This document shows, piece by piece, positions 1-64,000 of a stretch of DNA of 64,000 nucleotides. The notes beneath the pieces were generated by a model that was not told where the DNA came from, did not search any database, and worked only from the letters and a program-made list of their open reading frames with translations. The position numbers and the translations under genes were made by a program. Positions within the stretch are counted from its first letter, which is position 1. Each line of letters begins with the position of its first letter. The stretch is from Carboxylicivirga sp. (GTDB lineage Bacteria > Bacteroidota > Bacteroidia > Bacteroidales > Marinilabiliaceae): contig JAOARW010000064.1 in NCBI GenBank assembly GCA_025210475.1, forward strand, positions 1-64,000, given 5' to 3'.

Positions 1-46
1 ACGGTCTAACTTTGATATAATCTGAGAGAATAAGTTTATCTTTAAC

Positions 47-113
47 ATGTGAGAAGACATTTTTTGTTGTGCAACTCAAAGATAATTTGAGATACTTAAA
101 ATTCTTCTCACAT
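47..113. terminator. Long nested inverted repeat, probable terminator
   Basis: Perfect 11-bp arms (47-57 and 103-113) enclose a second hairpin with 6-bp arms (75-80 and 86-91). It lies 18 bases past the stop codon of the minus-strand HD phosphohydrolase, so it most likely ends that transcript. The rest of bases 1-131 shows no gene. Confidence 0.45.
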
Positions 114-131
114 TGTTAATCGTTTAGGACG

Positions 132-2273
132 CTATTGATTTTTCTTCTTTATATCCGGATACTCAATTCTTGCATGATAGATGTTTTTAAGTTTATTCTT
201 AAAAACTTCTTTCGCCATACTAATTTCTTTAAACGTAATAGGCGCATTTATGAATTGGTCCTCTTCAATTTGAATATTGATTATTTTCTCAACCAGTTTG
301 TCAATTTCGTCATCCGAGTAGTGTTTTAAACTTCTTGAGGCTGCTTCAATGGAATCAGCCATCATTAATATCGCTGTTTCTTTTGAAAATGGCGTTGGTC
401 CCGGGTAGGTAAATGAACTGATATCTGGCGTTTGATCAGGATATTTGTTAATGTAAGAATTGTAGAAATAGCGTGTTTTAGTTGTGCCTTGATGGGTTGT
501 TATAAAATCAATTACTTGCTTTGGAAGTTTATGTTTTAAGGCCATTTTAACACCATTATCAATGTGATTGATGACGATTCTGGCACTTTCTTCATATTCC
601 AACTCATTATGTGGATTGAGCCCTCCAGATTGATTTTCGGTAAAAAATAATGGAGAAGCCATCTTTCCAATATCATGATACATGGCACCTGCGCGTACTA
701 ATGCCGGGTTGGCATCCAATTTATAAGCTACTTCCTGTGCAAGGTTACCAACCTGTATGCTATGCTGAAAAGTTCCCGGTGTTGCTTCAGCCATTTCGCG
801 CAATATAGGATGATTGGTGTCGGCCAATTCAATTAGCGTAACATCCGATAAGAATCCAAACATACGTTCAAAAATGTAGATCAGCGGGTAGACCATAAGA
901 ATCATAATGCCATTGACAGCAAAATAGGCATACATTAATGGTTCTACTGTAGTAATGGTACCTTCCTGCCAAAGATGGAGCGCTGTATAAATTGTTGCGT
1001 ATGTTAAAGTAATAAGCATTGCAGCCCGCACAATATGACTTCGCCGCGACATCCTGAATAGGCTAAACATGGCAACTAAGCCCACTGGTATTTGTATAAA
1101 TACAAACTGAAAACTGTTTTGGGCAAAAAAAGCACATATTAGAATGGTCATCACATGTGTGAAAAATGCCAGACGACTATCCAGGAAAGTTCGAATTATA
1201 ATTGGAAGAATTGCAAAGGGGATGATGAAGAATGGGAAATGGATGAAGAACTGCTTTAAGCTGGCAAATACCACCATCAGAACAGTGATTAGTAAAATAA
1301 AACTAACCGAACTGATGGAGTGATAAACATCTTTTCGGAAATAGAAAAGAAACAGGTAGATGCATAAAAACAAAAATGCCACCAGTAAAAACTGTCCGGC
1401 AAGAATGAAGTAGTAATCAGAATCCGATGCGATATTAGCTTCATATTTACGCTTTAACGAGTTTAGAACTTTGGCTGTTTCATCGTTAACAATTTCACCT
1501 TGATCAATAATTCGTTGATTGGCTAACACTCGACCTGAAGTGAGTGATATATTGGATTTCAGTTGGCCAAGTTCACTAGTGTTTCGCTCTGCATTAAGCT
1601 TAATGTTGGCACTTATGTATTTGTTTAATTCTAATTGATTAACAAGAGCAGATGCTTCATTGAAAACTTTTTCGTCAAGTTTGTTAAAATCATCGAGTGC
1701 AGAACTGATTAGTTTTTTATATGCACCGATGCTTTGCTCCAATTCAGCTAACTCGTATGGTTCAACAAATGCTCCTTTAATTAGCATTAACTCAAAGTTG
1801 GGTTGAGCATCCATGTTAGCCTCAGGCAAAAGAATGATTCCTTTTTTGTAAAGGCTCTCCAGATTTGAATCTATCAAGCTATCGATATAGTTAAAATAGC
1901 TAGCATTGTTTTTATAGGGTTTATTTAATAAGGGATACTTATTCTTATTCAGATTTATAAAATTTTTGAAATCCTTTTTAAATTGTTCCTGGTTGGCAGC
2001 CATCACCAACGTATCCATTTCGAAATACGGACGGTGGTTTTTAACAGCCAAATTAGTTTCCTCTAATAGTTCGGCCTGTGTTTTATAAATTGGAAAATCA
2101 AAAGGAGCAATTAATGCCTGATGTTTCCATGGGGCACCCGTTTGAAACTCATAAGCAAACTTTCCGGTTTTTGGTAGCAAATATGTTATCAGGGTAATGC
2201 TGATTAAGAATAATACCAGTCGGGCAAATGGTTTGTAAAACTTATTTTTTAAACGAGATAGCAATTCGAGCAT
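132..2273 (-). CDS. HD-domain phosphohydrolase, PgpH-like (7TM-7TMR-HD)
   Basis: This is a membrane HD phosphohydrolase of the PgpH type; family members hydrolyse cyclic di-AMP. The N-terminus has one membrane helix, followed by an extracytoplasmic region of roughly 250 residues. A block of hydrophobic helices comes next (about residues 295-460), then a cytoplasmic HD domain. H504 and the H533-D534 pair (in YHDIGK) are the metal-binding residues I can see. I chose the ATG at 2273, which gives MLELLSRLKNK, because the longer frame would need a TTG start at 2312. The cyclic di-AMP substrate is inferred from the family and is not shown by the sequence. Confidence 0.88.
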   Translation of the reverse strand: MLELLSRLKNKFYKPFARLVLFLISITLITYLLPKTGKFAYEFQTGAPWKHQALIAPFDFPIYKTQAELLEETNLAVKNHRPYFEMDTLVMAANQEQFKKDFKNFINLNKNKYPLLNKPYKNNASYFNYIDSLIDSNLESLYKKGIILLPEANMDAQPNFELMLIKGAFVEPYELAELEQSIGAYKKLISSALDDFNKLDEKVFNEASALVNQLELNKYISANIKLNAERNTSELGQLKSNISLTSGRVLANQRIIDQGEIVNDETAKVLNSLKRKYEANIASDSDYYFILAGQFLLVAFLFLCIYLFLFYFRKDVYHSISSVSFILLITVLMVVFASLKQFFIHFPFFIIPFAILPIIIRTFLDSRLAFFTHVMTILICAFFAQNSFQFVFIQIPVGLVAMFSLFRMSRRSHIVRAAMLITLTYATIYTALHLWQEGTITTVEPLMYAYFAVNGIMILMVYPLIYIFERMFGFLSDVTLIELADTNHPILREMAEATPGTFQHSIQVGNLAQEVAYKLDANPALVRAGAMYHDIGKMASPLFFTENQSGGLNPHNELEYEESARIVINHIDNGVKMALKHKLPKQVIDFITTHQGTTKTRYFYNSYINKYPDQTPDISSFTYPGPTPFSKETAILMMADSIEAASRSLKHYSDDEIDKLVEKIINIQIEEDQFINAPITFKEISMAKEVFKNKLKNIYHARIEYPDIKKKNQ

Positions 2274-2427
2274 AATACTGATTTTTATTAATGGCACGAT
2301 TAATATGACCAAAGATAGCGAAAGGTAAGTTTTTTTATCCCAATTTTGCCAATGTTAAAGAAGAGAGTAGTAAATATCGGATTGTGTATTTCGATCAACG
2401 ATCTTTCATATTAGAAACGAATAGCTT

Positions 2428-3204
2428 ATGCAGAAGTCGATATGTACCTACGGGTTTATACCTGTTAGGAGCGACGCATCTGAACGCGCCGAAATGGTTA
2501 CTCAGCTTCTTTTTGGTGATACTTTTGATATTATCGAAAAGAATGATAACTGGGCTAACATCCGTATTCATCATGACCAGTATGAAGGTTGGATCAATTC
2601 TAAGTTGATTGTCAATTTGCCAGACAGGGAAGTTGATAATTGGATGAAGGCTGACAAATGGATAGTGCCGGCACCATTTATAAAAATGGTATCAGAGCCT
2701 GATAAAACAACACACATATTATCGGGAGGGAGCAGTATTTTCTTTAATGGCAGCGATCGAAATAGTTTTGCGATTGGGCATAAAGAGTATTATCTGTCTG
2801 GTAATTACAGTGCCAATAAGCCCGCTGCTTCAATTACTGATTGTGCCAATGCTTTTGTTAATGCACCTTACTTGTGGGGGGGGCGCTCATTCTATGGTAT
2901 CGACTGTTCTGGTTTGACTCAGATTGTTTATAAATTGGCAGGTTGTGATTTGCCACGTGATGCTTCTCAGCAAGTTGAATTAGGACAAATTGTAAATTTT
3001 GTGGAAGAAGCACGATTGGGTGATCTGGCCTTTTTCGATAACGAGGAAGGCACCATTACGCATGTTGGTCTTTGTATGGGTAAAGGTGAAATTATACACG
3101 CTTCGGGACGTGTGCGTTGCGACAAACTGGATCATTTGGGTATCTTCGACGAAGAATCGAAGTCATACAGTCATAAGCTACGTGTTATAAAGCGAATTCT
3201 ATAA
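2428..3204 (+). CDS. C40-family NlpC/P60 peptidase with SH3-like N-terminus
   Basis: Predicted cell-wall peptidase of the NlpC/P60 family, which cleaves gamma-D-glutamyl-diamino acid bonds in peptidoglycan peptides. Bacterial SH3-like sequence fills about the first 120 residues. The catalytic domain carries C160 (in DCSGL), H212 (THVGL) and H224 (IIHASG), a complete Cys-His-polar triad. I see no signal peptide from this start, so it may act in the cytoplasm on recycled muropeptides, as YkfC-like enzymes do. Its stop overlaps the next gene's start (TAATG), so the two are probably translated together. Confidence 0.85.
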   Translation: MQKSICTYGFIPVRSDASERAEMVTQLLFGDTFDIIEKNDNWANIRIHHDQYEGWINSKLIVNLPDREVDNWMKADKWIVPAPFIKMVSEPDKTTHILSGGSSIFFNGSDRNSFAIGHKEYYLSGNYSANKPAASITDCANAFVNAPYLWGGRSFYGIDCSGLTQIVYKLAGCDLPRDASQQVELGQIVNFVEEARLGDLAFFDNEEGTITHVGLCMGKGEIIHASGRVRCDKLDHLGIFDEESKSYSHKLRVIKRIL

Positions 3205-3641
3205 TGAGTTATACATATGAATATCCGCGCCCGGCTGTTACAACAGATGTTTTTGTGTTGGCCAGGGATACTAAACAGGTATTATTAATTCAAAGAGGCA
3301 AAGAACCCTATAAAGGACATTGGGCTTTGCCTGGTGGTTTTGTTGATATGGATGAAGACTTGCCCGCTGCAGCCCTAAGAGAATTAGAGGAAGAAACAGG
3401 TATTAACAGTTTGTCAGTAAAACAATTTAAAACATACGGAACTGTTGATCGAGATCCAAGGCACCGAACTATTTCAGTGGTTTTTACAGGCATATGTGAT
3501 TCAATTATTCCGGTACAAGGAATGGACGATGCGGCCGATGCCCGTTGGTATTCAATCGATGATTTGCCCCAGTTAGGATTCGACCACAGTAAAATAATCA
3601 ACGAAGTTATTGCATCATTTCGTAAGGATGGAATCCTTTAA
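3204..3641 (+). CDS. Nudix hydrolase
   Basis: A 145-residue Nudix-family pyrophosphohydrolase. The Nudix box spans residues 45-67, beginning GGFVDMDEDLP and ending RELEEETGI, with every metal-binding glutamate of GX5EX7REUXEEXGU present. The substrate cannot be read from the sequence; many relatives of this length act on ADP-ribose or oxidised nucleotides. It starts on the last base of the peptidase gene's stop. It converges with and overlaps the WbqC-like gene by 27 bases at the 3' end, so the two transcripts meet tail to tail. Confidence 0.88.
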   Translation: MSYTYEYPRPAVTTDVFVLARDTKQVLLIQRGKEPYKGHWALPGGFVDMDEDLPAAALRELEEETGINSLSVKQFKTYGTVDRDPRHRTISVVFTGICDSIIPVQGMDDAADARWYSIDDLPQLGFDHSKIINEVIASFRKDGIL

Positions 3642-4265
3642 AATATCATAGGTTTCCGGACCTTTACAAAAGAGTAGATCAACAACGCTTAAGTGGGGGA
3701 TGAATGGAAATTTCTCCGAGAAAACCTGCCTGTATTCAAGTGTCTGATAGTTTTTATCCAAGTCGGGCAGATTCTTAGGATTGATAAATCGTCTTAAATC
3801 ATATTCATTCTCCGGGTTAAAGGAACTGAAATCCTGCGTTAGCTCAATAGGTGTTTCCAGTTCGAGTTCATCCAATATCGTATTAATTAAACCCAGATTA
3901 AAGTCAAGTAAGTATTTGTATTTCTTCTCATAAAAAGTAAGAAAATCATCGGCATAATATTCAAAAAAGGGTGAGCTGTTGTAGGCCGATACAATGGATC
4001 GCCAATGTTGTTTTTGCCAGTCAGTATCGTAATCAATTAAAGCATCCTTAATACTACATCTGGTATTTTTCTTATTTACCACAGGAACTGTTAAACTCAG
4101 TGGCCCGTTTGCCCCGGTAATCGAACAGCGATTACTGTATGTTTTGCGTTGGTAATTGGTGTGTTGCTCTATGATTAATTTATCGGCATTTACAATGTGC
4201 GCAAACAAATGAACCGACCCAAGGTATGTTAGCGGAATAGTTTTAGATATCTGCATCGTTTTCAT
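3615..4265 (-). CDS. WbqC-family protein
   Basis: A 216-residue protein of the WbqC-like family. The N-terminal block (LTYLGSVHLFAHI, then NYQRKTYSNR) followed by a VPV segment is the usual family signature. The molecular role is not established; some members sit in O-antigen clusters, while in Bacteroidota the gene travels with dapB and lepB, as here. A second in-frame ATG at 4256 is also a good start. It overlaps the LapA-like gene by 23 bases, so it is the last gene of the dapB-lepB-lepB-LapA-WbqC run. Confidence 0.82.
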   Translation of the reverse strand: MKTMQISKTIPLTYLGSVHLFAHIVNADKLIIEQHTNYQRKTYSNRCSITGANGPLSLTVPVVNKKNTRCSIKDALIDYDTDWQKQHWRSIVSAYNSSPFFEYYADDFLTFYEKKYKYLLDFNLGLINTILDELELETPIELTQDFSSFNPENEYDLRRFINPKNLPDLDKNYQTLEYRQVFSEKFPFIPHLSVVDLLFCKGPETYDILKDSILTK

Positions 4266-4497
4266 TCAACTCATTAACACCTTCGTTTACAGGTGTTTTT
4301 TTGTTCTTTTTTGATTTGATAAAAAAGTAAGACGCCCCAGCCAATACTCCGCTTAGAAAAACAACAATCAGCAAGATGGCCAGTGAAATCTCCACTTCAT
4401 TAAAAAAGATATTAACATTAACGGGTTCGGCGTTTTGAACAGAGAAAATCACCAATATAACAACCAGTGCCAGCGATACCCAGAATGATTTTTTCAT
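4243..4497 (-). CDS. LapA-domain small membrane protein
   Basis: An 84-residue protein with two membrane helices (about residues 5-21 and 38-60) separated by the NAEPVNVNIFF segment typical of the LapA (DUF1049) family. In enterobacteria LapA helps control lipopolysaccharide synthesis; whether that holds in Bacteroidota is unknown. The tail is lysine-rich and then acidic. It overlaps the WbqC-like gene downstream and lies 57 bases after the second signal peptidase gene. Confidence 0.78.
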   Translation of the reverse strand: MKKSFWVSLALVVILVIFSVQNAEPVNVNIFFNEVEISLAILLIVVFLSGVLAGASYFFIKSKKNKKTPVNEGVNELNENDADI

Positions 4498-4554
4498 AAC
4501 AAAATGAATTTGGTTAAAATGTTGAGTTGCAAGATAAGCAAATTACGCCAATGA

Positions 4555-5721
4555 CTAATGTTTTTCAACCCGACCGATAATGTGATTTTCGGGAACAAAG
4601 CCCCAAAAACGGCTGTCGAAAGAGTGAAACCTGTTATCGCCCGATACCCAATAGTAATTCATCTTAAATGTATAATCACGACTGATTTTACCATTGATAA
4701 TAATTTGATCACCTTCAATTTTCAGCTGGTTTAATTCGTAGCTCTCGATGATGCGTTTATAAAGAAAAATGTTGCTTAAGGATAACTGAACCGTTTTGTT
4801 CTTGGTAGGGATGATCAGTGGCCCAAGGTAAGAAGCATTCCATAAAAAATCCTGTTTGAAAGGAAATACATAAACATTTGGCATATTCAGTGTTTCTTCA
4901 ACAGCAGATACATAATCTTTCCAGTCAGACAGATGGACTCGTTCCGCTTTTATTTCGATTAGTTCCCAGCCATATTCGCGATAGCTGGTAATGGCTTGCT
5001 GACGGATGGTTTGCCTAATATTTAGTGGGGTGTTCTTTTTAATCCGGTATTTATTGATGTTGAATATATTAAATGGTGAAAGACGACCATTAATTAAATA
5101 TTCTCCATTTACAAATTGCAAAGTATCACCCGGCGTGGCAATTAATCGTTTAATAAAAGTTTTCCTTTTACTTACTGGCTTGTATTGTACTTCAGTATCG
5201 AGGATTGGTGTATATTTGCGGGTATTTTTGTACTGTCGTTTGATAAAGTAATAGTCTTCATTGGGGTACTCTACAAAGTTACTGTCGGCCTCAGGAAAAT
5301 GAAATGCTATTACATCTCCTTTGGTCATAGATGTATAGCCCTGAATCCTTCTGTAATCATCCGGTGAATTAACGTTAATTGCAGCGCCATAGGCCAACTT
5401 GTTAATGAATACAAACTCATTGTTTTCAAGTGCTGGTCGCATGCTATTGGAACGAAGCTCGTAGAAAGTAAAAATGTAAGTATTTATAAACCAAATGCCA
5501 ACGATGGCAATGCTAATTGCCAACAGCCATTCGAATGTACGTCGTTGCCATATTTGAAGCCTTCCAGCTAATGCTTTGATTGTTTTTTGGGATGAAGGAT
5601 GCCAGGTATAGATAGAAAACAATATCAGCATACCTATCATTAGCCAACTCATACTCCAGATGGAGAGTAGCAGGCAAATAATAATTAGAATGTATTGTAT
5701 GGTAGCCTTTAATGAGAACAT
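4555..5721 (-). CDS. lepB: Signal peptidase I, second paralogue
   Basis: Type I signal peptidase (S26 family) that removes Sec signal peptides at the membrane. Two or three hydrophobic N-terminal segments precede the catalytic domain. The Ser-Lys dyad is intact: S93 in NSM and K191 in FIKRLIATPGD. The C-terminal SGDNR box is also present. At 388 residues it is shorter than its neighbour at 5860-7290, and both exceed the usual bacterial length because of a Bacteroidota-type insertion between boxes. Division of labour between the two adjacent copies is an open question. Confidence 0.88.
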   Translation of the reverse strand: MFSLKATIQYILIIICLLLSIWSMSWLMIGMLILFSIYTWHPSSQKTIKALAGRLQIWQRRTFEWLLAISIAIVGIWFINTYIFTFYELRSNSMRPALENNEFVFINKLAYGAAINVNSPDDYRRIQGYTSMTKGDVIAFHFPEADSNFVEYPNEDYYFIKRQYKNTRKYTPILDTEVQYKPVSKRKTFIKRLIATPGDTLQFVNGEYLINGRLSPFNIFNINKYRIKKNTPLNIRQTIRQQAITSYREYGWELIEIKAERVHLSDWKDYVSAVEETLNMPNVYVFPFKQDFLWNASYLGPLIIPTKNKTVQLSLSNIFLYKRIIESYELNQLKIEGDQIIINGKISRDYTFKMNYYWVSGDNRFHSFDSRFWGFVPENHIIGRVEKH

Positions 5722-5750
5722 ATAAAAAGAAGATGGTCAAAACAAGCTTT

Positions 5751-5826
5751 GTTCATTGAGCGGAGCCGAAATGGTGTTTCTTTAAATGATTATTTGCAAT
5801 CAACACTTCGATTCCGCTCATTGAAC
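5751..5826. repeat. REP-like intergenic inverted repeat
   Basis: Imperfect inverted repeat with arms 5751-5776 and 5801-5826 (about 22 of 26 positions pair) around a 24-base loop, between the two signal peptidase genes. The core, of the form TTCATTGAGCGGAGYCGAA, belongs to a hairpin class I recognise as dispersed in Bacteroidota genomes. It could end transcription or stabilise the upstream mRNA. A G-run followed by ATATCCCC lies just after it (5834-5852). Confidence 0.55.
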
Positions 5827-5859
5827 GTGTTATCTGGGGGGGGATATCCCCGAAATCTT

Positions 5860-7290
5860 TTATTTATGTACCATCTTAAAAAATCTTTTCCAACGAATGT
5901 TCATCGGAAATCCTTTGTCAGGATCAAGTGAGAGCCACACCAATATTGGTTTTCCAACGATGTGATCTTCGGGCACAAAACCCCAGAATCGTGAATCGGC
6001 TGATTTATGGCGATTATCCCCTAACATAAAATAATAATCCATTTTGAAGGTGTAGGAGTTAGCCACTTCACCATTAATGTATATTTGACCGTTTTTAACA
6101 TCAAGGGTATTACCTTCGTAGTTGCGGATAATTCGATCATACAATACCAGATTTTTCAGATTTAACTCAACTGTTTCACCTGCTTCGGGCATTTTAAGCG
6201 GACCAAAATTATCGCGGCTCCAATTATAGTCACTGCTGTAAGGAAAAACATTTGAGCCAGAACCATTAGGTTTTCTTTCAACCATTTTTACCAACTTAAC
6301 AAATGGCATGGCCTTCACTTTCTTTGCCATTCCTTCAGTTAGGTTAAGTACATAATTAGGTGCAGAACCGATAGCTTCCTGATCGGCCTTTGAAATCTCC
6401 AGTTTTTCAAAGAAGCGTGTGTTAAGACTGGTGCCATCTGTTTGAACGTGATATATGTGCTGTATAAACTCTGGATTATTGACTGCTTTACCGTCAATGT
6501 AAATTTGGTTGCTTCGAATTTCGAATACATCACCTGGAAGTGCCACACAGCGTTTTACGTAATTATCGCGGCGGTCAACCGGACGAGCCAATACTTCACC
6601 GTAATTCTGCGGATCAGCCTTAATGGCTTTAGCACCAATGCTCATCAGGTAATTGTTTCGTTCCCAATCAGAATTAAATGGAGTAGAGCGTTTTAAGGAA
6701 GCATCCTGTGAATATAAAATACCTCCTACTTGCAGGCATTGTTCAAAATATGATGGATTGTTGCTTTTGAAAGGAACGGTGTCGCCAGCCGGAAAGTTAA
6801 ACACCACTATATCGTCACGCTTTACATCACCAAAACCTTTTAAACGTTTAAAATCCCAATGAGGCCAGTTGGTATACGATTTGGTGTTGATAATAGGAAA
6901 TGTGTTTTGAACCAGTGGAAAGGCAATAGGTGTATTAGGCATACGCGGTCCGTAACTTACCTTACTCACAAATAAATGATCCCCAACCATCAATGATTTT
7001 TCTAGCGAGCTGGTTGGTATCTTATAATTCTGAAACAAAAAGATGTTGATCATATACACCGCCAGCAAGGCAAAAATAAGTGCATCGGTCCATTCTAATA
7101 CCGCACTTGGTTTTTTACCATCTTTGGTTTTTTTCCAGAAATCCCAGGGAATTTTTTTAGTGATATAACTGTCGAATAATAATGGATACAACAACAATAA
7201 CCAATAGTTGCCAACCCAAATTACCCACAGCATAAAAACGATGCTGGCAATACCTAGTTTAATCCATTTTACTTTTGATACATTTTGCAT
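5860..7290 (-). CDS. lepB: Signal peptidase I
   Basis: Type I signal peptidase of 476 residues. Hydrophobic segments fill about residues 10-40 and 65-85. The catalytic serine is S95 (PTSSLEKSL) and the general-base lysine is K246 (YVKRCVALPGD); the LGDNRHKSADSRFWG box is complete. A long insertion between Ser and Lys is usual for this phylum. It follows dapB by 17 bases and precedes the shorter paralogue, so the genes probably form one operon. This copy carries the canonical features and is the likelier housekeeping enzyme. Confidence 0.9.
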   Translation of the reverse strand: MQNVSKVKWIKLGIASIVFMLWVIWVGNYWLLLLYPLLFDSYITKKIPWDFWKKTKDGKKPSAVLEWTDALIFALLAVYMINIFLFQNYKIPTSSLEKSLMVGDHLFVSKVSYGPRMPNTPIAFPLVQNTFPIINTKSYTNWPHWDFKRLKGFGDVKRDDIVVFNFPAGDTVPFKSNNPSYFEQCLQVGGILYSQDASLKRSTPFNSDWERNNYLMSIGAKAIKADPQNYGEVLARPVDRRDNYVKRCVALPGDVFEIRSNQIYIDGKAVNNPEFIQHIYHVQTDGTSLNTRFFEKLEISKADQEAIGSAPNYVLNLTEGMAKKVKAMPFVKLVKMVERKPNGSGSNVFPYSSDYNWSRDNFGPLKMPEAGETVELNLKNLVLYDRIIRNYEGNTLDVKNGQIYINGEVANSYTFKMDYYFMLGDNRHKSADSRFWGFVPEDHIVGKPILVWLSLDPDKGFPMNIRWKRFFKMVHK

Positions 7291-7307
7291 TAGAATAGAG
7301 ATTTAGG

Positions 7308-8024
7308 TTAGAAGTTTAATAAGTCGTTCATGCTTAAAAAGCCTTTGTTTTTGGCGGCAAATTCAGCAGCTAATACGGCGCCAAGGGCAAAACCTTTGCG
7401 TGATTTGGCACTGTGGTGAATGGTTATTTCATCAATAGCTGAATCGTATTTAATGGTATGAATACCCGGAACCTGTCCTTCGCGAATGGCTTTTATGGCT
7501 ACATCACTGTCTTTTCCTTCCTTATCAAGTTTCCAGTCACTTTTCGCATCAAGGTTTTCGATTAGTCCCTCGGCCAGCGTAATGGCTGTTCCACTCGGTG
7601 CATCCAGCTTTTGTGTATGGTGAACTTCTTCCATCGAAACATTGTACTCGCTCATTTTATTCATGATACGCGCCAGCTGTTTATTTAATTCAAAAAAGAT
7701 GTTAACACCCAGACTGAAATTGGAGGCATAGAAGAATGTTTGTGCGCCATTTTGGCAACGGTTTTCAATATCTTCCAGCTTATCCAGCCATCCTGTAGTA
7801 CCTGAAACAACTGGTATGTTGGATTCAAAACATTTCAGGTAATTGTCGTAGGCTGCTTCCGGACGGGTAAACTCAATGGCCACGTCAGCCGATTTAAATT
7901 GCTCGTCGTTAAAGGAATCGTCACTCGAAATATCTATTTTACTAACTATCTCGTGTCCACGGTCAAGAGCAATTTTTTCAATCTCCTGGCCCATTTTCCC
8001 GTAACCGATCAGTGCTATTTTCAT
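7308..8024 (-). CDS. dapB: 4-hydroxy-tetrahydrodipicolinate reductase
   Basis: DapB reduces hydroxytetrahydrodipicolinate in the lysine/diaminopimelate pathway, supplying both lysine and the peptidoglycan cross-linking residue. The N-terminal Rossmann motif is GYGKMGQEI (residues 7-15). The substrate region EVHHTQKLDAPSGTA, with its paired histidines and the K-x-D-x-PSG motif, is intact. At 238 residues it is slightly shorter than the E. coli enzyme, normal for Bacteroidota. It is the first gene of a minus-strand operon leading into the signal peptidase genes. Confidence 0.93.
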   Translation of the reverse strand: MKIALIGYGKMGQEIEKIALDRGHEIVSKIDISSDDSFNDEQFKSADVAIEFTRPEAAYDNYLKCFESNIPVVSGTTGWLDKLEDIENRCQNGAQTFFYASNFSLGVNIFFELNKQLARIMNKMSEYNVSMEEVHHTQKLDAPSGTAITLAEGLIENLDAKSDWKLDKEGKDSDVAIKAIREGQVPGIHTIKYDSAIDEITIHHSAKSRKGFALGAVLAAEFAAKNKGFLSMNDLLNF

Positions 8025-8583
8025 AATAAGTCTAAATTTTTTATAGTCAATAAACCTGCAAGAGCAGATGATGTAGGTTCAGATTAAAAACTTATGGTTG
8101 TTTTCAGTTTCAAACCATTCAGGTGTTGTGTTGAGCTTTTCACTTGACCACTGCTTTTGTTGAATAACAATTGGTGGCAGCAATTAGCTGTTTCAAAATC
8201 AACAATAAATCAAACCCTTCGGGCAAAGATAAAAAATTAGTAAGTAAGTTGACGGTCGATTTATCTTTAAGCAAAGGTATTCATCCATACTTTAACCTTT
8301 CTTTAAGGATTTGTTTGTTGAGAAGATATTTAGCGTTTGTTATTTATGGGATAGATTGACGATTGAGAACCAATGTAGGACACTTATCGTTCTTGAAAGT
8401 TCGGATTCAGAATCAAGGTTAAAGAATCTTTTACAAGACTTTATAGGTTGTTATTAACAATAAACCTTAGTTTATAAGCGTTCTGTTTTTATGTTTTGGC
8501 CAATTAATCTTAAAAGATAGAATGGCTTGATGATAAGCGATAAATTTTATCTTTGCCATTATCATGCACGTAAACTAAATATA
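8025..8583. other. Gene-free intergenic stretch between dapB and glucosaminidase
   Basis: About 560 bases between divergent genes. Short frames in it have no recognisable product or good start. It must hold the dapB promoter region and does hold the forward promoter at 8527-8555. I see no RNA gene, repeat or mobile-element remnant. Confidence 0.5.
8527..8555 (+). promoter_or_regulatory. Bacteroidetes-type promoter for glucosaminidase gene
   Basis: TATCTTTG at 8548-8555 matches the TAnnTTTG -7 element, and TTG at 8527-8529 sits 18 bases upstream as the -33 element. The predicted transcript start near 8562 falls just before the ATG at 8584. This supports that ATG over the TTG at 8527. Confidence 0.5.
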
Positions 8584-9516
8584 ATGAAGTCTACTATTCT
8601 AGCAATATTCCTTTTTATTGGCTGTTTTAGCATTAGCATCAACGGGCAATCGTACCGCAAAACCACTACGCCCGAATACATTGAACAATACAAAGATTTG
8701 GCGATAAAAGAAATGAAGCGTGTTGGTATTCCTGCCAGTATAACCATGGCGCAGGGTATTTTGGAATCGGGAAGTGGTAATAGTACACTGGCCCGGAAGT
8801 CCAACAATCATTTTGGTATAAAGTGCCATAGCGATTGGAAGGGGAAACGCGTTTATCACAATGATGATGCTAAGGGCGAATGTTTTCGAAAATACAAAAC
8901 GGTGTATGAATCTTATATTGATCATTCTGAGTTTTTAGTGGGTAAAAGTCGTTATGCCAGTTTGTTTGATTTAAAAATTACTGATTATAAAGGTTGGTCG
9001 AAGGGGTTAAAAAAGGCAGGTTATGCAACCGATCCGAAATATGCACACCGCCTGATTGATATAATTGAGAAGCACAAACTGTATTTGCTCGACGAAAACA
9101 AATCGTGGAAAAAACCGGCTACCGATTATGGTGATGATAATTTTGTAGTAACCACTTATAACACCCATGTGATTGATTATAATAATGGGGTAAAATACAT
9201 TCGCGTTGAAGAGGGAGATACTTTTGCATCAGTATCGGAAGAATTTGGTCTTCGACCATGGGAGTTATTTCATTATAACGATCTGGATGAGGGTGCCAAT
9301 ATTCAGGCTTTCAGGTATATTTATATTCAGGGTAAAAAAGGAAAGGCTCATAATAAACACCAATTCCATACCGTTAAAGAAGGAGAAACATTGCACAAAA
9401 TTGCGCATAAATACGGCATTAAAATGTCAAAACTGTTGAAGTTTAACCGACTAGAAAAGGGTACGAAAGTAAAAGCAGGCGATAAGCTTAATTTAAGGAA
9501 AAAGAAGAAAAAATAA
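8584..9516 (+). CDS. Secreted glucosaminidase with two LysM domains
   Basis: Predicted peptidoglycan hydrolase. A signal peptide (MKSTILAIFLFIGCFSISI) is followed by a glucosaminidase domain of the FlgJ/LytG type (about residues 25-165), including the AQGILESGSGNS motif with the expected catalytic glutamate. Two LysM repeats lie at the C-terminus, beginning YIRVEEGDTFASV and FHTVKEGETLHKI, and anchor the enzyme to glycan strands. It probably acts in the periplasm during wall turnover or division. The end is strongly lysine-rich. Confidence 0.88.
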   Translation: MKSTILAIFLFIGCFSISINGQSYRKTTTPEYIEQYKDLAIKEMKRVGIPASITMAQGILESGSGNSTLARKSNNHFGIKCHSDWKGKRVYHNDDAKGECFRKYKTVYESYIDHSEFLVGKSRYASLFDLKITDYKGWSKGLKKAGYATDPKYAHRLIDIIEKHKLYLLDENKSWKKPATDYGDDNFVVTTYNTHVIDYNNGVKYIRVEEGDTFASVSEEFGLRPWELFHYNDLDEGANIQAFRYIYIQGKKGKAHNKHQFHTVKEGETLHKIAHKYGIKMSKLLKFNRLEKGTKVKAGDKLNLRKKKKK

Positions 9517-9526
9517 AGACATAAAT

Positions 9527-9554
9527 AAGGCCTGAGTCGATTGATTCAGGCCTT
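9527..9554. terminator. Bidirectional terminator between glucosaminidase and fmt
   Basis: Hairpin AAGGCCTGA / TCAGGCCTT (9527-9535, 9546-9554), 10-base loop, followed by a T-rich stretch. It lies between two convergent genes and can serve both. Confidence 0.7.
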
Positions 9555-9573
9555 TCAATTTCCTTAAGAAAAT

Positions 9574-10533
9574 CTATTTGATTATTTCAATTTGATCCGT
9601 ATCAAAACCGCGTAACAGCTCTTCGATTGTCATGCGTTTTTTACCCGCCAACTGTAATTGGATAATGTTTAATACGCCATTACCGGTACCAATACTCAGG
9701 TAGGTTTTATTATCCGATTCAAACTGACCGGCACCCAATTGCTTGTCATTATTCTTTTCTGCAAAAAAGACTTTGCAACTGATTTGCTTGCCATTCTTCA
9801 TCGTAAATTCAGTCCAGGCTGTTGGATATGGCGATAATCCTCGGATGTGGTTGCGTATAGACTCAGCATCTTTTTGCCAATCGATGCGGCAATCATCTTT
9901 AAAGATTTTTGGAGCATGTCTTAGCTCATTCGCATCATTGCTCTGTGGTAATGCTTCTGCCTTATAATCCTCAATGGCTTGTACTGTTTTTACAACCAAT
10001 CCGGCACCCAGTACCATCATTTTGTCATGAACTGTGCCAGCAGTATCATCGTCATTAATCGGCATACGTTCTTGAAAGATGATGTTGCCAGTGTCAATTT
10101 CGTGCTTTAAGAAGAATGTGGTTACACCGGTTTCTTTATCGCCATTGATAACGGCCCAGTTGATCGGAGCCGCTCCACGGTAACGAGGCAATAGCGAGCC
10201 ATGTAGGTTAAAGGAACCTAATGGAGGCATGTTCCAAACCACTTCGGGCAACATGCGGAATGCCACAATTATCTGTAAATCGGCGTTTAATGCTTTTAAT
10301 TCAGTGAGAAATTCTTCATTTTTTAGCTTTTCAGGCTGTAAAACCGGGATATTCACCGAAACAGCATATTCTTTAACCGGTGACTGTTTTAATTTCTGAC
10401 CACGTCCAGCCGGACGATCCGGAGCAGTAACTACACCAACAATATTATATTGATTTTCTACGAGGGCTTTTAAACTTTCCACGGCAAAGTCTGGGGTACC
10501 CATAAATACAATTCGTAAACTCTTGTTAGCCAT
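9574..10533 (-). CDS. fmt: Methionyl-tRNA formyltransferase
   Basis: Fmt formylates initiator methionyl-tRNA using 10-formyltetrahydrofolate. The N-terminal MGTPDFAV motif, the HGSLLPRYRGAAPINW block holding the catalytic Asn-His-Asp set, and the C-terminal domain are all present over 319 residues, the normal length. It is preceded by a small DUF5522-like gene 10 bases upstream on the same strand, so the two are probably cotranscribed. Confidence 0.93.
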   Translation of the reverse strand: MANKSLRIVFMGTPDFAVESLKALVENQYNIVGVVTAPDRPAGRGQKLKQSPVKEYAVSVNIPVLQPEKLKNEEFLTELKALNADLQIIVAFRMLPEVVWNMPPLGSFNLHGSLLPRYRGAAPINWAVINGDKETGVTTFFLKHEIDTGNIIFQERMPINDDDTAGTVHDKMMVLGAGLVVKTVQAIEDYKAEALPQSNDANELRHAPKIFKDDCRIDWQKDAESIRNHIRGLSPYPTAWTEFTMKNGKQISCKVFFAEKNNDKQLGAGQFESDNKTYLSIGTGNGVLNIIQLQLAGKKRMTIEELLRGFDTDQIEIIK

Positions 10534-10543
10534 ATGTTTTGTT

Positions 10544-10732
10544 TTATTCTTTTAATTCGCGATTTCCTTTTTGATGGGAAGGAAAGTAGGGGCAATGTTT
10601 ACAACCGTTTCCACAGCAATAGCCGCGCTCGGTTAAATACTTTTCTGTCATCACCCTAAAACCCCTCGGATCCATGTAGTAATCTACATTTTCCTCTAAA
10701 GGGTCCGACATATAATAATCGTCAAAATCCAT
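10544..10732 (-). CDS. Small Cys-rich DUF5522-like protein
   Basis: A 62-residue protein with the motif YCCGNGCKHCPY near its C-terminus, which looks like a metal-binding site. The preceding MDPRGFRVMTEKYLTERG segment matches my memory of the DUF5522 family. Function unknown. I placed the start at the ATG at 10732 (MDFDDYYMSDP) because the upstream extension is hydrophobic and unlike the family, and a promoter-like element lies at 10753-10760. Confidence 0.75.
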   Translation of the reverse strand: MDFDDYYMSDPLEENVDYYMDPRGFRVMTEKYLTERGYCCGNGCKHCPYFPSHQKGNRELKE

Positions 10733-10752
10733 TGATATCTTTTTTGAAAGGA

Positions 10753-10760
10753 CAAATATA
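10753..10760 (-). promoter_or_regulatory. Possible -7 element for the DUF5522-like gene and fmt
   Basis: CAAATATA on the + strand reads TATATTTG on the minus strand, matching TAnnTTTG, 21 bases before the ATG at 10732. No well-spaced -33 element is evident. Confidence 0.35.
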
Positions 10761-10990
10761 AAGCGAATTATGCATGATGGCATCACAAAAGAACAGGGAA
10801 ATCTACTTTAGAATTATAACCGGTTCATTGATTCATTCAGGTTTACCCTGTAGGAGCCCAGCAAACCAGCGTAGGTGCTATTTTACTACTGAAGAAGCTA
10901 AATTTACCAATGTAGGAATTGCAAAAAAAACCGCACCTTTATAAGCAATAATGTAATAAAGATGCGATCCTAAAATATTTAAGAGAGAGT

Positions 10991-11977
10991 TTATTTCTGG
11001 CTAAACTGTTTCATAAACTGAACACGCAGATATCCAGCCGGGTTAACAGCTTTGGACTGACTTAATGTGCCTCTGAAATCACTCAGTTTTTCAAAATCAT
11101 GTTTCTTCATCCATTTCTCTAACTCGTGGTTGTATCGTTCAATGGTTTCAACACCATTTTTGTAAAGAACACTGGCCAGTTGTACAACATTGGCTCCAGC
11201 TAAAAGCATTTTAAGAATGGTGCGCGACTCGTGTATGCCAGTAGTGGCTGCCAGATCACATTCAGTACGATTGGATGTAATGGCAATCCATCGTAAAGGC
11301 ATGGTGTACTCATGTTCCTGGCTAAAAATATGAGTCGGAATAACTTCCAGATTCTCCACATCAATGTCGGGTGAATAAAATCGATTAAATAATACCAAGC
11401 CCGCAATACCTGTTTTCGACAAGCGGGTTATGATATCTGCCAGGTTAGAGAAATAGTGACTGATTTTAATGGAAACCGGGATGTTCACTTCTTTAAGCAC
11501 CGCATCAACCACATCAAAATATACCTGTTCGTTATCTGCCCCTTTTCGATCGGTATCCGAAGGTAAGGTAAAAATATTTAACTCAATGGCATCGGCACCG
11601 GCATCTTGCAACGTGCGTGCGTAGGATGGCCAGGTATGGGCCGTTACGCAGTTAATGCTGGCAATAACCGGTATATCAACTTCTTTTTTACAATCCGAAA
11701 GTAACTTAACATAGTCGTTCAATGTCCCTTCCACATCAAATGTATCGTAATAATCCATCGTTTCGGGGTACAGGTAATTTTGCGAATGCATGCGGTGCAG
11801 GTCACGTTCCATCTCAGTTACGATTTCTTCTTCAAAAAGTGATTTAAGAACAACGGCACCGGCACCGGCTTTTTCAATTTTTTTTATGTCTTCCAGCGAG
11901 TTGGTTAATCCTGAACTGGCTGCTATAATAGGACTTTTAAGATTTAGTCCGAGGTAAGTGGTCGAAATGTCGGGCAT
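10991..11977 (-). CDS. Dihydroorotate dehydrogenase-like protein
   Basis: A 328-residue FMN-type TIM-barrel protein related to class 1 dihydroorotate dehydrogenase (PyrD). The opening DISTTYLGLNLKSPIIAASSG, the AGAGAVVLKSLFEEEI segment and the DAGADAIELN strand are PyrD-like. It is the divergent 'DHOD-like' form common in Bacteroidota rather than canonical PyrD, so a role in pyrimidine synthesis is not certain. It is divergent from anmK. Confidence 0.8.
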   Translation of the reverse strand: MPDISTTYLGLNLKSPIIAASSGLTNSLEDIKKIEKAGAGAVVLKSLFEEEIVTEMERDLHRMHSQNYLYPETMDYYDTFDVEGTLNDYVKLLSDCKKEVDIPVIASINCVTAHTWPSYARTLQDAGADAIELNIFTLPSDTDRKGADNEQVYFDVVDAVLKEVNIPVSIKISHYFSNLADIITRLSKTGIAGLVLFNRFYSPDIDVENLEVIPTHIFSQEHEYTMPLRWIAITSNRTECDLAATTGIHESRTILKMLLAGANVVQLASVLYKNGVETIERYNHELEKWMKKHDFEKLSDFRGTLSQSKAVNPAGYLRVQFMKQFSQK

Positions 11978-12056
11978 AATTTTTAGAATTTTGTTGAATA
12001 AAGGGATGTTAAAACAAATATCTTCACTAATTTACGTCTTGGAAGATAAAAATGCT

Positions 12057-13136
12057 ATGTATAAACAAATAAAGAATTCGTATTGTTGTGTTGGATTGAT
12101 GTCGGGAACCTCATTGGATGGTTTGGACATTGTATTGTGTAACCTTGAAAAAACGGAAGCGGGGTGGCGTTATCACATTCAGAAAAGTGCAACAATCACT
12201 TATTCAGAAGCCCGACGGGATGACCTGTTAAAAGCCTGGCTAATGAACGGCAAGGAGCTACTAAAGCTCAATCGACGCTATGCCAATTGGGTAGCCGATC
12301 AGGTTAATCTTTTTCTGGAAGATGTTGATGAAATGCCGGATCTTATTGCATCGCATGGACATACTGTTTTTCATGAGCCCAAGGATGGATTTAATTTTCA
12401 ATTGGGAGATGGTAACATCATAGCGGCTAAAACGGGTATCACCACTGTATCGGATTTCAGAAGTTTGTGCGTTTGTTTAGGAGGAGAAGGCGCTCCGCTT
12501 GTGCCCATTGGCGACATGCTGTTGTTTTCGGATTATGATGCCTGTGTTAATCTGGGAGGTTTTGCAAATGTATCGAGTCAGATTGATGGAGCGAGGGTTG
12601 CATGGGATATTTGTCCGGTAAATTTTGTGATTAACTGTCTGGTTGCAAAAACCGGTTTAACGATGGATAAAGATGGTGAGCTGGCCAAGCAAGGGCGTAT
12701 TATTCCTAAGTTGAAGGACGAACTGGATATCATTCCTTATTATAAAGAGGAGGCACCTAAATCGTTGGCCCAGGAATGGGTTGAGAAGGAGTTTTGGCCA
12801 ATCATACGCAGGTATAATAAGCATGCGCTTCATTATATTCTGCGAACTTGTTATGAGCATTTTACCGATGTTATTGCCGCTGATTTAAATGGTTTTATAG
12901 ATTCGGGTAAAATTTTGTTTACCGGAGGTGGCGTTTATAACCAGTATTTCATGCAATTATTGCGGAAGAAGTTGAAAGCTGAAGTATACATTCCGGATTT
13001 GACATTGATTAACTACAAAGAAGCTTTGATTTTTGCTTTGCTGGGCGTACTAAGAGTCAGGGGCGAGGTGAACTGCTTAAAGACAGTGACAGGATCAAAG
13101 CGTGATAATTGTTCAGGAGCAGTTATTCTTGGATAA
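12057..13136 (+). CDS. anmK: Anhydro-N-acetylmuramic acid kinase
   Basis: AnmK phosphorylates and opens 1,6-anhydro-N-acetylmuramic acid during peptidoglycan recycling. The signature GLMSGTSLDGLD lies at about residues 13-24, the middle holds LGGEGAPLVPIGD, and a phosphate-binding FTGGGVYN segment lies toward the C-terminus. I chose the ATG at 12057, giving MYKQIKNSY, because the longer frame needs a GTG inside the divergent gene. Length about 359 residues, typical. Confidence 0.9.
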   Translation: MYKQIKNSYCCVGLMSGTSLDGLDIVLCNLEKTEAGWRYHIQKSATITYSEARRDDLLKAWLMNGKELLKLNRRYANWVADQVNLFLEDVDEMPDLIASHGHTVFHEPKDGFNFQLGDGNIIAAKTGITTVSDFRSLCVCLGGEGAPLVPIGDMLLFSDYDACVNLGGFANVSSQIDGARVAWDICPVNFVINCLVAKTGLTMDKDGELAKQGRIIPKLKDELDIIPYYKEEAPKSLAQEWVEKEFWPIIRRYNKHALHYILRTCYEHFTDVIAADLNGFIDSGKILFTGGGVYNQYFMQLLRKKLKAEVYIPDLTLINYKEALIFALLGVLRVRGEVNCLKTVTGSKRDNCSGAVILG

Positions 13137-13355
13137 ATAAATTTCTTTAAAAGATTTGTTTCAGCTTGTTTTTAGGGAGCTTATACAATTTTTGTTTCGA
13201 ATCATTTTCATTTTATGTGGTGTAATGTTTAAACCGCTAACAGGCATTAAATGTGGATGACATAAAGATACTATATTGCTGATCGATTCAATTCATCTTT
13301 GATCTGCCAATTGGTAGACGGGTTATGTCACAATTGATAAACAAAAATATAAGCA

Positions 13356-15281
13356 ATGAAACAATTCTTTTTTTTACTGTCATTTTTGCTGTTAGCTTCC
13401 GCAGCTCAATCGCAAACGCAAACTGTTAATACCCACGATAAGGTAACCATTGTTACCAATCCTTCAGCAGGCTGGAAAAGTTTTAAGCAATGGGGCGAAT
13501 TTCCTTCTCCCGAAAAAGAAGTGCGACGTGTTATAATGCACCTAACATTGGCCTATCCCGAAGATCGGGCTATTGCACACTGGGATTATATGGATCGTAT
13601 TAAAATTCTTCGCCAGGGAGGTAAGAACGGTAAAATGCTCGACTACGAAATTGGCCGTATGTTAACTCCCTACGGAAGCAATTTTAAAGAAGGCTGGAAT
13701 TACACCTGGAGTGTTGACGTGACCGATTTTCAGGCTTTCCTGCGCGATAGTGTTGAAATAGAATATATCCATTCGGGTTACGAATCGCCTGAATTGGGTT
13801 GGGATCTGAGCCTCAATTTTGAGTTTTTGTTTGGACCACAGGTGGCCGATTTTGTGAAGCTCGATAAATTGTGGACAGGTGGATTTCAGTATGGAAATCC
13901 TAAGAATGATATCGAGAAAAGCCTGAAGCCGGTTAATATCAAAAAAGATGCTGGCAGTACTTTTGGTCGATTCAGAATACAGCAAACAGGTCATGGTATG
14001 GACCAGCCTAATGGATGTAGTGAGTTCTGTAGCCGCTGGCGCGAAATGATATTTGATGATCAGGTAGTTGATCATCGTGATTTATGGAAAGAATGTGGTG
14101 ATAACCCATTGTATCCGCAGGGAGGAACATGGATTTTTGATCGTGGCTATTGGTGCCCCGGCGATCTGCAGACACCGGATGTTGTGGATGTGCCCCTGAC
14201 ACGTAAAAAGCACTCTGTTGATTTGAAGATGCAACCCTTTACAGCCAACAACATCAATCAGCCTAAAGAAGAAATTTCTTCTTTCTTTATTCAATATGCA
14301 GCTCCAAATCATAAGCATGATGTAGCTATTGAGGAAATTATTGCTCCCAACAGAAAGGCCAATTATAATCGTTATAATCCAACAGGTTTTAATCCGATTA
14401 TTAAAATTCGTAACCTGGGTAGCGAAAGGCTTCATCGCTTAATTGTTGTTTATCAAACTAAAGGATTTGAATCAAAAACATATGAGTGGACTGGCGAATT
14501 GGATTTTTACGAGACAACCACTATTAAATTACCGGGCGAGATTGATTCAAAAGAAGGTGTTAATGAGTTTTCTGTTGTTTTGAGCGAACCCAATGGAGAA
14601 GATGATGAGTGGGATGGCGATAATAGCATGCAATCTGAATTTACTCCAATACCAACTATCCCATCAAATTTTGTAGTTGATTTTATGACCAACAATCAAC
14701 CAGAAGAAAATGCCCTGTTTATTGTTAGTAGTGCAGGTGATACCATTTTTAACAAGCAACCAATCGATCTTAAGGCTGACACCACCTATCTGGATACATT
14801 AAAGTTGCCGGAGGGAAAATATTTTATGCAATTGACAGATACGGCCGGCACAGGTCTGGAATTCTGGTTCTTTGCCAAAGCAGGTTATGGTCGTTTGCGT
14901 TTAAAAGATACAGAAGGTAACCTGATTAAGTTATTTGAAAGTGATTGTGGTAATGGTTTGTATTATGCTTTCCAGACCAAGGATGATTTCCAGGTAGATA
15001 CAACAAGATCGCACCTATCTGTTAATATTTATCCTCGAATGGTTGAAGAATATGCTACAGTATACACCACAACCAATGTGCCTTCGACGCTGACTTTGCG
15101 AATTACAAAGGATGGCAAGTATATCGAAAAGCATGAATTTACCAATTTGAAGGATGCTCAAACAGGTTTAGATTTACGCCATCTTGAAAACGGACGCTAT
15201 GTTATGGAGATATATGTTAATGACGAACACAAAATGAACCGTCGATTTAATAAAGTTACCAAAGGAAGCTTGAAATATTGA
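13356..15281 (+). CDS. Secreted PNGase F-like glycoamidase
   Basis: A 641-residue secreted protein with a cleavable signal peptide (residues 1-19). The central part resembles peptide-N4-(N-acetyl-beta-D-glucosaminyl)asparagine amidase F. Supporting segments are HWDYMDRI near residue 70 (the expected catalytic Asp region), GHGMDQPNGCSEFC and FDRGYWCPGD, whose cysteines match conserved disulfide positions of the PNGase F fold. The enzyme class removes N-glycans from glycoproteins. The C-terminal 80 residues (NIYPRM... LENGRYVMEIYV) look like a type IX secretion sorting domain, so export across the outer membrane is likely. Activity on glycans is inferred. Confidence 0.75.
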   Translation: MKQFFFLLSFLLLASAAQSQTQTVNTHDKVTIVTNPSAGWKSFKQWGEFPSPEKEVRRVIMHLTLAYPEDRAIAHWDYMDRIKILRQGGKNGKMLDYEIGRMLTPYGSNFKEGWNYTWSVDVTDFQAFLRDSVEIEYIHSGYESPELGWDLSLNFEFLFGPQVADFVKLDKLWTGGFQYGNPKNDIEKSLKPVNIKKDAGSTFGRFRIQQTGHGMDQPNGCSEFCSRWREMIFDDQVVDHRDLWKECGDNPLYPQGGTWIFDRGYWCPGDLQTPDVVDVPLTRKKHSVDLKMQPFTANNINQPKEEISSFFIQYAAPNHKHDVAIEEIIAPNRKANYNRYNPTGFNPIIKIRNLGSERLHRLIVVYQTKGFESKTYEWTGELDFYETTTIKLPGEIDSKEGVNEFSVVLSEPNGEDDEWDGDNSMQSEFTPIPTIPSNFVVDFMTNNQPEENALFIVSSAGDTIFNKQPIDLKADTTYLDTLKLPEGKYFMQLTDTAGTGLEFWFFAKAGYGRLRLKDTEGNLIKLFESDCGNGLYYAFQTKDDFQVDTTRSHLSVNIYPRMVEEYATVYTTTNVPSTLTLRITKDGKYIEKHEFTNLKDAQTGLDLRHLENGRYVMEIYVNDEHKMNRRFNKVTKGSLKY

Positions 15282-15461
15282 TGTGTAGATAAAAGAAACT
15301 GGTGGAGCCTTAAATGATCATTTTCAATCTTATCACTAATCACACCCATAAATGATCACATTACTTGACCGCAGAAATAAGTAATGGCATCCACCAGCAC
15401 CTCTTAAATATGAAACACACCAAGTAAAAATATGTTTACAAAATTTTAAAATTGGATACAA

Positions 15462-15488
15462 AAAAAGGAGGCTTCGGGCCTCCTTTTT
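15462..15488. terminator. Terminator downstream of ribBA and PNGase-like gene
   Basis: Perfect 11-bp stem (AAAAAGGAGGC / GCCTCCTTTTT) with a TTCGG loop and a T-run at one side and an A-run at the other. It is placed between convergent genes and works in both directions. Confidence 0.8.
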
Positions 15489-15509
15489 ATTTTATATCGT
15501 TGATAACGA

Positions 15510-16748
15510 TTACTTATTATCGTATTTAAAAAACTTCAGGTTATGCCCCATTCGTTCTTTTTTAGTTTGCATGTAATGCTGGTTGTGTGGGTTTGGAGCT
15601 ATTTCGATCGAAACATTTTCAACCACTTCCAGACCATATCCTTCTAATCCAATTTGTTTGATCGGATTATTGGTCATTAATCGCATTTTACCAATGCCTA
15701 GTTCTCTTAATATCTGAGCACCGATACCATAGTCGCGTTCATCTTCTTCAAATCCCAGTTCGATGTTGGCATCAACAGTATCCATGCCTTCTTCCTGCAA
15801 TTTATAGGCAGCGATTTTATTCATTAAACCAATACCTCGTCCTTCCTGATTCATGTATACAACAGCACCTTTGCCTTCTTTTTCAATCATCTCCATGGCT
15901 TTATATAGCTGTTCACCACATTCGCATCTTAACGATCCAAAAATATCACCGGTAGCACACGATGAGTGAACTCTCACCAAAATAGGCTCTTCTTCTGTCC
16001 ATTCGCCTTTAATAAGCGCCATGTGCTCAAGACCGTTTGACTTTTGCTTGAAGGGGATGAAACGGAAATCACCATGTGCAGTTGGCAAACTCACTTCCAC
16101 ACCTTTAACAATCAAACTTTCTTTTTGCAAACGGTATGCAATCAAATCTTTAATGGTAATGATTTTGAGCTTAAATTTCTCAGCAATTTTCACCAACTGA
16201 GGTAAACGAGCCATTGTCCCGTCTTCATTTAAAATCTCAACCAATACAGCTGCTGGCTGTAAACCTGCTAAACGTGCCAAATCCACACCGGCTTCGGTAT
16301 GACCGGCCCGGCGAAGCACCCCTCTGTTTTTGGCTTTGAGTGGAAATATGTGTCCCGGACGACCCAATTCTTCCGGATTGGTATCCGGATTGGTAAGTGC
16401 TAAAATGGTTTTAGCACGATCAGATGCTGATATACCGGTTGTACATCCATGACCTAATAAATCAACAGAAACAGTAAATGGAGTGGCATGACTGGCGGTA
16501 TTCTTACCAACCATTAAATCCAATTCTAACTCCTCACATCGCTCTTCTGTTAATGGGGTACAAATTAATCCACGTCCGTGAGTAGCCATAAAATTGACCT
16601 TCTCAGGCGTCATTAATTCCGCTGCTGCAATGAAATCGCCTTCGTTTTCGCGATCTTCATCATCAACAACAATAATTAGTTCACCATTCTTAATAGCTTC
16701 AATAGCCTCAGGTATTGAATTCAATTTAAACTCTTGTTCTGCTGACAT
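15510..16748 (-). CDS. ribBA: Bifunctional DHBP synthase / GTP cyclohydrolase II
   Basis: RibBA supplies both entry reactions of riboflavin synthesis. The N-terminal half is 3,4-dihydroxy-2-butanone-4-phosphate synthase ([10 protein letters not shown] near residue 30, [16 protein letters not shown] near 147). The C-terminal half is GTP cyclohydrolase II ([18 protein letters not shown] with the three zinc cysteines, then EGRGIGL). Length 412, the usual fusion. A promoter-like element lies at 16790-16819, inside the tail of the upstream permease gene. Confidence 0.94.
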
Positions 16749-16789
16749 TTGTTATATTTATTTCGACGGTGTTGTCCACTATGGGATTG

Positions 16790-16819
16790 CAAAATTAATG
16801 AAATTAAAAACCAAAACAA
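16790..16819 (-). promoter_or_regulatory. Promoter-like element for ribBA
   Basis: On the minus strand TAATTTTG (16790-16797) matches TAnnTTTG and TTG (16817-16819) lies 19 bases upstream. It would place transcription about 35 bases before the ribBA ATG. I see no conserved riboflavin riboswitch pattern here. Confidence 0.4.
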
Positions 16820-16828
16820 TGAAAAGCC

Positions 16829-18343
16829 TCAGGTCTTGGTATTTGTTTCAGTTTCTTTTTCCTTGTCAAGTCGGTTCTGCAAGTCAAACTTTTCGCGCTT
16901 AAATAATTTCTGGAAGAAAATAATGTAAGCATCAGCGTTAAGCAGGGTTGAGTCGGTTGCCGATTTGTACGTTAAAAATGCTCCTAAAGGAAACAAAATA
17001 GACGAAGATAACCACATGCCCTGGTAAACCTGCCAGGCACCTTCTTTGGCAAACTTAACACCTAAAGTATCAACGATGTAATAAAAGATAAAGAACAAAA
17101 CGGAAATAACCACCGGCATGCCAAGCCCTCCCTTACGTATAATGGCGCCGAGTGGTGCCCCGATAAAGAAGAAAATAAAACAGGCAAACGAAAGTGTAAA
17201 CTTCCGGTGTACCTCCATGTAATGCTTGGTTATTTTAGATTGATAATTGCGATAACGTGTTAGTTTTCCTTCCAGCTGGCTGCGATTATCCTGTGCCTGT
17301 CGTTTGGCACCTTCAATAGCAATTAGTTGCTGGTGATTGTTTAAAGATTGATACAGCGAATCGTAATTAAGAGGCTGAATGGAATCAATCGATGTTTTCT
17401 TTAATTCTTTATTTCGCCGTTGGAAATAGCGTCGTTGCTGGAAATAGAAGTTGTCGGTTTGCTTTCTGATATTGCTAACAACTTCACCTTGCTGCATATT
17501 TAATGTATCAATTCCATTCTGCAATTGAGTGAGGTTTTTCATCCGGTCGTGACTGGAAAAAAGCTGTTCGTCAGTGCGTTCCAGGTTATGGCCTTCCATT
17601 TCAAAAAGTGCTATTTGCTTCTTGAATTTATCCTGCCTGAACCGTTGTTTCTCCCGACTGTTTAATCGTTTCTTTTGATTTTGAATGTTTTCCTCGAATC
17701 GGATGCCATCCATCAAAGTTAACTTCATAAAGCCATTGCCTTTCGCAATCTGTAACTTACCGGAGTCGGCCAGAGTTACATTAGAATTGGGGTTACGACT
17801 ATCGCGATGGTCATAAATCATGACATTATGCATTAGTCCGGTTTCCGGATCCTTACTGTCAATCTTTATTCTGAAATCCTCAATGCCATCGTAAAAGATC
17901 TGCTCCTTAATTTCTAATTCGGGCTTCTTCTGTTTAACCGACCAAAGTAAGGTGTATAGCTTCAGGTTAGCCCATGGCAACACATTATTTGAAAAGCCAA
18001 AAGCAAGGGTTGAAATGATTATTGTTACAATAATAAGCGGTTTCATGGTGCGGAGTAATGAAACTCCGGAAGCTTTAATGGCTGTAAGTTCATAGTTTTC
18101 GCCAAGGCTGCCAAAGGTCATAAGCGAGGCCAGTAGAATAGCTAAAGGCAAGGCCATTGGTATTACCTGAACCGATGCATAAAACAATAATTCTCCTAAT
18201 GTGAAAAAGTCAAGTCCTTTACCAACCAAATCATCCACATATCTCCAAAGAAACTGCATTACCAGGATAAACAATGAAATAAAGAAGGTCATTGCTAAAG
18301 GCCCCAGGTAACTTTTTAATATAAACAGGTGTAATTTCTTCAT
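16829..18343 (-). CDS. LptF/LptG-family permease (copy 1)
   Basis: A 504-residue permease of the YjgP/YjgQ family, the membrane part of the Lpt machine that moves lipopolysaccharide to the outer membrane. Three hydrophobic helices occupy about residues 1-125 and three more lie near the C-terminus, with a large periplasmic domain between. That domain holds a glutamine- and arginine-rich coiled-coil-like stretch (about 215-350). It closely resembles the neighbour at 18490-19923, so the pair looks like a tandem duplication. Which one corresponds to LptF or LptG cannot be told. Confidence 0.85.
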   Translation of the reverse strand: MKKLHLFILKSYLGPLAMTFFISLFILVMQFLWRYVDDLVGKGLDFFTLGELLFYASVQVIPMALPLAILLASLMTFGSLGENYELTAIKASGVSLLRTMKPLIIVTIIISTLAFGFSNNVLPWANLKLYTLLWSVKQKKPELEIKEQIFYDGIEDFRIKIDSKDPETGLMHNVMIYDHRDSRNPNSNVTLADSGKLQIAKGNGFMKLTLMDGIRFEENIQNQKKRLNSREKQRFRQDKFKKQIALFEMEGHNLERTDEQLFSSHDRMKNLTQLQNGIDTLNMQQGEVVSNIRKQTDNFYFQQRRYFQRRNKELKKTSIDSIQPLNYDSLYQSLNNHQQLIAIEGAKRQAQDNRSQLEGKLTRYRNYQSKITKHYMEVHRKFTLSFACFIFFFIGAPLGAIIRKGGLGMPVVISVLFFIFYYIVDTLGVKFAKEGAWQVYQGMWLSSSILFPLGAFLTYKSATDSTLLNADAYIIFFQKLFKREKFDLQNRLDKEKETETNTKT

Positions 18344-18388
18344 CGTTTCAATACGCTCCTAACTGTGAATTTTGTCTACTCACATTGG

Positions 18389-18396
18389 CAAAGTTA
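18389..18396 (-). promoter_or_regulatory. Possible -7 element for permease copy 1
   Basis: Minus-strand TAACTTTG matches TAnnTTTG, 46 bases before the ATG at 18343. If real, the downstream copy can be transcribed separately from the upstream copy. Confidence 0.35.
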
Positions 18397-18489
18397 GTTG
18401 AATCATTGAAACAACCATATAATGTTTTTTAGCTTTTTAATCCGATGATTCATCTAGAACCAGATATACTGAATTAAGAAGGGTTGAAA

Positions 18490-19923
18490 TCATTCATCAA
18501 GGCTATTTTGAAGATTGTATTTATTACGCTTTAAAAGTTTGTTAATTATCGCATTAAGGCTGTCGGTATTGAGCAGGTTTGAATCGGTTGTCGACTGATA
18601 TGTAAGAAAGACACTTGTTATGAATAATATGGCAGATGAGAACCACATGCCCATAGGTACAGGTAATTCACCTTCCGAAGCCATTTTAGCACCAAAGTTG
18701 TCGAGTAAATAATAGATGATAAAAAATACAATAGCAAGAACAACCGGCATGCCTAGTCCTCCTTTCCGAACGATAGCACCTAAAGATGAGCCAATAAAAA
18801 AGAAAATAAAACAGGTAAAAGGCAATGTGAACTTGCGGTGTACTTCTATTAGGTGTCTTATTTCTTGCGTTTTCAATCTTTTCAATTGAAGTATGCGCTC
18901 ATTGAGGTTAAGTATTTTGTCCTGGACTTTTCGCTTTGCCAAAGCAATTGCAGCTATTTTTTGTCGGGTGCTAACTGGGTTAGGAGTTATTGATTTACCA
19001 GTTAAGTTGTTTGAAGAAATATGTTTAAACTGTGCTAATTGGTTTGCTTTAACCTCTTTTGCCAGTGCAGCATGTTTCTTATGATATTCCTGTATACCGT
19101 CATTTAACTGTTGAAGATTTTTCATCTTATTGTGATTGGCATATCCTGCCTCATCAATTTTAGAAAACTGTTTATTTCCAGAATCATGTAAAACAATTTG
19201 CTTTTTGAAAGTATCGTAGCGGTATTGTTGCTGGTCAAGTAAAGAAAGAGCTGATTCTTGTTTTTTGACATTTTCTTCATGGCATAATCCATCGTATAAG
19301 GTAAGACGAATCATATTGGTGCCTTTGTCTGTCTTAATAGAGCCACTCTTCGCTAGTGTAACATTAGAATTTGGATTTTTCTTATTACTATGGTCATATA
19401 TCATAACACCATAAAGATCACCTGTTTTATGATCTTTCTTATCAACTTTAATACTATATGTATCTATGGTATTAAATTCGCCAGCTTTAATTTCTGCGTG
19501 TGGTTTATGTATCTGAATCGAATAAATGAGTGTGTGAAATTTAAGGTTGGCCCATGGCATAATGTTGTTTGAATAACCATAAGTCGAAATAGAGATAAAA
19601 ATGGTTAATATTATTAAGGGTTTCATGGCACGAAACAAGGAAACACCGGATGCTTTAATAGCTGTTAGTTCGTAGTTCTCGCCCATGTTACCAAAGGTCA
19701 TAAGCGATGCCAGCAGAACAGCAAGTGGCAAAGCCATTGGTATGACTTGCAATAATGCATAAAAAAGTAATTCCAGAAGAGTGGATGTTTCAAGCCCTTT
19801 ACCAACCAGGATATCGATAAAGCGCCAAAGCAGCTGTAGAAGCAATATAAAAACCGATATAAAAAAAGTGGCCGTAAGTGGGCCCAGATAGCTTTTCAGA
19901 ATAAAAATATGAAGCTTCTTCAT
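18490..19923 (-). CDS. LptF/LptG-family permease (copy 2)
   Basis: A 477-residue paralogue of the gene at 16829. The first 60 residues differ only by scattered conservative changes (KSYLGPL, TFFIS, LVGKGLE), and the last 100 residues are equally close. The periplasmic coiled-coil-like segment is more diverged and shorter. Six membrane helices are visible. LptF and LptG normally act as a heterodimer with LptB, so these neighbours could be partners or a recent duplicate. It stands 146 bases upstream of copy 1. Confidence 0.83.
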   Translation of the reverse strand: MKKLHIFILKSYLGPLTATFFISVFILLLQLLWRFIDILVGKGLETSTLLELLFYALLQVIPMALPLAVLLASLMTFGNMGENYELTAIKASGVSLFRAMKPLIILTIFISISTYGYSNNIMPWANLKFHTLIYSIQIHKPHAEIKAGEFNTIDTYSIKVDKKDHKTGDLYGVMIYDHSNKKNPNSNVTLAKSGSIKTDKGTNMIRLTLYDGLCHEENVKKQESALSLLDQQQYRYDTFKKQIVLHDSGNKQFSKIDEAGYANHNKMKNLQQLNDGIQEYHKKHAALAKEVKANQLAQFKHISSNNLTGKSITPNPVSTRQKIAAIALAKRKVQDKILNLNERILQLKRLKTQEIRHLIEVHRKFTLPFTCFIFFFIGSSLGAIVRKGGLGMPVVLAIVFFIIYYLLDNFGAKMASEGELPVPMGMWFSSAILFITSVFLTYQSTTDSNLLNTDSLNAIINKLLKRNKYNLQNSLDE

Positions 19924-19997
19924 TAAGGGTAAAAGTTGAAGTTATAATCATGAGACAACTGATTGGTTGATTACTCATACTTTTACCGCAAAAAAAA

Positions 19998-20017
19998 GCC
20001 CGGTAATTATACCGGGC
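19998..20017 (-). terminator. Terminator after START-like gene
   Basis: Hairpin GCCCGGTA / TACCGGGC (19998-20005, 20010-20017), preceded on the + strand by an A-run (19990-19997), which is a U-run for minus-strand transcripts. It lies between the minus-strand START-like gene and permease copy 2. Confidence 0.65.
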
Positions 20018-20037
20018 GCTATATTTTGGAGATGAAA

Positions 20038-20427
20038 TTATACAGAACCAAGTCCGTGTTTTAATTCATCAATTTGATTGTTCCAAAGTTCAATGGCATC
20101 TTCTTTTTCATCATCTTCGGCAAAATCCACAACAACTAAGGCTGTTTCACCTGTCAGGTCGTCAACATTAATACGAAATTCGAAATATGTTTTTTCATCT
20201 TCGTCATCTAACCAGTGGTAACGCACCATTTTGTTTTCTTTACGCAATACTTGCTCGGCTTGTTGCTCCGATCCTTCCCAAACAAATGTGTATATTTTTC
20301 CTTTCAGGTTAACATCGTCGGCAAACCATTCCGATAGTCCACTAGGATTGCTTAATCGAGAGAAAAGAATTGAAGGCGAAGTCTTAATGATATATTCAAG
20401 TTCGTATTTTTCTTTTTGAGTAGGCAT
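20038..20427 (-). CDS. START-like domain protein
   Basis: A 129-residue single-domain protein of the START/AHSA1-like fold, a form common in Bacteroidota. Landmarks are the YIIKTSPSILFSRLSNPSGL N-terminus, GLSEWFADDVN, and the FVWEGSEQQAEV-type strand. The fold usually binds a hydrophobic ligand or acts as a co-chaperone; the ligand here is unknown. It is the last core gene before the tRNA that carries the island. Confidence 0.75.
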   Translation of the reverse strand: MPTQKEKYELEYIIKTSPSILFSRLSNPSGLSEWFADDVNLKGKIYTFVWEGSEQQAEQVLRKENKMVRYHWLDDEDEKTYFEFRINVDDLTGETALVVVDFAEDDEKEDAIELWNNQIDELKHGLGSV

Positions 20428-20611
20428 GATGGTAATAATTTAATCATCTGTTATGGGCTACAATATAGTAGAATTCTTTATAAAATTAAAACTGTTATCA
20501 TCCTACTTTTGTTTTGGAGTATGTGCAAAAAAAATAAAATGGCAATGTTCCTCAATCATAGTGTGTTTTGAGAATGTGAGTGAAAAAACTGCAATTTTTT
20601 TTGATTTTTTG

Positions 20612-20642
20612 TTGGTGGGAAGAAAGTTTTGCCCTACATTTG
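20612..20642 (+). promoter_or_regulatory. Promoter of the tRNA-Met gene
   Basis: TACATTTG (20635-20642) matches the -7 consensus TAnnTTTG, with TTG at 20612-20614 at 20-base spacing. The predicted start near 20649 gives a 45-base 5' leader before the tRNA. Confidence 0.55.
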
Positions 20643-20693
20643 CAACCGCAAAAACGGAGAAGCACAGCGGTGTTAACAGCTCCAAAATCAAAT

Positions 20694-20767
20694 GCCGAGG
20701 TAGCTCAGCTGGTTAGAGCGCAGGATTCATAATCCTGAGGTCGGCGGTTCAAGCCCGCCTCTCGGTA
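20694..20767 (+). tRNA. tRNA-Met (anticodon CAT), island insertion target
   Basis: A complete 74-base cloverleaf without encoded CCA. The acceptor stem GCCGAGG / TCTCGGT has G-U closing pairs at both ends. The anticodon stem CAGGA/TCCTG carries the loop TTCATAA, and the T-arm is GGCGG-TTCAAGC-CCGCC. The CAT anticodon and the absence of initiator GGG/CCC anticodon-stem pairs suggest elongator Met; lysidine-modified Ile2 cannot be excluded. The 3' end (20756-20768) is repeated at 59484-59496, so the element inserted here while rebuilding the gene. Confidence 0.9.
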
Positions 20768-20768
20768 C
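20756..20768. repeat. attL core, 13-bp direct repeat
   Basis: CGCCTCTCGGTAC, from the T-arm through the discriminator base of the tRNA, is identical to 59484-59496. It marks the left boundary of the integrated element. Confidence 0.88.
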
Positions 20769-20790
20769 GGTTGAAAAATCAAAACAATTG

Positions 20791-20818
20791 AAATCCTGAT
20801 AGTTAGCTATCAGGATTT
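20791..20818 (+). terminator. Element-supplied terminator for the tRNA
   Basis: Perfect 12-bp stem (20791-20802 with 20807-20818), TTAG loop, followed by further T residues. It lies 24 bases past the tRNA and replaces the chromosomal terminator that insertion moved to 59507. Confidence 0.8.
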
Positions 20819-20824
20819 TTTATT

Positions 20825-20844
20825 TTGGACAACCCTTGGACAAC
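20825..20844. repeat. Left-end pair of TTGGACAAC repeats
   Basis: Two identical 9-mers at 20825 and 20836, 11 bases apart. The same pair with the same phasing lies at 59322-59341. Likely arm-type binding sites for the integrase or its accessory factor. Confidence 0.6.
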
Positions 20845-21019
20845 ATCACTTAAAGAAGTGAAACGTTGTTACGCTTTCTTCAGCTGGATAGTAACAATAC
20901 GAATTAGCATCCATATACCTATCCAACACTTTCAAGTCTTCTACTTTTTTCCTTCTTATCAATTTTAATTTCGTAAGACAGAAACCATCTTGCCTAAAAA
21001 GTTCTATTTTTAATCTGTT

Positions 21020-21718
21020 ATGATAGTTCCATCAATGTCATCTGAAGAATTGGCTAAAGAAATTATAGCTGATTATAAAAATGTGGAAGCCAAAACAAAG
21101 CACCTGTTGAAAAAGGTCCGTAGGGTTGCGGTTCGTTCAAAAGGTAAGCGTTTTCAAAAGCTAGTTGAATATAAATCACCTGAAAAAAATGATTGGATTT
21201 TATGTTTTAACTTTTCCAATAAAGACGTTTACTGTTCACCTGTGGTCTACTACCTAAATGATTTTGGTTTAAACGCTATTGAACTTTCACATAATCAACG
21301 GAAGGATATTTTTTCTCAAACTATAATGAAGTATGATTTGCACCATTATACTTCGCATTTCTTACAAAGGTATAATGAAAGGTTTCTAAAAGAAACAGAT
21401 ATGCCCAAATTGGACTTATTAAAGCATTTCATAGTACACAACCCGATGACTCAAGTAATGACCGTACCTGACAATGAAAAGTACAAAAATGGAATCTATG
21501 CAAAATTTAATGATGGTGTTGGTTTTGGGCAAATAGAAGTTCTTTCATCTAATTATTTTTTTCACTTCAAGACATTCCTTTCTACAGATATGATTTTTGA
21601 AGAACAAGATGATTACCTAAAGCAATCTGTTGCTGAATCTTTTTTACAGTACGAAGAACAATGGAAAGAAGTACTTGGGGATAGTGATTTAGGTGGATTT
21701 GGTGATGGAAATGATTAG
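21020..21718 (+). CDS. Unknown protein, tandem paralogue 1
   Basis: A 232-residue protein I do not recognise. It has no signal peptide or membrane helix. The most conserved stretch shared with the next gene is HYTSHFLQRYNERFLK, followed by LLKHFI-x-x-NPM and FHFKTF. The N-terminal third is lysine/arginine rich (KKVRRVAVRSKGK), which might contact nucleic acid. The C-terminus is acidic and ends in a glycine/aspartate-rich tail. It is the first gene inside the left end of the island, 25 bases before its paralogue. Confidence 0.6.
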   Translation: MIVPSMSSEELAKEIIADYKNVEAKTKHLLKKVRRVAVRSKGKRFQKLVEYKSPEKNDWILCFNFSNKDVYCSPVVYYLNDFGLNAIELSHNQRKDIFSQTIMKYDLHHYTSHFLQRYNERFLKETDMPKLDLLKHFIVHNPMTQVMTVPDNEKYKNGIYAKFNDGVGFGQIEVLSSNYFFHFKTFLSTDMIFEEQDDYLKQSVAESFLQYEEQWKEVLGDSDLGGFGDGND

Positions 21719-21743
21719 GTTTGTACGCTAAAAAACTCGCACA

Positions 21744-22394
21744 ATGATAGTACCCAATATGACATCCGATGAACTAGCCAATGAAATAATGGCTGATATT
21801 AAAAATGTAAGAACTAAAATAGGTTATGCGTCAAATAAAATCAGAAGAATTGCGATAAAATCACCCAAGAAGCATCATCAGCACATGCTTGAATATACTT
21901 CACCAATGAAGAATAATTGGATAGTTTTTATCAATTATTACCTTAAAGAACCTGTTTATGTACCTGTAGTTCATTATCTAAATCAATATGGATTAAACGG
22001 AATTATGGTTAGTGAAGGTGATATATCATTACAGCATTATACATCACATTTTCTTGACCGCTATAACCAACGGTTTTTGAAGAAAGATGATATGTCCAAA
22101 CTGGAATTGTTAAAGCACTTTATCAAGCAAAATCCAATGGCACAAACTCAAAGTTTGCCTGATGATAAGGATTATGCCAACCAAATATTTGGAAGGTTTA
22201 GTGAAGGAATGGGGTTTGGGTACAAAGAAAGATTAACCCGTAATATTTTGTTCCACTTTAAGACTTTTGTGTCTTCAGAAATGCGTTTTGAAAATCAGGA
22301 AGAAATATTCCAAAGTACCAGTGAATCGTACAAAGCTTTTTGGGATGATGTTTATGGTTATAGGAATGTGGATGCTTTCGGGGATGAAGAATAA
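21744..22394 (+). CDS. Unknown protein, tandem paralogue 2
   Basis: A 216-residue paralogue of the preceding gene, with the same opening (MIVP-x-M-x-S-x-ELA-x-EI) and the same HYTSHFLDRYNQRFLKK core. The two differ mainly in a short gap after the N-terminal third. Function unknown. A weak hairpin (GGGCAA / TTGCCC, 22407-22427) follows and separates it from the convergent secreted-protein gene. Confidence 0.6.
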   Translation: MIVPNMTSDELANEIMADIKNVRTKIGYASNKIRRIAIKSPKKHHQHMLEYTSPMKNNWIVFINYYLKEPVYVPVVHYLNQYGLNGIMVSEGDISLQHYTSHFLDRYNQRFLKKDDMSKLELLKHFIKQNPMAQTQSLPDDKDYANQIFGRFSEGMGFGYKERLTRNILFHFKTFVSSEMRFENQEEIFQSTSESYKAFWDDVYGYRNVDAFGDEE

Positions 22395-22447
22395 AAGTAT
22401 TGAAAAGGGCAACCTATATGATTGCCCATCTCAATATATCATATCTC

Positions 22448-23293
22448 TTATCGAACTACTTTAATTGTCTGCTTATTACCATCTGCGGTAATATAAGTAA
22501 TTAAGTAGATAGAACGGGATTGACTTTGTAAGTTGATTGGAAGTGATTTGCTATTCAAACGAACGTCTGTTTGCTGAACTAACTGCCCATTTGTTTTAGT
22601 GACTAGTATTTTACCTGCACTTTCTGCAATGATATTAGCTGTAAACATCCCATCAGTACCATTTGAAGTAACAGTAAATAGCGATGTGCTAGATTTAAGC
22701 TTTGGTGCATTCGGAATTGGCGTTGGGTTTCTACTTTCAAATGGATTACCTGTAACAGAATACACATAGCAATTCTGATTATCTGCCACCATAATCTTGT
22801 AATTCGGTGAAGCATCATCATCAGATAAATTAATCATTTTCCATTCGACACCTTCTGAACTGCCATACTCATGCAGTTCCTGAACCAGTTGCATGTCTTC
22901 ATTATAAACTACCCATTTATTTAAATCCCAATCTATTCCTATAAATTCGATTTTTGCATCATCGTTAAAAATGTATTGGGACAATTGCAAATTGAATTTT
23001 GGATTTTCTTGGTTAAGATGAAGCCTCATACTTTTTGACAATGCTATAGTCTTGATTAATGTATAATCACTCAATGAATAAATGTAAAGTTGGTCATGGT
23101 CGGGTGACATTGGGTCTGCACCTTCAATATAATAGATGACATATCCATAATCAGGTAGGTAGCAAGTGAAATAAAGACCATCTGTAACTGAACTCTGTGA
23201 ATCTGATGAAAGTGTGTTGTCAAGTGATACTTGGCTGATTACATTACCGCTTAGCAGCAATAGGAAAAATAGGATTAGTTCTTTTGTCTTCAT
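22448..23293 (-). CDS. Secreted protein with type IX-like sorting domain
   Basis: A protein of about 281 residues with a signal peptide (MKTKELILFFLLLLSGNVIS). The middle is beta-rich, with repeated tyrosines and a WDLNKWVVY strand, and gives no family match I can name. The last 70 residues (KILVTKTNGQLVQQTDVRLN, then SIYLITYITADGNKQTIKVV) have the layout of a type IX secretion sorting domain. An in-frame ATG also exists at 23305. It lies 80 bases after another secreted-protein gene on the same strand. Island-borne surface proteins of this type are unexplained. Confidence 0.6.
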   Translation of the reverse strand: MKTKELILFFLLLLSGNVISQVSLDNTLSSDSQSSVTDGLYFTCYLPDYGYVIYYIEGADPMSPDHDQLYIYSLSDYTLIKTIALSKSMRLHLNQENPKFNLQLSQYIFNDDAKIEFIGIDWDLNKWVVYNEDMQLVQELHEYGSSEGVEWKMINLSDDDASPNYKIMVADNQNCYVYSVTGNPFESRNPTPIPNAPKLKSSTSLFTVTSNGTDGMFTANIIAESAGKILVTKTNGQLVQQTDVRLNSKSLPINLQSQSRSIYLITYITADGNKQTIKVVR

Positions 23294-23373
23294 AATCGGT
23301 TTCATTTTTTAAAGTGAATATTGTTTTTTAAAGAATTTGGACGAACCTTATTATTCGCCCAATTAATCAATTC

Positions 23374-24792
23374 TTACATCCCAACTGCTGCTTTTACTTC
23401 GGTATATGTTTCAGCCTTTTTTAAAGCCTTTTCAAGTGTTTTGTTGGTTGACTTTGATAATGTTACAAGCTTGCGCTGAACTGTAATGTACTCTTCGATA
23501 TATTGACTGATGTCATCACTAACAATTTTCTTTGTCGAATAACTATGCTTAATTAGGTGATTAGCATTGTTGTAAGCTTTTTTGTTAGCATTGTTAATCT
23601 CAACAGTATTGGTTTCAAATTCATCTTCAATAGCTTTGACCATTGTTTCTTTCTCAAGTCGAATTTTATTTTCTTCCTTTTCCTTAACAGCCTCTTTTTC
23701 TGCTTTAGCAATCAAGCTAGGTAAATCGGTATCGTTAGGTTTTAATTTCAATGCTTGTTTGTAAAGTTTTACCGCAGAATCATATCGTTTGTATTTGAAA
23801 TTGTTATCGGCTTCATTCTTTAGATTATTAAACTCGGCTTCAATTTTAGCGTATTTGGTTTTGTTAAAGTCCCCTAGCACCTTGAATGGTATAAATTCCA
23901 TTTTGTCATTTCTTGAACCCTTGGGGAAGTAAGGAAAGACTTCTGTATTAAAGCGTCTATTATACTTCTCAATTCGTGCGTATAAAAGGAACATATCCGA
24001 AGCAATGTAGCTTAAATTCTCTACGGGCCAATGTGGTTCATGTTTGCTCCATTCAGCCTGAACAAGTCCTAACTTTTCACGAATAGCCCTGCTTGATGTG
24101 TACCTTGTTTGACCGTACACATAACGGTCCTTTTTTAACTTTTCGTAGGTTTCTTTTTCATCAATACGTACTTCTGTATTACCTGTCTGAAGATTGCGAA
24201 GTATCTTGTCGTAACAAAAACCATCGTAAAATTTGTAGATGTAAACGGCTTCTTTTGTCTTTTCTGTCCAAGTGCCTGTGGCAAACCCATCATCATCTAA
24301 TTGTCCTTTGACGATTAAATTTCCAAAATCGTTATGTGTTGAAGTAAACTCACCGACAATGATGTCATTGATATAATTAGCCTTTATTTCTATCAGCTTT
24401 ATCCCTTTGGTTTTATCGAAACGGGTATAAACAAACAAACCGTTTTTGTAACCATCCTTGTACGTCCCCTTAAATGTATCCTTTAATATGTGATTGTTGC
24501 CATTTTTGAAATTGTCAGCAAGATAAACCCACTCACCATCTTTAAAGCCATTCTTGTAGTTCCCTTTGCAGTTAAACTTAGCTTCAGATACCATGATGGA
24601 AGCTTGCATGTTGTACGGTTGGTTTGTTAATGAAAAACTGCCATGGTAAATTCGTTCGTACTCATCATTTTCGTAATACTGATAGGTTGCTTTTCCTCCT
24701 TCATAGTCACCGTTGTAGGTTTTGATTTCTTGGGCTGTTGTCATGTTTGCAACAGCTAAGCACACAAGTGCTAAGAACAAAATTCTTTTCAT
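23374..24792 (-). CDS. Secreted MORN-like repeat protein with TPR-like segment
   Basis: A 472-residue exported protein (signal peptide residues 1-20, cleavage near ANMTTAQ). The N-terminal half holds MORN/YwqK-like units (YNGDYEGGKATYQY, GNYKNGFKDGEWVY, GTYKDGYKNGLFVY). A segment around residues 330-365 (KYDSAVKLYKQALKLKPND) is a clear TPR-like motif. The C-terminal 100 residues are helical and lysine/glutamate rich. MORN-like repeats often bind partners or membranes. I cannot assign a function. Confidence 0.6.
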   Translation of the reverse strand: MKRILFLALVCLAVANMTTAQEIKTYNGDYEGGKATYQYYENDEYERIYHGSFSLTNQPYNMQASIMVSEAKFNCKGNYKNGFKDGEWVYLADNFKNGNNHILKDTFKGTYKDGYKNGLFVYTRFDKTKGIKLIEIKANYINDIIVGEFTSTHNDFGNLIVKGQLDDDGFATGTWTEKTKEAVYIYKFYDGFCYDKILRNLQTGNTEVRIDEKETYEKLKKDRYVYGQTRYTSSRAIREKLGLVQAEWSKHEPHWPVENLSYIASDMFLLYARIEKYNRRFNTEVFPYFPKGSRNDKMEFIPFKVLGDFNKTKYAKIEAEFNNLKNEADNNFKYKRYDSAVKLYKQALKLKPNDTDLPSLIAKAEKEAVKEKEENKIRLEKETMVKAIEDEFETNTVEINNANKKAYNNANHLIKHSYSTKKIVSDDISQYIEEYITVQRKLVTLSKSTNKTLEKALKKAETYTEVKAAVGM

Positions 24793-25341
24793 ATAATTTC
24801 ACTTGATTGTACCTCAGACCCAAAGGTGATTAATGTTGGTATGTATATAAAAAAAGTGCGTGGGTCTACCTTATCGGAATACAGGTATCGCCAAACACCC
24901 ACGCCCACAACAAGAATAGCCCACGCAGAACGTGGGCGTATCACTTATCATTCATGTGGACGTTTAAAAATTGGCGATTTTGTATTCACTGAATAAAAAG
25001 CTTACGCTCTATATACTTTAATATGTCTTAATTATAATTCGTCTTTCTTATATCATCTAGGTTTAAATGTGTACATCAAAGGTAATAATAATCGGCATAG
25101 AATAATCTGTTGATAGGTAATTAATGTTAAACTGAAGAATAGGAAGGACTAAAGGTCAAAAGAAAGGGTAAAAAAGGAACAAAGGGATGGTAGGGGGTAT
25201 ATATAATACCATATGTTGAACCTTTTTTTATTTGGACCTAGATTTTTGATTATTCCCTGGTTGAACATCTACCTTTTACCTACCTTGTATTCATCTAATA
25301 AACGGTGCAACATCCTCAGTACCAATTTTAAATTGTTATTT
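24793..25341. other. Intergenic region with clustered GC-rich inverted repeats
   Basis: About 550 bases without a convincing gene. In its left half GCGTGGGT (24858-24865) can pair with ACCCACGC (24897-24904). A second hairpin, GCCCACG / CGTGGGC (24919-24925, 24931-24937), follows. ACGCCCAC (24901-24908) can also pair with GTGGGCGT (24932-24939), so the structures compete. The right half is A/T-rich and featureless. Confidence 0.5.
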
Positions 25342-25776
25342 ATGAAAACAGTAGATGAAACTATTAAGCATTTACAGCAGCAAGGTGAAGATTCGCAATT
25401 TATATTCGTTGCTAACCCTACAATTATTGAAGATGTGATATACATAGATGGTCGCAAGGTTGATAATTTGCTTATTCACATAAGACAAGGGGCTTACTTA
25501 GTATTGCCACAAATCGTTTATTACACATCAATGCTTGATGATGATTCGATGGACTTTATTAGTACAGTTTCGGTTGCGAAGAATTTAATTGGATACAATA
25601 GCGAAGACATCCATCTTGTCGTTGACCGAAAGATACCTGAAGACCATGGGCTATCGGATATTGTATTACCCAATCAAATAACAAATATGAATCAGTACGT
25701 TGAAACCTTGAAAGACATGGATTATGTAAAAAGGTGTGAAGATTTTTTTGGTGGGCAAATAATTGAATTGGAATAA
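25342..25776 (+). CDS. Unknown 144-residue protein
   Basis: No family recognised. From the ATG at 25342 it reads MKTVDETIKHLQQQGEDSQF. The upstream extension is hydrophobic and would need an earlier start at 25213, so I excluded it. No signal peptide or membrane helix is seen. It stands alone between the structured intergenic region and the nuclease operon. Confidence 0.5.
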   Translation: MKTVDETIKHLQQQGEDSQFIFVANPTIIEDVIYIDGRKVDNLLIHIRQGAYLVLPQIVYYTSMLDDDSMDFISTVSVAKNLIGYNSEDIHLVVDRKIPEDHGLSDIVLPNQITNMNQYVETLKDMDYVKRCEDFFGGQIIELE

Positions 25777-25921
25777 TGCAGCGAAGAATCTTCAATTTGT
25801 TTTAATAATTTAAGTCTTAAATCCACTAGTCTTACTATCTAATTATTTGTTAAATTCAGGTCCTTAATCTTTCTTATCCAACAATAATGAAAGGACAAAC
25901 AATAAAGTAATTCCTTATTTA

Positions 25922-26674
25922 ATGACAGATAATATTGACTCACTGGCTTCATTTCTTAGTGATTATAAGCAATTGCACATTGATGCATTTAATCAGTACG
26001 AAAACAAAGTAAAGACATTAGGGAAAGCGTACAATAAAATCCTACAATGCAAGAAAGATAGTAACCATACAGAAGCTTGGGATTTTTCGGTATTTAGTAT
26101 CATCAAAATTCTTCGGCCTGAAGAAAATTTGCATTCCCCGATGCTTTATGAACTTCTGAACACAATTGGTGCACATGGGCAAAAAGACCTTTTTTATAAG
26201 CTATTTTTGGAAGAAGTATTGGGTGCTGAAAACTCATTGAAATTTATTAATGAAAGTCATGAAGATTACCACATCAGGTGTGAAGAAGCAATTAATAATG
26301 AAAACGAAAAAGGTCGTATAGACCTAACGGTGAAATCATTGAATCCTGATAAACCATTTGCCATTATTATCGAAAATAAATGGGAAAGTGGTGATAGTTG
26401 TCCTGACCAACTTTTTAAATACTATATTAATTTCACTGAAGGTAAAGGCTATACGGATGAAAACTTACTTGTTATTTACCTCACGAAGTATGGTGGTAAT
26501 CCGACATGGATTGAAAATGATAAATTCAATGAATTTTTAAAGAATAATAGAAACATCAATTATTTTCCGATTTCATATTCAAAGCACATAAAAAACTGGT
26601 TAGAAAAATCAGTTACAGAATGTAAATCTGAAAAAGTAAAATATACAATAACCCAATATATAAGAATACTGTAA
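25922..26674 (+). CDS. PD-(D/E)XK nuclease-like protein, N-terminal part
   Basis: A 250-residue protein with the core of the PDDEXK_4 (PF14281-type) nuclease family. ENLHSPMLYELL near residue 78 is the usual opening, GRIDLTVKS supplies the metal-binding Asp, and FAIIIENKWESGD supplies the E-x-K. Relatives are longer single chains. Here the frame ends just after a QYI motif and the next gene appears to carry the missing C-terminal part, overlapping by one base (TAATG). This is either a natural two-subunit form or a frameshift. It opens a tight four-gene plus-strand operon. Confidence 0.7.
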   Translation: MTDNIDSLASFLSDYKQLHIDAFNQYENKVKTLGKAYNKILQCKKDSNHTEAWDFSVFSIIKILRPEENLHSPMLYELLNTIGAHGQKDLFYKLFLEEVLGAENSLKFINESHEDYHIRCEEAINNENEKGRIDLTVKSLNPDKPFAIIIENKWESGDSCPDQLFKYYINFTEGKGYTDENLLVIYLTKYGGNPTWIENDKFNEFLKNNRNINYFPISYSKHIKNWLEKSVTECKSEKVKYTITQYIRIL

Positions 26675-27207
26675 TGACAAAATCACTTGACGACCAAAAG
26701 TTTGAACTAATTACACAGAAAGGAAACTTTGAATTTGCTTTTGATATTTATGAAACTTTTGAAAGTATTATTGATAGGTTAGAAGATGATTTTTGGAAGA
26801 ACTTAAATGTCGAACTGAATAAGAAGTTTATTGACTACAGCATTTCACAAGATGTAGATGATGAAAGTGTAACTTTAATAAAACATAAATCCTTTAGGGA
26901 TGTGGCGTTCTTTATTCAGTTGCATGATAATCAGTTTATCTATGGATTTTACATACCGTGTAAGCAGAATCAACTGAAAAAAATCGGAAATGAATATAAA
27001 CCTGAATTTGAAGACTTATGGCTTGATTCTGAAAAAAAGATTGCATGGTTTTGGGATGGTGAACCATTTGACACATCTAAATTATCCCTGTTGAAAAAGA
27101 TACTTCCCAATGAAGATAAGTTGTTAAAGTCATATTTAAGGATTGTAGATGAAATGATTCAGCATAAGACATCTATACTGTTAGAATATGAAAAGAACCT
27201 AAAATAA
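26674..27207 (+). CDS. Probable C-terminal half of the split nuclease
   Basis: A 177-residue protein beginning MTKSLDDQKFELITQKGNF. The start resembles the segment that follows the QYI helix in intact PDDEXK_4 proteins (short linker, then an acidic helix with FEFAFDIYETF). The rest is a beta-rich domain with IAWFWDGEPFD. It has no catalytic motif of its own. The one-base stop-start overlap implies translational coupling with the upstream nuclease part. It is followed 15 bases later by the UDG-like gene. Confidence 0.55.
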   Translation: MTKSLDDQKFELITQKGNFEFAFDIYETFESIIDRLEDDFWKNLNVELNKKFIDYSISQDVDDESVTLIKHKSFRDVAFFIQLHDNQFIYGFYIPCKQNQLKKIGNEYKPEFEDLWLDSEKKIAWFWDGEPFDTSKLSLLKKILPNEDKLLKSYLRIVDEMIQHKTSILLEYEKNLK

Positions 27208-27222
27208 TCATTGCCATTGAAT

Positions 27223-28128
27223 ATGAATCAAAAAGACCTACTGACAGAATACACCATTATAGAAAACCGCATTTCCGAAGTGGTTGACTTTTTCAATGCA
27301 CATAATGATAAAAAGTCATACAAGCCTTACTATAAGGGAATAAGTACCCTTCAAAGCCCTCTTATCCATAATCCTGATATTTTATTCATTGGAATTAATA
27401 ATGGGGATGGTGAATACAAGCAAGCAATTAAAAATGGTGAACCGATTCCTGTAAATGCTTGTCTTAATGGTATTGAACCACCTAAAGAAATTAATTGGTT
27501 TAAAGATGGTAATGCTAGGGGACGTTTTAGGAAGCCTAAAGAAAAGGAATGGGTTAGTCATAAATGGTATATGCGGAATAAGCAGTACAATAATGATTTC
27601 CCCAAAAATATGATTGACTTACTGTATGAAATAGCTACGTTGAAGTATCCAAACGGGAATCATGATTACGATGATAAATCTGTTCCTTTTTGGTATGAAG
27701 ATTTTGGGAAGAATCTGATGTACACGAACCTTTATCCAGTATCAACTACAGATATTAATGATTTGAAAAAGGTTCATCAAGCATTGGCTAAAGAAGCAGG
27801 TTTAAAAGATTTATGGAAAACTTCTAAAGGCACTGAAAAAGCAATAAATGAATGGGTGGTTAGGAAGTACTTTATTAATTCTATTCGACAATTGGTAAAA
27901 CTTGTTGAACCTAAAGTGATTGTTTGTATGGGAATGACTGCTATGAACGATTTTACCTACACAACTTATAAGGAAAAACAGATTGCATTAACAGAACGAA
28001 CCTTTGGTGAAAAGAAAATCCCTGTTGTTGGTTTTTCAAGAAAAGGTAGTTGGAACAGCAGGATTCCTGAAATAGCAAAAACTATTGCCCCACTTTTAGT
28101 TTGCGACCAAGTTTCATCAATTAATTAA
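27223..28128 (+). CDS. Uracil-DNA glycosylase-like protein (tentative)
   Basis: A 301-residue protein whose landmarks fit the uracil-DNA glycosylase superfamily at low similarity. DILFIGINNGDGEY parallels the GINPG motif of MUG-type enzymes, MYTNLYPVS follows in the middle, PKVIVCMGMTA is in the place of the conserved strand 'P-x-V-I-V-x-L-G-x-x-A', and VVGFSRKGSWNS is in the place of the final loop. If correct, it may recognise modified or uracil-containing DNA. I used the ATG at 27223 rather than a TTG at 27211. It is third in the nuclease operon. Confidence 0.45.
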   Translation: MNQKDLLTEYTIIENRISEVVDFFNAHNDKKSYKPYYKGISTLQSPLIHNPDILFIGINNGDGEYKQAIKNGEPIPVNACLNGIEPPKEINWFKDGNARGRFRKPKEKEWVSHKWYMRNKQYNNDFPKNMIDLLYEIATLKYPNGNHDYDDKSVPFWYEDFGKNLMYTNLYPVSTTDINDLKKVHQALAKEAGLKDLWKTSKGTEKAINEWVVRKYFINSIRQLVKLVEPKVIVCMGMTAMNDFTYTTYKEKQIALTERTFGEKKIPVVGFSRKGSWNSRIPEIAKTIAPLLVCDQVSSIN

Positions 28129-28132
28129 TCTG

Positions 28133-28798
28133 ATGACAAATAAGTATGTCATAGCGGATATTCACGGCTGTTACAACACTTTCGATAAACTACTGAATAA
28201 AGTTGGGCTATCAAAAGGTGATGAATTATTTCTGTTAGGTGATTATATCAACCGTGGCAATGATAGTAAGAAAGTTGTTGATTACATTATCGACCTTCAG
28301 AATCAAGGACATTATATCACTGCGTTAAAAGGTAACCATGAAGAAATGGTATTTGATTCATTGGAACTTGAAGGCTGGACGTCAGGTGCAAAAGAAACTT
28401 TAGAAAGCTTTGGGGTTAATCACTTGAACCAGTTGGATACAAAGTATCTAAAATGGTTTTCTAAACTAAAATCTTTTCATCAGGATGATGAATTTATCTT
28501 TGTTCATGCAGGTTTAAATTTTGATGGTTACAATCCATTTGAAGATAAGCGCAGTGCCTGTTGGATACAGGATTGGTATGAAAGTATTGATTACGATTGG
28601 CTTGGCAAACGAAGAATCATTCATGGTCACGTTCCAATTGAAAAAAGTCAGATTGAAAAGATGATGGATGATTTCAATAAAACCAAAGTGTTGAATATTG
28701 ATAATGGGTGCTATTTGACTGACAAAAAAGGTTATGGAAGCATGGTGTGTGTTAACTTAACTAACAATGAATTAACCCTCCAAGCCAATATCGGTTAA
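28133..28798 (+). CDS. PPP-family metallophosphoesterase
   Basis: A 221-residue phosphatase of the PPP/calcineurin-like type. All metal and catalytic signatures are present: ADIHGCY (residues 6-12), GDYINRG, GNHEEMV, FVHAGLNFDGY and RIIHGHVP. Related proteins are protein phosphatases (PrpA/PrpE) or ApaH-like hydrolases, which cannot be told apart here. It follows the UDG-like gene by 4 bases and ends the operon, overlapping the convergent gene at 28795 by 4 bases. Confidence 0.82.
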   Translation: MTNKYVIADIHGCYNTFDKLLNKVGLSKGDELFLLGDYINRGNDSKKVVDYIIDLQNQGHYITALKGNHEEMVFDSLELEGWTSGAKETLESFGVNHLNQLDTKYLKWFSKLKSFHQDDEFIFVHAGLNFDGYNPFEDKRSACWIQDWYESIDYDWLGKRRIIHGHVPIEKSQIEKMMDDFNKTKVLNIDNGCYLTDKKGYGSMVCVNLTNNELTLQANIG

Positions 28799-29088
28799 AG
28801 TAAATTCAACTTATATCCGTTAAGAATTTCATCCAAATCCTCAACTTCTATAGCTTTGATTTCGTGGCATTTTTTCAAATTTTCAGCTGTCCGTTCTTCC
28901 ATGTGTTTCTTTAATAACAGATAATCTGAATACTTTAGGATATGAATGTGTTTATCATGATTGGGCTGATTAACTAGTTGACACATGGCAAGTGCTGCCA
29001 AAATTAATGTGCCGAAAAATGCAAAATTGAACTCATCTTCACGCACTCGCTTATTCAGTAGAACGTATGTGCCAACTTTTTTCTTCAT
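28795..29088 (-). CDS. Unknown small membrane protein
   Basis: A 97-residue protein with one likely membrane helix (FAFFGTLILAALAMCQL, about residues 23-40) flanked by charged segments, including KKHMEERTAENLKKCHE. No family recognised. It lies 2 bases after the gene at 29091, so the two are one transcription unit, possibly a small membrane toxin with its partner. That idea is inference only. Confidence 0.5.
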   Translation of the reverse strand: MKKKVGTYVLLNKRVREDEFNFAFFGTLILAALAMCQLVNQPNHDKHIHILKYSDYLLLKKHMEERTAENLKKCHEIKAIEVEDLDEILNGYKLNLL

Positions 29089-29090
29089 GA

Positions 29091-29417
29091 TTAAAACAGG
29101 GATTGAATCTTCGGTTCAATCCAATTTTTTAAAACGTCATCAATATTATAGACTTTCAACTTAATTTCATCGTTGATAACTGCAAGTACCTGAATATAAA
29201 CTTTCTTCACATTGGGTACTTCCAAGCTTGCATTATAAAAGAAGCTCATAGTTTTATCAAATGAATCAATATCAACTGTGCGTTCTTCAAGGTCATTATA
29301 AACGACACGAATCTGATATGGATGTTGATGTATATTCTTTTTAAGTGATTCAAAATCTTTTACACCTAGTTTTGACATCAACTTTGGCAGTGTTGTATCG
29401 CAGTTTATGTACTTCAT
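29091..29417 (-). CDS. Unknown 108-residue protein
   Basis: No family recognised. It begins MKYINCDTTLPKLMSKLGVKD and looks soluble, with alternating strands and short helices. Directly upstream of the small membrane-protein gene. An 18-bp perfect palindrome at 29533-29550 lies about 115 bases before its start and may be an operator. Confidence 0.5.
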   Translation of the reverse strand: MKYINCDTTLPKLMSKLGVKDFESLKKNIHQHPYQIRVVYNDLEERTVDIDSFDKTMSFFYNASLEVPNVKKVYIQVLAVINDEIKLKVYNIDDVLKNWIEPKIQSLF

Positions 29418-29532
29418 ATCAAAAGCATTTCACGTTCTTAGGTATTTCTATAATATCTTTTCTTTTAATATTTATTCGCCTAATGCTAGTGATTCAACTA
29501 TATGAACAGGCTTTCTGCAAGCAATTCGTTAT

Positions 29533-29550
29533 TGTAGTAATATTACTACA
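29533..29550. promoter_or_regulatory. 18-bp perfect palindrome, possible operator
   Basis: TGTAGTAATATTACTACA is perfectly self-complementary and stands upstream of the minus-strand pair at 28795-29417. Such sites usually bind a dimeric regulator. Confidence 0.35.
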
Positions 29551-29579
29551 TACAAGCGTCACATAAGTAGTATAATAAA

Positions 29580-29607
29580 AAAGACCAACTATTAATTAGT
29601 GGTCTTT
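29580..29607. terminator. Hairpin between divergently arranged unknown genes
   Basis: AAAGACCA / TGGTCTTT (29580-29587, 29600-29607). It follows the minus-strand gene at 29655-30095 and is preceded by A residues, giving a U-run for that transcript. A second hairpin, ACACTT / AAGTGT, follows at about 29622-29635. Confidence 0.5.
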
Positions 29608-29654
29608 AGTGGGTGAATTACACTTTGGGAAGTGTAAATTATCCTTTTAAATGT

Positions 29655-30095
29655 TTAAACGTTCTTGTAGTTCGGTAATATTTCTTCATCATAAGCATCA
29701 ATATATTGTGTGATGTATCGAAGATGCTTTCTTATGGCTATTACCTTTGCTTTGTTTTTATCTAAAGAATCCTTGCTTGCTTTTTCGGCAACTGCATTTT
29801 CTAATTCATCTGATGCAAAAACATAGGCAAACAACATTATTTTTTGAAAACTTTCTAATTCAGCTATAGAATAAGCTTTATAACTTTGTTTTAACTTTAA
29901 AAAATTGGCAGTGTCAGTATCGTCATTAGCAATAGTGGCTAAACTATATTTAGAAGTGCATATATCTTTGTAAGCACCGTTATTTGAATTAGCAATTAGT
30001 AGGTAGCCATCTAAATACTTAATTTCGATATAATCAGTACCTGCATAATTCGCTAATTTCTTGTAGGTAATCTGAACCTCTTGTATGGTCTTCAT
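29655..30095 (-). CDS. Unknown 146-residue protein
   Basis: No family recognised. It is soluble and helical in its C-terminal two thirds (KQSYKAYSIAELESFQKIML..., KDSLDKNKAKVIAIRKHLRY). It lies alone, 124 bases after the ART-like gene on the same strand, and could be the last member of that transcription unit. Confidence 0.45.
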   Translation of the reverse strand: MKTIQEVQITYKKLANYAGTDYIEIKYLDGYLLIANSNNGAYKDICTSKYSLATIANDDTDTANFLKLKQSYKAYSIAELESFQKIMLFAYVFASDELENAVAEKASKDSLDKNKAKVIAIRKHLRYITQYIDAYDEEILPNYKNV

Positions 30096-30218
30096 ATGCT
30101 AAAATAAAGTTGAATTAAATTTCTTAATGTGTGATTTATTATTATCCAATAGACTAGTTGATTTTCAGCTTCAAAAACCATCTTAACTATTCAATTCGGT
30201 TTATAGTGTTAGACATGC

Positions 30219-30824
30219 TTACATTATTGTCCTATTTAAAACGCTAGCCCATTCATAGTATTGTTCATTCTGATAGATTATTAAATCTGTTTCTTGATTG
30301 GCAATTTCGGACAATTCGACCAAACAGGTGTCTTCCGAAATTTTACAACTTTCAATTCTAAAACAAGAATTTGATTTATATAAAGCTTCCTGTTCGGGGT
30401 GTTCAGGATTTAATTCAATCAGGCTTTTTGAATGGCTTTCGTTAGATGTGTTAATTTTGAATATTAATCCTGTTTTTACTGGCAATCGCTCTTGAAATTG
30501 ATAACAGGATAGAAATGCAGGAAAACTGATAGTCTTACCAGTCTTATCGGTAAACCAATTATAAAACTCCTGTTCTTTACCCTCGTTTATTGCAACAGGC
30601 TCATTGCGATATAAAGTAATGTTGTTACAAGATTTAAGTTGGTCAAGCCCACTATTTATAGCAATTTCAATATTATTCCACTCTTCTTTTTTATCTCCAT
30701 TAATTCTAATATTTGAATTAATAATTTCCGAATGATAACCTTGATATAACTTTAGTAATTCGATAGCTGCATCATCTCTATCTAAAGCGGCAAATACATC
30801 TTCCTGACTTGGGTGATGTGACAT
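30219..30824 (-). CDS. Putative ADP-ribosyltransferase-fold protein
   Basis: A protein of about 201 residues with the three landmarks of R-S-E class ADP-ribosyltransferases in the right order. They are an arginine strand (ITLYRNE), a serine strand (KTISFPAFLSC), and the E-x-E loop followed by a beta strand (HPEQEALYKSNSCFRI). Enzymes of this class transfer ADP-ribose from NAD to protein or nucleic acid targets and often act as toxins. Alternative start: ATG at 30854, overlapping the M78 peptidase stop. It is the last gene of the operon that begins with the sigma-like gene. The activity is inferred from motif order alone. Confidence 0.55.
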   Translation of the reverse strand: MSHHPSQEDVFAALDRDDAAIELLKLYQGYHSEIINSNIRINGDKKEEWNNIEIAINSGLDQLKSCNNITLYRNEPVAINEGKEQEFYNWFTDKTGKTISFPAFLSCYQFQERLPVKTGLIFKINTSNESHSKSLIELNPEHPEQEALYKSNSCFRIESCKISEDTCLVELSEIANQETDLIIYQNEQYYEWASVLNRTIM

Positions 30825-30841
30825 ATGTATAGTTTTTTTTA

Positions 30842-31633
30842 TTAATCTTCCCATATTACACTTATAGCAAGGTTTGCAGATGAATGAACCAAACAAAATT
30901 CATAAAACACATCATCTACAAAATCATCTTTAACATCAAGCCATGTTGACTTAACAATTTCTTGCTTAGAATCTTCCACAGAATAAATCGTATTATCATT
31001 AAAAAACTCTGCGCAAACAGAATCAGAAGGTGGTGGCAACTTTGTTATACCTTTAATGTAATACCTGAAATCTTCTGATTTTCGCCAATAATGAACCTTG
31101 TTATTTCTAGTATAAAAAACACAAATAGGATGATTCCCGTGTTCTGTGAAACGATGAATAACTGAAGTTCTACTTACCCTAAAATGGTCTGAAATCGTTC
31201 GTATTAAGTTTGGGGAAAATGGTTTTGCTTGAATACTTGCAGCAAACATATCTGTTGGCAATAGCAATTCAGATGCGAATTCATTGGCTTCAAATTCTTG
31301 TTTAAGAACTTTATGTTGGTTTTTATCATCAAACCAAGAAAGCGAACTAATATCATCGTTGTGATTTGTAGAATCTTTACGATGCATAAGATAATGCCCT
31401 ATTTCATGTGCAATAGTAAATCTTTTTCGTGTTTCAAAATCAGTATTGTTGTTTAGTGTTATTATGGAATGCTTACTGTTATGCAGAATTCTACCTTCAC
31501 AACCATTTAACCCAACATGCCTAATTGGTATTTTTAAAGCATGTGCAATATCTTCAATTTCTATATTTTGCGGTTCGGAAATTCCAAAATCATTTAAGAT
31601 TGACAAAGCCAATTGACGTGGATTATTCATCAT
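30842..31633 (-). CDS. ImmA/IrrE-family (M78) zinc metallopeptidase
   Basis: A 263-residue M78 peptidase. The N-terminal 60 residues match the usual helical lead-in, FTIAHEIGHYLMHRK gives the HEXXH zinc site, and EFEANEFASELLLP gives the third ligand. The C-terminal half (about 150-263) is a separate beta-rich domain. M78 enzymes cleave and inactivate repressors: ImmA acts on the ICEBs1 repressor, IrrE/PprI on DdrO, and CapP on CapH in CBASS. It starts at an ATG inside the end of the 122-residue gene and is divergent from CBASS across the operon promoter region. Confidence 0.85.
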   Translation of the reverse strand: MMNNPRQLALSILNDFGISEPQNIEIEDIAHALKIPIRHVGLNGCEGRILHNSKHSIITLNNNTDFETRKRFTIAHEIGHYLMHRKDSTNHNDDISSLSWFDDKNQHKVLKQEFEANEFASELLLPTDMFAASIQAKPFSPNLIRTISDHFRVSRTSVIHRFTEHGNHPICVFYTRNNKVHYWRKSEDFRYYIKGITKLPPPSDSVCAEFFNDNTIYSVEDSKQEIVKSTWLDVKDDFVDDVFYEFCLVHSSANLAISVIWED

Positions 31634-31991
31634 CTTCGTCCAAATTATCAAGGATTAATGAATCTTCAATAAGTTTAAGAATTTCATCTTTATCTAACTT
31701 TTCAAGATTTCTAAATTGGGTTTGGGGCATTAAACTGGCAAGTTTATTTTGCAACGCTTCAATTGGCAATGTTGCTATAGATTTTAGTTCTACTTGAACT
31801 TTATTCTTAGCAGCTTCTATTTTGGCAGTGCCAATTTCTTTGAAAAGCTTACTCTTAGCTTTAAACAGTTGGAATTTAGAAAACTTCACTAACTCCGTTT
31901 TGTCAGTGCTTTGAATATCTTCTAATGGCAAATTTAAACTTGCTTCTTCAGCAATATTTGTCATTAATTTAAAATACTTCCTATTATCCAT
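31623..31991 (-). CDS. Unknown helical protein with acidic tail
   Basis: A 122-residue protein, helical throughout by appearance, with a lysine-rich middle and a C-terminus ending NLDEDDE. No family recognised. It lies 6 bases after the sigma-like gene and overlaps the peptidase start by 11 bases. By position it could be the peptidase substrate, an anti-sigma factor, or an antitoxin for the ART-like protein. None of these is shown by the sequence. Confidence 0.55.
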   Translation of the reverse strand: MDNRKYFKLMTNIAEEASLNLPLEDIQSTDKTELVKFSKFQLFKAKSKLFKEIGTAKIEAAKNKVQVELKSIATLPIEALQNKLASLMPQTQFRNLEKLDKDEILKLIEDSLILDNLDEDDE

Positions 31992-31997
31992 AACACC

Positions 31998-32594
31998 TTA
32001 ATTTTTAACGCAGTTTTTCTTTGCTTGGTAGATAAGCTTATCATTCTTATTGTATACATCCTTTACAGGTAGTTCCATTAGCTCAGCAATTTCCCTTGGC
32101 TTTTTCCCTTCCTTTATTGCTTCCCAATAAAAATTCAAGTCTTCAACATTTGCTACCAAATGTTCAATACAGTCTATTAATAGGTCAATTTTATCGTCAT
32201 ATACTTCATCAAAAACATCATAATAAAGTTCATCATTATATGAAACTTTTGTTTCTTCCCTGTTTTGTTTTCTTTTGTATTTGTCAAGTTGATTAGAAAT
32301 TAGACTGTTAGCGATTGTTATTATGTGCTTAACTAACGGCACGTTTTCATAATCCCAATACCATTCATAGGTATAAATTTTTTCTAATGCTTTTTTTATG
32401 TAGTACTGCTTCGCAGGTTCACCTAATTCTTTTTCAGAATGCGCCCCATATTCTGTATACCATAATCTGTGCTCAATAGCTTTTTCACACCTGGTAAATA
32501 TTTCTTCAAATTCCCCCTCTGTAATGCAGGATAGAATACTGATGATATTCTTTTTGTCAATTAATGTGATTTTTTTTTCAGGAATTCTGCTCAT
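31998..32594 (-). CDS. Sigma factor-like regulator
   Basis: A 198-residue protein that looks like a diverged sigma-70-type factor. About residues 90-115 (PLVKHIITIANSLISNQLDK) resemble a region-2-like helix. About residues 160-195 (EAIKEGKKPREIAELMELP, then VKDVYNKNDKLIYQAKK) form a region-4-type helix-turn-helix. The similarity is weak, so another DNA-binding regulator is possible. I chose the ATG at 32594 over a TTG at 32600. It starts 53 bases from, and divergent to, the first CBASS gene, so it is well placed to control both operons. Confidence 0.55.
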   Translation of the reverse strand: MSRIPEKKITLIDKKNIISILSCITEGEFEEIFTRCEKAIEHRLWYTEYGAHSEKELGEPAKQYYIKKALEKIYTYEWYWDYENVPLVKHIITIANSLISNQLDKYKRKQNREETKVSYNDELYYDVFDEVYDDKIDLLIDCIEHLVANVEDLNFYWEAIKEGKKPREIAELMELPVKDVYNKNDKLIYQAKKNCVKN

Positions 32595-32647
32595 GTTCAA
32601 TCATAAGGTTAATGTAAGACGATTACTAAACTTTAAAAATAATAATT

Positions 32648-32827
32648 ATGGCGACAAATCCACCAAAAGATGGCAGCCGAAAAGGCGCAGTAAGACAAAG
32701 GTCACAGGTAAAGAATCCCAAAACAGGGCTTTGGACCAAGCGTGATTCTATAACAGGAAAATTTATGGATGTAAAAACATCTAGTGATGCACCATTTAAA
32801 GGTGTAAGGAAGGAAAGTAAGTTATGA
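32648..32827 (+). CDS. Small basic protein at the head of the CBASS operon
   Basis: A 59-residue frame beginning MATNPPKDGSRKGAVRQRSQ and ending KGVRKESKL. It is rich in Lys, Arg and Gly, with the element NPKTGLWTKRD. Its stop overlaps the Cap15-like start in the ATGA manner, so it belongs to the operon. Similar small basic proteins seem familiar next to defence genes, but I know no function. It is easily missed because of its size. Confidence 0.65.
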   Translation: MATNPPKDGSRKGAVRQRSQVKNPKTGLWTKRDSITGKFMDVKTSSDAPFKGVRKESKL

Positions 32828-33438
32828 ACAATTATTTCAATTATTACAAATCAGAAGTATTAGTCGGGCTAATTTCAGTATTAGCGATAGTAATATTTCT
32901 AGCAAAGGAACAATGGGGTATATCAATTACTATTGCAGGAACAATAACTACCCTACTTGTATTTACATCAAAGCATCTATGGAAGCACCCACTATTTAAA
33001 TGGATGTTTTGGGTTGATAACTTTTCGGGTAGGTATGAAGGTATTGTAAAATACCAATATGTTGATGGGAATGGTAACTGTAATACAGGTGAAATGAAGC
33101 AGGTTAAAATTATTAATCAAACTGGTTCACGAATAACTGTTTCAACATTTACAGTTACTCCTGATGGTACAAAATCCTCACTTTCCGTTAATAAAGGTAT
33201 GTACGTTGAAAAGACCGAAGATGAACAACATTATCGGTTAATCTACAATTACCACAACGAAGGTAGCACTGAACAAGGTTTCCCACCTCATTACGGAACT
33301 GAAGTAATCAAATTCATTAAGAATGGTGAAGATAAATCACTTTCGGGAAACTATTACACTGGTCGCCACCCATTTCAGACTAAAGGTGAATTGATTGATT
33401 TCAAACACATTAATAATAATTTAAAACATGAATTTTAA
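32824..33438 (+). CDS. cap15: CBASS effector, Cap15-like 2TM beta-barrel protein
   Basis: A 204-residue membrane protein with two N-terminal helices (about residues 12-27 and 32-50), then a beta-rich domain of about 150 residues. The layout and the opening of the soluble part (WVDNFSGRYEGIVKY) match the S-2TMbeta family, whose characterised member Cap15 binds a cyclic dinucleotide and disrupts the inner membrane to abort infection. It is preceded by an ATGA overlap and followed 11 bases later by the CD-NTase, as in known loci. The bound nucleotide cannot be told from the sequence. Confidence 0.82.
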   Translation: MNNYFNYYKSEVLVGLISVLAIVIFLAKEQWGISITIAGTITTLLVFTSKHLWKHPLFKWMFWVDNFSGRYEGIVKYQYVDGNGNCNTGEMKQVKIINQTGSRITVSTFTVTPDGTKSSLSVNKGMYVEKTEDEQHYRLIYNYHNEGSTEQGFPPHYGTEVIKFIKNGEDKSLSGNYYTGRHPFQTKGELIDFKHINNNLKHEF

Positions 33439-33449
33439 AATTTTTAATT

Positions 33450-34448
33450 ATGGCAACATTACACAAAGAATTTATTGCATTTAACAAGCAAATTAAGCTT
33501 ACAGACAGCAGAAAAGATAAGCTTAGAAAAAGTCGTAAAGACATTAAAAAGAAAATCCGTAAGTGGTTTAAGGAAAATAAGCCTGATGAACTTCAACCAA
33601 AGTTTCATGGTCAGGGGTCGTTTGAAATGAACACAGGTGTAAACCCAATACCTGTAAAGGATGACGAAGGTAATTCATTACTAAAGTATGATTTGGATTT
33701 TGGTGTCTATTTCATTGAAAAAGAAGATGAAGACAATAAGAAGACCATTGACACATGGCATAATTGGGTTTACAAAGCAGTGGAAAACCACACTAATCAA
33801 AATCCAATTAAAAAAACAACTTGTGTCCGTGTAATTTTTAGTGATGGTCACCACATCGACCTACCAATTTATTACAAACAGGATGATGTAATCGAATTGG
33901 CCCACAAATCTAAAGATTGGATTGAATCAGACCCTAAAGCCTTTTATGAATGGTTTAACGACCTTAAATGTCAGCAACTAACACGTATTGTACGGTATTT
34001 AAAAGCTTGGAAGAATTATCGTGAAGACAAAAATTCAAATCTTAAATTACCTAGTGGTTTTGAACTAACAATACTGGCAGCCAATAATTACGTTAAGGAT
34101 GATAATGATGATAAAGCACTTCGTGAAACAGTTCGTAAAATTGATGAAGAACTGAATAAAGAAGGTGGCTTTGAATGTATGCGTCCGACTTCTCCAGTTG
34201 AAGATGTTTTTGCTGATTATTCAGACACACGCAAAACAAACTTCTTGAATACACTTGCCAGTTTGTTGAATGATTTGGATAGGGCAAAGGATGAAAAGAA
34301 CTTCAAAAAAGCTTCCGAAATATTGCGTAATAATCAATTTGGCGAACGCTTCCCATTGGGTGAAGATGCGAATGAAAAAGATAAAAGCAATAATCTAGGT
34401 GCTGCCATTGGTGGTGCAACAGTTAAACCTAAGCCTTATGGATATTAA
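33450..34448 (+). CDS. CBASS CD-NTase (cGAS/DncV-like nucleotidyltransferase)
   Basis: A 332-residue oligonucleotide cyclase. The nucleotidyltransferase signature is complete: GQGSF (residues 54-58), then the D81-x-D83 pair in KYDLDFGVYF, with the third metal ligand D137 in HIDLPIYY. These enzymes make the cyclic second messenger after phage infection. The C-terminus ends in a glycine/proline tail (VKPKPYGY), of interest because E2-linked CBASS cyclases are conjugated through their C-termini. The last 11 bases overlap the E2-like gene. The clade and product are not assignable by eye. Confidence 0.88.
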   Translation: MATLHKEFIAFNKQIKLTDSRKDKLRKSRKDIKKKIRKWFKENKPDELQPKFHGQGSFEMNTGVNPIPVKDDEGNSLLKYDLDFGVYFIEKEDEDNKKTIDTWHNWVYKAVENHTNQNPIKKTTCVRVIFSDGHHIDLPIYYKQDDVIELAHKSKDWIESDPKAFYEWFNDLKCQQLTRIVRYLKAWKNYREDKNSNLKLPSGFELTILAANNYVKDDNDDKALRETVRKIDEELNKEGGFECMRPTSPVEDVFADYSDTRKTNFLNTLASLLNDLDRAKDEKNFKKASEILRNNQFGERFPLGEDANEKDKSNNLGAAIGGATVKPKPYGY

Positions 34449-35082
34449 AAAGCAGGTTGAAGAAGTACTCGGAAACTTTCCAACTTTACATCACGATGAA
34501 GTAAACAATTCCCTTAATGGTGAATTGTTTATTTCAGCATGTGATTCATATGATGTTAGAATTGAATTAAATGGGTATCCCAAACACTTTCCTGTTGTTT
34601 ATGAAGTTGGTGAACGTATTCCAAAAGAAGTTTACCGACACATTTATTCTGATACGGGTTCGTGTTGTTTAACCACTAGGGCAAAAGCAGAAATTTTACT
34701 GAAGACCAAAATTACAACCCTAAACTTATTCGTCAAGGACATTGTAGTCCCTTACTTTCAAAATAATTCCTACTATGAAATCAATAGAAAGTATAAGACT
34801 GAAGAATATTCGCACGATGCATCAGGTGTTGTGGAAGGGTATATGGATATATTACAAACAAACAATGAAAGGAACATTGCACAATTAATATTGTATCATG
34901 CGCAAGGGAATAAGAAGCTACGTTTGCAAAATATCTGTTACTGTGGTAGTGGCTTGTCCTTTAAACATTGTAATCGGGGTAAGCACTTTGATTTGTATAA
35001 AAACTTCAGAAAGATTTCAATTGAAACTTTGCAAAATGACTTTCTGATTTTTCAGAAAATGATTCCGAATATAATTCAATAA
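34438..35082 (+). CDS. CBASS E2-like protein with C-terminal SEC-C motif
   Basis: A 214-residue protein with an N-terminal E2-like conjugation domain. The segment HFPVVYEVGERIPKEVYRHI, then DTGSCCLTT (C76 or C77 as the active-site cysteine), corresponds to the E2 core. There is no E1 or JAB gene nearby, which matches the 'short type II' CBASS class, where the E2 alone modifies the cyclase. The C-terminus carries a SEC-C-like zinc motif (CYCGSGLSFKHC, C167/C169/C178). Start taken at 34438 (MDIKKQ); the upstream frame lies inside the cyclase. Confidence 0.78.
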   Translation: MDIKKQVEEVLGNFPTLHHDEVNNSLNGELFISACDSYDVRIELNGYPKHFPVVYEVGERIPKEVYRHIYSDTGSCCLTTRAKAEILLKTKITTLNLFVKDIVVPYFQNNSYYEINRKYKTEEYSHDASGVVEGYMDILQTNNERNIAQLILYHAQGNKKLRLQNICYCGSGLSFKHCNRGKHFDLYKNFRKISIETLQNDFLIFQKMIPNIIQ

Positions 35083-35090
35083 TCTATATC

Positions 35091-35795
35091 ATGATTTTAT
35101 CGTTTGCTGTAATTTCTATTTTAAACCTAATGTATTCATCAATAGGTAACGAAATAAATCTGCCTTTTCTAGTTAAAAAGAAGAATTACTGGAATAGGCT
35201 ATTTTTAGAAAGTATTGAAGCATACCTGAAAAAAGATGAAAGACAAGGTTTAAGCTACTCTTACTTTGTTTTCTTTACGATTGGGGTCTTAGCATTACTT
35301 CTATATAAATTAGTATCGTTACATCCATGTGCAAAAGACATGGGCTATCCTTGGGGAATGGAAGCCATATTCTACACTTTATTACTGCTATTTGGATTTA
35401 AGTCAAATTCTGAATTAAAAGAAAGCACGTTAAGAATAGTCAATCAAGTTTTAAAACTAGCCAAAATGGTTGTAATCATTTTCAATGTTATAGCGGTTCT
35501 CGTTATAGTGTTTTATTTGCCAAATAATGAATTGCCACCAATTCTGATAATGAAAATAAACATGTCTTTGATTGTGGCAATAGTAACGCTTTCTGTTACC
35601 ATGTATATTATTTATATACTATTTCCTCATCTATCATCTAAATTATTAGTAGGCACGATGAAGTTCATATTTTGTAGATTATTAAAACACGATAGACAAG
35701 ACCCTATTTCAGGATTATTTAGACACTGTGGGTATATAACTGGAATTTTTAGTTTGGTTCAATTCATAATAAGTTGGCTTCTGCCTAAATGTTGA
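35091..35795 (+). CDS. Multi-TM membrane protein after CBASS E2
   Basis: A 234-residue membrane protein with four or five hydrophobic helices (about residues 1-15, 60-80, 90-105, 125-150, 165-190, 215-230). I recognise no family. It starts 8 bases after the E2-like gene on the same strand, so it is very probably cotranscribed with CBASS. It could be a second effector, a partner of the Cap15-like protein, or an unrelated passenger. Confidence 0.55.
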   Translation: MILSFAVISILNLMYSSIGNEINLPFLVKKKNYWNRLFLESIEAYLKKDERQGLSYSYFVFFTIGVLALLLYKLVSLHPCAKDMGYPWGMEAIFYTLLLLFGFKSNSELKESTLRIVNQVLKLAKMVVIIFNVIAVLVIVFYLPNNELPPILIMKINMSLIVAIVTLSVTMYIIYILFPHLSSKLLVGTMKFIFCRLLKHDRQDPISGLFRHCGYITGIFSLVQFIISWLLPKC

Positions 35796-36018
35796 CATCC
35801 GAATAATTTGCCGACAATCAATAACCAAAGTGAATGCATTCCATTTAATGTCCACTTTTCTAATTAGTGGACATTTGTAAAATCGCACTATTTCCACACG
35901 CTCAGCCACATACATTGATTTTGCGTATTGTTTATTCAATTTAATGTCCTTTTACATCGTTTTTGATAGCTAATAAGACATTAATTCGTATATTTATAGT
36001 AACATTAAAAAAGTTGCT

Positions 36019-36591
36019 ATGTCATTAAAACATTCTGTCACCACCAGTAATTATTTGGAATGGGATTCTGTGTTTAATAAATCAATGAAGCTTCTAAAAA
36101 CTGATGAAAAGAAATTCAAAATCGCATTTCTTTCCATTGTTGGTATTAATATGGGTTTACGGATTTCGGATATTTTAAAATTGAAACATCAGGACTTAAA
36201 ATCAGACAACATTATTCTGTCCGAACAAAAAACAAAGAAACGTAGGGAAATAAGAATTAACGATAATGTTAAAGCTGCTTACAAAATTTACCGTGAACGA
36301 TTAGGTATTGTTTCTGATGATGATTTTTTATTTAAATCACAGAAGGGCGTAGTTTTTTCAGTTCGTCATGTCAATCGACTTCTTAAAGAAGTTTTCGGAA
36401 CAAAATCTAAAAACATCAGTAGTCATAGTTTACGGAAAACATTTGGTAGGCGTATATGGGAAAATGACAATTACTCAGAACGAAGCTTGATATTATTATC
36501 AAAGCTTTTTAATCACACATCACCTGCCATCACAAGAATTTATTTAGGCATTCAACAGGAAGAACTTGACAATATCTACCTTTCACTTTAA
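36019..36591 (+). CDS. Catalytic-core-only tyrosine recombinase
   Basis: A 190-residue protein consisting of the tyrosine recombinase catalytic domain alone. GLRISDIL gives the first Arg, SHSLRKTFG gives the H-x-L-R, FNHTS gives the second His and RIYLG gives the Tyr nucleophile. No N-terminal core-binding domain is present, which is unlike the full-length integrase at the right end. It may act in resolution or inversion within the element. No clear site pair is visible beside it. Confidence 0.75.
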   Translation: MSLKHSVTTSNYLEWDSVFNKSMKLLKTDEKKFKIAFLSIVGINMGLRISDILKLKHQDLKSDNIILSEQKTKKRREIRINDNVKAAYKIYRERLGIVSDDDFLFKSQKGVVFSVRHVNRLLKEVFGTKSKNISSHSLRKTFGRRIWENDNYSERSLILLSKLFNHTSPAITRIYLGIQQEELDNIYLSL

Positions 36592-36774
36592 CGTTATCAG
36601 ATACGTTATAGAAACCTTGATTAAAAGAAATATTTAATCGAACCGACTTGCGTATAGTTTTATGCTACCTTTCAACATATACGACCAGTACTAATAAATT
36701 TTCGTTTTTCCGAACTAGAATTTTACAAATGGCAAAGGCATCACTTACGACACCTTTGCAAAAAATTAAACAAA

Positions 36775-36903
36775 CTACTTCTTCTGATTAGGATTTAATT
36801 GCTTCCCTCTGTTGCCTTGATTTGTACTGTAGGTTTTGTTTGTACCTCTTGTGCCTTTGTTAGCATTTACCATGTCCGCTTTGTGATTTGATTTTTTAGC
36901 CAT
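36775..36903 (-). CDS. 42-residue basic protein
   Basis: A short frame, MAKKSNHKADMVNANKGTRG through GKQLNPNQKK, very rich in Lys, Asn and Gly. Similar tiny, highly basic proteins occur on Bacteroidota mobile elements and look conserved at the protein level, but no function is known to me. It sits between the small recombinase and the LytTR protein. Confidence 0.5.
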   Translation of the reverse strand: MAKKSNHKADMVNANKGTRGTNKTYSTNQGNRGKQLNPNQKK

Positions 36904-37017
36904 AACGTCTGTTTTTTTTAGTTGTTAATAATAATTGGAACAATAGTAACGATGATTACAAGCTGATTTACATGTTTGGAATAAATGTGCTATTTTATGT
37001 CCCCAAATTTGGTATTT

Positions 37018-37836
37018 ATGAATAGCATAGAATATATATTTGAAATCAATAATCCATTTCATGAAATAAAGGTCACTGATAGTTATGGTAATGAATACAA
37101 AAACAAGATTCTTGAAAAAGACATCTTCTATATTGAATATGTTGACAGGACTACAAAAAGTATTGTGCTGAATAAACCATTATTCAAGGAATTTAAAGAT
37201 TCAAGAACAATCGAATGGAAAACAAGGGATTCTTTAGATGGTATAATTGAAAAATACCTTGGCAGAAAATCCTTTGTACAAATTAATCAAAAGGTCATTA
37301 CCCGTAGAATCAATGTCATAGGAAGAAGTGCTGATTGGACACATTTACAGTTAAGGATACGTGATGATTCACAGCGATTAAATTGGCTAACAAAAAAATT
37401 AAAGTTAGGAAAACCATTCAGACCACAACTTGAAGATTTCTTAAATCACCAATATCTTCAGGTGAAAAATATTAGGGGAAATTCTTCTAGCGACTATATT
37501 TTCATTCACCCATTGGATATTATCTACATCGAAAATTCAAAATCGGCAAAAAAAATGCACCTAAGAACACCCTATAACTTTGGTGATACGAACGAATTCA
37601 TGATAGAATACCATAGCAGAAAAAAGATAACGGATATTACTATTAATAATACATTCGGGATTAATAGCTTTATTCAGATTCATAGAAAATTTGTAATCAA
37701 TATAGAACTTGCGAAATACACCGTTGGCACAAGAAGCATAACAATGACTTGCCCTAATAAAAAGCAAAAGCTTCCTATTGGTGAAAAATATTACGAAGAC
37801 GAAGAATATTTTGAAATAATCAATGCTTTGGCTTAA
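37018..37836 (+). CDS. Double LytTR-like DNA-binding protein
   Basis: A 272-residue protein with two successive LytTR-like units and no receiver domain. In the first (about residues 20-125) KDIFYIEYVDRTTKSIVL leads to SFVQINQKVITRRINVI. In the second (about 150-265) HPLDIIYIENSKSAKKMHL leads to SFIQIHRKFVINIELAKY. Each has the F-x-x-I-x-x-K/R-x-x-I-x pattern of the DNA-contacting strand-helix. It probably regulates element genes. Earlier ATGs exist at 36985 and 36997; the one at 37018 gives the cleanest N-terminus. Confidence 0.65.
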   Translation: MNSIEYIFEINNPFHEIKVTDSYGNEYKNKILEKDIFYIEYVDRTTKSIVLNKPLFKEFKDSRTIEWKTRDSLDGIIEKYLGRKSFVQINQKVITRRINVIGRSADWTHLQLRIRDDSQRLNWLTKKLKLGKPFRPQLEDFLNHQYLQVKNIRGNSSSDYIFIHPLDIIYIENSKSAKKMHLRTPYNFGDTNEFMIEYHSRKKITDITINNTFGINSFIQIHRKFVINIELAKYTVGTRSITMTCPNKKQKLPIGEKYYEDEEYFEIINALA

Positions 37837-37853
37837 ACTAAAAATAGCATCCT

Positions 37854-38489
37854 TTATTGTAGTAGCCACACTTGACGAACTAACCTGCCATCTTTGATAT
37901 AGCCTTTTTCTTCACAGTATTTTACGTGTCTGTAAAGTGTTGTCCGTGAATAAAATTCTTTCATTTTTTTTAGTGAACCCATAGTGTCTAAAAGCAGCAG
38001 AAATTCTTTGATACCACCTTTTTCCTGCAATACCCATTCTGCTATTTCCTTGCTGTTTTTATCCTGAACTACTTTTTTCTTCTTTGGTGGGTATTCAGCA
38101 TACGGTTCATCTAATTCTGCTAAGTTGTATTGGGAATCGACATCAAACTTAGGTTCTATCACCACAGAATACACACACTCTTCTTCACAAGTATCAAAGT
38201 CTAAAAATCTAATCCGAAATTCGCCAATTAAGTTATTTGCCTTTACTACTTCAATAAAAACTATATTCCCTATGAATTCATGAAAATAATCTTGGTCATA
38301 GACCTTGTTGCATAGGTGATTAAGTACATTGTCAAAGATTATTGAATCATAAGTTTCTGCATCAATTGTGGAATGTGATTCGTAACGGGTGGTAGTAGGG
38401 TCTTCAGCCTTACCGTATTTAATCTGATACTCGAAATTTCCTACTTCTACAATTTTATTATCTGTAATTCTTATCTGACCTGATTTCAT
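37854..38489 (-). CDS. Unknown protein with HTH-like C-terminus
   Basis: A 211-residue protein from the ATG at 38489 (MKSGQIRITDN). The N-terminal 130 residues are beta-rich and acidic. A lysine run (PPKKKKVVQ) marks a linker, and the last 70 residues (MKEFYSRTTLYRHVKYCEEK) read like a winged-helix or helix-turn-helix. Family not recognised. A perfect 17-bp inverted repeat lies upstream at 38552-38568. Confidence 0.5.
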   Translation of the reverse strand: MKSGQIRITDNKIVEVGNFEYQIKYGKAEDPTTTRYESHSTIDAETYDSIIFDNVLNHLCNKVYDQDYFHEFIGNIVFIEVVKANNLIGEFRIRFLDFDTCEEECVYSVVIEPKFDVDSQYNLAELDEPYAEYPPKKKKVVQDKNSKEIAEWVLQEKGGIKEFLLLLDTMGSLKKMKEFYSRTTLYRHVKYCEEKGYIKDGRLVRQVWLLQ

Positions 38490-38551
38490 ATTATTTGTTT
38501 TCAGCAAATCTCACTATTAAAAAACAAAGCCCCAAAAACAGTGTGGAAACG

Positions 38552-38568
38552 TGTTTCATTTTGAAACA
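38552..38568. promoter_or_regulatory. Inverted repeat, possible operator
   Basis: TGTTTCA-TTT-TGAAACA, perfect 7-bp arms, about 60 bases upstream of the minus-strand HTH-like gene. A site for autoregulation is a reasonable guess. Confidence 0.35.
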
Positions 38569-38791
38569 ATAACCATTATGACTCCAGTAGTATTAATTGG
38601 AACAGGATGTTGATTCTACAATTGAAAAGTATTATTAGTATCAGCTAACCTGCAATGTGTTCTGATTTTAATAACACAAAAGAAAGGCGATGAAAACTAG
38701 TTCACCACCTTTGCTGATTCCCGATAAGTATTGTCAATTCAAGTAAGCTGTAATATACAAATCTTTATTGTAAAGTTGCATCATGATTAGT

Positions 38792-40090
38792 TCAAACTTC
38801 CAATACTTGATTGTCATTCAACTGCAATATCTTTTGCGAAAAGATGCTTTGATAATCCTGTTTATTAAAAGTGTGTATTGGAATTATTGATTTGGGGTTA
38901 ATGGCATTTGCGTATTCCTTCAGTGTTTCAATATCTGCATGACCACTGGTGTGAATATCAATGACCGAAAAGTTCTTGGCTTTTAACCAATTGACAAATT
39001 CTTTTGTTGAAGGTTGCTTCTTGTATCCATGCCACATAGAATAAATTAAATTCCCTTTAGCAACTGAAGTCTTTTCCAAATCAACTTTCATTGAAGGTCT
39101 AGTGATGACAACATAATCCGATGGTTTTTCAGAAATCTGTTCTTTGGTAATTTTATGTCCTGAAAACTTATTTGCTAGTTCATCCATACCACGCCTAAAC
39201 AGACCTGATGTAAGTTTGTACGGAAACATCACTTTTAACCGTTTGTAACTATTTAATGGGGAAGGTAATTTGGCATACTGCGATAATTTATCCAATACAT
39301 TTGCAGTATATACATCAATAACAAAGGTTTTACCTGATTGTAAGCAAGCCCTATAAAGCGATACTATACGGTCGATGTTTTGACTTGAAGTATAGACATA
39401 ATTAATGCAATCCGAATTTTTAAATAGTTCGACAAGTTCAAGTTCTATTTCATCTTCAGTTTTGAACTTCTTGGCTTCCCTTCCAATCGTTGTTCCTTCA
39501 ATTAATAAACAGTCAACGTTTTTAGGGGCATTGTATGTAAACCATTTATAAGCCTTGGCTTTTCGTCCATGTCCACGAAAGTCACCTGAATAGAAAACGC
39601 TTTTACCATCGGCTTCGATTAGAAATGAATACGCATCAAAAGCTGAATGGTCATTCCAATACGGTGTTACTGTAAATTCACCGATTTTTATTGGTTTGCT
39701 TTTTTCAAAATAAATCGGTTTTTCAATATTGTTTTCTTGATGAATGAAAACATTGTTAAGCTTTAATATTTCATGGGTCGGTTTACCAAGGTATACTGGA
39801 ATTTGTTTGCTTAGGTACTTCATTAACCCAAAGTGGTCAGCGTGTGGATGGGAAATTATTACACCATTAATATCGGAATCAGTATTATAAGCATTTGAAA
39901 TATCGGGCAATACACCTTCTGATATTAATTCAGGAATGGAATGGTTTTCAAACTGTTTAAAATTGAATGTATCACCTGATTTGTTTACCAATGGCATTCC
40001 AAAATCCAGTAATATCCTGCTTTTACCTGATTGTATTTCGATACAAATACCACCAATTTCGTTAGTCCCCCTGTGAATGGTTAGTTTCAT
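38792..40090 (-). CDS. MBL-fold metallo-hydrolase (RNase J-like layout)
   Basis: A 432-residue metallo-beta-lactamase-fold protein. The metal-binding motifs are present: SHPHADHFG (HxHxDH), FYSGDFRGHGR (Asp), TSGHAD and PIHTF. The opening HRGTNEIGGICIEIQSGKSR is like that of RNase J and related nucleases, although the length is shorter. It may hydrolyse RNA, DNA or a nucleotide. It starts 2 bases after the nuclease-like gene at 40093, so the two form a pair, presumably functional. This pair is not one I can match to a named system. Confidence 0.72.
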   Translation of the reverse strand: MKLTIHRGTNEIGGICIEIQSGKSRILLDFGMPLVNKSGDTFNFKQFENHSIPELISEGVLPDISNAYNTDSDINGVIISHPHADHFGLMKYLSKQIPVYLGKPTHEILKLNNVFIHQENNIEKPIYFEKSKPIKIGEFTVTPYWNDHSAFDAYSFLIEADGKSVFYSGDFRGHGRKAKAYKWFTYNAPKNVDCLLIEGTTIGREAKKFKTEDEIELELVELFKNSDCINYVYTSSQNIDRIVSLYRACLQSGKTFVIDVYTANVLDKLSQYAKLPSPLNSYKRLKVMFPYKLTSGLFRRGMDELANKFSGHKITKEQISEKPSDYVVITRPSMKVDLEKTSVAKGNLIYSMWHGYKKQPSTKEFVNWLKAKNFSVIDIHTSGHADIETLKEYANAINPKSIIPIHTFNKQDYQSIFSQKILQLNDNQVLEV

Positions 40091-40092
40091 GG

Positions 40093-40983
40093 TTAAAAAA
40101 TAAAACGATTCCTACTAGACTTTGAAATCACATCACAGTTACGGTCAGTACTGCCAAAATAATATACCCCTACAGCTACATCTTTTATTCTGTTATTAAT
40201 GCCTATGTTGTCCTTGGTTTCATTAGCATTACTATTAATCCAAGCTTGTTGACAATCACCGAACAACAATAATGGTTTCAATTCTAATTTATAGTCACTT
40301 ATCGAATCCAGTTCTTTTAAACCTTCGGGTAAAATTCCAAGCATCTTCTTTATTTCAAAGACCTTGGAATAGTAATCAATGATTTCCTGTTCGTATTTAG
40401 TAGCAAATTCATGGTACTTTTTCAATTGGTCCGTAATTTCAGTACTATACAAACGACTATCGCCCATAGTCTTTAGTTCAACAAAGACTATCTTCTTATT
40501 TGCAGTGTCAATCCACACCAAATCAATGCGAAGCAATGAATTACCATCATTGTATGCCATTTCTGTGTCCAAGAAGCACTTCGCATTTTTGACAAAACGT
40601 GCTTGAATACCCTTTTCTGATGATGCAGGGTAGTGTGTTGAAATATTATTCTTTATTAACTTTAAACTGTCTGAATTAAAATTATTTACATCTAGTAAGT
40701 TTACCTGTGATTGCTGTATGCCAACAGATGGTTTATCGAAGTCATAATTAATGTATTCTGATTTTACAGGAATTAAGTATTTGTTGTTAATAGAACCATT
40801 AAACTTACCGTTCTTAAAGCGAAGTTCACGAATTATATTACCACCGTTATAGTATACATCAATGTAGTTGTCCTTTCTAATGTCAATATATATACTATCA
40901 TCATTTACAAGGTTTAGCCACCATGTTGGCTTCTGTTTCACTAATTCTGTGAATAATGAATTGTTACGGGATAGTTTATTCAT
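40093..40983 (-). CDS. PD-(D/E)XK nuclease-like partner of MBL hydrolase
   Basis: A 296-residue protein. A nuclease-like core lies near residues 145-185: LLRIDLVWID supplies the Asp and KIVFVELKT the E-x-K, typical of PD-(D/E)XK folds. The N-terminal 100 residues are beta-rich and contain YIDIRKDNYIDVYYNGG. The rest is not recognised. It is translated first in the operon and is followed at once by the MBL gene. Confidence 0.6.
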   Translation of the reverse strand: MNKLSRNNSLFTELVKQKPTWWLNLVNDDSIYIDIRKDNYIDVYYNGGNIIRELRFKNGKFNGSINNKYLIPVKSEYINYDFDKPSVGIQQSQVNLLDVNNFNSDSLKLIKNNISTHYPASSEKGIQARFVKNAKCFLDTEMAYNDGNSLLRIDLVWIDTANKKIVFVELKTMGDSRLYSTEITDQLKKYHEFATKYEQEIIDYYSKVFEIKKMLGILPEGLKELDSISDYKLELKPLLLFGDCQQAWINSNANETKDNIGINNRIKDVAVGVYYFGSTDRNCDVISKSSRNRFIF

Positions 40984-41040
40984 AACTATTTCTTCTTAAT
41001 TCTGCTGACAGTTGTCTATGGCGATGCGATTTAAAGTAAC

Positions 41041-42504
41041 TTATTTCTTTCCATATTTTCTAAACGCAGCTATAAACTGGTATATGAAGAACCCAACAAT
41101 AACTTTATTTAGGAAATCTATTGCCATGCTAAAACCGTTTAATTCAGATTTAGCAACCAAAAAGTTCGACCAATGGGTTATATCAAGGAACTTAAAGTAA
41201 TAACCAAATAAGTTCCAATCTATTTCATTTCCATTAAATAACCGACCTAAACTTAATAGATAGAATAAGTATAGGGTAATTGAAACCCAAAGGATATGTA
41301 CCAAAGGTTTTGCTATTGAAAGCCCATGGTCATTTGACCAACTGTTTAACCCAAGAATACGCCTATTCCACCATCCTATTTCATTGATTTTTCGTAAAGC
41401 ATCTTTAGATACTGATTGGAATTTATGTGATTCATAAATATTCCCTGATGCTTCAACAGCCTTTTTAAACTGCAAGAAGGTATTGTATCGAATATTGTAA
41501 TAGTCATCAGGTTTTTCATCAGGATTATGAATGTTCTCAATAGTATAGAATTTATCGAAATCGTCATAATTATTAGGAAAGCTGCAAGAAGTAATAGATG
41601 TTTCTCCAAACTTGTTGCGATAGAAATTCAGTTCTTTATAACTATTGAAATCTATATTATCAAAATGAAAACCATCTAGGATGCATTTGTCGAATTGAAG
41701 CTTTTTGTCGTTTTCTATATTTGAAGCTCTTATATTGAAAAAGTTAACCCCACCTTCTAATGAAAACCCACTCATAAACCAGTTGTCAATAATACCCGAT
41801 TCAATTTCCATTTCACCACCAGTTGTACCTTCTAATGAAAGTGAATTAAGGGTTGGATTAATGATTTTAGTTTTGTAATGGTCTTTAGTTGGGGAATAAT
41901 TAATCATTAAACTGACTCTAGCAAACCTAGGCCCATTAAAAATCTTATCATCTTGACTGTATGTTATTTCTTTTGAATTTGAAATGTGATACAATTGATT
42001 ATTTTCCCTAAAGTATTTGTAGTCTTTACCAATAACATCGTATTGTTTTTGCCAGGCTCGAAGACGTAAATTTGCGCTAGTATAAGATATGCTTACTTTA
42101 TCAATATTTAGTAGGAATATTGAATCAAACAAAAGACAATTATTGATTTCAACTCTAGTAAGCCTTTTGTTATCAATTCTTCCATTGATTATAGAATTTC
42201 CAAAGTAAATATTAATATTAGAAGTTGTTATTTCTTCAATGCTAATATCACGAATGATGCAATTAACGAACATTATAGATATATTTTCAAAATCTATGTC
42301 TTCTATGTTCTTTATGACAAGTCTATGGAATGTGCAATCTTCAAAACAGATTTCGACCTTATCATTTCGTTTTTTAACTTTTTCAAATTGACTTTTATTA
42401 ATCGCTAATATGTCATCATTTGAAAAGGTTTTGTTTTTAGTAATTGTATAAGGCTTAACTGTAATTTTCTCCATTATTTTATTATGTGGTGTGAAAGAAT
42501 ACAT
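41041..42504 (-). CDS. Beta-helix/pentapeptide-like protein with C-terminal membrane segment
   Basis: A 487-residue protein. Residues about 50-330 consist of short repeats with F-x-N/D-C-x-I/L character, a pentapeptide-like or right-handed beta-helix pattern (FENISIMFVNCIIRD, KKLQFDKCILDGFHFD). The C-terminal 120 residues hold two or three membrane helices, with the linker WNRRILGLNSWSNDHGLS. I recognise this layout from Bacteroidota pentapeptide proteins linked to ion-channel-like tails, but no function is established. A second start lies at 42474. Unlike most island genes it contains several GAG trinucleotides, hinting at a different source. Confidence 0.55.
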   Translation of the reverse strand: MYSFTPHNKIMEKITVKPYTITKNKTFSNDDILAINKSQFEKVKKRNDKVEICFEDCTFHRLVIKNIEDIDFENISIMFVNCIIRDISIEEITTSNINIYFGNSIINGRIDNKRLTRVEINNCLLFDSIFLLNIDKVSISYTSANLRLRAWQKQYDVIGKDYKYFRENNQLYHISNSKEITYSQDDKIFNGPRFARVSLMINYSPTKDHYKTKIINPTLNSLSLEGTTGGEMEIESGIIDNWFMSGFSLEGGVNFFNIRASNIENDKKLQFDKCILDGFHFDNIDFNSYKELNFYRNKFGETSITSCSFPNNYDDFDKFYTIENIHNPDEKPDDYYNIRYNTFLQFKKAVEASGNIYESHKFQSVSKDALRKINEIGWWNRRILGLNSWSNDHGLSIAKPLVHILWVSITLYLFYLLSLGRLFNGNEIDWNLFGYYFKFLDITHWSNFLVAKSELNGFSMAIDFLNKVIVGFFIYQFIAAFRKYGKK

Positions 42505-42602
42505 GCGAATATAACGGCATTAATTGAACAATAAAAGCATAACCTGTACCTGAAATTTAATACCTACATTTAGCAAATGTTAGTAATAATCATTCGTATC
42601 CT

Positions 42603-43415
42603 ATGACTTACAATTTTGACATTGATAAAATCGTAAACTACCTAAGTCGCTATAAAAGTGATTTATCGAACCTTTATACATGGAATGCTAATATTTCAAA
42701 GTTAGTTGGTTACGGTATTTTATCTGAAGAAGAACGTTTGAAATTAGATTCTTCATCACCGTTTGATAAAGAAATATTCTTAAAGAATCGCATCAACCAA
42801 AGATTGCATGAAGCTTATAAAACAGATATTGATTTCTTTCACAAACTATGCTTATGGGTGATTAAAGATTGGGGTGGAATTAGTACATCAAAGGATAATG
42901 ATACAATTCAACTAGTAACGAACTTTCTAAATACAGATAGCCACCCGTTCAAAAGAATAGCAAGTGCTTCAAAAGTCGGTTCGTATATGTTTCCTGAAAA
43001 GTATATCATCTATGATTCAAGGGTTGCTTATTCGTTAAATTGGATATTACTGGCTGAAGGTGCAGGTGAAAAGTTTTTCCCTATTCCTGATGGTAGGAAT
43101 TCTAAAATGATGGCCCTTGATATGAACGTGCTGATAAGACTATTTAATATCGAAAACTACAAACCTGCAACTATTAAAGATTTAGACAACCGATTGTATA
43201 TTAACAAAAAGGATAAAACCTTGTATATCCCTGAATCCGAATCATACCAAGTTTTGAATGAACTTATTAAGGAAGTACATCACAAACTATGGGTTTCAGA
43301 TAAGGCTGACAAACTGTATTACACTGAAATGCTATTGTTTTCGATAGCTGATAGGGAAGTGTTTCAGGATGTAACAAGCAGGGTTTCAATTAACTCAATA
43401 GACCGAACCTTATAA
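42603..43415 (+). CDS. Unknown protein, possibly OGG-fold-like
   Basis: A 270-residue soluble protein. WVIKDWGGI is followed by RIASASKVGSYMFPEKYIIYDSRVAYSLN, a pattern I associate loosely with OGG-fold (8-oxoguanine glycosylase-like) proteins near defence loci. The catalytic helix-hairpin-helix lysine is not identifiable, so the assignment is weak. It converges with the lipoprotein-nuclease gene, overlapping by 6 bases. Confidence 0.35.
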   Translation: MTYNFDIDKIVNYLSRYKSDLSNLYTWNANISKLVGYGILSEEERLKLDSSSPFDKEIFLKNRINQRLHEAYKTDIDFFHKLCLWVIKDWGGISTSKDNDTIQLVTNFLNTDSHPFKRIASASKVGSYMFPEKYIIYDSRVAYSLNWILLAEGAGEKFFPIPDGRNSKMMALDMNVLIRLFNIENYKPATIKDLDNRLYINKKDKTLYIPESESYQVLNELIKEVHHKLWVSDKADKLYYTEMLLFSIADREVFQDVTSRVSINSIDRTL

Positions 43416-44207
43416 ATTTGATTTAAGCTTCGTCATATTAATTTTTGCATTGATAATTGGTGATTCACTACCGTGCTGAAGTACAACTATGCCCAAATTC
43501 TGTAGCTGTTCTATTTGTTCTATATTCAGCTTAGCCCTACCTATGTTACTCCAAAATAACTTATTTACACCATTAGTCTGACAAAACGATAATTCTTTAA
43601 TTAATTGGGTCTTTAACTTTGTGAATCTTGTATCATTAATGGGGCTATCAATATTTTTTACTTCAATTGCAAAATTCCCTATTTTACTATGGTTGGCTAA
43701 TAAATCAATTTCATAAAACTTGTCTAGTTTTAATACATCTACATTTCCTGTATGAAGAACCTTTTGGTGTTCAAGCATCTTTGTAGTTACATTTCCCGAC
43801 ACACTTGATTGAACTTTTGATATTTCCTTAATTTCCAATAGTTTATTGTGATGTATTTCCTCAGCTAGAAAGCCTTTAATATTATTTAGGTTGTTCCCGT
43901 TGTAGGATGATAATTTTGCAATGACATTATTACATGCCTTTTCACCTCGAATGTTATAAGTTTGTGTTAGTATTCTTTCAATGGACTTAGAATCAATTCG
44001 TGCTCTTTTCCCTAAGCCATTTTTAACGGTTAATGAAGATGCTTTTGAAATAGATTGAAATATTGGTTTAGCTTCTTTTTTTAAAACAGTTGTACCTGAA
44101 TTAGAAATTATATGCTTGATTTGCTTCGGGTGTGGTTTACATTGAACAAGCACAACGGTAAGTGCTATTAAAAAACACCTTACTATAATGGACATTTCTT
44201 TATTCAT
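43410..44207 (-). CDS. Lipoprotein with PD-(D/E)XK-like domain
   Basis: A 265-residue protein with an N-terminal lipobox (VVLVQC at about residues 18-23), so it should be lipid-anchored outside the cytoplasm. The C-terminal half has YEIDLLANHSKIGNFAIEVK, an Asp...E-x-K arrangement typical of PD-(D/E)XK nucleases. A nuclease at the cell surface would be unusual and could be an effector or a DNA-uptake factor. It starts 8 bases before the end of the upstream lipoprotein gene, so the two are coupled. Confidence 0.55.
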   Translation of the reverse strand: MNKEMSIIVRCFLIALTVVLVQCKPHPKQIKHIISNSGTTVLKKEAKPIFQSISKASSLTVKNGLGKRARIDSKSIERILTQTYNIRGEKACNNVIAKLSSYNGNNLNNIKGFLAEEIHHNKLLEIKEISKVQSSVSGNVTTKMLEHQKVLHTGNVDVLKLDKFYEIDLLANHSKIGNFAIEVKNIDSPINDTRFTKLKTQLIKELSFCQTNGVNKLFWSNIGRAKLNIEQIEQLQNLGIVVLQHGSESPIINAKINMTKLKSNL

Positions 44208-44913
44208 CAAATACTAAAATTAGACTGTTTTTAAACTCATCATTATTCTGCTTGACAACTTCTTCAACTTTAATTTCCTCATAATTATCTAAATCACTAG
44301 TAATCCAACCGAATGGATGAATGAAAAAAGATAAGATGAAGGTAATCACATAAGTAATCGGATTTGTATATATAAAAGCTAACATACCTGAACCAACAAA
44401 AGAAGTTGTGCCAATAATAAACAAACCAAACAGAAGAAGAATAATAAGACCATCAAGTACAAAATCCCCCATTAAGCTAAGAAAAACTGAAAAGCCACTT
44501 TTGTAATTTGATTCAATATATATGTCGGTTGCTAATTTATTTAAATTAACCACATCAAGAATTTTAACATCTGACATTGATGGTTCATCTTCGGTAAATG
44601 CACTTATATAATTATTACGTAATTCGATGTAATCTTTTATAAGGCTACTATCAGTAGGTAAACTATTCAACTCTTTGATATAACCGCTTTTACCCTTCGT
44701 AATAACATTATACAGCATAGTAAATGGATTAGAACTTTTATCCTTATACAATACTATCCTATCATGAATGTAGTCATTCAGAAACTCAGCCCTATGTTCA
44801 CATAAGTCACTAATGAAGATATTAGAATCAATTTTACTTTCGGTATCATCGTTACTTGCACATGAAGCCAATAAAAGAATGCAAATAGCAATGAATAGAA
44901 CAATCCTTACCAT
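44200..44913 (-). CDS. Lipoprotein with membrane helices
   Basis: A 237-residue protein with a lipoprotein signal (ILLLASCAS, cysteine at about residue 18). The middle is soluble, followed by two hydrophobic segments (LSLMGDFVLDGLIILLLFG and TSFVGSGMLAFIY), then a charged tail. No family recognised. It is the middle of a three-gene unit with the 62-residue protein upstream and the nuclease-like lipoprotein downstream. Confidence 0.5.
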   Translation of the reverse strand: MVRIVLFIAICILLLASCASNDDTESKIDSNIFISDLCEHRAEFLNDYIHDRIVLYKDKSSNPFTMLYNVITKGKSGYIKELNSLPTDSSLIKDYIELRNNYISAFTEDEPSMSDVKILDVVNLNKLATDIYIESNYKSGFSVFLSLMGDFVLDGLIILLLFGLFIIGTTSFVGSGMLAFIYTNPITYVITFILSFFIHPFGWITSDLDNYEEIKVEEVVKQNNDEFKNSLILVFDE

Positions 44914-44919
44914 TAAAAA

Positions 44920-45108
44920 TTACTTCTTTTTATAACTAATAGTTTTTCCCTTTCTACCCATCGACTTTGGGCCTTCTTTAATATATTCTCCGCTTTTACC
45001 ACTATAAGTGTGGTGGTTTTTACTTGCACTAGCAAATAGTTTACCAATGCCAGTCATTAAATCTGAAAAAGCTTTTATACCATCTAAAATATCGTTGGTT
45101 TTACCCAT
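44920..45108 (-). CDS. Unknown 62-residue basic protein
   Basis: Begins MGKTNDILDGIKAFSDLMTG and ends GRKGKTISYKKK. The N-terminal half is an amphipathic or weakly hydrophobic helix, the C-terminal half is lysine-rich. It is the first gene of the lipoprotein-nuclease trio. Confidence 0.45.
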   Translation of the reverse strand: MGKTNDILDGIKAFSDLMTGIGKLFASASKNHHTYSGKSGEYIKEGPKSMGRKGKTISYKKK

Positions 45109-45160
45109 GATTTATAATTTCTTTATTTACCAATGCAATTTTTATTTACGCACCTATTAC

Positions 45161-45724
45161 TTATATGTTGCTAAAATCTACAGGTGTCTTCAGGATATAA
45201 TTAAACTCACCCCGTTCAAATAACTTTGATGTATCACACTTAACAAGGCAATCCAACATTTCTAGTTTGTTGTTATGGTAATAATCAGATTCATACATTA
45301 AGTTCTGAAACACAATGTGTTTTCTATCATCGTACATATTGTCAATGTAGTGTATCAGATGTTCACCCTTGTAAAACACTTTACCTTCAGTTGATTTGTA
45401 TTCTACTTCGCAATCATCGACAAAGTAAATGCCTATTTCCTTACCCATGTCAACATCAATGTCTGTTGATTCAGAATTCATTGTTCGGGTGGAACTGAAG
45501 AAATCCTTTAAAGCCAGTTCTGTATTTGAATGGTTTTCATACCGTAAACCTTTACTCTCAAGCAGAACATCTATGTAAGAATTGTACAAACCAAAAGCTT
45601 TAATTCTTGCTTTAATAAGTTCTGCTTGTCGGAATTCTTGGTAGATTTCAACCGTGTCAATGTCATTACCGTTTTGTCGAAAGAATTCACCACGGACTAT
45701 GTAAAATGGGGTATTGGGATTCAT
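45161..45724 (-). CDS. Unknown 187-residue protein
   Basis: No recognised family. It reads as a soluble alpha/beta protein with an acidic middle (TDIDVDMGKEIG). It lies 40 bases after the nuclease-like gene at 45765 on the same strand, so it may be a partner or immunity protein, but this is positional inference. Confidence 0.45.
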   Translation of the reverse strand: MNPNTPFYIVRGEFFRQNGNDIDTVEIYQEFRQAELIKARIKAFGLYNSYIDVLLESKGLRYENHSNTELALKDFFSSTRTMNSESTDIDVDMGKEIGIYFVDDCEVEYKSTEGKVFYKGEHLIHYIDNMYDDRKHIVFQNLMYESDYYHNNKLEMLDCLVKCDTSKLFERGEFNYILKTPVDFSNI

Positions 45725-45764
45725 CTAGTACTTACTGCTTTTATAGAAAAAAAAGGAAGCAGGT

Positions 45765-46784
45765 TTAATTCAAACCTTTATCTGATTTATACATTTCAAT
45801 TACCTTATCGACTTTGTTATAAAATATCGTTAGGTATTCAAAAACTTCTTCTTCTGTTAATCTATCAACTTCATAAAGTTTTTCTCGAATATCTAATCTA
45901 AATATAAAAGCTGACTTTTCTTTTTTCTTGTTAATCTTCTTGTAATCAACATTTTTAGCTTCAGCCTTATTCTTGGAAAAATCAACCAATTCCTGAATGA
46001 AAGCTTTATCTGATGTGTGGGCGTAGAATTTAAAGTAACCGCCTTGGAACTGCACTAATAATTCATATCCGTTAATTTTCCATTCATTTGGTACAATATT
46101 AATAAGTGGAATTGAAGTGTTACCGTTATCCATATAAACCGAAGCTTCTATGTTGTTTTTGGTAAGGTAGTTATCTAGTTTAATTGCCAATTTTGAATAA
46201 ATCAGTCGTATCCAAAACTTAGCTACTTTATCTGACTGGTCAAGAAAGTATTCTAGTAGTTTATCATCTATTGTTTTGTGGATGTCATAGTATTCGGACA
46301 GAAAATCAATGTAGTGTTGAATGAAAATCCTTTTTTCAGCATCACTAATACGTTCTTTACTTTGTTTAATTAATGGCAATAAATCACCATAATCCATGAC
46401 TTTCCATCCATCTACACCACCAAACAAACTTTTATCAAAACACAAAAGAATTTTAATTTGCGTATGTTTTTTATAGTCCTGATTTAGAACCTTATCATAT
46501 TCTTTTAATTGATGTGCAGTAGGAAATGATTTGAACTTGTTTTCAATAACAATTACAGTATCATTATCAACTATTTCAATATCAAAACGAAACCTTTTAT
46601 TCTTCCTTTTGGGGAACTTTAGGGTATGTGATTTCTCAAGTTCTATTTTACAGTCATTGGGTAAATTATATCCTAATACAGATTCTGCAAATATCTTATC
46701 TTCAGATAATAAGAATTTTAAGAAAGATGAATGAATTAGTTCTTTATCATCCTTCTCAAGGACTTTAAAAATGTTAAATGCCAT
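45765..46784 (-). CDS. PD-(D/E)XK nuclease-like protein, intact form
   Basis: A 339-residue single-chain member of the PDDEXK_4 type. The core is RFDIEIVDNDTVIVIENK (Asp and E-x-K), preceded by IHSSFLKFLLSED and followed by RIFIQHYIDFLSEYYD and a beta-rich C-terminal domain. It serves as an internal comparison for the split protein at 25922-27207. It may cut DNA or act as a defence effector. A promoter on the other strand at 46875-46906 drives the divergent PLD-like gene. Confidence 0.68.
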   Translation of the reverse strand: MAFNIFKVLEKDDKELIHSSFLKFLLSEDKIFAESVLGYNLPNDCKIELEKSHTLKFPKRKNKRFRFDIEIVDNDTVIVIENKFKSFPTAHQLKEYDKVLNQDYKKHTQIKILLCFDKSLFGGVDGWKVMDYGDLLPLIKQSKERISDAEKRIFIQHYIDFLSEYYDIHKTIDDKLLEYFLDQSDKVAKFWIRLIYSKLAIKLDNYLTKNNIEASVYMDNGNTSIPLINIVPNEWKINGYELLVQFQGGYFKFYAHTSDKAFIQELVDFSKNKAEAKNVDYKKINKKKEKSAFIFRLDIREKLYEVDRLTEEEVFEYLTIFYNKVDKVIEMYKSDKGLN

Positions 46785-46874
46785 GTTATTAATTTAGGGT
46801 TGTCATTACAAATTAGTAGATGAATATTATTATACATGGTAGATTCTATTTTGTTTCATCATTTATTAAAACCA

Positions 46875-46906
46875 TTGCACGTTTTCTTTAAAAATTATTA
46901 CGTTTG
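46875..46906 (+). promoter_or_regulatory. Bacteroidetes-type promoter for PLD-like gene
   Basis: TACGTTTG (46899-46906) fits TAnnTTTG and TTG lies at 46875-46877 at 21-base spacing. It would give a short leader before the ATG at 46942. Confidence 0.45.
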
Positions 46907-46941
46907 GCTCTTCGTAAACACACGTTAAGGAAAAGACCCAA

Positions 46942-47856
46942 ATGGCAATATTTTTAAATACAGATAAAACCACAAACTGCATAAAAGAAATCATCAGTAC
47001 CTGTCAATCGGAACTGATAATGGTAGTTCCCTATATTAAAATTTCACAGAACATCTTCCAAGAATTGTATGAAGCCGACAATCGTAATGTGGATATAACT
47101 TTAATTTATCGGGAAGACAAGCTTACAAGAACTGAAAAAGAAAAGTTACTATCGCTGCGTAACCTAAATCTATTGCATCATCCGAACATTCATTGCAAAT
47201 GTTATTATAATGGTGAACTACTACTTGTCAGTTCAATGAACCTTTATGAATACTCAGAAAAGAATAATAGGGAAATGTCCATTTTACTTCATCGTGAAGA
47301 TATGGATGATTCCGATGGTGAAAGGTCCTATTCTGACAATGATAAAGTCTTCGCTGATGCCATTGATGAAATTAGGGAAATAATGAATGGTAGCACCATC
47401 GAAAAGACTAATGGTTCTAAAACTAATTCTTTTGAAATTGAAATCGTTAAAACTGATGAAGAATTAGAAATTGAAAGGTGTAATCGTATAAATCAACATT
47501 TTCTTAATAAGAAATTTAAGCCGTTTGAATACAGAACTAACGTTTGGTTTTCTATGTGTTCTAACTACTTCGATAAAGTTGATGTAGTCTTTGAAGGTCA
47601 TCGAATAGGAATTGACATCAATTTACCTGATGATGAAAAGGAAGAATTATTCAAAAGATGGAAGACTGTCTATAATGAATTTGAATTCCAAGGATTTAAA
47701 TATTATTTAAATTATCACACTGCCCCTATATATATATACCGTGATTCAAGATTTGATTGGGACAGTATTCAGAATGATTACCCTGTCTATTACAAAAAAC
47801 TAAAACAAGGTATTGATTCTGTAATTGAAAAGTATCGGAAAGTTTCAGGGAAGTAA
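46942..47856 (+). CDS. Phospholipase D-like protein
   Basis: A 304-residue protein with one PLD-type half-site, HCKCYYNGELLLVSSMNLYE (about residues 90-110), corresponding to H-x-K followed by the downstream Asn/Ser segment. Proteins of this layout form a dimer to complete the active site and are often nucleases rather than lipases. The C-terminal half (about 155-304) is separate and unrecognised. It stands beside a PD-(D/E)XK gene, so both look like defence cargo. Confidence 0.72.
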   Translation: MAIFLNTDKTTNCIKEIISTCQSELIMVVPYIKISQNIFQELYEADNRNVDITLIYREDKLTRTEKEKLLSLRNLNLLHHPNIHCKCYYNGELLLVSSMNLYEYSEKNNREMSILLHREDMDDSDGERSYSDNDKVFADAIDEIREIMNGSTIEKTNGSKTNSFEIEIVKTDEELEIERCNRINQHFLNKKFKPFEYRTNVWFSMCSNYFDKVDVVFEGHRIGIDINLPDDEKEELFKRWKTVYNEFEFQGFKYYLNYHTAPIYIYRDSRFDWDSIQNDYPVYYKKLKQGIDSVIEKYRKVSGK

Positions 47857-47903
47857 CATGATTACTGGGGACTAAATATAGTTCAGGATTAAAGTATAAC
47901 AAT

Positions 47904-49127
47904 ATGAAGACAATAAGCACTTTTTTACTACTAACACTAACAATTACATCTTTCGCCCAACATATTGATGGTCCTGCTAATATGCGTAAAGCACCCAATG
48001 GTGATAAACTATTTTCATTGAACGATTACGTTTGGGTTAGCCTGAAAACAGAACAACCTGTCAATAATTGGTATGAATTAGAAGTTTATTGCTATGTAGT
48101 CCCCAATGACTTAATTAATAAAACAACTGTAAAAGCTAACACAACATTATTAAGTGTGGATGGTGATTCCATTGGTTTTACCTACAATCAATTTGAAATT
48201 GAAAACTATAGCGAAAGGTATTATGCATACGATGATTTGGAACAAATTGAAATTTCTTTAAAAGGTCATACTTACAAATCGAACATTCGTAAAGGAATTA
48301 GCAATGGTGAATTGTTAGCTAACAAAAAGTCATTGGCTGATAGTTGCATGTCAACGTATGTAAGTTATCAGGAAGAAAACGGTCAGTGGGTAGATTTAAT
48401 TGAAGAATGCAGTATTTACCCTGCTTCTATAATGATTAATAATGAACGTGAATCGGTTCTTGTCAAACAGAAACAAAAGATTAAACGGTATGCAGGTGCA
48501 GAAGGTCAATATTCAGTTATTGATTTGGAATTCAAAAAAATGAACTATTCCGATAATCCTACCATTAAAGAATTTACTATTGAAGCTGACAAGGTTGATA
48601 TTGAATATCCACTGCTTAATGCTGTCACTTATGGGTGCTGCGGTGCTGAAAATTATTATCAACTATTCACAACAAGTAACTTTGAAAAGTTAATGGATTA
48701 CATTGAAGTTTTGTATGAAATTGACATTCCCAATTCAAGTACGAAGGGGTACTTAGGCTATATTCCATTCGGTCGTAGTAATGATGAAGAAATAGTTGGT
48801 CAGCTTACATTTATTGATGGTAAAGAAGTAAGAAACACTGTGTACTTTGCCACAAAAGATAAAAGTAAGCAAGAAAATATTTTACAATTCGTTCCTGATA
48901 TGGAGTTTAAACCAATTAGTGACCGTGATAAAATTAGAAATGAAGGTCTGCAAATAAGACTTTGGTCACAAAATGCAAACAAAGGCTCAAGTGCATTAAC
49001 AGGCTTTAAGTTTTTAATTCATTTGATTGATGATAGTACGGGTAAGGATTACGTTCAGGAACTTGAAATTACTGATGGCTACGTAAATGGTAACAGCGAA
49101 AAGGAATTTACTATTTGGATAGATTAA
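47904..49127 (+). CDS. Exported protein of unknown function
   Basis: A 407-residue protein with a signal peptide (MKTISTFLLLTLTITSFAQ). The mature part is beta-rich with regular tyrosines and the sequence NAVTYGCCGAENYYQLF near residue 243. No family recognised. Plus-strand neighbour of the PLD-like gene, 47 bases apart, so they may share a transcript. Confidence 0.5.
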   Translation: MKTISTFLLLTLTITSFAQHIDGPANMRKAPNGDKLFSLNDYVWVSLKTEQPVNNWYELEVYCYVVPNDLINKTTVKANTTLLSVDGDSIGFTYNQFEIENYSERYYAYDDLEQIEISLKGHTYKSNIRKGISNGELLANKKSLADSCMSTYVSYQEENGQWVDLIEECSIYPASIMINNERESVLVKQKQKIKRYAGAEGQYSVIDLEFKKMNYSDNPTIKEFTIEADKVDIEYPLLNAVTYGCCGAENYYQLFTTSNFEKLMDYIEVLYEIDIPNSSTKGYLGYIPFGRSNDEEIVGQLTFIDGKEVRNTVYFATKDKSKQENILQFVPDMEFKPISDRDKIRNEGLQIRLWSQNANKGSSALTGFKFLIHLIDDSTGKDYVQELEITDGYVNGNSEKEFTIWID

Positions 49128-49140
49128 AAGTAAAAGTGCT

Positions 49141-50826
49141 CTAACTTTTCTTCATTTTCGCACGAATTGGCATATGCGAAGTTATTTCTTCAAATATGCC
49201 AAGTTTTTTAGAAGTCGAATATGCGCTTTTATTACCAATTCTAAAATCATTTTTAGTTGAATATTTCAGTGCTTCCTTTGCTAGTTTTTCAGGTGTCCAT
49301 ATTCGATTAGTCCTCCTAACATGATTTGGCATATGCTTACAGGTAATTTCAAAAACACCAAGTCTTTTAGCTGCTACGTATGCACTTTCATTTCCTTTTT
49401 TGAATTTGCTTTTTGAATTATATTTTAAAGCTTCTTCCTTGATTTTTTCTTCATTCCATACATCAGAACGTGTTGACCTATTAGGCATATGCGAAGTTAT
49501 TTCTTCAAATATGTCAAGTTTTTTAGCAGCATGATAAGCGGAATTACTTCCTTTAAAAAAATCTTTTTTAGAACTGTACTTTAATGCTTCTTCTTTAAGG
49601 CTATTGAAATCCCAAGTTCTTCTAATCTTCTTCATGTGTTTAGTAATATCATCAAGAATCCCCATGTTTTTAGCAGCTCTGTATGCAGCAGAAGATTTCT
49701 TAATAAATTCGGAAATAGATTGACAACTTAAAGCCAATTCTTGGATATTATTTTCATCCCATTTCATATGAAGCTTTTTCATATGCTTACAGGTTTCATC
49801 AAGCCAACCATTCTTTCGTGCTGCACTGTATGCAGCAGGGTGTCCATATTGAAATTCACTTCTAGTTTTAAAGCTTAAAGCTTCTTTCTTGCAATTATTA
49901 TAAGACCAATGTCCAACAGGATTTACTAACCTAGTCATGTGCTTGCAGACTTCATCAATCCATCCTTTTTTACAAGCTACATTGTATGCACCATTAGAAC
50001 CCTTTTGAAAGTTGACCCGACTAGTATATTTTTCAGCTTCTTTTTTTACTACTTCAAAAGTGTATATACGGGTACGGTCAGCCTCAACCATGTGTGAACT
50101 TACTTCTTTTAACCAACCTTCACGTTGTGCAGCACGATAAGCAGGTTTACTAAAAGTCTTAAACTGAATTCTAGTTGTATATTTTTTAGCTTCAGCAAGA
50201 ACTAATTCATATGTCCAAATTGAATCTATCTTTCCTAATCCACCACCTTTATCAATATTAAGAACCATTGTGCCTTTTTCCCTTTCAGCAGCAATCATTG
50301 ATATTTCTTTCTCTGCTGCAAGGGTTGATTCTATATAATCGGTCAATTGAATCATTTCATAATCTTGACCTGTTAATTTAGCGTATCTAGTGACAGTATC
50401 TCTTTTGCTTAGCTGTCTATCTTTTTTTCGGTTTTCAAAATTGTATGTTAATCCTATATAAATAGCACCATCAGGAAACTTACAGACATATAAACATCTT
50501 TTTTTACGATTGCCTTGTATCTTCATATGTTTGCAAACATCTTCCAACCAACCGTATCTAATTGCAGCATTATAGGCTGCACTATGCCCCTTAGCAAAGC
50601 CCGACCTTGTATTATATTTTGAAGCAATAGACATGCAGCGTTCCTTAGTCAAATACCCCTTGGGGAATCGGACTTTTTTCATATGCTGACAAATTTCATT
50701 AAGCCAATTATTGTCATACGCAGCTGAATATGCACCACTACTGTATTGTTTAAATTCAGTCTTGGTTTGATATTTACGGGCTTCAATAATTAATTCTTCT
50801 TTAGTCCATTTACTTCGTCTTCTCAT
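49141..50826 (-). CDS. GIY-YIG protein with nine-copy repeat
   Basis: A 561-residue protein. One GIY-YIG-like endonuclease domain sits near residues 110-195 (CLYVCKFPDGAIYIGLTYN). It is embedded in nine imperfect repeats of about 44 residues, two before and seven after. Each follows W-T-x-E-x-x-x-x-E-A-x-x-Y-x-T-R/K-x-x-F, then A-Y-x-A-A, then H-M. The repeats look like helical DNA-binding units of the kind found in homing-endonuclease-type phage proteins. A site-specific DNA cutter is the likeliest role. The catalytic Arg and Glu positions are not certain. Confidence 0.7.
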   Translation of the reverse strand: MRRRSKWTKEELIIEARKYQTKTEFKQYSSGAYSAAYDNNWLNEICQHMKKVRFPKGYLTKERCMSIASKYNTRSGFAKGHSAAYNAAIRYGWLEDVCKHMKIQGNRKKRCLYVCKFPDGAIYIGLTYNFENRKKDRQLSKRDTVTRYAKLTGQDYEMIQLTDYIESTLAAEKEISMIAAEREKGTMVLNIDKGGGLGKIDSIWTYELVLAEAKKYTTRIQFKTFSKPAYRAAQREGWLKEVSSHMVEADRTRIYTFEVVKKEAEKYTSRVNFQKGSNGAYNVACKKGWIDEVCKHMTRLVNPVGHWSYNNCKKEALSFKTRSEFQYGHPAAYSAARKNGWLDETCKHMKKLHMKWDENNIQELALSCQSISEFIKKSSAAYRAAKNMGILDDITKHMKKIRRTWDFNSLKEEALKYSSKKDFFKGSNSAYHAAKKLDIFEEITSHMPNRSTRSDVWNEEKIKEEALKYNSKSKFKKGNESAYVAAKRLGVFEITCKHMPNHVRRTNRIWTPEKLAKEALKYSTKNDFRIGNKSAYSTSKKLGIFEEITSHMPIRAKMKKS

Positions 50827-51191
50827 TTGCTTTAATACTGATATAGGATGTAGTTTGATTTACTGATGCATTAAAGAAAAATAAGGATTTAATTCCTTAA
50901 ATGAAACTGTTTTAATGCTGTTCTTTATTGTAGACAACCTAAATTGACTACACGTTTTCAATACCCTTCAATAAGCCTTTTCCTATAGCTTGCTATAATG
51001 TACAAATAAATCTTCTTGAAAATAAACCATTTAAACTTCTGAAGTATTAAAGACTAAAGACAGGTTAAAGTGTAAAAACATACACACTAAAATGGCATAA
51101 ATAGTATATATAAAACTAATAATAAAGTGTAATCAAAAGTACACTAAAAGTAATGCAGTTAGGGTGCGAAACATTTAATAAGTAGACACAT
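50827..51191. other. Upstream region of the primase-helicase with repeated motifs
   Basis: About 365 bases without a gene. In its right part are two similar inverted units: AGTGT...ACACT at about 51069-51088 and AGTGTA...TACACT at about 51126-51145. Motifs from here recur inverted beyond the gene: AAAACATACACAC (51075-51087 against 54372-54384) and TAAGTAGACAC (51179-51189 against 54396-54406). An origin or operator is a fair guess. Confidence 0.45.
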
Positions 51192-54100
51192 ATGAAAGCA
51201 ATTGATGTATTAAAAGATGTAGAAAGGTTCAATAAAACCAAACCTACAAAAGAAGAACAAGAATATGCAGACCGCTTATTTGAAATAATGAACTTACCAA
51301 TATCGGTATGTTGGGCGAAAGGTGAATCTGAAGAAATACAAGAATCAAGGTTTGGAAACTTCATTTCTAAAATAGCAAATGAAACAACTAGGCAACGTAT
51401 TAATGCCATTCGCAAAATACCAAGTAAGAATTATAGAAGCAGTGAAAAATGCGACTATACAATTATGGGGTTGTTAGGTGGTAAATTCAAAGCGCAAAAC
51501 GATGCCAGTTTAATAAAACCTTCACTTCTTTATGTGATTGATTTAGATGGGGTTGATGGTACTGAGGTGCAAGAAGTATATAAAGAAAGTATAACCATTA
51601 GACCTAATATCCGAAAAGTCCTTAAAGATTATCTACTATGTGACTTTATAACAGCCAGTGGTGGTTGTAAACTGATATTTAGGTCTGACTTTCAAACTAC
51701 CAAACCGAAAGAATTTCAAGCCAAATGGAATGCATTTAATAAAGAAATTAAGGCTGAATTTAATAAGAATGGTATCGTTCTTAAAAATCTGAAATTCGAT
51801 GATAATGTGTCTAATTTATCCCGTGGTCAGTTCATTAGTTCAGATGCAGATATGTATTTCAACCCAATGGTTAAAAAGTACCCTGTAAGTCAGTTAAAAA
51901 CGACAATGCCCAAACCTAATATTGGTGAACCCAATTTTACTGAAGAAACTGTATATCATCCAAATGCTTCTTCTTCATATCCAACAGATATAACAAATGC
52001 CAGTTATAATAAGATAATACTGGAACTGATTTATAAATATTACAACCAAAGTGATGAATTAAGGGAACGTTTTATCAGTGTACTATTTAAAGATAGTACA
52101 CGAAATAATATGTTGGCTATTATGGCAGCATTACAGAATTCTTTGCCACAAAATGATGCAAAAGATATTGGTAAAAGGATATTTAAAATGCACCCAAAAT
52201 ATAATAGTGTTGTATTTGAAAAGAATTGGAAATATATGAATAAACCACAAGCTGATTTTAGTTTTCTGCTATCCTGCGCACATAAAGCAGGGTTTGATTT
52301 TCAAACGAAATCTAACAATGAAGTTATTAAGCAATGCTTTGAAATTGCAAAAATGTGGAAGGACAAGACACCTCCGAAAAAACCTGATATTAAAATTAAC
52401 CAGTATCTAAGTGAAAAACTTGATGAAATTTATAAAGAAATCAAAAGGCATTCACGATTAATGATTGTTAGCCATACTGGTAGTGGTAAGACCAAATTCT
52501 TTATAAAATACCTGCGTCAAAAATACAAACGAAAAATAATTTTTGTAGTTCCATTCGTAACGTTAGCAAAGCAAATCGAAAAAGAAGGTATACCAACAAT
52601 ATATGATGGTTCAAATACAGAAATTGCAGAACTTCCATACAAAGACACCGACATTATGTGTGCCACATATGAAAGTGTTTGCGCCCTGAATCTTGTTCTT
52701 TCAGAAAAAGATTTCGATGAATATTTATTTGTGATTGATGAATTACATGCGCCACTACCAAGTGTACCAATACGTGAATCGGCTGTTAAAGATATGTTTG
52801 ACATGGCACGTAACTTCAAATCAGTTATAGGTTTGTCAGGAACACCACATAATGATTCAATTATGGCACTAAGTGACTTCTTGTGTGATTTCAAACGTGT
52901 AACTGTTGATACTAAAGACAAATTAATACATGAACTATACTTTATCCCTGCTAAAAATATTCCACAAAGTATTTTTGACCATACCCAACATTATTTCAAA
53001 GGGGGTAAGAATTTTAATAAACTGATTGGTGTTTATTACAATGACAAAGAAGAACTTAAAAAATTGCATTCAAAATGGGACATTGAAGGATTGGAAAATT
53101 ACCTTATAACCAGTGAAACTAAGAATAGTCGTGCAGTGTCAGATGCAGTTGAAAAAGAACGTATACCATCAAACGTGCGTATATACGCCAGTACTTCAGC
53201 AGGTCGTGATGGCTTTTCGCTAGACAATGAAAATATTGAAGAATTACATATCGCACTTTTCCAACCCACAGCCGATGTGAAACAATGGGTCAGTCGTGGC
53301 AGGTTTCCAAACGTAAAAAAGGTATTCATTCACTATGAAGAAAAGATGGATTTTAGATTCGATAATTGCTATTCACCGCAATATCTTTTTGAAAGAAAAA
53401 AGAAAGAATCGGAAATGGTTGTTGAAAAGGTGAATACGCTTGATATACCTTATTATTTGAAAGCACATGGTGAAATGCCATCAGATAAAACTATTGATGG
53501 GTACATAAATGATGCAAATAATAGACTTTATAATCGAAGACGAAACTTAGCCATAAAACTAAACGAAGATGCTAATTCCGTGGGTATTATTAATCATGGT
53601 TTGGTTTACGAAGTGATTGAAGAAATACAGAAAGCGGAAAAAACAAACCCATTAATATTTGCTAGTCAATTCATAGATTATGGTTTTAAATACAAAGATT
53701 ACCAACCAATAGGGCAAGAAGAACCTAAAGATAATTGGAAAGAAGCCCAGGAATTTTTTGGCAGATTCCCAATCGCATGTAAAGATGCCAATGATTACTA
53801 TAGGAATCTAAATAAGCTAAAAAGTAATCTTTCCATAAAGAAAACTTACGAAGTTGATGATAAGGTAGCAAAGAACATAAAAGTGATTGCCGATAGGATA
53901 CGTTCGTTTACTGATGCAGGTTGTAACATTGAAGATGCATTCCGTGATGTAGTTGGTTTCAAAGAACATGCTACCACTTATATGCAGGAACTTAATAGAT
54001 TAAAGTTTCATGGTGCTAGACTTAAAGGCTGCTTCAGCAAATACCCATTGTTTATTGAACTGGATAAATTGATTGAATTTGGGGGTGAATATGTAAGGGT

Positions 54101-54314
54101 TGATAAAATAGAAAGAATAGTAAAGGATGCTGAATTCTTCAGTCAGGCAAAGGCAGATAAAGATTTAGGTGCGGAATTAAGGAAGTATTACAATGTCCTA
54201 AAAAAACGTGATGCAAAGAATGGGAATAAAATGAAGTATAAGATATTAGGATATGTTCAACCAAAGGGATTGCCAAAAGTAGATTTGGTTAAATACCATA
54301 AAAAAGCTTCTTAG
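51192..54314 (+). CDS. Primase-helicase (BT4734/VirE_N + DEAD-like helicase)
   Basis: A 1040-residue replication protein. Residues about 80-240 match the BT4734-like/VirE N-terminal primase-like fold (YVIDLDGVDG, ASGGCKLIFRSD, SNLSRGQFISS). A middle region with KMHPKYNSVVFEKNW follows. The superfamily 2 helicase part begins near residue 420: Walker A SHTGSGKT, VIDELH as motif II, GLSGTPHND, and a C-terminal domain with DGFSLDNENIEELH and SRGRFPNVKK. It should start or drive element replication after excision. Its flanking regions share inverted motifs, and an intrinsic terminator follows. Confidence 0.78.
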   Translation: MKAIDVLKDVERFNKTKPTKEEQEYADRLFEIMNLPISVCWAKGESEEIQESRFGNFISKIANETTRQRINAIRKIPSKNYRSSEKCDYTIMGLLGGKFKAQNDASLIKPSLLYVIDLDGVDGTEVQEVYKESITIRPNIRKVLKDYLLCDFITASGGCKLIFRSDFQTTKPKEFQAKWNAFNKEIKAEFNKNGIVLKNLKFDDNVSNLSRGQFISSDADMYFNPMVKKYPVSQLKTTMPKPNIGEPNFTEETVYHPNASSSYPTDITNASYNKIILELIYKYYNQSDELRERFISVLFKDSTRNNMLAIMAALQNSLPQNDAKDIGKRIFKMHPKYNSVVFEKNWKYMNKPQADFSFLLSCAHKAGFDFQTKSNNEVIKQCFEIAKMWKDKTPPKKPDIKINQYLSEKLDEIYKEIKRHSRLMIVSHTGSGKTKFFIKYLRQKYKRKIIFVVPFVTLAKQIEKEGIPTIYDGSNTEIAELPYKDTDIMCATYESVCALNLVLSEKDFDEYLFVIDELHAPLPSVPIRESAVKDMFDMARNFKSVIGLSGTPHNDSIMALSDFLCDFKRVTVDTKDKLIHELYFIPAKNIPQSIFDHTQHYFKGGKNFNKLIGVYYNDKEELKKLHSKWDIEGLENYLITSETKNSRAVSDAVEKERIPSNVRIYASTSAGRDGFSLDNENIEELHIALFQPTADVKQWVSRGRFPNVKKVFIHYEEKMDFRFDNCYSPQYLFERKKKESEMVVEKVNTLDIPYYLKAHGEMPSDKTIDGYINDANNRLYNRRRNLAIKLNEDANSVGIINHGLVYEVIEEIQKAEKTNPLIFASQFIDYGFKYKDYQPIGQEEPKDNWKEAQEFFGRFPIACKDANDYYRNLNKLKSNLSIKKTYEVDDKVAKNIKVIADRIRSFTDAGCNIEDAFRDVVGFKEHATTYMQELNRLKFHGARLKGCFSKYPLFIELDKLIEFGGEYVRVDKIERIVKDAEFFSQAKADKDLGAELRKYYNVLKKRDAKNGNKMKYKILGYVQPKGLPKVDLVKYHKKAS

Positions 54315-54429
54315 ATAAATAATAAAACAGGAAACATACCCGACAAGTCCAGTTTGCATTTAATTCTTAGGGTGTGTATGTTTTAAACGTATCACGTGTC
54401 TACTTACTTGATTAAATTAGTTTTTAGGA

Positions 54430-54457
54430 AGCCATTCGTTATTCGGGTGGCTTTTTT
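54430..54457 (+). terminator. Terminator after primase-helicase
   Basis: Stem AGCCATTCG / CGGGTGGCT (54430-54438, 54444-54452, with G-T pairs), 5-base loop, followed by TTTTT. Confidence 0.7.
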
Positions 54458-54586
54458 AATGGATTGTCACTGACCTGAATTCATTTATCTAGCTAGTGGT
54501 CGGTGGACAATTTTAATCAAGCCTAATTATGAATTTACAATGGCTGTAATTGAGTCAGCCAAGCTGTATTAGTGTTAGTTTAATAC

Positions 54587-55018
54587 TTATTCTTCCAAAG
54601 ATTTTATAGCCTTATTTAATTCAATGGCTTCTTCATACTTTCGGGCTTTGATTAAATCATCGTACTCTAATTTCATTTCTTGAATCGTCAATCCGTTTTC
54701 CATTACATTTTCTAGGCTATTTGCCTTTTTTAGCCCTTTAACCCCAACAGAATTATGCAATACTGAAATAACTAGACTGTCATTAGTGTCTTCACTATCA
54801 TTTGTATATTCTATTAACAAAGCATCGAACCTATAGTAGGGTATGTCTTCGGAAATCATAAATTTAACTACACTTCTTAACTCTTCAGATATTTCATCCT
54901 TATTCGGAATTTTTGATGTGTCATCTTGAAAATTCCAAGTAATTTTTTGGGTATTGTAGATTTCTAAAATGTAATCCCAATCCATGTGGTTTATTAATAA
55001 ATCTATCTTTTCATCCAT
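54587..55018 (-). CDS. Unknown protein with UVR-like C-terminal motif
   Basis: A 143-residue soluble protein. The last 40 residues (LEYDDLIKARKYEEAIELNK) read like a UVR/UvrBC interaction helix. The N-terminal part is unrecognised. It is the last of the minus-strand run of backbone genes that begins with the integrase. Confidence 0.45.
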   Translation of the reverse strand: MDEKIDLLINHMDWDYILEIYNTQKITWNFQDDTSKIPNKDEISEELRSVVKFMISEDIPYYRFDALLIEYTNDSEDTNDSLVISVLHNSVGVKGLKKANSLENVMENGLTIQEMKLEYDDLIKARKYEEAIELNKAIKSLEE

Positions 55019-55105
55019 TGTTTTAATATTTAAATTATTCTGATAGTTAATCGGCTTGGCTGTTAATTAATTGCACGTACGTCAGCCAAGGTAGATTACT
55101 AGTTT

Positions 55106-55768
55106 TTAAAGTTGCATACCATTAGCAGTGGCAATGTCGATTGCAATTCGATTAATAACTTCAATATCCTCATATTGTCCTAATATCCAACTTGTCTTAC
55201 CATGCCAATTTACTTTCTTTTCAAGGTGAATTTTGTCTGTGGTATTAGGGTTATTGGCTAATATTTCATAGTACTTTGCCCAAGCTTCCTGAAAAGTAAC
55301 GAAGTGAATGCATTCCTGTTTTAAAGTAGACATATTGGTCGATGAAACCCTAAAGTTATATTTGGCTAAAGATTCACCTTTGTAGTTATTATCAGCCATA
55401 TATTTATAGTCCATAAATTCAATTGTCCCATCATCATCTTCATCTTTACCTTCGTCTGCATACAATTGTAGAAATTCAAGTTCTATGGAATTGAAGCATA
55501 CCCATGTTATATAATTAAGCCATTCAGTTCTGAATTCAAAGTTTACGAACCAATTACTATCTTTGTTTTTGTGGAATAATTCTTTTGCTTTTTTGTAAGC
55601 TAGTCCAAAGTCTTTGTAGTACGATAATTCTTGTTCATTTGTAATCCTATTTGTATTAGAAACTCTGTACATAGCTTCTTTGGGAAAACTTACCTGACCA
55701 TTTTCGTTTAGAAATTTGTTGTTAAATAGGTCATCTCTACTTTGATTTTTTAATACTTCTTGTGTCAT
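55106..55768 (-). CDS. Unknown 220-residue protein
   Basis: No family recognised. Acidic and aromatic-rich, with a lysine-rich helix (YKKAKELFHKNKDSNW). It lies 87 bases before the UVR-like gene and 58 bases after the 122-residue gene upstream, on the same strand. Confidence 0.4.
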   Translation of the reverse strand: MTQEVLKNQSRDDLFNNKFLNENGQVSFPKEAMYRVSNTNRITNEQELSYYKDFGLAYKKAKELFHKNKDSNWFVNFEFRTEWLNYITWVCFNSIELEFLQLYADEGKDEDDDGTIEFMDYKYMADNNYKGESLAKYNFRVSSTNMSTLKQECIHFVTFQEAWAKYYEILANNPNTTDKIHLEKKVNWHGKTSWILGQYEDIEVINRIAIDIATANGMQL

Positions 55769-55826
55769 AGTAATACGTTTTAGTGATATATTTTACATTT
55801 ATTTTAAAGTGTATCGAACATGCAAT

Positions 55827-56195
55827 CTATTGGTTAGCCTTACGTCTGCACAGTGTTTTATATGAATCTATAATGCCTTGTAGTTGAAGGTTCGTCCAAT
55901 CTTTAAGAAGCTTGTCATCACGAACTTCCAAATCAATTAGTATTTTACCATCGTGAATACCTTGGAAAGCCATATACTTTAAAACTGCATCTTCATAGGA
56001 CTCACAATTGATAATAAATTCATTGTCGTCTAGCAGGTTTTTTACAGCAAGTCTGTAAAAAGGATTTTCAAATATTGCCATATTGCCATTTATTAGAAAT
56101 TGGATTAATAACTGCCTGCTAAGTTTTTCTACTTCTTCTGCTATTTGTTTACTCATCTTCTGTGATTTTTTAGTTTTTGATACTTTGTTACTCAT
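55827..56195 (-). CDS. Unknown 122-residue protein
   Basis: No family recognised. It begins MSNKVSKTKKSQKMSKQIAE and continues as an all-helical protein. The ATG at 56195 is preferred over a start at 56222. It lies 19 bases after a 36-residue frame and 153 bases after the excisionase-like gene. Confidence 0.45.
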   Translation of the reverse strand: MSNKVSKTKKSQKMSKQIAEEVEKLSRQLLIQFLINGNMAIFENPFYRLAVKNLLDDNEFIINCESYEDAVLKYMAFQGIHDGKILIDLEVRDDKLLKDWTNLQLQGIIDSYKTLCRRKANQ

Positions 56196-56214
56196 TGTCT
56201 TAATTTTTAAATTG

Positions 56215-56325
56215 TTATACATGTAATTCGTTTGCTTTTTTTATAGTTTTCAGTTCATCATCCTGCAACTTGAAGTCATCAGCCGTAAAGCCATTGTCAT
56301 GGTAGAAATCTTTGTGCTTTGTCAT
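56215..56325 (-). CDS. 36-residue acidic small ORF
   Basis: MTKHKDFYHDNGFTADDFKL, then QDDELKTIKKANELHV. It has an ATG, a stop close to the next gene, and lies between two same-strand backbone genes, so it may be a real small protein. No function is suggested. Confidence 0.4.
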   Translation of the reverse strand: MTKHKDFYHDNGFTADDFKLQDDELKTIKKANELHV

Positions 56326-56348
56326 CAATGCAAGATGGAATTAGCCTG

Positions 56349-56651
56349 TTAACAAGCTTGGGAAGATGGGGTGTTACCGTTCAATTGAATTATTGAACCT
56401 TCAATTTCTGAACGTTTGTAATAAACACGGTTTCCGATACCATGCTTAATTAAATAACCTTTTTTTGTCCATCTGTGAATGGTGCTAAGGTCTATTTTTA
56501 GAAAAGCCATTACTTCCTGACGTGTCATTAATTCATCAGGTTGTTTTGGTTGGAAATCGCTTTTAAGGATTTCTAATTGCTTTGTAACGCCATTTACTAT
56601 GGCTTCTTGTAGTTGTTCAGGTGTTACCTGTAGGAATTGTACTGCTTTCAT
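56349..56651 (-). CDS. Excisionase-like helix-turn-helix protein
   Basis: A protein of about 100 residues whose C-terminal half matches the MerR-like HTH_17 motif of Bacteroidota excisionases: LMTRQEVMAFLKIDLSTIHR, then WTKKGYLIKHGIGNRVYYKR. Such proteins bind the element ends and bias the integrase toward excision, or regulate element genes. It stands two genes from the integrase. Confidence 0.72.
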   Translation of the reverse strand: MKAVQFLQVTPEQLQEAIVNGVTKQLEILKSDFQPKQPDELMTRQEVMAFLKIDLSTIHRWTKKGYLIKHGIGNRVYYKRSEIEGSIIQLNGNTPSSQAC

Positions 56652-56790
56652 CATCAATAAAATTTTAATTGTTTGTAAAAATTTGATGATGTAAAAGTAA
56701 TTTTCAAGGGCGTGGGATGTCGGGTCAGTTTTCCGTCATTTTTCCGTCACTTCTTTGTAATGCATTGTTATGCAGTGATTAGCAATGATT

Positions 56791-57909
56791 CTATTTTGAT
56801 GTGTTTGGCAGGTCAATTTTAGAAACAATGTTAATATTTAATTCGCTATTACATTTTAAAATTGCGTTTTTATAGCGTTTATGATGCATTGGCGTGTTTA
56901 TTTTAGGGAAATTTTTGAAACTGTTTTCATCAAACACTTCACCAACATAGTCATTGTCATAAATCCATTCAAGAAATGTTAAGTCAGTAACTATAGGATG
57001 TAAAAAACCATCCTTTTTCATAGCGTTGAATATAAAGTCATAATTCCCGACCCCTTTTTTATTTAATTGGTCGTCATATAATTCAAAAACACGAAACGAA
57101 GGATAGTCTGTGAATATATCTTCATGGTCAAAATCGGGAAAGTTTTTAGGTTCTGCCAACTTCGCTTTTTTTGCTTTTTCCGCTTCTTTAAAGATTGCTA
57201 ACCTTTCATCTAAGAAATCTAGCTTTCTTTTCTTACTTATGCTTAATTCTGTTTGAATATGTTCAGGTAGATAATTTTGTAATTGTAGTGCTTTGCCATT
57301 TTTGTGTTTCAATTCAAAATTATTTCTACCAATACACTCTTCTTCCATTTGTATAAAATCCGCTTCAGTTGCACTTTGATGTATTCTAATAAAATCAGCT
57401 AAGCGTTGATTAAATGTATTCTTATAAGTGTCAATGGCACAGAATTCCCAATAATGATTCTTTTGTGCTGATATAATAAGTTTAGCGTTAAAATATAAAA
57501 CGAAATCTAATTGAATTTGATTGACAATTGATGTTTCGTCATTGTCATATAATACGGTTATTTTTGATGGTTCAATCAACTTTTCCAACTTTTCGTTTAA
57601 GATGCGGTCGATTATTTCTAAGTCATGTAATTGTAGGTTGATTATTTCTTTAGTACTATCCTTAATTTCATCATATGTATAGTCCATATGACTAATAATA
57701 GATTCTTCATTCTCCTTCTGCATCATTAGTTTTTGGGTGAATTCCATCTTCCGTTTTTCTTCTTCCGTGTATTCTAACCCTTCGACCATAAATTTACTAA
57801 TGTCAGTAGTTGGTTCAGATTCTTCATTAGAATGAACAGTTTCATCATCAAAGGCATCAATAGCATCAATTAATTCTTTCGCAGTGTAGATTCTTTTTTT
57901 ATCTGACAT
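56791..57909 (-). CDS. Unknown protein between excisionase and integrase
   Basis: A 372-residue protein, acidic N-terminus (DDETVHSNEES) and a helical middle, with no family I recognise. Genes in this position in Bacteroidota integrative elements are often unknown and may take part in transfer or replication. It lies 35 bases after the integrase stop, so the genes are probably cotranscribed. Confidence 0.5.
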   Translation of the reverse strand: MSDKKRIYTAKELIDAIDAFDDETVHSNEESEPTTDISKFMVEGLEYTEEEKRKMEFTQKLMMQKENEESIISHMDYTYDEIKDSTKEIINLQLHDLEIIDRILNEKLEKLIEPSKITVLYDNDETSIVNQIQLDFVLYFNAKLIISAQKNHYWEFCAIDTYKNTFNQRLADFIRIHQSATEADFIQMEEECIGRNNFELKHKNGKALQLQNYLPEHIQTELSISKKRKLDFLDERLAIFKEAEKAKKAKLAEPKNFPDFDHEDIFTDYPSFRVFELYDDQLNKKGVGNYDFIFNAMKKDGFLHPIVTDLTFLEWIYDNDYVGEVFDENSFKNFPKINTPMHHKRYKNAILKCNSELNINIVSKIDLPNTSK

Positions 57910-57944
57910 ATTTCAATGAATTTTACGATGCTAAATGTAAAGAT

Positions 57945-59285
57945 TTATTCTGCTTTCTTAATAATATTCATGACCGTTTCTTTTTTATTCGCACTTGCCA
58001 GTCTCGCCCATTGTTCTGCTAATTGCACGGCTTGGTCTATTGCGCTTTTACCTATGTATATTAAAAACTTGTTTTCCGTGGTGTGACCTGTTGCGCTCAT
58101 TAATAGTGGTGTTGGAATGTCACCATAATAATTGGTTGCAAACGAACGTCTACAAACGTGTGATGTTATTAATTCGTACTTGGGGTAGATTTTAACCTCC
58201 TTGCGTTTAGTCTTTTTATTTAGTTTTGCACCCTTTGTCGGTTTGTTAATTCCTGCAATTTCACAAAGTTCCTTGATATAAGTATTGAACTTTTGGTCAC
58301 TAATTTCACGGGGAAATTGCCCATCTCTTTTATTTAGAATTTCCTTTACTTCTTCTTGTAAAGGTAATACTACTCTGTTACCAGTTTTTTGTTGTGTAAG
58401 CTCAAGCATCAAAAGACCTCCTTTAGATACTATATTATTAGCTGTTAAACCCAAAAGGTCGCTAACACGCTGTCCTATGAAACAACCAATCAAAAGCCAA
58501 TCACGTGCATTGTCCAAAGCATCTCTTTTAAACTTTGTGTTCTTGATTTGTTCCAATTCATCCAGTGTCAAAATAACCTTGTATGTGTCAGCTTTTACAG
58601 CTGTTATGTAGTCTAGTTGATTAGAAACTTTTAAACCCTCTTTTCGGGCATGTTTACCTAATGTTTTTAGGTCTTTTACTAATGTTCCAATATAATTATC
58701 AGAATACCCGTTTTTTCGCAAGTATTTGTCGAATTGTGTCACTAATTCAGGTGTGATATTCACCACGTTAAATCGTGTTCTTTTGGCTTTTTGAAAATCC
58801 GCAAAACGATTCTTTAGATTGGTGAATTTTTGAATCGTGTTTTTACTAAGACCTCTTTTGCCGTTCTTTTGGATATGGTTGGGTAAATATTCGATATAAT
58901 TTTCAAGGAAGGTTATTAGGTCACTTTTATCTTCTTGTTCGGATGAATTTCGATTTTGTATTTCCCTGATTTGGGTCTCTAACCAATTACCATCTATTTT
59001 GATACCTTTTTCTGTTGCCTCATTGTAGCGTATATTTATTTTTGTAGATAGTGAATCTAATTGTTCTTTTAATTTCTTGCCTATAGCATCCGTTTGTTTG
59101 GGCTCACCAAATTCTGTTGGTTTTCCTTTGTTTACGCCTTTGGTTGCTTTTGTAAATTTCCATAGGCTTTTGTCAATCGAATAACCCGTTTTACGTTTTA
59201 TATTAACAGTGCGCCCTGCTAATAATCTTAAATAGATTTCTTTTTTGCTAGTATTTCCCCTCGCAATAAATTTTATCTGTGCCAT
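57945..59285 (-). CDS. Tyrosine integrase of the island
   Basis: A 446-residue site-specific recombinase with the full phage-type layout. An N-terminal SAM-like core-binding part comes first, then the catalytic domain with all expected residues: R in GQRVSDLLG, K in QQKTGNR, H-x-x-R in SHVCRRSFA, H in TGHTTENKF and Y in YIGKS. It should catalyse integration at the tRNA. The ATG at 59285 (MAQIKFIARGN) was chosen. The upstream extension would use a TTG and would pass through the TTGGACAAC repeats. It faces inward from the right end. Confidence 0.9.
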   Translation of the reverse strand: MAQIKFIARGNTSKKEIYLRLLAGRTVNIKRKTGYSIDKSLWKFTKATKGVNKGKPTEFGEPKQTDAIGKKLKEQLDSLSTKINIRYNEATEKGIKIDGNWLETQIREIQNRNSSEQEDKSDLITFLENYIEYLPNHIQKNGKRGLSKNTIQKFTNLKNRFADFQKAKRTRFNVVNITPELVTQFDKYLRKNGYSDNYIGTLVKDLKTLGKHARKEGLKVSNQLDYITAVKADTYKVILTLDELEQIKNTKFKRDALDNARDWLLIGCFIGQRVSDLLGLTANNIVSKGGLLMLELTQQKTGNRVVLPLQEEVKEILNKRDGQFPREISDQKFNTYIKELCEIAGINKPTKGAKLNKKTKRKEVKIYPKYELITSHVCRRSFATNYYGDIPTPLLMSATGHTTENKFLIYIGKSAIDQAVQLAEQWARLASANKKETVMNIIKKAE

Positions 59286-59321
59286 GATTTCAAACCTTGA
59301 TTCAATACAAATATAATATGC

Positions 59322-59341
59322 TTGGACAACATTTGGACAAC
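59322..59341. repeat. Right-end pair of TTGGACAAC repeats
   Basis: Two 9-mers at 59322 and 59333, 11 bases apart, the same phasing as the left pair at 20825/20836, and in the same orientation. They lie just upstream of the integrase ATG, so binding here could also repress the integrase. Confidence 0.6.
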
Positions 59342-59483
59342 CAAACTGCAATTATATGCAACTATATTCAATTTATTGCATTTTCACAATTAAGCATGAA
59401 AGCACTATAAATGCTGCATTTACTGGTGGTGTTATGGTTTTATGTGGATTATGAAGTTGGGTTTAATTGCATGGGTGTTACCT

Positions 59484-59496
59484 CGCCTCTCGGTAC
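59484..59496. repeat. attR core, 13-bp direct repeat
   Basis: CGCCTCTCGGTAC, the displaced copy of the tRNA 3' end, identical to 20756-20768. The chromosome resumes directly after it. Confidence 0.88.
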
Positions 59497-59506
59497 TAAT
59501 AGTAAG

Positions 59507-59537
59507 AAGCGATTCAGTTTAATTGGGTCGCTTTTTT
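59507..59537 (+). terminator. Original tRNA terminator, now displaced
   Basis: AAGCGATTC / GGGTCGCTT (59507-59515, 59525-59533) plus a T-run. It sits 11 bases past attR, where the tRNA transcript would have ended before insertion. No tRNA remains upstream of it on this side. Confidence 0.65.
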
Positions 59538-59666
59538 ATTTGTATCAATTTTGCACCGTTTTTAAGAATTAAAAATGGATTGCATCCAAAGTTTCGATAC
59601 AATTGAAACCAAACTTTCAATTTCTCGTTATTCTTGTAGCTTTTAAAATTATAAAGATCGGGGAGG

Positions 59667-61259
59667 TTGGGATTCAATAGTACTTATAAATCTGTTATAG
59701 CATCGTTTGACACAGTCAAAAGTCAAGTGCTTGATTTTTCGTTTAAGGTATTAGCTGTTTTAATTGGGCCATTGTATGCCTATGGTTTGTATGTGGAATG
59801 GCCAGGTGTATCCTTTAATTTTGTTATCAATGCTGTTATCCAGGTCTATTTATTGGTTTTTACAGTGTTTAACCTTAAGTTAGGCTTGCGGATCAAAAAA
59901 CACATTCTACTGTTCATTTTATTTTATGGAAATACTTATACCCTGTATAATCTGGGTTTCTTTGGGGGTGGACGCCATTTTATGATACTTCTGTTTTGTG
60001 TGGCCTTTTTCTATTATAACAGAAGGTTTGCCTATATTATAATTGTTAGTAATGTTGCTTATTATTTTGTGTATATGTATTTATATACCGAAGGCATCGT
60101 GACTTATTACGCACCGGCAGAGGATCTTGTCAATAATAAAATTATTTGGATAGCAGACTTTAATTTAACCTTGGTGACTGCCATTATTAGTGCTTATGCA
60201 ATAATTAAAACCTTCAAGGCTTATCACCAGAAAGAAATAGAAAGAGCCGAAGATCATAAGAGGCTGAATTACACTCTCGATAATTTACCAATTCCTGTTG
60301 CTGCCTTAACTGTTGAGGAAAAGATTCCCTATTTTAATGATAAATTTCAAGAGTTTTTTGGCTATACAATTGACGAAATGCCAAGTTTTGGTCATTGGCT
60401 CGAAAAAGTTTACCCCGAAACTTCAACGCGAGTAAAAGTTGGTAATTATGCACGGGAAAATATGAGCCGGGCCTTTAAGGATCAAAAGCAATTACCGCTT
60501 GAGTATCTGGATTTCAGGACAAAAAAAGGCGAATTGAAAAGTGCAGAAGTTCATCATACTTTCTTTGGAGATACGGCTATATGTGCTTTTATAGATTTAA
60601 CCGAGAGACGGAAAAAGAAAAGGTTGATTGTTGAAACCATGATGCAGGCTGAAGAAAGGGAGAATATGCGCATTGCACAGGAGCTTCATGATGGCGTCGG
60701 TCCATTGCTAACCACAGCCAAAATATATGCTCATACCCTTATGCTTAAATGTAAGGAGGAGGATAAAAGTGGAATTGGAAATAAATTAAATGGCTTACTG
60801 GATAATTCAATAAAAGAGCTGCGCAATACAATTAATAATGTTAGTCCGCAAATACTTCAACGTTACGGATTGGTTAAAGCCATCGATTCGTTTATCGGGC
60901 AAATTCAATTACTAACGAGTATCAAGTTTACGATTGAAAATCACTCGGAAAGAATTAAAAATCCTGTAATGGAATTGGCATTATACAGGGCCTTGGTTGA
61001 GTTGGTTAATAACTCGGTAAAATATGCCAGAGCCAAGGTAGTTAACATTTGGGTTACAAACGAAAATGGTTCATTGTTGGTTTATTATAAGGACGATGGA
61101 ATAGGCTTTGATTTTGAAATTGAAAAGACAAAAGGATACGGCTTAACAAATATTACTAATCGAATAGAAACAATTGGCGGATCATTTGATTTGATGACAG
61201 GTAAAGGAGCAGGGGTGGAAGTGATTATGTCATTTGACCTAAAGTTAGATGAATCATGA
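59667..61259 (+). CDS. Membrane sensor histidine kinase (NarL-type partner)
   Basis: A 530-residue kinase with six hydrophobic helices (about residues 20-195), a PAS domain (about 205-315), a HisKA_3 domain with H341 in QELHDGVGP, and an HATPase domain (ELVNNSVKYA, DDGIGFD, GYGLTNI). The start codon is TTG at 59667; I see no better ATG. Its last four bases overlap the response regulator start (ATGA), so the two form a two-component pair. The input signal is unknown. Confidence 0.85.
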   Translation: MGFNSTYKSVIASFDTVKSQVLDFSFKVLAVLIGPLYAYGLYVEWPGVSFNFVINAVIQVYLLVFTVFNLKLGLRIKKHILLFILFYGNTYTLYNLGFFGGGRHFMILLFCVAFFYYNRRFAYIIIVSNVAYYFVYMYLYTEGIVTYYAPAEDLVNNKIIWIADFNLTLVTAIISAYAIIKTFKAYHQKEIERAEDHKRLNYTLDNLPIPVAALTVEEKIPYFNDKFQEFFGYTIDEMPSFGHWLEKVYPETSTRVKVGNYARENMSRAFKDQKQLPLEYLDFRTKKGELKSAEVHHTFFGDTAICAFIDLTERRKKKRLIVETMMQAEERENMRIAQELHDGVGPLLTTAKIYAHTLMLKCKEEDKSGIGNKLNGLLDNSIKELRNTINNVSPQILQRYGLVKAIDSFIGQIQLLTSIKFTIENHSERIKNPVMELALYRALVELVNNSVKYARAKVVNIWVTNENGSLLVYYKDDGIGFDFEIEKTKGYGLTNITNRIETIGGSFDLMTGKGAGVEVIMSFDLKLDES

Positions 61260-61903
61260 TAAAAGTAGCGATTGTTGAAGATCATCGCATGGTGAGGGAA
61301 GGGATTAAACTTCTTTTAAATGAGCAGGAAGGCATTGAAATTGTAGCCGAATTTAGCAATGGAAAAGATTGGCTGCTGAGTCTGGCCAACCAGCATTATG
61401 ATGTTTCACTTGTTGATATTGACATGCCTGATATAAGCGGTTTAATGGCGCTGAGTGAAGGTTTGTCAATCGATAAAAACATCAAGGTAATTATGCTGAC
61501 AATGCATAATGATGTGTTTTTCTTTAAAGAGGCTTTTGTAAAAGGTGCTCGTGGTTATGTTTTAAAAGATATGACGGTAACGGAGCTGTATACTGCTATC
61601 GATGAAGTTTATAAAGGTAACACCTATTTTTCTGATGATTTTTTAAAGTCGTTGGCACAAAACCTTAATCGTGAACAACATTCAGAAAAAGACTCAAAGA
61701 ATTTGATTAGCCTCAATGATCAGGAGCATAAATTATTGAATTATATCTGCCGAGGTTATACCAATAAAGAACTGGCTGATAATTTGTTTCTAAGCGTTAA
61801 AACCATCGAGAGTCAAAAATCGAAGTTGATGCGAAAAGTCAAAACAAAAAACAATGCTGGATTAATTGTGTGGGCCATTAAAAATAACGTGGTCGAAATT
61901 TAA
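61256..61903 (+). CDS. LuxR-type response regulator
   Basis: A 215-residue regulator with a receiver domain (phosphoacceptor Asp in VDIDMPDISGL, near residue 57) and a C-terminal LuxR-type helix-turn-helix (YTNKELADNLFLSVKTIESQ). Partner of the kinase at 59667 by coupling and family. Confidence 0.88.
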   Translation: MIKVAIVEDHRMVREGIKLLLNEQEGIEIVAEFSNGKDWLLSLANQHYDVSLVDIDMPDISGLMALSEGLSIDKNIKVIMLTMHNDVFFFKEAFVKGARGYVLKDMTVTELYTAIDEVYKGNTYFSDDFLKSLAQNLNREQHSEKDSKNLISLNDQEHKLLNYICRGYTNKELADNLFLSVKTIESQKSKLMRKVKTKNNAGLIVWAIKNNVVEI

Positions 61904-62004
61904 AGGATAAGCAAAACTATCCGGCCGATAAAATGTAGGGAAAACCCTATTCAAATTGAGGGTAATTATAGGAACACAAGCGAACTCTGTTCGTTTAAAC
62001 AGGC

Positions 62005-62436
62005 ATGGAGAATGCTAATAAAATCAATGTGATCATTGTTGATGATTGCTCGCCGTTTGCCGAAGGACTTAAACACCTCTTAAGTACCATGTGTTGCTAC
62101 AATGTTGTAGATATTGTTAAAGACGGAACCGAGGTGGTGGAGCACCCAATGCTTTGGCTCACCGATTTAATATTAATGGATGTCAATATGCCCGGTCTGA
62201 ATGGAATTAAGGCGGGGAAGCAAGTCAATTTTCAGTTTCCTAAAATCAAATTGGTGGCGATCTCTCTGAATAAGGAAAAAGTCTTTCTGGAAGAGTTGGT
62301 AGCTACAGGTTTTAAAGGTTTTCTCGATAAGCAATCTTTGGTTGAAGATATCGAGAATGTGCTCGATAAAGTCAGGAGTGATCAATATGCTTTTCCGAAA
62401 AACATTTTACTATCAAAGACTTCTGTTGACAATTAA
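62005..62436 (+). CDS. Receiver-only response regulator
   Basis: A 143-residue protein with the receiver core (IIVDDCSPFAEG near residue 10, phosphoacceptor in LMDVNMPGLNG near residue 58) and no output domain. It may compete for phosphate or work as a diffusible relay with the kinase upstream, from which it is separated by 101 bases. Confidence 0.8.
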   Translation: MENANKINVIIVDDCSPFAEGLKHLLSTMCCYNVVDIVKDGTEVVEHPMLWLTDLILMDVNMPGLNGIKAGKQVNFQFPKIKLVAISLNKEKVFLEELVATGFKGFLDKQSLVEDIENVLDKVRSDQYAFPKNILLSKTSVDN

Positions 62437-62557
62437 GTATCCTTTCTTTTTTAATCGGATTATTTCAAGGTTTTTAATATTGATATTTTTTAAAAACACA
62501 GCCAATCTTTCTTCAATAATTGTTTCAACTAAAACGATTTAGCTTATTTTTTTTAAT

Positions 62558-62565
62558 TATATTTG
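62558..62565 (+). promoter_or_regulatory. Possible -7 element of the LacI-family gene
   Basis: TATATTTG matches TAnnTTTG, 19 bases before the ATG at 62584. No clear -33 element. Confidence 0.35.
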
Positions 62566-62583
62566 GCGATTAAATCATCTTTG

Positions 62584-63594
62584 ATGAAGAGTAAACGCGT
62601 CAAATTAGTAGATATAGCAGCCAAATTAAATGTGTCTGTTGGCTTGGTTTCATTGGTGCTTTCGGGTAAAGCGAAAGAGAATCGAATCAGTGAAGCGATG
62701 GCCAAGAAGGTTATTGAAACAGCCAATGAAATGGGCTATTCGGTAAATCAGCTGGCACGTGGCTTGCGCACTGGCAAAAGCGGAATAATTGGTTTGTTAG
62801 TGGCAGATATCGCTAACCCTTACTTTGGCAAAATGGCGCGTTTTATTGAAAACGAAGCCAGTAAGTTAGGTTATCAGGTGATGTTTGGTAGCTCCGACGA
62901 AAATCCTGATAAACTAAGGCAATTGATCGATGTTTTCGTTTCACGCCAGGTGGATGGAATTATTGTTGTTCCTGTGAAAGGTAGTGATGAATTGCTTAGT
63001 AAAGAGGCTTTTCAGGTGCCCATTATATTCATTGACCGGTATTGTGATAATATTCAGCAGGATTACGTTTGCTCTGATAATTTTGAGGGAGCTTTTCAGT
63101 TATGTAATGTTTTAATCAAAAAAGGCTTCAGGAAAATTGCAGCAATGGTGTATAATACCGACTTGAGTAATAATCGAGATCGGATAAAAGGTTATAAGGC
63201 AGCATTGGCAGAAGCCGGATTGGATGTGGATGAGAACTTAATCCATGAAGTGGCTTTTCAGCACCTCGAAACACGATTGGAGCCAGCCCTAAAAAGTGCC
63301 ATAAATGCAGGTTGTGATGCTTTCTTTTTTGCCAATAACAGCCTTGGGATTGAGAGTATTAAATTATTCAATCAATCAGGTATTAAAATAGGGGAAGATT
63401 TGGGAATGGTTAGTTTTGATAATCCAGAAGTCTATCATGTTGTTAAACCGGGCATTACCTGTTATGAACAACCTATTGAGGCCATGAGCCAATTTGCTGT
63501 TAAGTTATTGTGTGATAAAATAAAAAGTAAAGAAAAGTATATCAATGTAAATAAAATGCTGACAGGTAATTTGATATTGCGTGATTCCAGCTAA
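62584..63594 (+). CDS. LacI-family transcriptional regulator
   Basis: A 336-residue regulator with the N-terminal LacI helix-turn-helix (VDIAAKLNVSVGLVSLVLSG) and a sugar-binding effector domain of the periplasmic-protein fold. Start at 62584 (MKSKRVKLV); the longer frame uses TTG. Because a ribulokinase gene follows 32 bases later, it probably senses a pentose and controls this locus. Confidence 0.86.
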   Translation: MKSKRVKLVDIAAKLNVSVGLVSLVLSGKAKENRISEAMAKKVIETANEMGYSVNQLARGLRTGKSGIIGLLVADIANPYFGKMARFIENEASKLGYQVMFGSSDENPDKLRQLIDVFVSRQVDGIIVVPVKGSDELLSKEAFQVPIIFIDRYCDNIQQDYVCSDNFEGAFQLCNVLIKKGFRKIAAMVYNTDLSNNRDRIKGYKAALAEAGLDVDENLIHEVAFQHLETRLEPALKSAINAGCDAFFFANNSLGIESIKLFNQSGIKIGEDLGMVSFDNPEVYHVVKPGITCYEQPIEAMSQFAVKLLCDKIKSKEKYINVNKMLTGNLILRDSS

Positions 63595-63626
63595 AAAATT
63601 TACAGTAAAGCTAAAACGTTTAAGCG

Positions 63627-64000
63627 ATGACTATGTATACATTAGGAATTGATTATGGTTCAAATGCCGTTCGTGTACTTCTGGCTGATGTTCAGAGTGG
63701 CGAAGTAATTGCAACAGCTGCCGTTGACTATCAACGCGCTGATAAAGGTGTTTATACCGATAGTAACGACGCCAATGTGGCGCGTCAGGATGCACAGGAC
63801 TACCTTAACTCATTGGTTAAAGCTTGTGACAAACTTAAAAGTGACAAAAGTCTTGAATCCTTTGATTGGAAATCGATTAAAGGTATTGGAGTGGATGCAA
63901 CAGGTTCAACTCCTATTCCGGTAACAGCATCATTAGAGCCATTGAGTAATCTTGAGGATTTTCAGAATAACCTGAATGCCAAGTCATGGATGTGGAAAGA
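63627..64000 (+). CDS. araB: Ribulokinase, 5' part (cut by window end)
   Basis: The first 124 codons of an FGGY-family kinase. The opening (MTMYTLGIDYGSNAVRVLLA) holds the phosphate-binding DYGS motif, and GIGVDATGSTPIPV matches ribulokinase AraB. It would convert L-ribulose to L-ribulose-5-phosphate. The frame runs to the window end without a stop. Confidence 0.82.
   Translation, partial: MTMYTLGIDYGSNAVRVLLADVQSGEVIATAAVDYQRADKGVYTDSNDANVARQDAQDYLNSLVKACDKLKSDKSLESFDWKSIKGIGVDATGSTPIPVTASLEPLSNLEDFQNNLNAKSWMWK

Follow-up and report, generated by a model that had tools for sequence, protein, structure and literature searches.

A candidate CapP-controlled sigma factor switch encoded head to head with CBASS and E1-like immune operons

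A three-gene cassette that encodes an ECF-type sigma factor (SIG), a small helical protein (P122) and the M78 metallopeptidase CapP was found at 49 loci, including the stretch of DNA analyzed here (the window: 64,000 nucleotides of Carboxylicivirga sp., assembly GCA_025210475.1, contig JAOARW010000064.1, positions 1 to 64,000 of the forward strand). The cassette is likely to be a self-contained, protease-controlled sigma switch for immune operons, to which an ADP-ribosyltransferase (ART)-like gene has been added locally in the window. The broader reading, favored on balance with less assurance, is that such cassettes constitute an undescribed, widespread control class, in which DNA-damage-sensing CapP would free an ECF sigma factor from its anti-sigma factor, thereby switching on CBASS and ubiquitin-like (E1/E2) defense operons via paired divergent promoters, with the cassettes being swapped as modules.

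In the window, the first-pass annotation had described four tightly packed minus-strand genes located 53 bases from a divergent CBASS operon, and the coordinates, gaps and overlap were all confirmed (Table 1). SIG and P122 are separated by 6 bases, P122 and CapP overlap by 11 bases, and the ART-like gene either follows CapP after a 17-base gap or overlaps it by 13 bases, depending on the start codon (ATG 30824 or ATG 30854, respectively). The divergent operon combines a CD-NTase, a Cap15 effector and an E2 protein, identified with Pfam and PADLOC, and thus corresponds to the definition of CBASS; a 234-amino-acid (aa) protein may be encoded by its last gene. Homologs of the 59-aa leader ORF are the divergent ORF closest to SIG in 7 other cassette loci.

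Table 1. Features of the cassette and the divergent CBASS operon in the window
Feature	Position	Strand	Description
ART-like gene	30219..30854	-	Alternative starts ATG 30854 or ATG 30824; PF03496; outside the recurring cassette
CapP	30842..31633	-	263 aa; M78 metallopeptidase; full-length CapP profile match
HEIGH motif of CapP	31394..31408	-	Zinc-binding motif; residues 76-80
P122	31623..31991	-	122 aa; helical; proposed anti-sigma factor and candidate CapP substrate
F93-R94-N95 of P122 (FRNL)	31707..31715	-	CapH-like C-terminal motif; located in the loop preceding the final helix; candidate site of cleavage
SIG	31998..32594	-	198 aa; ECF-type sigma factor; starts at 32594
Divergent intergenic region	32595..32647	.	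53 bp; from the SIG ATG to the 59-aa ORF
59-aa leader ORF	32648..32827	+	First gene of the CBASS operon
Cap15	32824..33438	+	CBASS effector; 2TM and cyclic dinucleotide receptor domain; PADLOC PDLC00669, 2.1e-91
CD-NTase	33450..34448	+	CBASS cyclase; PADLOC PDLC00774, 1.7e-120
E2-like protein	34438..35082	+	CBASS component; first ATG of ORF 34399-35082; PADLOC PDLC00872, 3.7e-65
234-aa protein	35091..35795	+	Hydrophobic segments; without a family match above cut-off

The peptidase is the most readily classified member of the cassette. The earlier assignment to the M78 family is clear in Pfam (1.9e-20), and PADLOC places the protein specifically with CapP (1.3e-59; residues 8-269 of the searched protein against positions 2-242 of the 242-position profile), in agreement with a match to the CapP structure 7t5t in the PDB (1.6e-9, over 37-182). 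Residues H76, E77, G79 and H80 are invariant in 13 aligned CapP sequences, and neither Lon nor SAVED is among the matches listed for the window protease. A quick-method tree of CapP was built without L042, L062, L081 and L086 and without rows that scored weakly, lacked HExxH or were uncertain in type. In this tree, 2 changes separate sigma-linked from HTH-linked rows, compared to a shuffled mean of 28; 28 of the 38 HTH-linked rows fall apart from the sigma-linked ones, and the other 10, with short CapP, are on the sigma-linked side.

The call of a sigma-like protein is not visible from the single sequence: window SIG alone matched no Pfam family at E<=0.1, with the best sigma match at E 0.23. 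The identification of SIG as an ECF-type sigma factor is instead supported by the family profile together with structure comparison, region 4 above all, and no match in the structure comparison reached E 0.001. SIG consists of region 2 (approximately residues 11-114), a low-confidence linker (117-132) and region 4 (approximately 133-197), the arrangement of two regions joined by a flexible linker that characterizes ECF sigma factors, and the window protein is predicted by its model to be two-domain and ECF-like, lacking an extra domain. Its relatives are very divergent (9-26% identity).

Recurrence of the cassette was assessed at CapP loci, with a SIG ORF start required within 1.5 kb. In a sample of 395 genomes of the phylum, 26 of the 32 other CapP loci with the best scores (E<=7.6e-40) contain it, as do 22 of the 80 loci in a second collection. 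Among the six remaining loci of the 32, four (L054, L056, L057 and L064) match the rebuilt SIG profile with an ORF start beyond the limit, L041 is a locus with HTH-type CapP, and L042 does not match the rebuilt SIG profile. L095 was left out of the 49 loci even though it matches that profile (9.2e-15), L051, L058, L059, L061 and L062 were kept in the counts despite an atypical-looking divergent side, and ORF calling is unreliable in the GC-rich L081, L083 and L111. Grouping by eye from alignments yielded 22 "window-type" loci and 27 other cassettes. The window and L033 have nearly identical CBASS operons and cassettes of different lineages.

The unit that recurs consists of three genes, SIG, P122 and CapP, and the ART-like gene does not seem to be part of it. 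Thus, the four-gene co-occurrence anticipated by the first-pass annotation holds for SIG, P122 and CapP and fails for the ART-like gene. The ART-like protein matches PF03496 (25.5 bits against a Pfam cut-off of 23.4; 9.4e-6) and produced no match to PDB sequences at E<=1. ADP-ribosyltransferase exoenzymes have an R-S-ExE residue motif, and a candidate R, S and EQE were picked by eye. A four-part defense system, with the ART-like protein as a second effector, would agree with the PF03496 match and with the position of the gene next to or overlapping CapP, a spacing that makes co-transcription with the cassette probable. However, single-sequence searches that covered the other 48 cassette loci, 294 further genomes sampled from the class and collections of phages, plasmids and viral contigs detected no ART relatives; the four-gene unit was therefore rejected, and a recurring second effector, as proposed earlier, is very unlikely.

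P122 is the least conventional component. Its AlphaFold2 (AF2) model (pLDDT 83.4) consists of helices at residues 3-17, 31-72, 77-87 and 101-121 and had no fold match with E <= 0.001, comparison of the P122 profile with the PDB yielded nothing convincing (best E 0.0096, coiled proteins), and no recognized anti-sigma domain was found. As a single sequence, P122 had no match in plasmids and was found only in its own genome among 71 genomes of the family, indicating that the single sequence is too weak as a probe. With profiles, a possible C-terminal likeness to CapH, the repressor that accompanies CapP elsewhere, emerges. The PADLOC capH model is matched (E<=1) by 13 of 24 P122 family members, the best at 8.4e-19, and window P122 matches it at the C terminus only (E 0.053; residues 74-122 against 60-103). 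For the window lineage, alignment of the C-terminal P122 profile with the CapH C terminus gave an hhalign score of 18.8 (P 0.0013), yet an HH-suite probability of 7.3%; among the controls, the highest score from 20 column shuffles was 3.2 and the reversed profile reached 4.8, and the N-terminal halves of the two proteins scored 3.0. Against CapH, a profile built from the remaining P122 lineages scored -0.2, although PADLOC capH matches some of their members. A strict Arg motif in the C-terminal segment, with a pattern that was written after the sequences had been read, is present in 29 of 46 P122 proteins (missing in 17) and in 28 of 30 HTH-type CapH proteins, compared to a shuffled maximum of 6. 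Both the C-terminal profile and the motif count used 23 window-lineage loci, that is, the 22 window-type loci and L046. In DdrO, the cleavage site is a loop containing Leu117-Arg118 (PMC10904395), which provides an analogy for F93-R94-N95 of P122. The CapH-like C-terminal motif makes cleavage of P122 by CapP plausible.

Two other assignments of the protease target were weighed. If CapP cut SIG itself, for example by removing an inhibitory part, P122 could be an adaptor or a chaperone; the linkage of the three genes is consistent with this arrangement, and CapP cleavage in this cassette is a prediction. Nevertheless, P122, the protein that was searched for the CapH-like segment, contains it, and the two-domain, ECF-like SIG model has no extra domain, so that this arrangement appears quite improbable. 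Alternatively, P122 could be a CapH-like, DNA-binding repressor with a new fold, CapP would derepress by cutting it, and SIG would be an additional activator to which P122 does not bind. The CapH-type C terminus that P122 retains would fit such a role, and a dimeric repressor could read the near-palindromic intergenic regions present at 12 of 48 loci (p<=0.05; 60 shuffles each). Against it, no HTH was found in P122, and none of the 24 proteins scanned matched the PADLOC HTH, RmrA or control-protein models, whereas 8 HTH-type CapH proteins matched 19-25 families each, largely HTH-, RmrA- or control-type regulators; in addition, the long-helix model lacks a fold match, and each strand of the symmetric sites carries two blocks spaced 16 bp apart, the arrangement of a promoter pair and not of a single operator. 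A repressor role of P122 is accordingly considered unlikely. The results suggest that the PADLOC capH model covers two different kinds of protein, and annotation with this model may hence hide the sigma-type variant.

The divergent side of the 49 loci encodes a CD-NTase in 14, an E1-like gene in 15 and either of the two in 28, where any such opposite-strand gene upstream of SIG within the fetched stretch was counted and the labels, derived from iterative profiles, may miss distant members or include other ThiF-like proteins. In L036, L083 and L111, the operon caller saw no contiguous divergent operon. When 104 divergent proteins of 36 loci were compared with PADLOC, cyclase and E1-E2 models ranked at the top, with 11 members each; among 102 downstream control proteins, no defense family had more than 2 members. 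The downstream genes are also rich in defense functions (236 families matched versus 210), which indicates that general island effects are present. The earlier suggestion that the peptidase controls the sigma-like regulator, the 122-residue protein or both fits this evidence, given the co-occurrence at 49 loci, of which 14 have a CBASS cyclase on the divergent side.

The sequence between the two operons was inspected for promoters that SIG might recognize. A GGCAAA-N16-GCATAT-like site, first noticed by eye and then tested, occurs on both the SIG and the defense sides of window-type relatives. With a leave-one-out matrix, the sites on both sides ranked in the top five of the entire locus (9,746 to 29,504 positions each) at 8 of the 22 window-type loci, or at 9 when L076, where the site on the SIG side falls 34 bases into the called ORF, is counted. 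Such a pair was not in the top five at 13 of the 22 window-type loci, at any of the 27 other cassettes or at any of 32 loci with HTH-type CapP, the last being a weaker control because these loci come largely from other phyla and are often GC-rich. The locus-specific match between non-overlapping promoter halves exceeded all 40 shuffles at widths of 22 and 28; at a width of 16, half-matching in window-type loci (0.32) was inside the shuffle range (maximum 0.39). Promoter halves match in the other cassette lineages too. In the 53-bp region of the window, the matrix built from the relatives detected no significant pair (p=0.09 on the SIG side, p=0.74 on the defense side), palindrome and half-site tests were not significant, with low scores, and the intergenic region of L073, the nearest relative of the window, contained no significant pair either.

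The lack of a matching pair in the window, along with the missing Pfam and structure matches of SIG at the thresholds given above and the low identity among its relatives, would also be expected if SIG were a degenerate sigma-like protein devoid of promoter activity, with a merely historical linkage. The family-profile and structure evidence and the matched promoter sites in relatives argue against this possibility, which is regarded as highly improbable.

Under the preferred reading, a protease-released sigma factor, P122 would hold SIG as an anti-sigma factor in the resting cell. CapP would be activated, probably by single-stranded DNA (ssDNA) by analogy with CapH+CapP and PprI/DdrO, and would then cut P122 near F93-R94-N95, freeing SIG. 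Free SIG would direct transcription of both its own operon and the immune operon facing it, using divergent promoters that match each other; such promoters are supported at the sequence level in a subset of relatives and extrapolated to the window, where the target would be the Cap15/CD-NTase/E2 CBASS operon. The ART-like gene would be a local addition carried in the cassette operon.

The cassette can be compared with several known systems. PprI (IrrE) belongs to M78, and DdrO is an HTH-type repressor of the radiation response. In Deinococcus, ssDNA stimulates the cleavage of DdrO by PprI (PMC10904395); the cassette resembles this pair in its M78-type protease and in the Arg-holding loop, a candidate site in P122, at which the regulator would be cleaved, and differs in that the substrate of PprI is an HTH-type repressor, with no sigma factor mentioned in the available part of that source. 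CapH+CapP, described as a repressor and an ssDNA-activated protease that adjoin CBASS, Bub and other operons (PMC13373217; ssDNA activation of CapP also in PMC10904395), shares with the cassette the full-length CapP protease, the CBASS or E1 operon neighbors, an adjacency found in the window and in its relatives, and a putative CapH-like C-terminal segment in P122. However, an HTH repressor was not found in the cassette, and the output is a sigma factor encoded by a separate gene, so that control would be positive, by release of an activator, and not derepression. CapW/BrxR, a WYL repressor, and CapK/CapS, a kinase with a STAS-wHTH repressor, likewise exert operon-adjacent, DNA-damage-responsive control of immune operons, whereas their output is repressors; CapK/S have similarities to anti-sigma kinases and their antagonists, but CapS acts as a DNA-binding repressor (PMC13373217). 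ECF sigma genes located beside caspase-type systems (PMC8195603) and the sigma-like domain in BrxL (PMC12839542) are distinct from the SIG-P122-CapP cassette. No description of a CapP-sigma cassette was recognized in the open-licence literature, judged mostly by title and abstract. CapW, CapH+CapP and CapK+CapS are described as repressors that release their operons (PMC13373217); a sigma factor set free by a protease would provide a positive switch that amplifies itself and has a promoter specificity of its own and, if the proposal is true, could explain the induction of a good part of the immune operons of Bacteroidota. Its logic would be that of the type III CRISPR-associated CalpL/CalpT/CalpS, reported as a protease, an anti-sigma factor and an ECF sigma factor in which CalpL is a cA4-activated Lon protease with a SAVED domain (PMC11417357): both would link a protease, an anti-sigma factor (putative in the case of P122) and an ECF sigma factor in phage defense, whereas the cassette has an M78 protease, another small protein and CBASS or E1-like neighbors. 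The best reading of the cassette is, therefore, a sigma-factor variant of CapH/CapP that, if true, would combine regulation by CapP with the sigma-based logic seen in CalpL/T/S.

The coordinates and spacings that the first-pass annotation had given for four minus-strand genes of the window were correct, and 53 bases separate this run from a divergent CBASS operon comprising, in order, a 59-amino-acid leader open reading frame (ORF), Cap15, a CD-NTase and an E2 protein. The leader is basic, begins MATNPPKDGSRKGAV and joins the Cap15 start in an ATGA overlap; its homologues (57 to 69 amino acids) are the divergent ORF nearest SIG, the sigma-like gene, in seven further cassette loci. Just past the CBASS operon lies a short tyrosine recombinase (190 amino acids; Phage_integrase, 1.1e-16), which may be a sign of a mobile or defense island. 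Elsewhere in the window, a PD-(D/E)XK nuclease-family gene is followed by three closely spaced genes encoding a 177-amino-acid protein, a 305-amino-acid protein with sub-threshold uracil-DNA-glycosylase likeness, and a calcineurin-like phosphoesterase.

Features of the window around the cassette
Feature	Coordinates	Strand
PD-(D/E)XK nuclease-family gene, then three closely spaced genes	25922-28798	plus
ADP-ribosyltransferase (ART)-like gene	ends at 30219	minus
CapP (M78 peptidase)	31633-30842	minus
P122 (122-amino-acid helical protein)	31991-31623	minus
SIG (ECF-type sigma factor)	32594-31998	minus
Leader ORF, first of the CBASS operon	32648-32827	plus
Tyrosine recombinase	36019-36591	plus

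The M78 peptidase proposed earlier is CapP itself, matching the PADLOC capP model over its full length (1.3e-59) and the solved CapP structure 7t5t (1.6e-9), and it is the sole match at E ≤ 0.001 in its 7.42-Mb genome. The proposed sigma-like identity was borne out at the family level. As a single sequence, the window SIG had no significant family match; among 24 family members, nine matched sigma-70 region 2 (best, 5.5e-9) and five and six matched two region-4 models (all at E ≤ 0.1). Against the PDB, the family profile recovered the ECF sigma factors SigH (5e-9) and SigW (7.1e-8), the top row (2.6e-10) being a repeat protein whose value arose from repeated weak matches. ECF sigma factors also head the Foldseek list for the predicted window structure (pLDDT 81.4, pTM 0.55; best E value 2.9e-3, none at E ≤ 0.001), and its region 4 superposes on that of SigD at 2.4 Å over 61 residues. 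P122 is predicted to form long helices, with no match in a fold search, and the ART-like gene narrowly passes the Pfam cut-off.

A CapP search of 395 genomes of the phylum gave matches in 137, and 40 loci were fetched: the 32 non-window loci that reached E ≤ 7.6e-40, together with 8 that scored less well. A SIG-profile match was found within 1.5 kb upstream of CapP in 26 of the 32 best-scoring loci and started beyond 1.5 kb in four of the remaining six (L054, L056, L057 and L064); L041 has a helix-turn-helix (HTH)-type CapH repressor, and no SIG-profile match was found in L042. Long but weaker CapP matches, for example, L065 to L067, were likewise HTH-type. A second collection, with SIG present in 22 of 80 loci, is the fairer test because the SIG profile was built from loci of the first set, although its query alignment was derived from sigma-linked CapP. 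Its SIG-bearing contigs, mostly metagenome assembled, include Burkholderiales, Rhodocyclales, Phycisphaeraceae, Verrucomicrobia, Spartobacteria and Bryobacterales by name. In total, 49 cassettes were identified, window included, the nearest named relative being in Robertkochia sediminum (Flavobacteriales, Bacteroidota; L073). SIG and P122 were both called in 46 loci, and 42 of these have a spacing of −25 to +19 bases. Of the four-gene operon proposed initially, SIG, P122 and CapP recur, but the ART-like gene does not: relatives were detected in none of the 48 other cassettes (E < 0.01), in none of 294 further sampled genomes of the class (E ≤ 1e-4), and in no phage, plasmid or viral-contig collection. 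The unit is the three genes SIG-P122-CapP.

Among 104 proteins of the called divergent operons (36 loci), the leading matches were to models of CBASS cyclases and of E1-E2 proteins, with as many as 11 members for a single model in either group. The 102 proteins encoded downstream of these cassettes served as a comparison, and there no family matched more than two. The downstream side also holds other defense genes (e.g., pAgo, Cas6, DpdF, AbiEii and methylase models), and families matched were similar in number on both sides (236 versus 210); the surroundings are therefore defense-rich as a whole. A cyclase lies on the divergent side of 14 of the 49 cassettes, an E1-like gene on that of 15 and either on that of 28. 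Thus, CBASS is not an obligatory partner of the cassette. According to the available text of PMC13373217, CapW or CapH plus CapP adjoin 219 of 544 Bub operons; part of these regulators might be the sigma cassette.

The CBASS operon of locus L033 closely resembles that of the window (identity of 87.5% for the leader, 79% for CD-NTase, 65% for E2 and 55% for Cap15), whereas its cassette is of a different lineage (CapP, 30% identity; SIG and P122, no significant similarity). Judging from the sequences of this one pair, immune operons seem to swap their regulatory modules. In a quickly built tree of 84 CapP proteins, 46 of them linked to a sigma gene and 38 to an HTH gene, two label changes were required versus a shuffled mean of 28; 28 HTH-linked rows are separate, and the other 10, which have a short CapP, group with the sigma-linked ones.

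We infer that P122 is cut by CapP. The PADLOC capH model (PDLC04142) best matches HTH-type CapH (to 7.4e-33) and also P122 of another lineage (2e-11 to 2e-13 in L033, L034 and L040), in which no HTH model matched; because it covers both, annotation tools may hide the sigma variant. Window P122 matched at the C terminus only (E = 0.053). For the P122 of the 22 window-type loci, grouped by eye from alignments, plus L046, C-terminal comparison with CapH scored 18.8 (P = 0.0013) versus at most 3.2 in 20 shuffles and 4.8 when reversed, but HH-suite gave this match a probability of just 7.3%. The N-terminal comparison showed no likeness (3.0), and the profile of other P122 lineages scored −0.2 against CapH. 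The common motif, aromatic/Ala/Met-Arg-Asn/Lys/Glu, reads FRNL in the window and L073, ARNG or ARKG in other lineages, and FRKF or FRNY in HTH-type CapH. This pattern, chosen after reading, occurs in 29 of 46 P122 and 28 of 30 CapH proteins (shuffled means, 1.0, 2.0 and 2.2; maximum, 6), and in the P122 model it is predicted to sit in the loop preceding the last helix. In DdrO, as given in the available text of PMC10904395, residues E116-L117-R118-G119 of the cleavage-site loop were mutated, and R118 contacts a single-stranded DNA (ssDNA) phosphate in a predicted model.

Symmetric sites were first spotted by reading the intergenic regions, so that the promoter tests are partly post hoc. The best palindrome exceeded dinucleotide shuffles (P ≤ 0.05) in 12 of 48 regions. 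Matching of promoter halves within versus across loci used non-overlapping halves and 40 shuffles, an earlier overlapping version, biased upward, having been set aside. In the 22 window-type loci, the excess was 0.94 versus a shuffle maximum of 0.38 at width 28, 0.81 versus 0.52 at width 22 and, not significantly, 0.32 versus 0.39 at width 16; in the other 26 loci, it was 1.32 versus 0.76, 1.18 versus 0.90 and 0.83 versus 0.64, respectively. Each of 11 training loci was then scanned with a matrix derived from the SIG-side sites of the remaining ones. Defense-side sites of the form GGCAAA-N16-GCATAT reached the floor of P = 0.01 in 8 of the 11, and sites on the SIG side were likewise recovered in 8 of 11. 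Among 11 untrained loci, L048 had both sides (0.01 and 0.02), L053 the defense side alone (0.01) and the remaining nine neither at 0.05. In a whole-locus leave-one-out scan, both sites ranked among the five best positions for 8 of the 22 window-type loci; untrained L076 is a ninth (ranks 1 and 2) if the scan may reach 40 bases into the SIG ORF as called. The all-11-site matrix gave no paired top-five sites in 32 HTH-type loci, many of them GC-rich and from other phyla, or in 27 other cassettes, and the scan found no such pair in the window or L073. The −10 block varies among loci, but within a locus the two sides tend to share it (GCATAT; L048 has GCTTAT and L050, not significantly, GCTATA). 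Such paired promoter-like sites would be expected if both operons were served by a dedicated sigma factor. Besides its divergent pair, L045 has a second strong defense-direction site about −152 from SIG (score, 20.1; locus rank 2). In other lineages (L035, L102, L093 and L034), a different symmetric motif, TAACGGTTTT-GGTA, was read by eye close to where SIG begins; L035 also carries it on the defense side.

In the best reading, P122 would be an anti-sigma factor that binds SIG until CapP cuts it, with ssDNA as the probable trigger; freed SIG would then drive its own operon and the immune operon, presumably also from the window's own promoter. No description of a CapP-sigma cassette was found in the open-access literature, itself incompletely covered. 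Because no HTH repressor was found, the cassette is not CapH/CapP by strict definition. It would work like CalpL/T/S, as described in the available text of PMC11417357, but with the protease of CapH/CapP.
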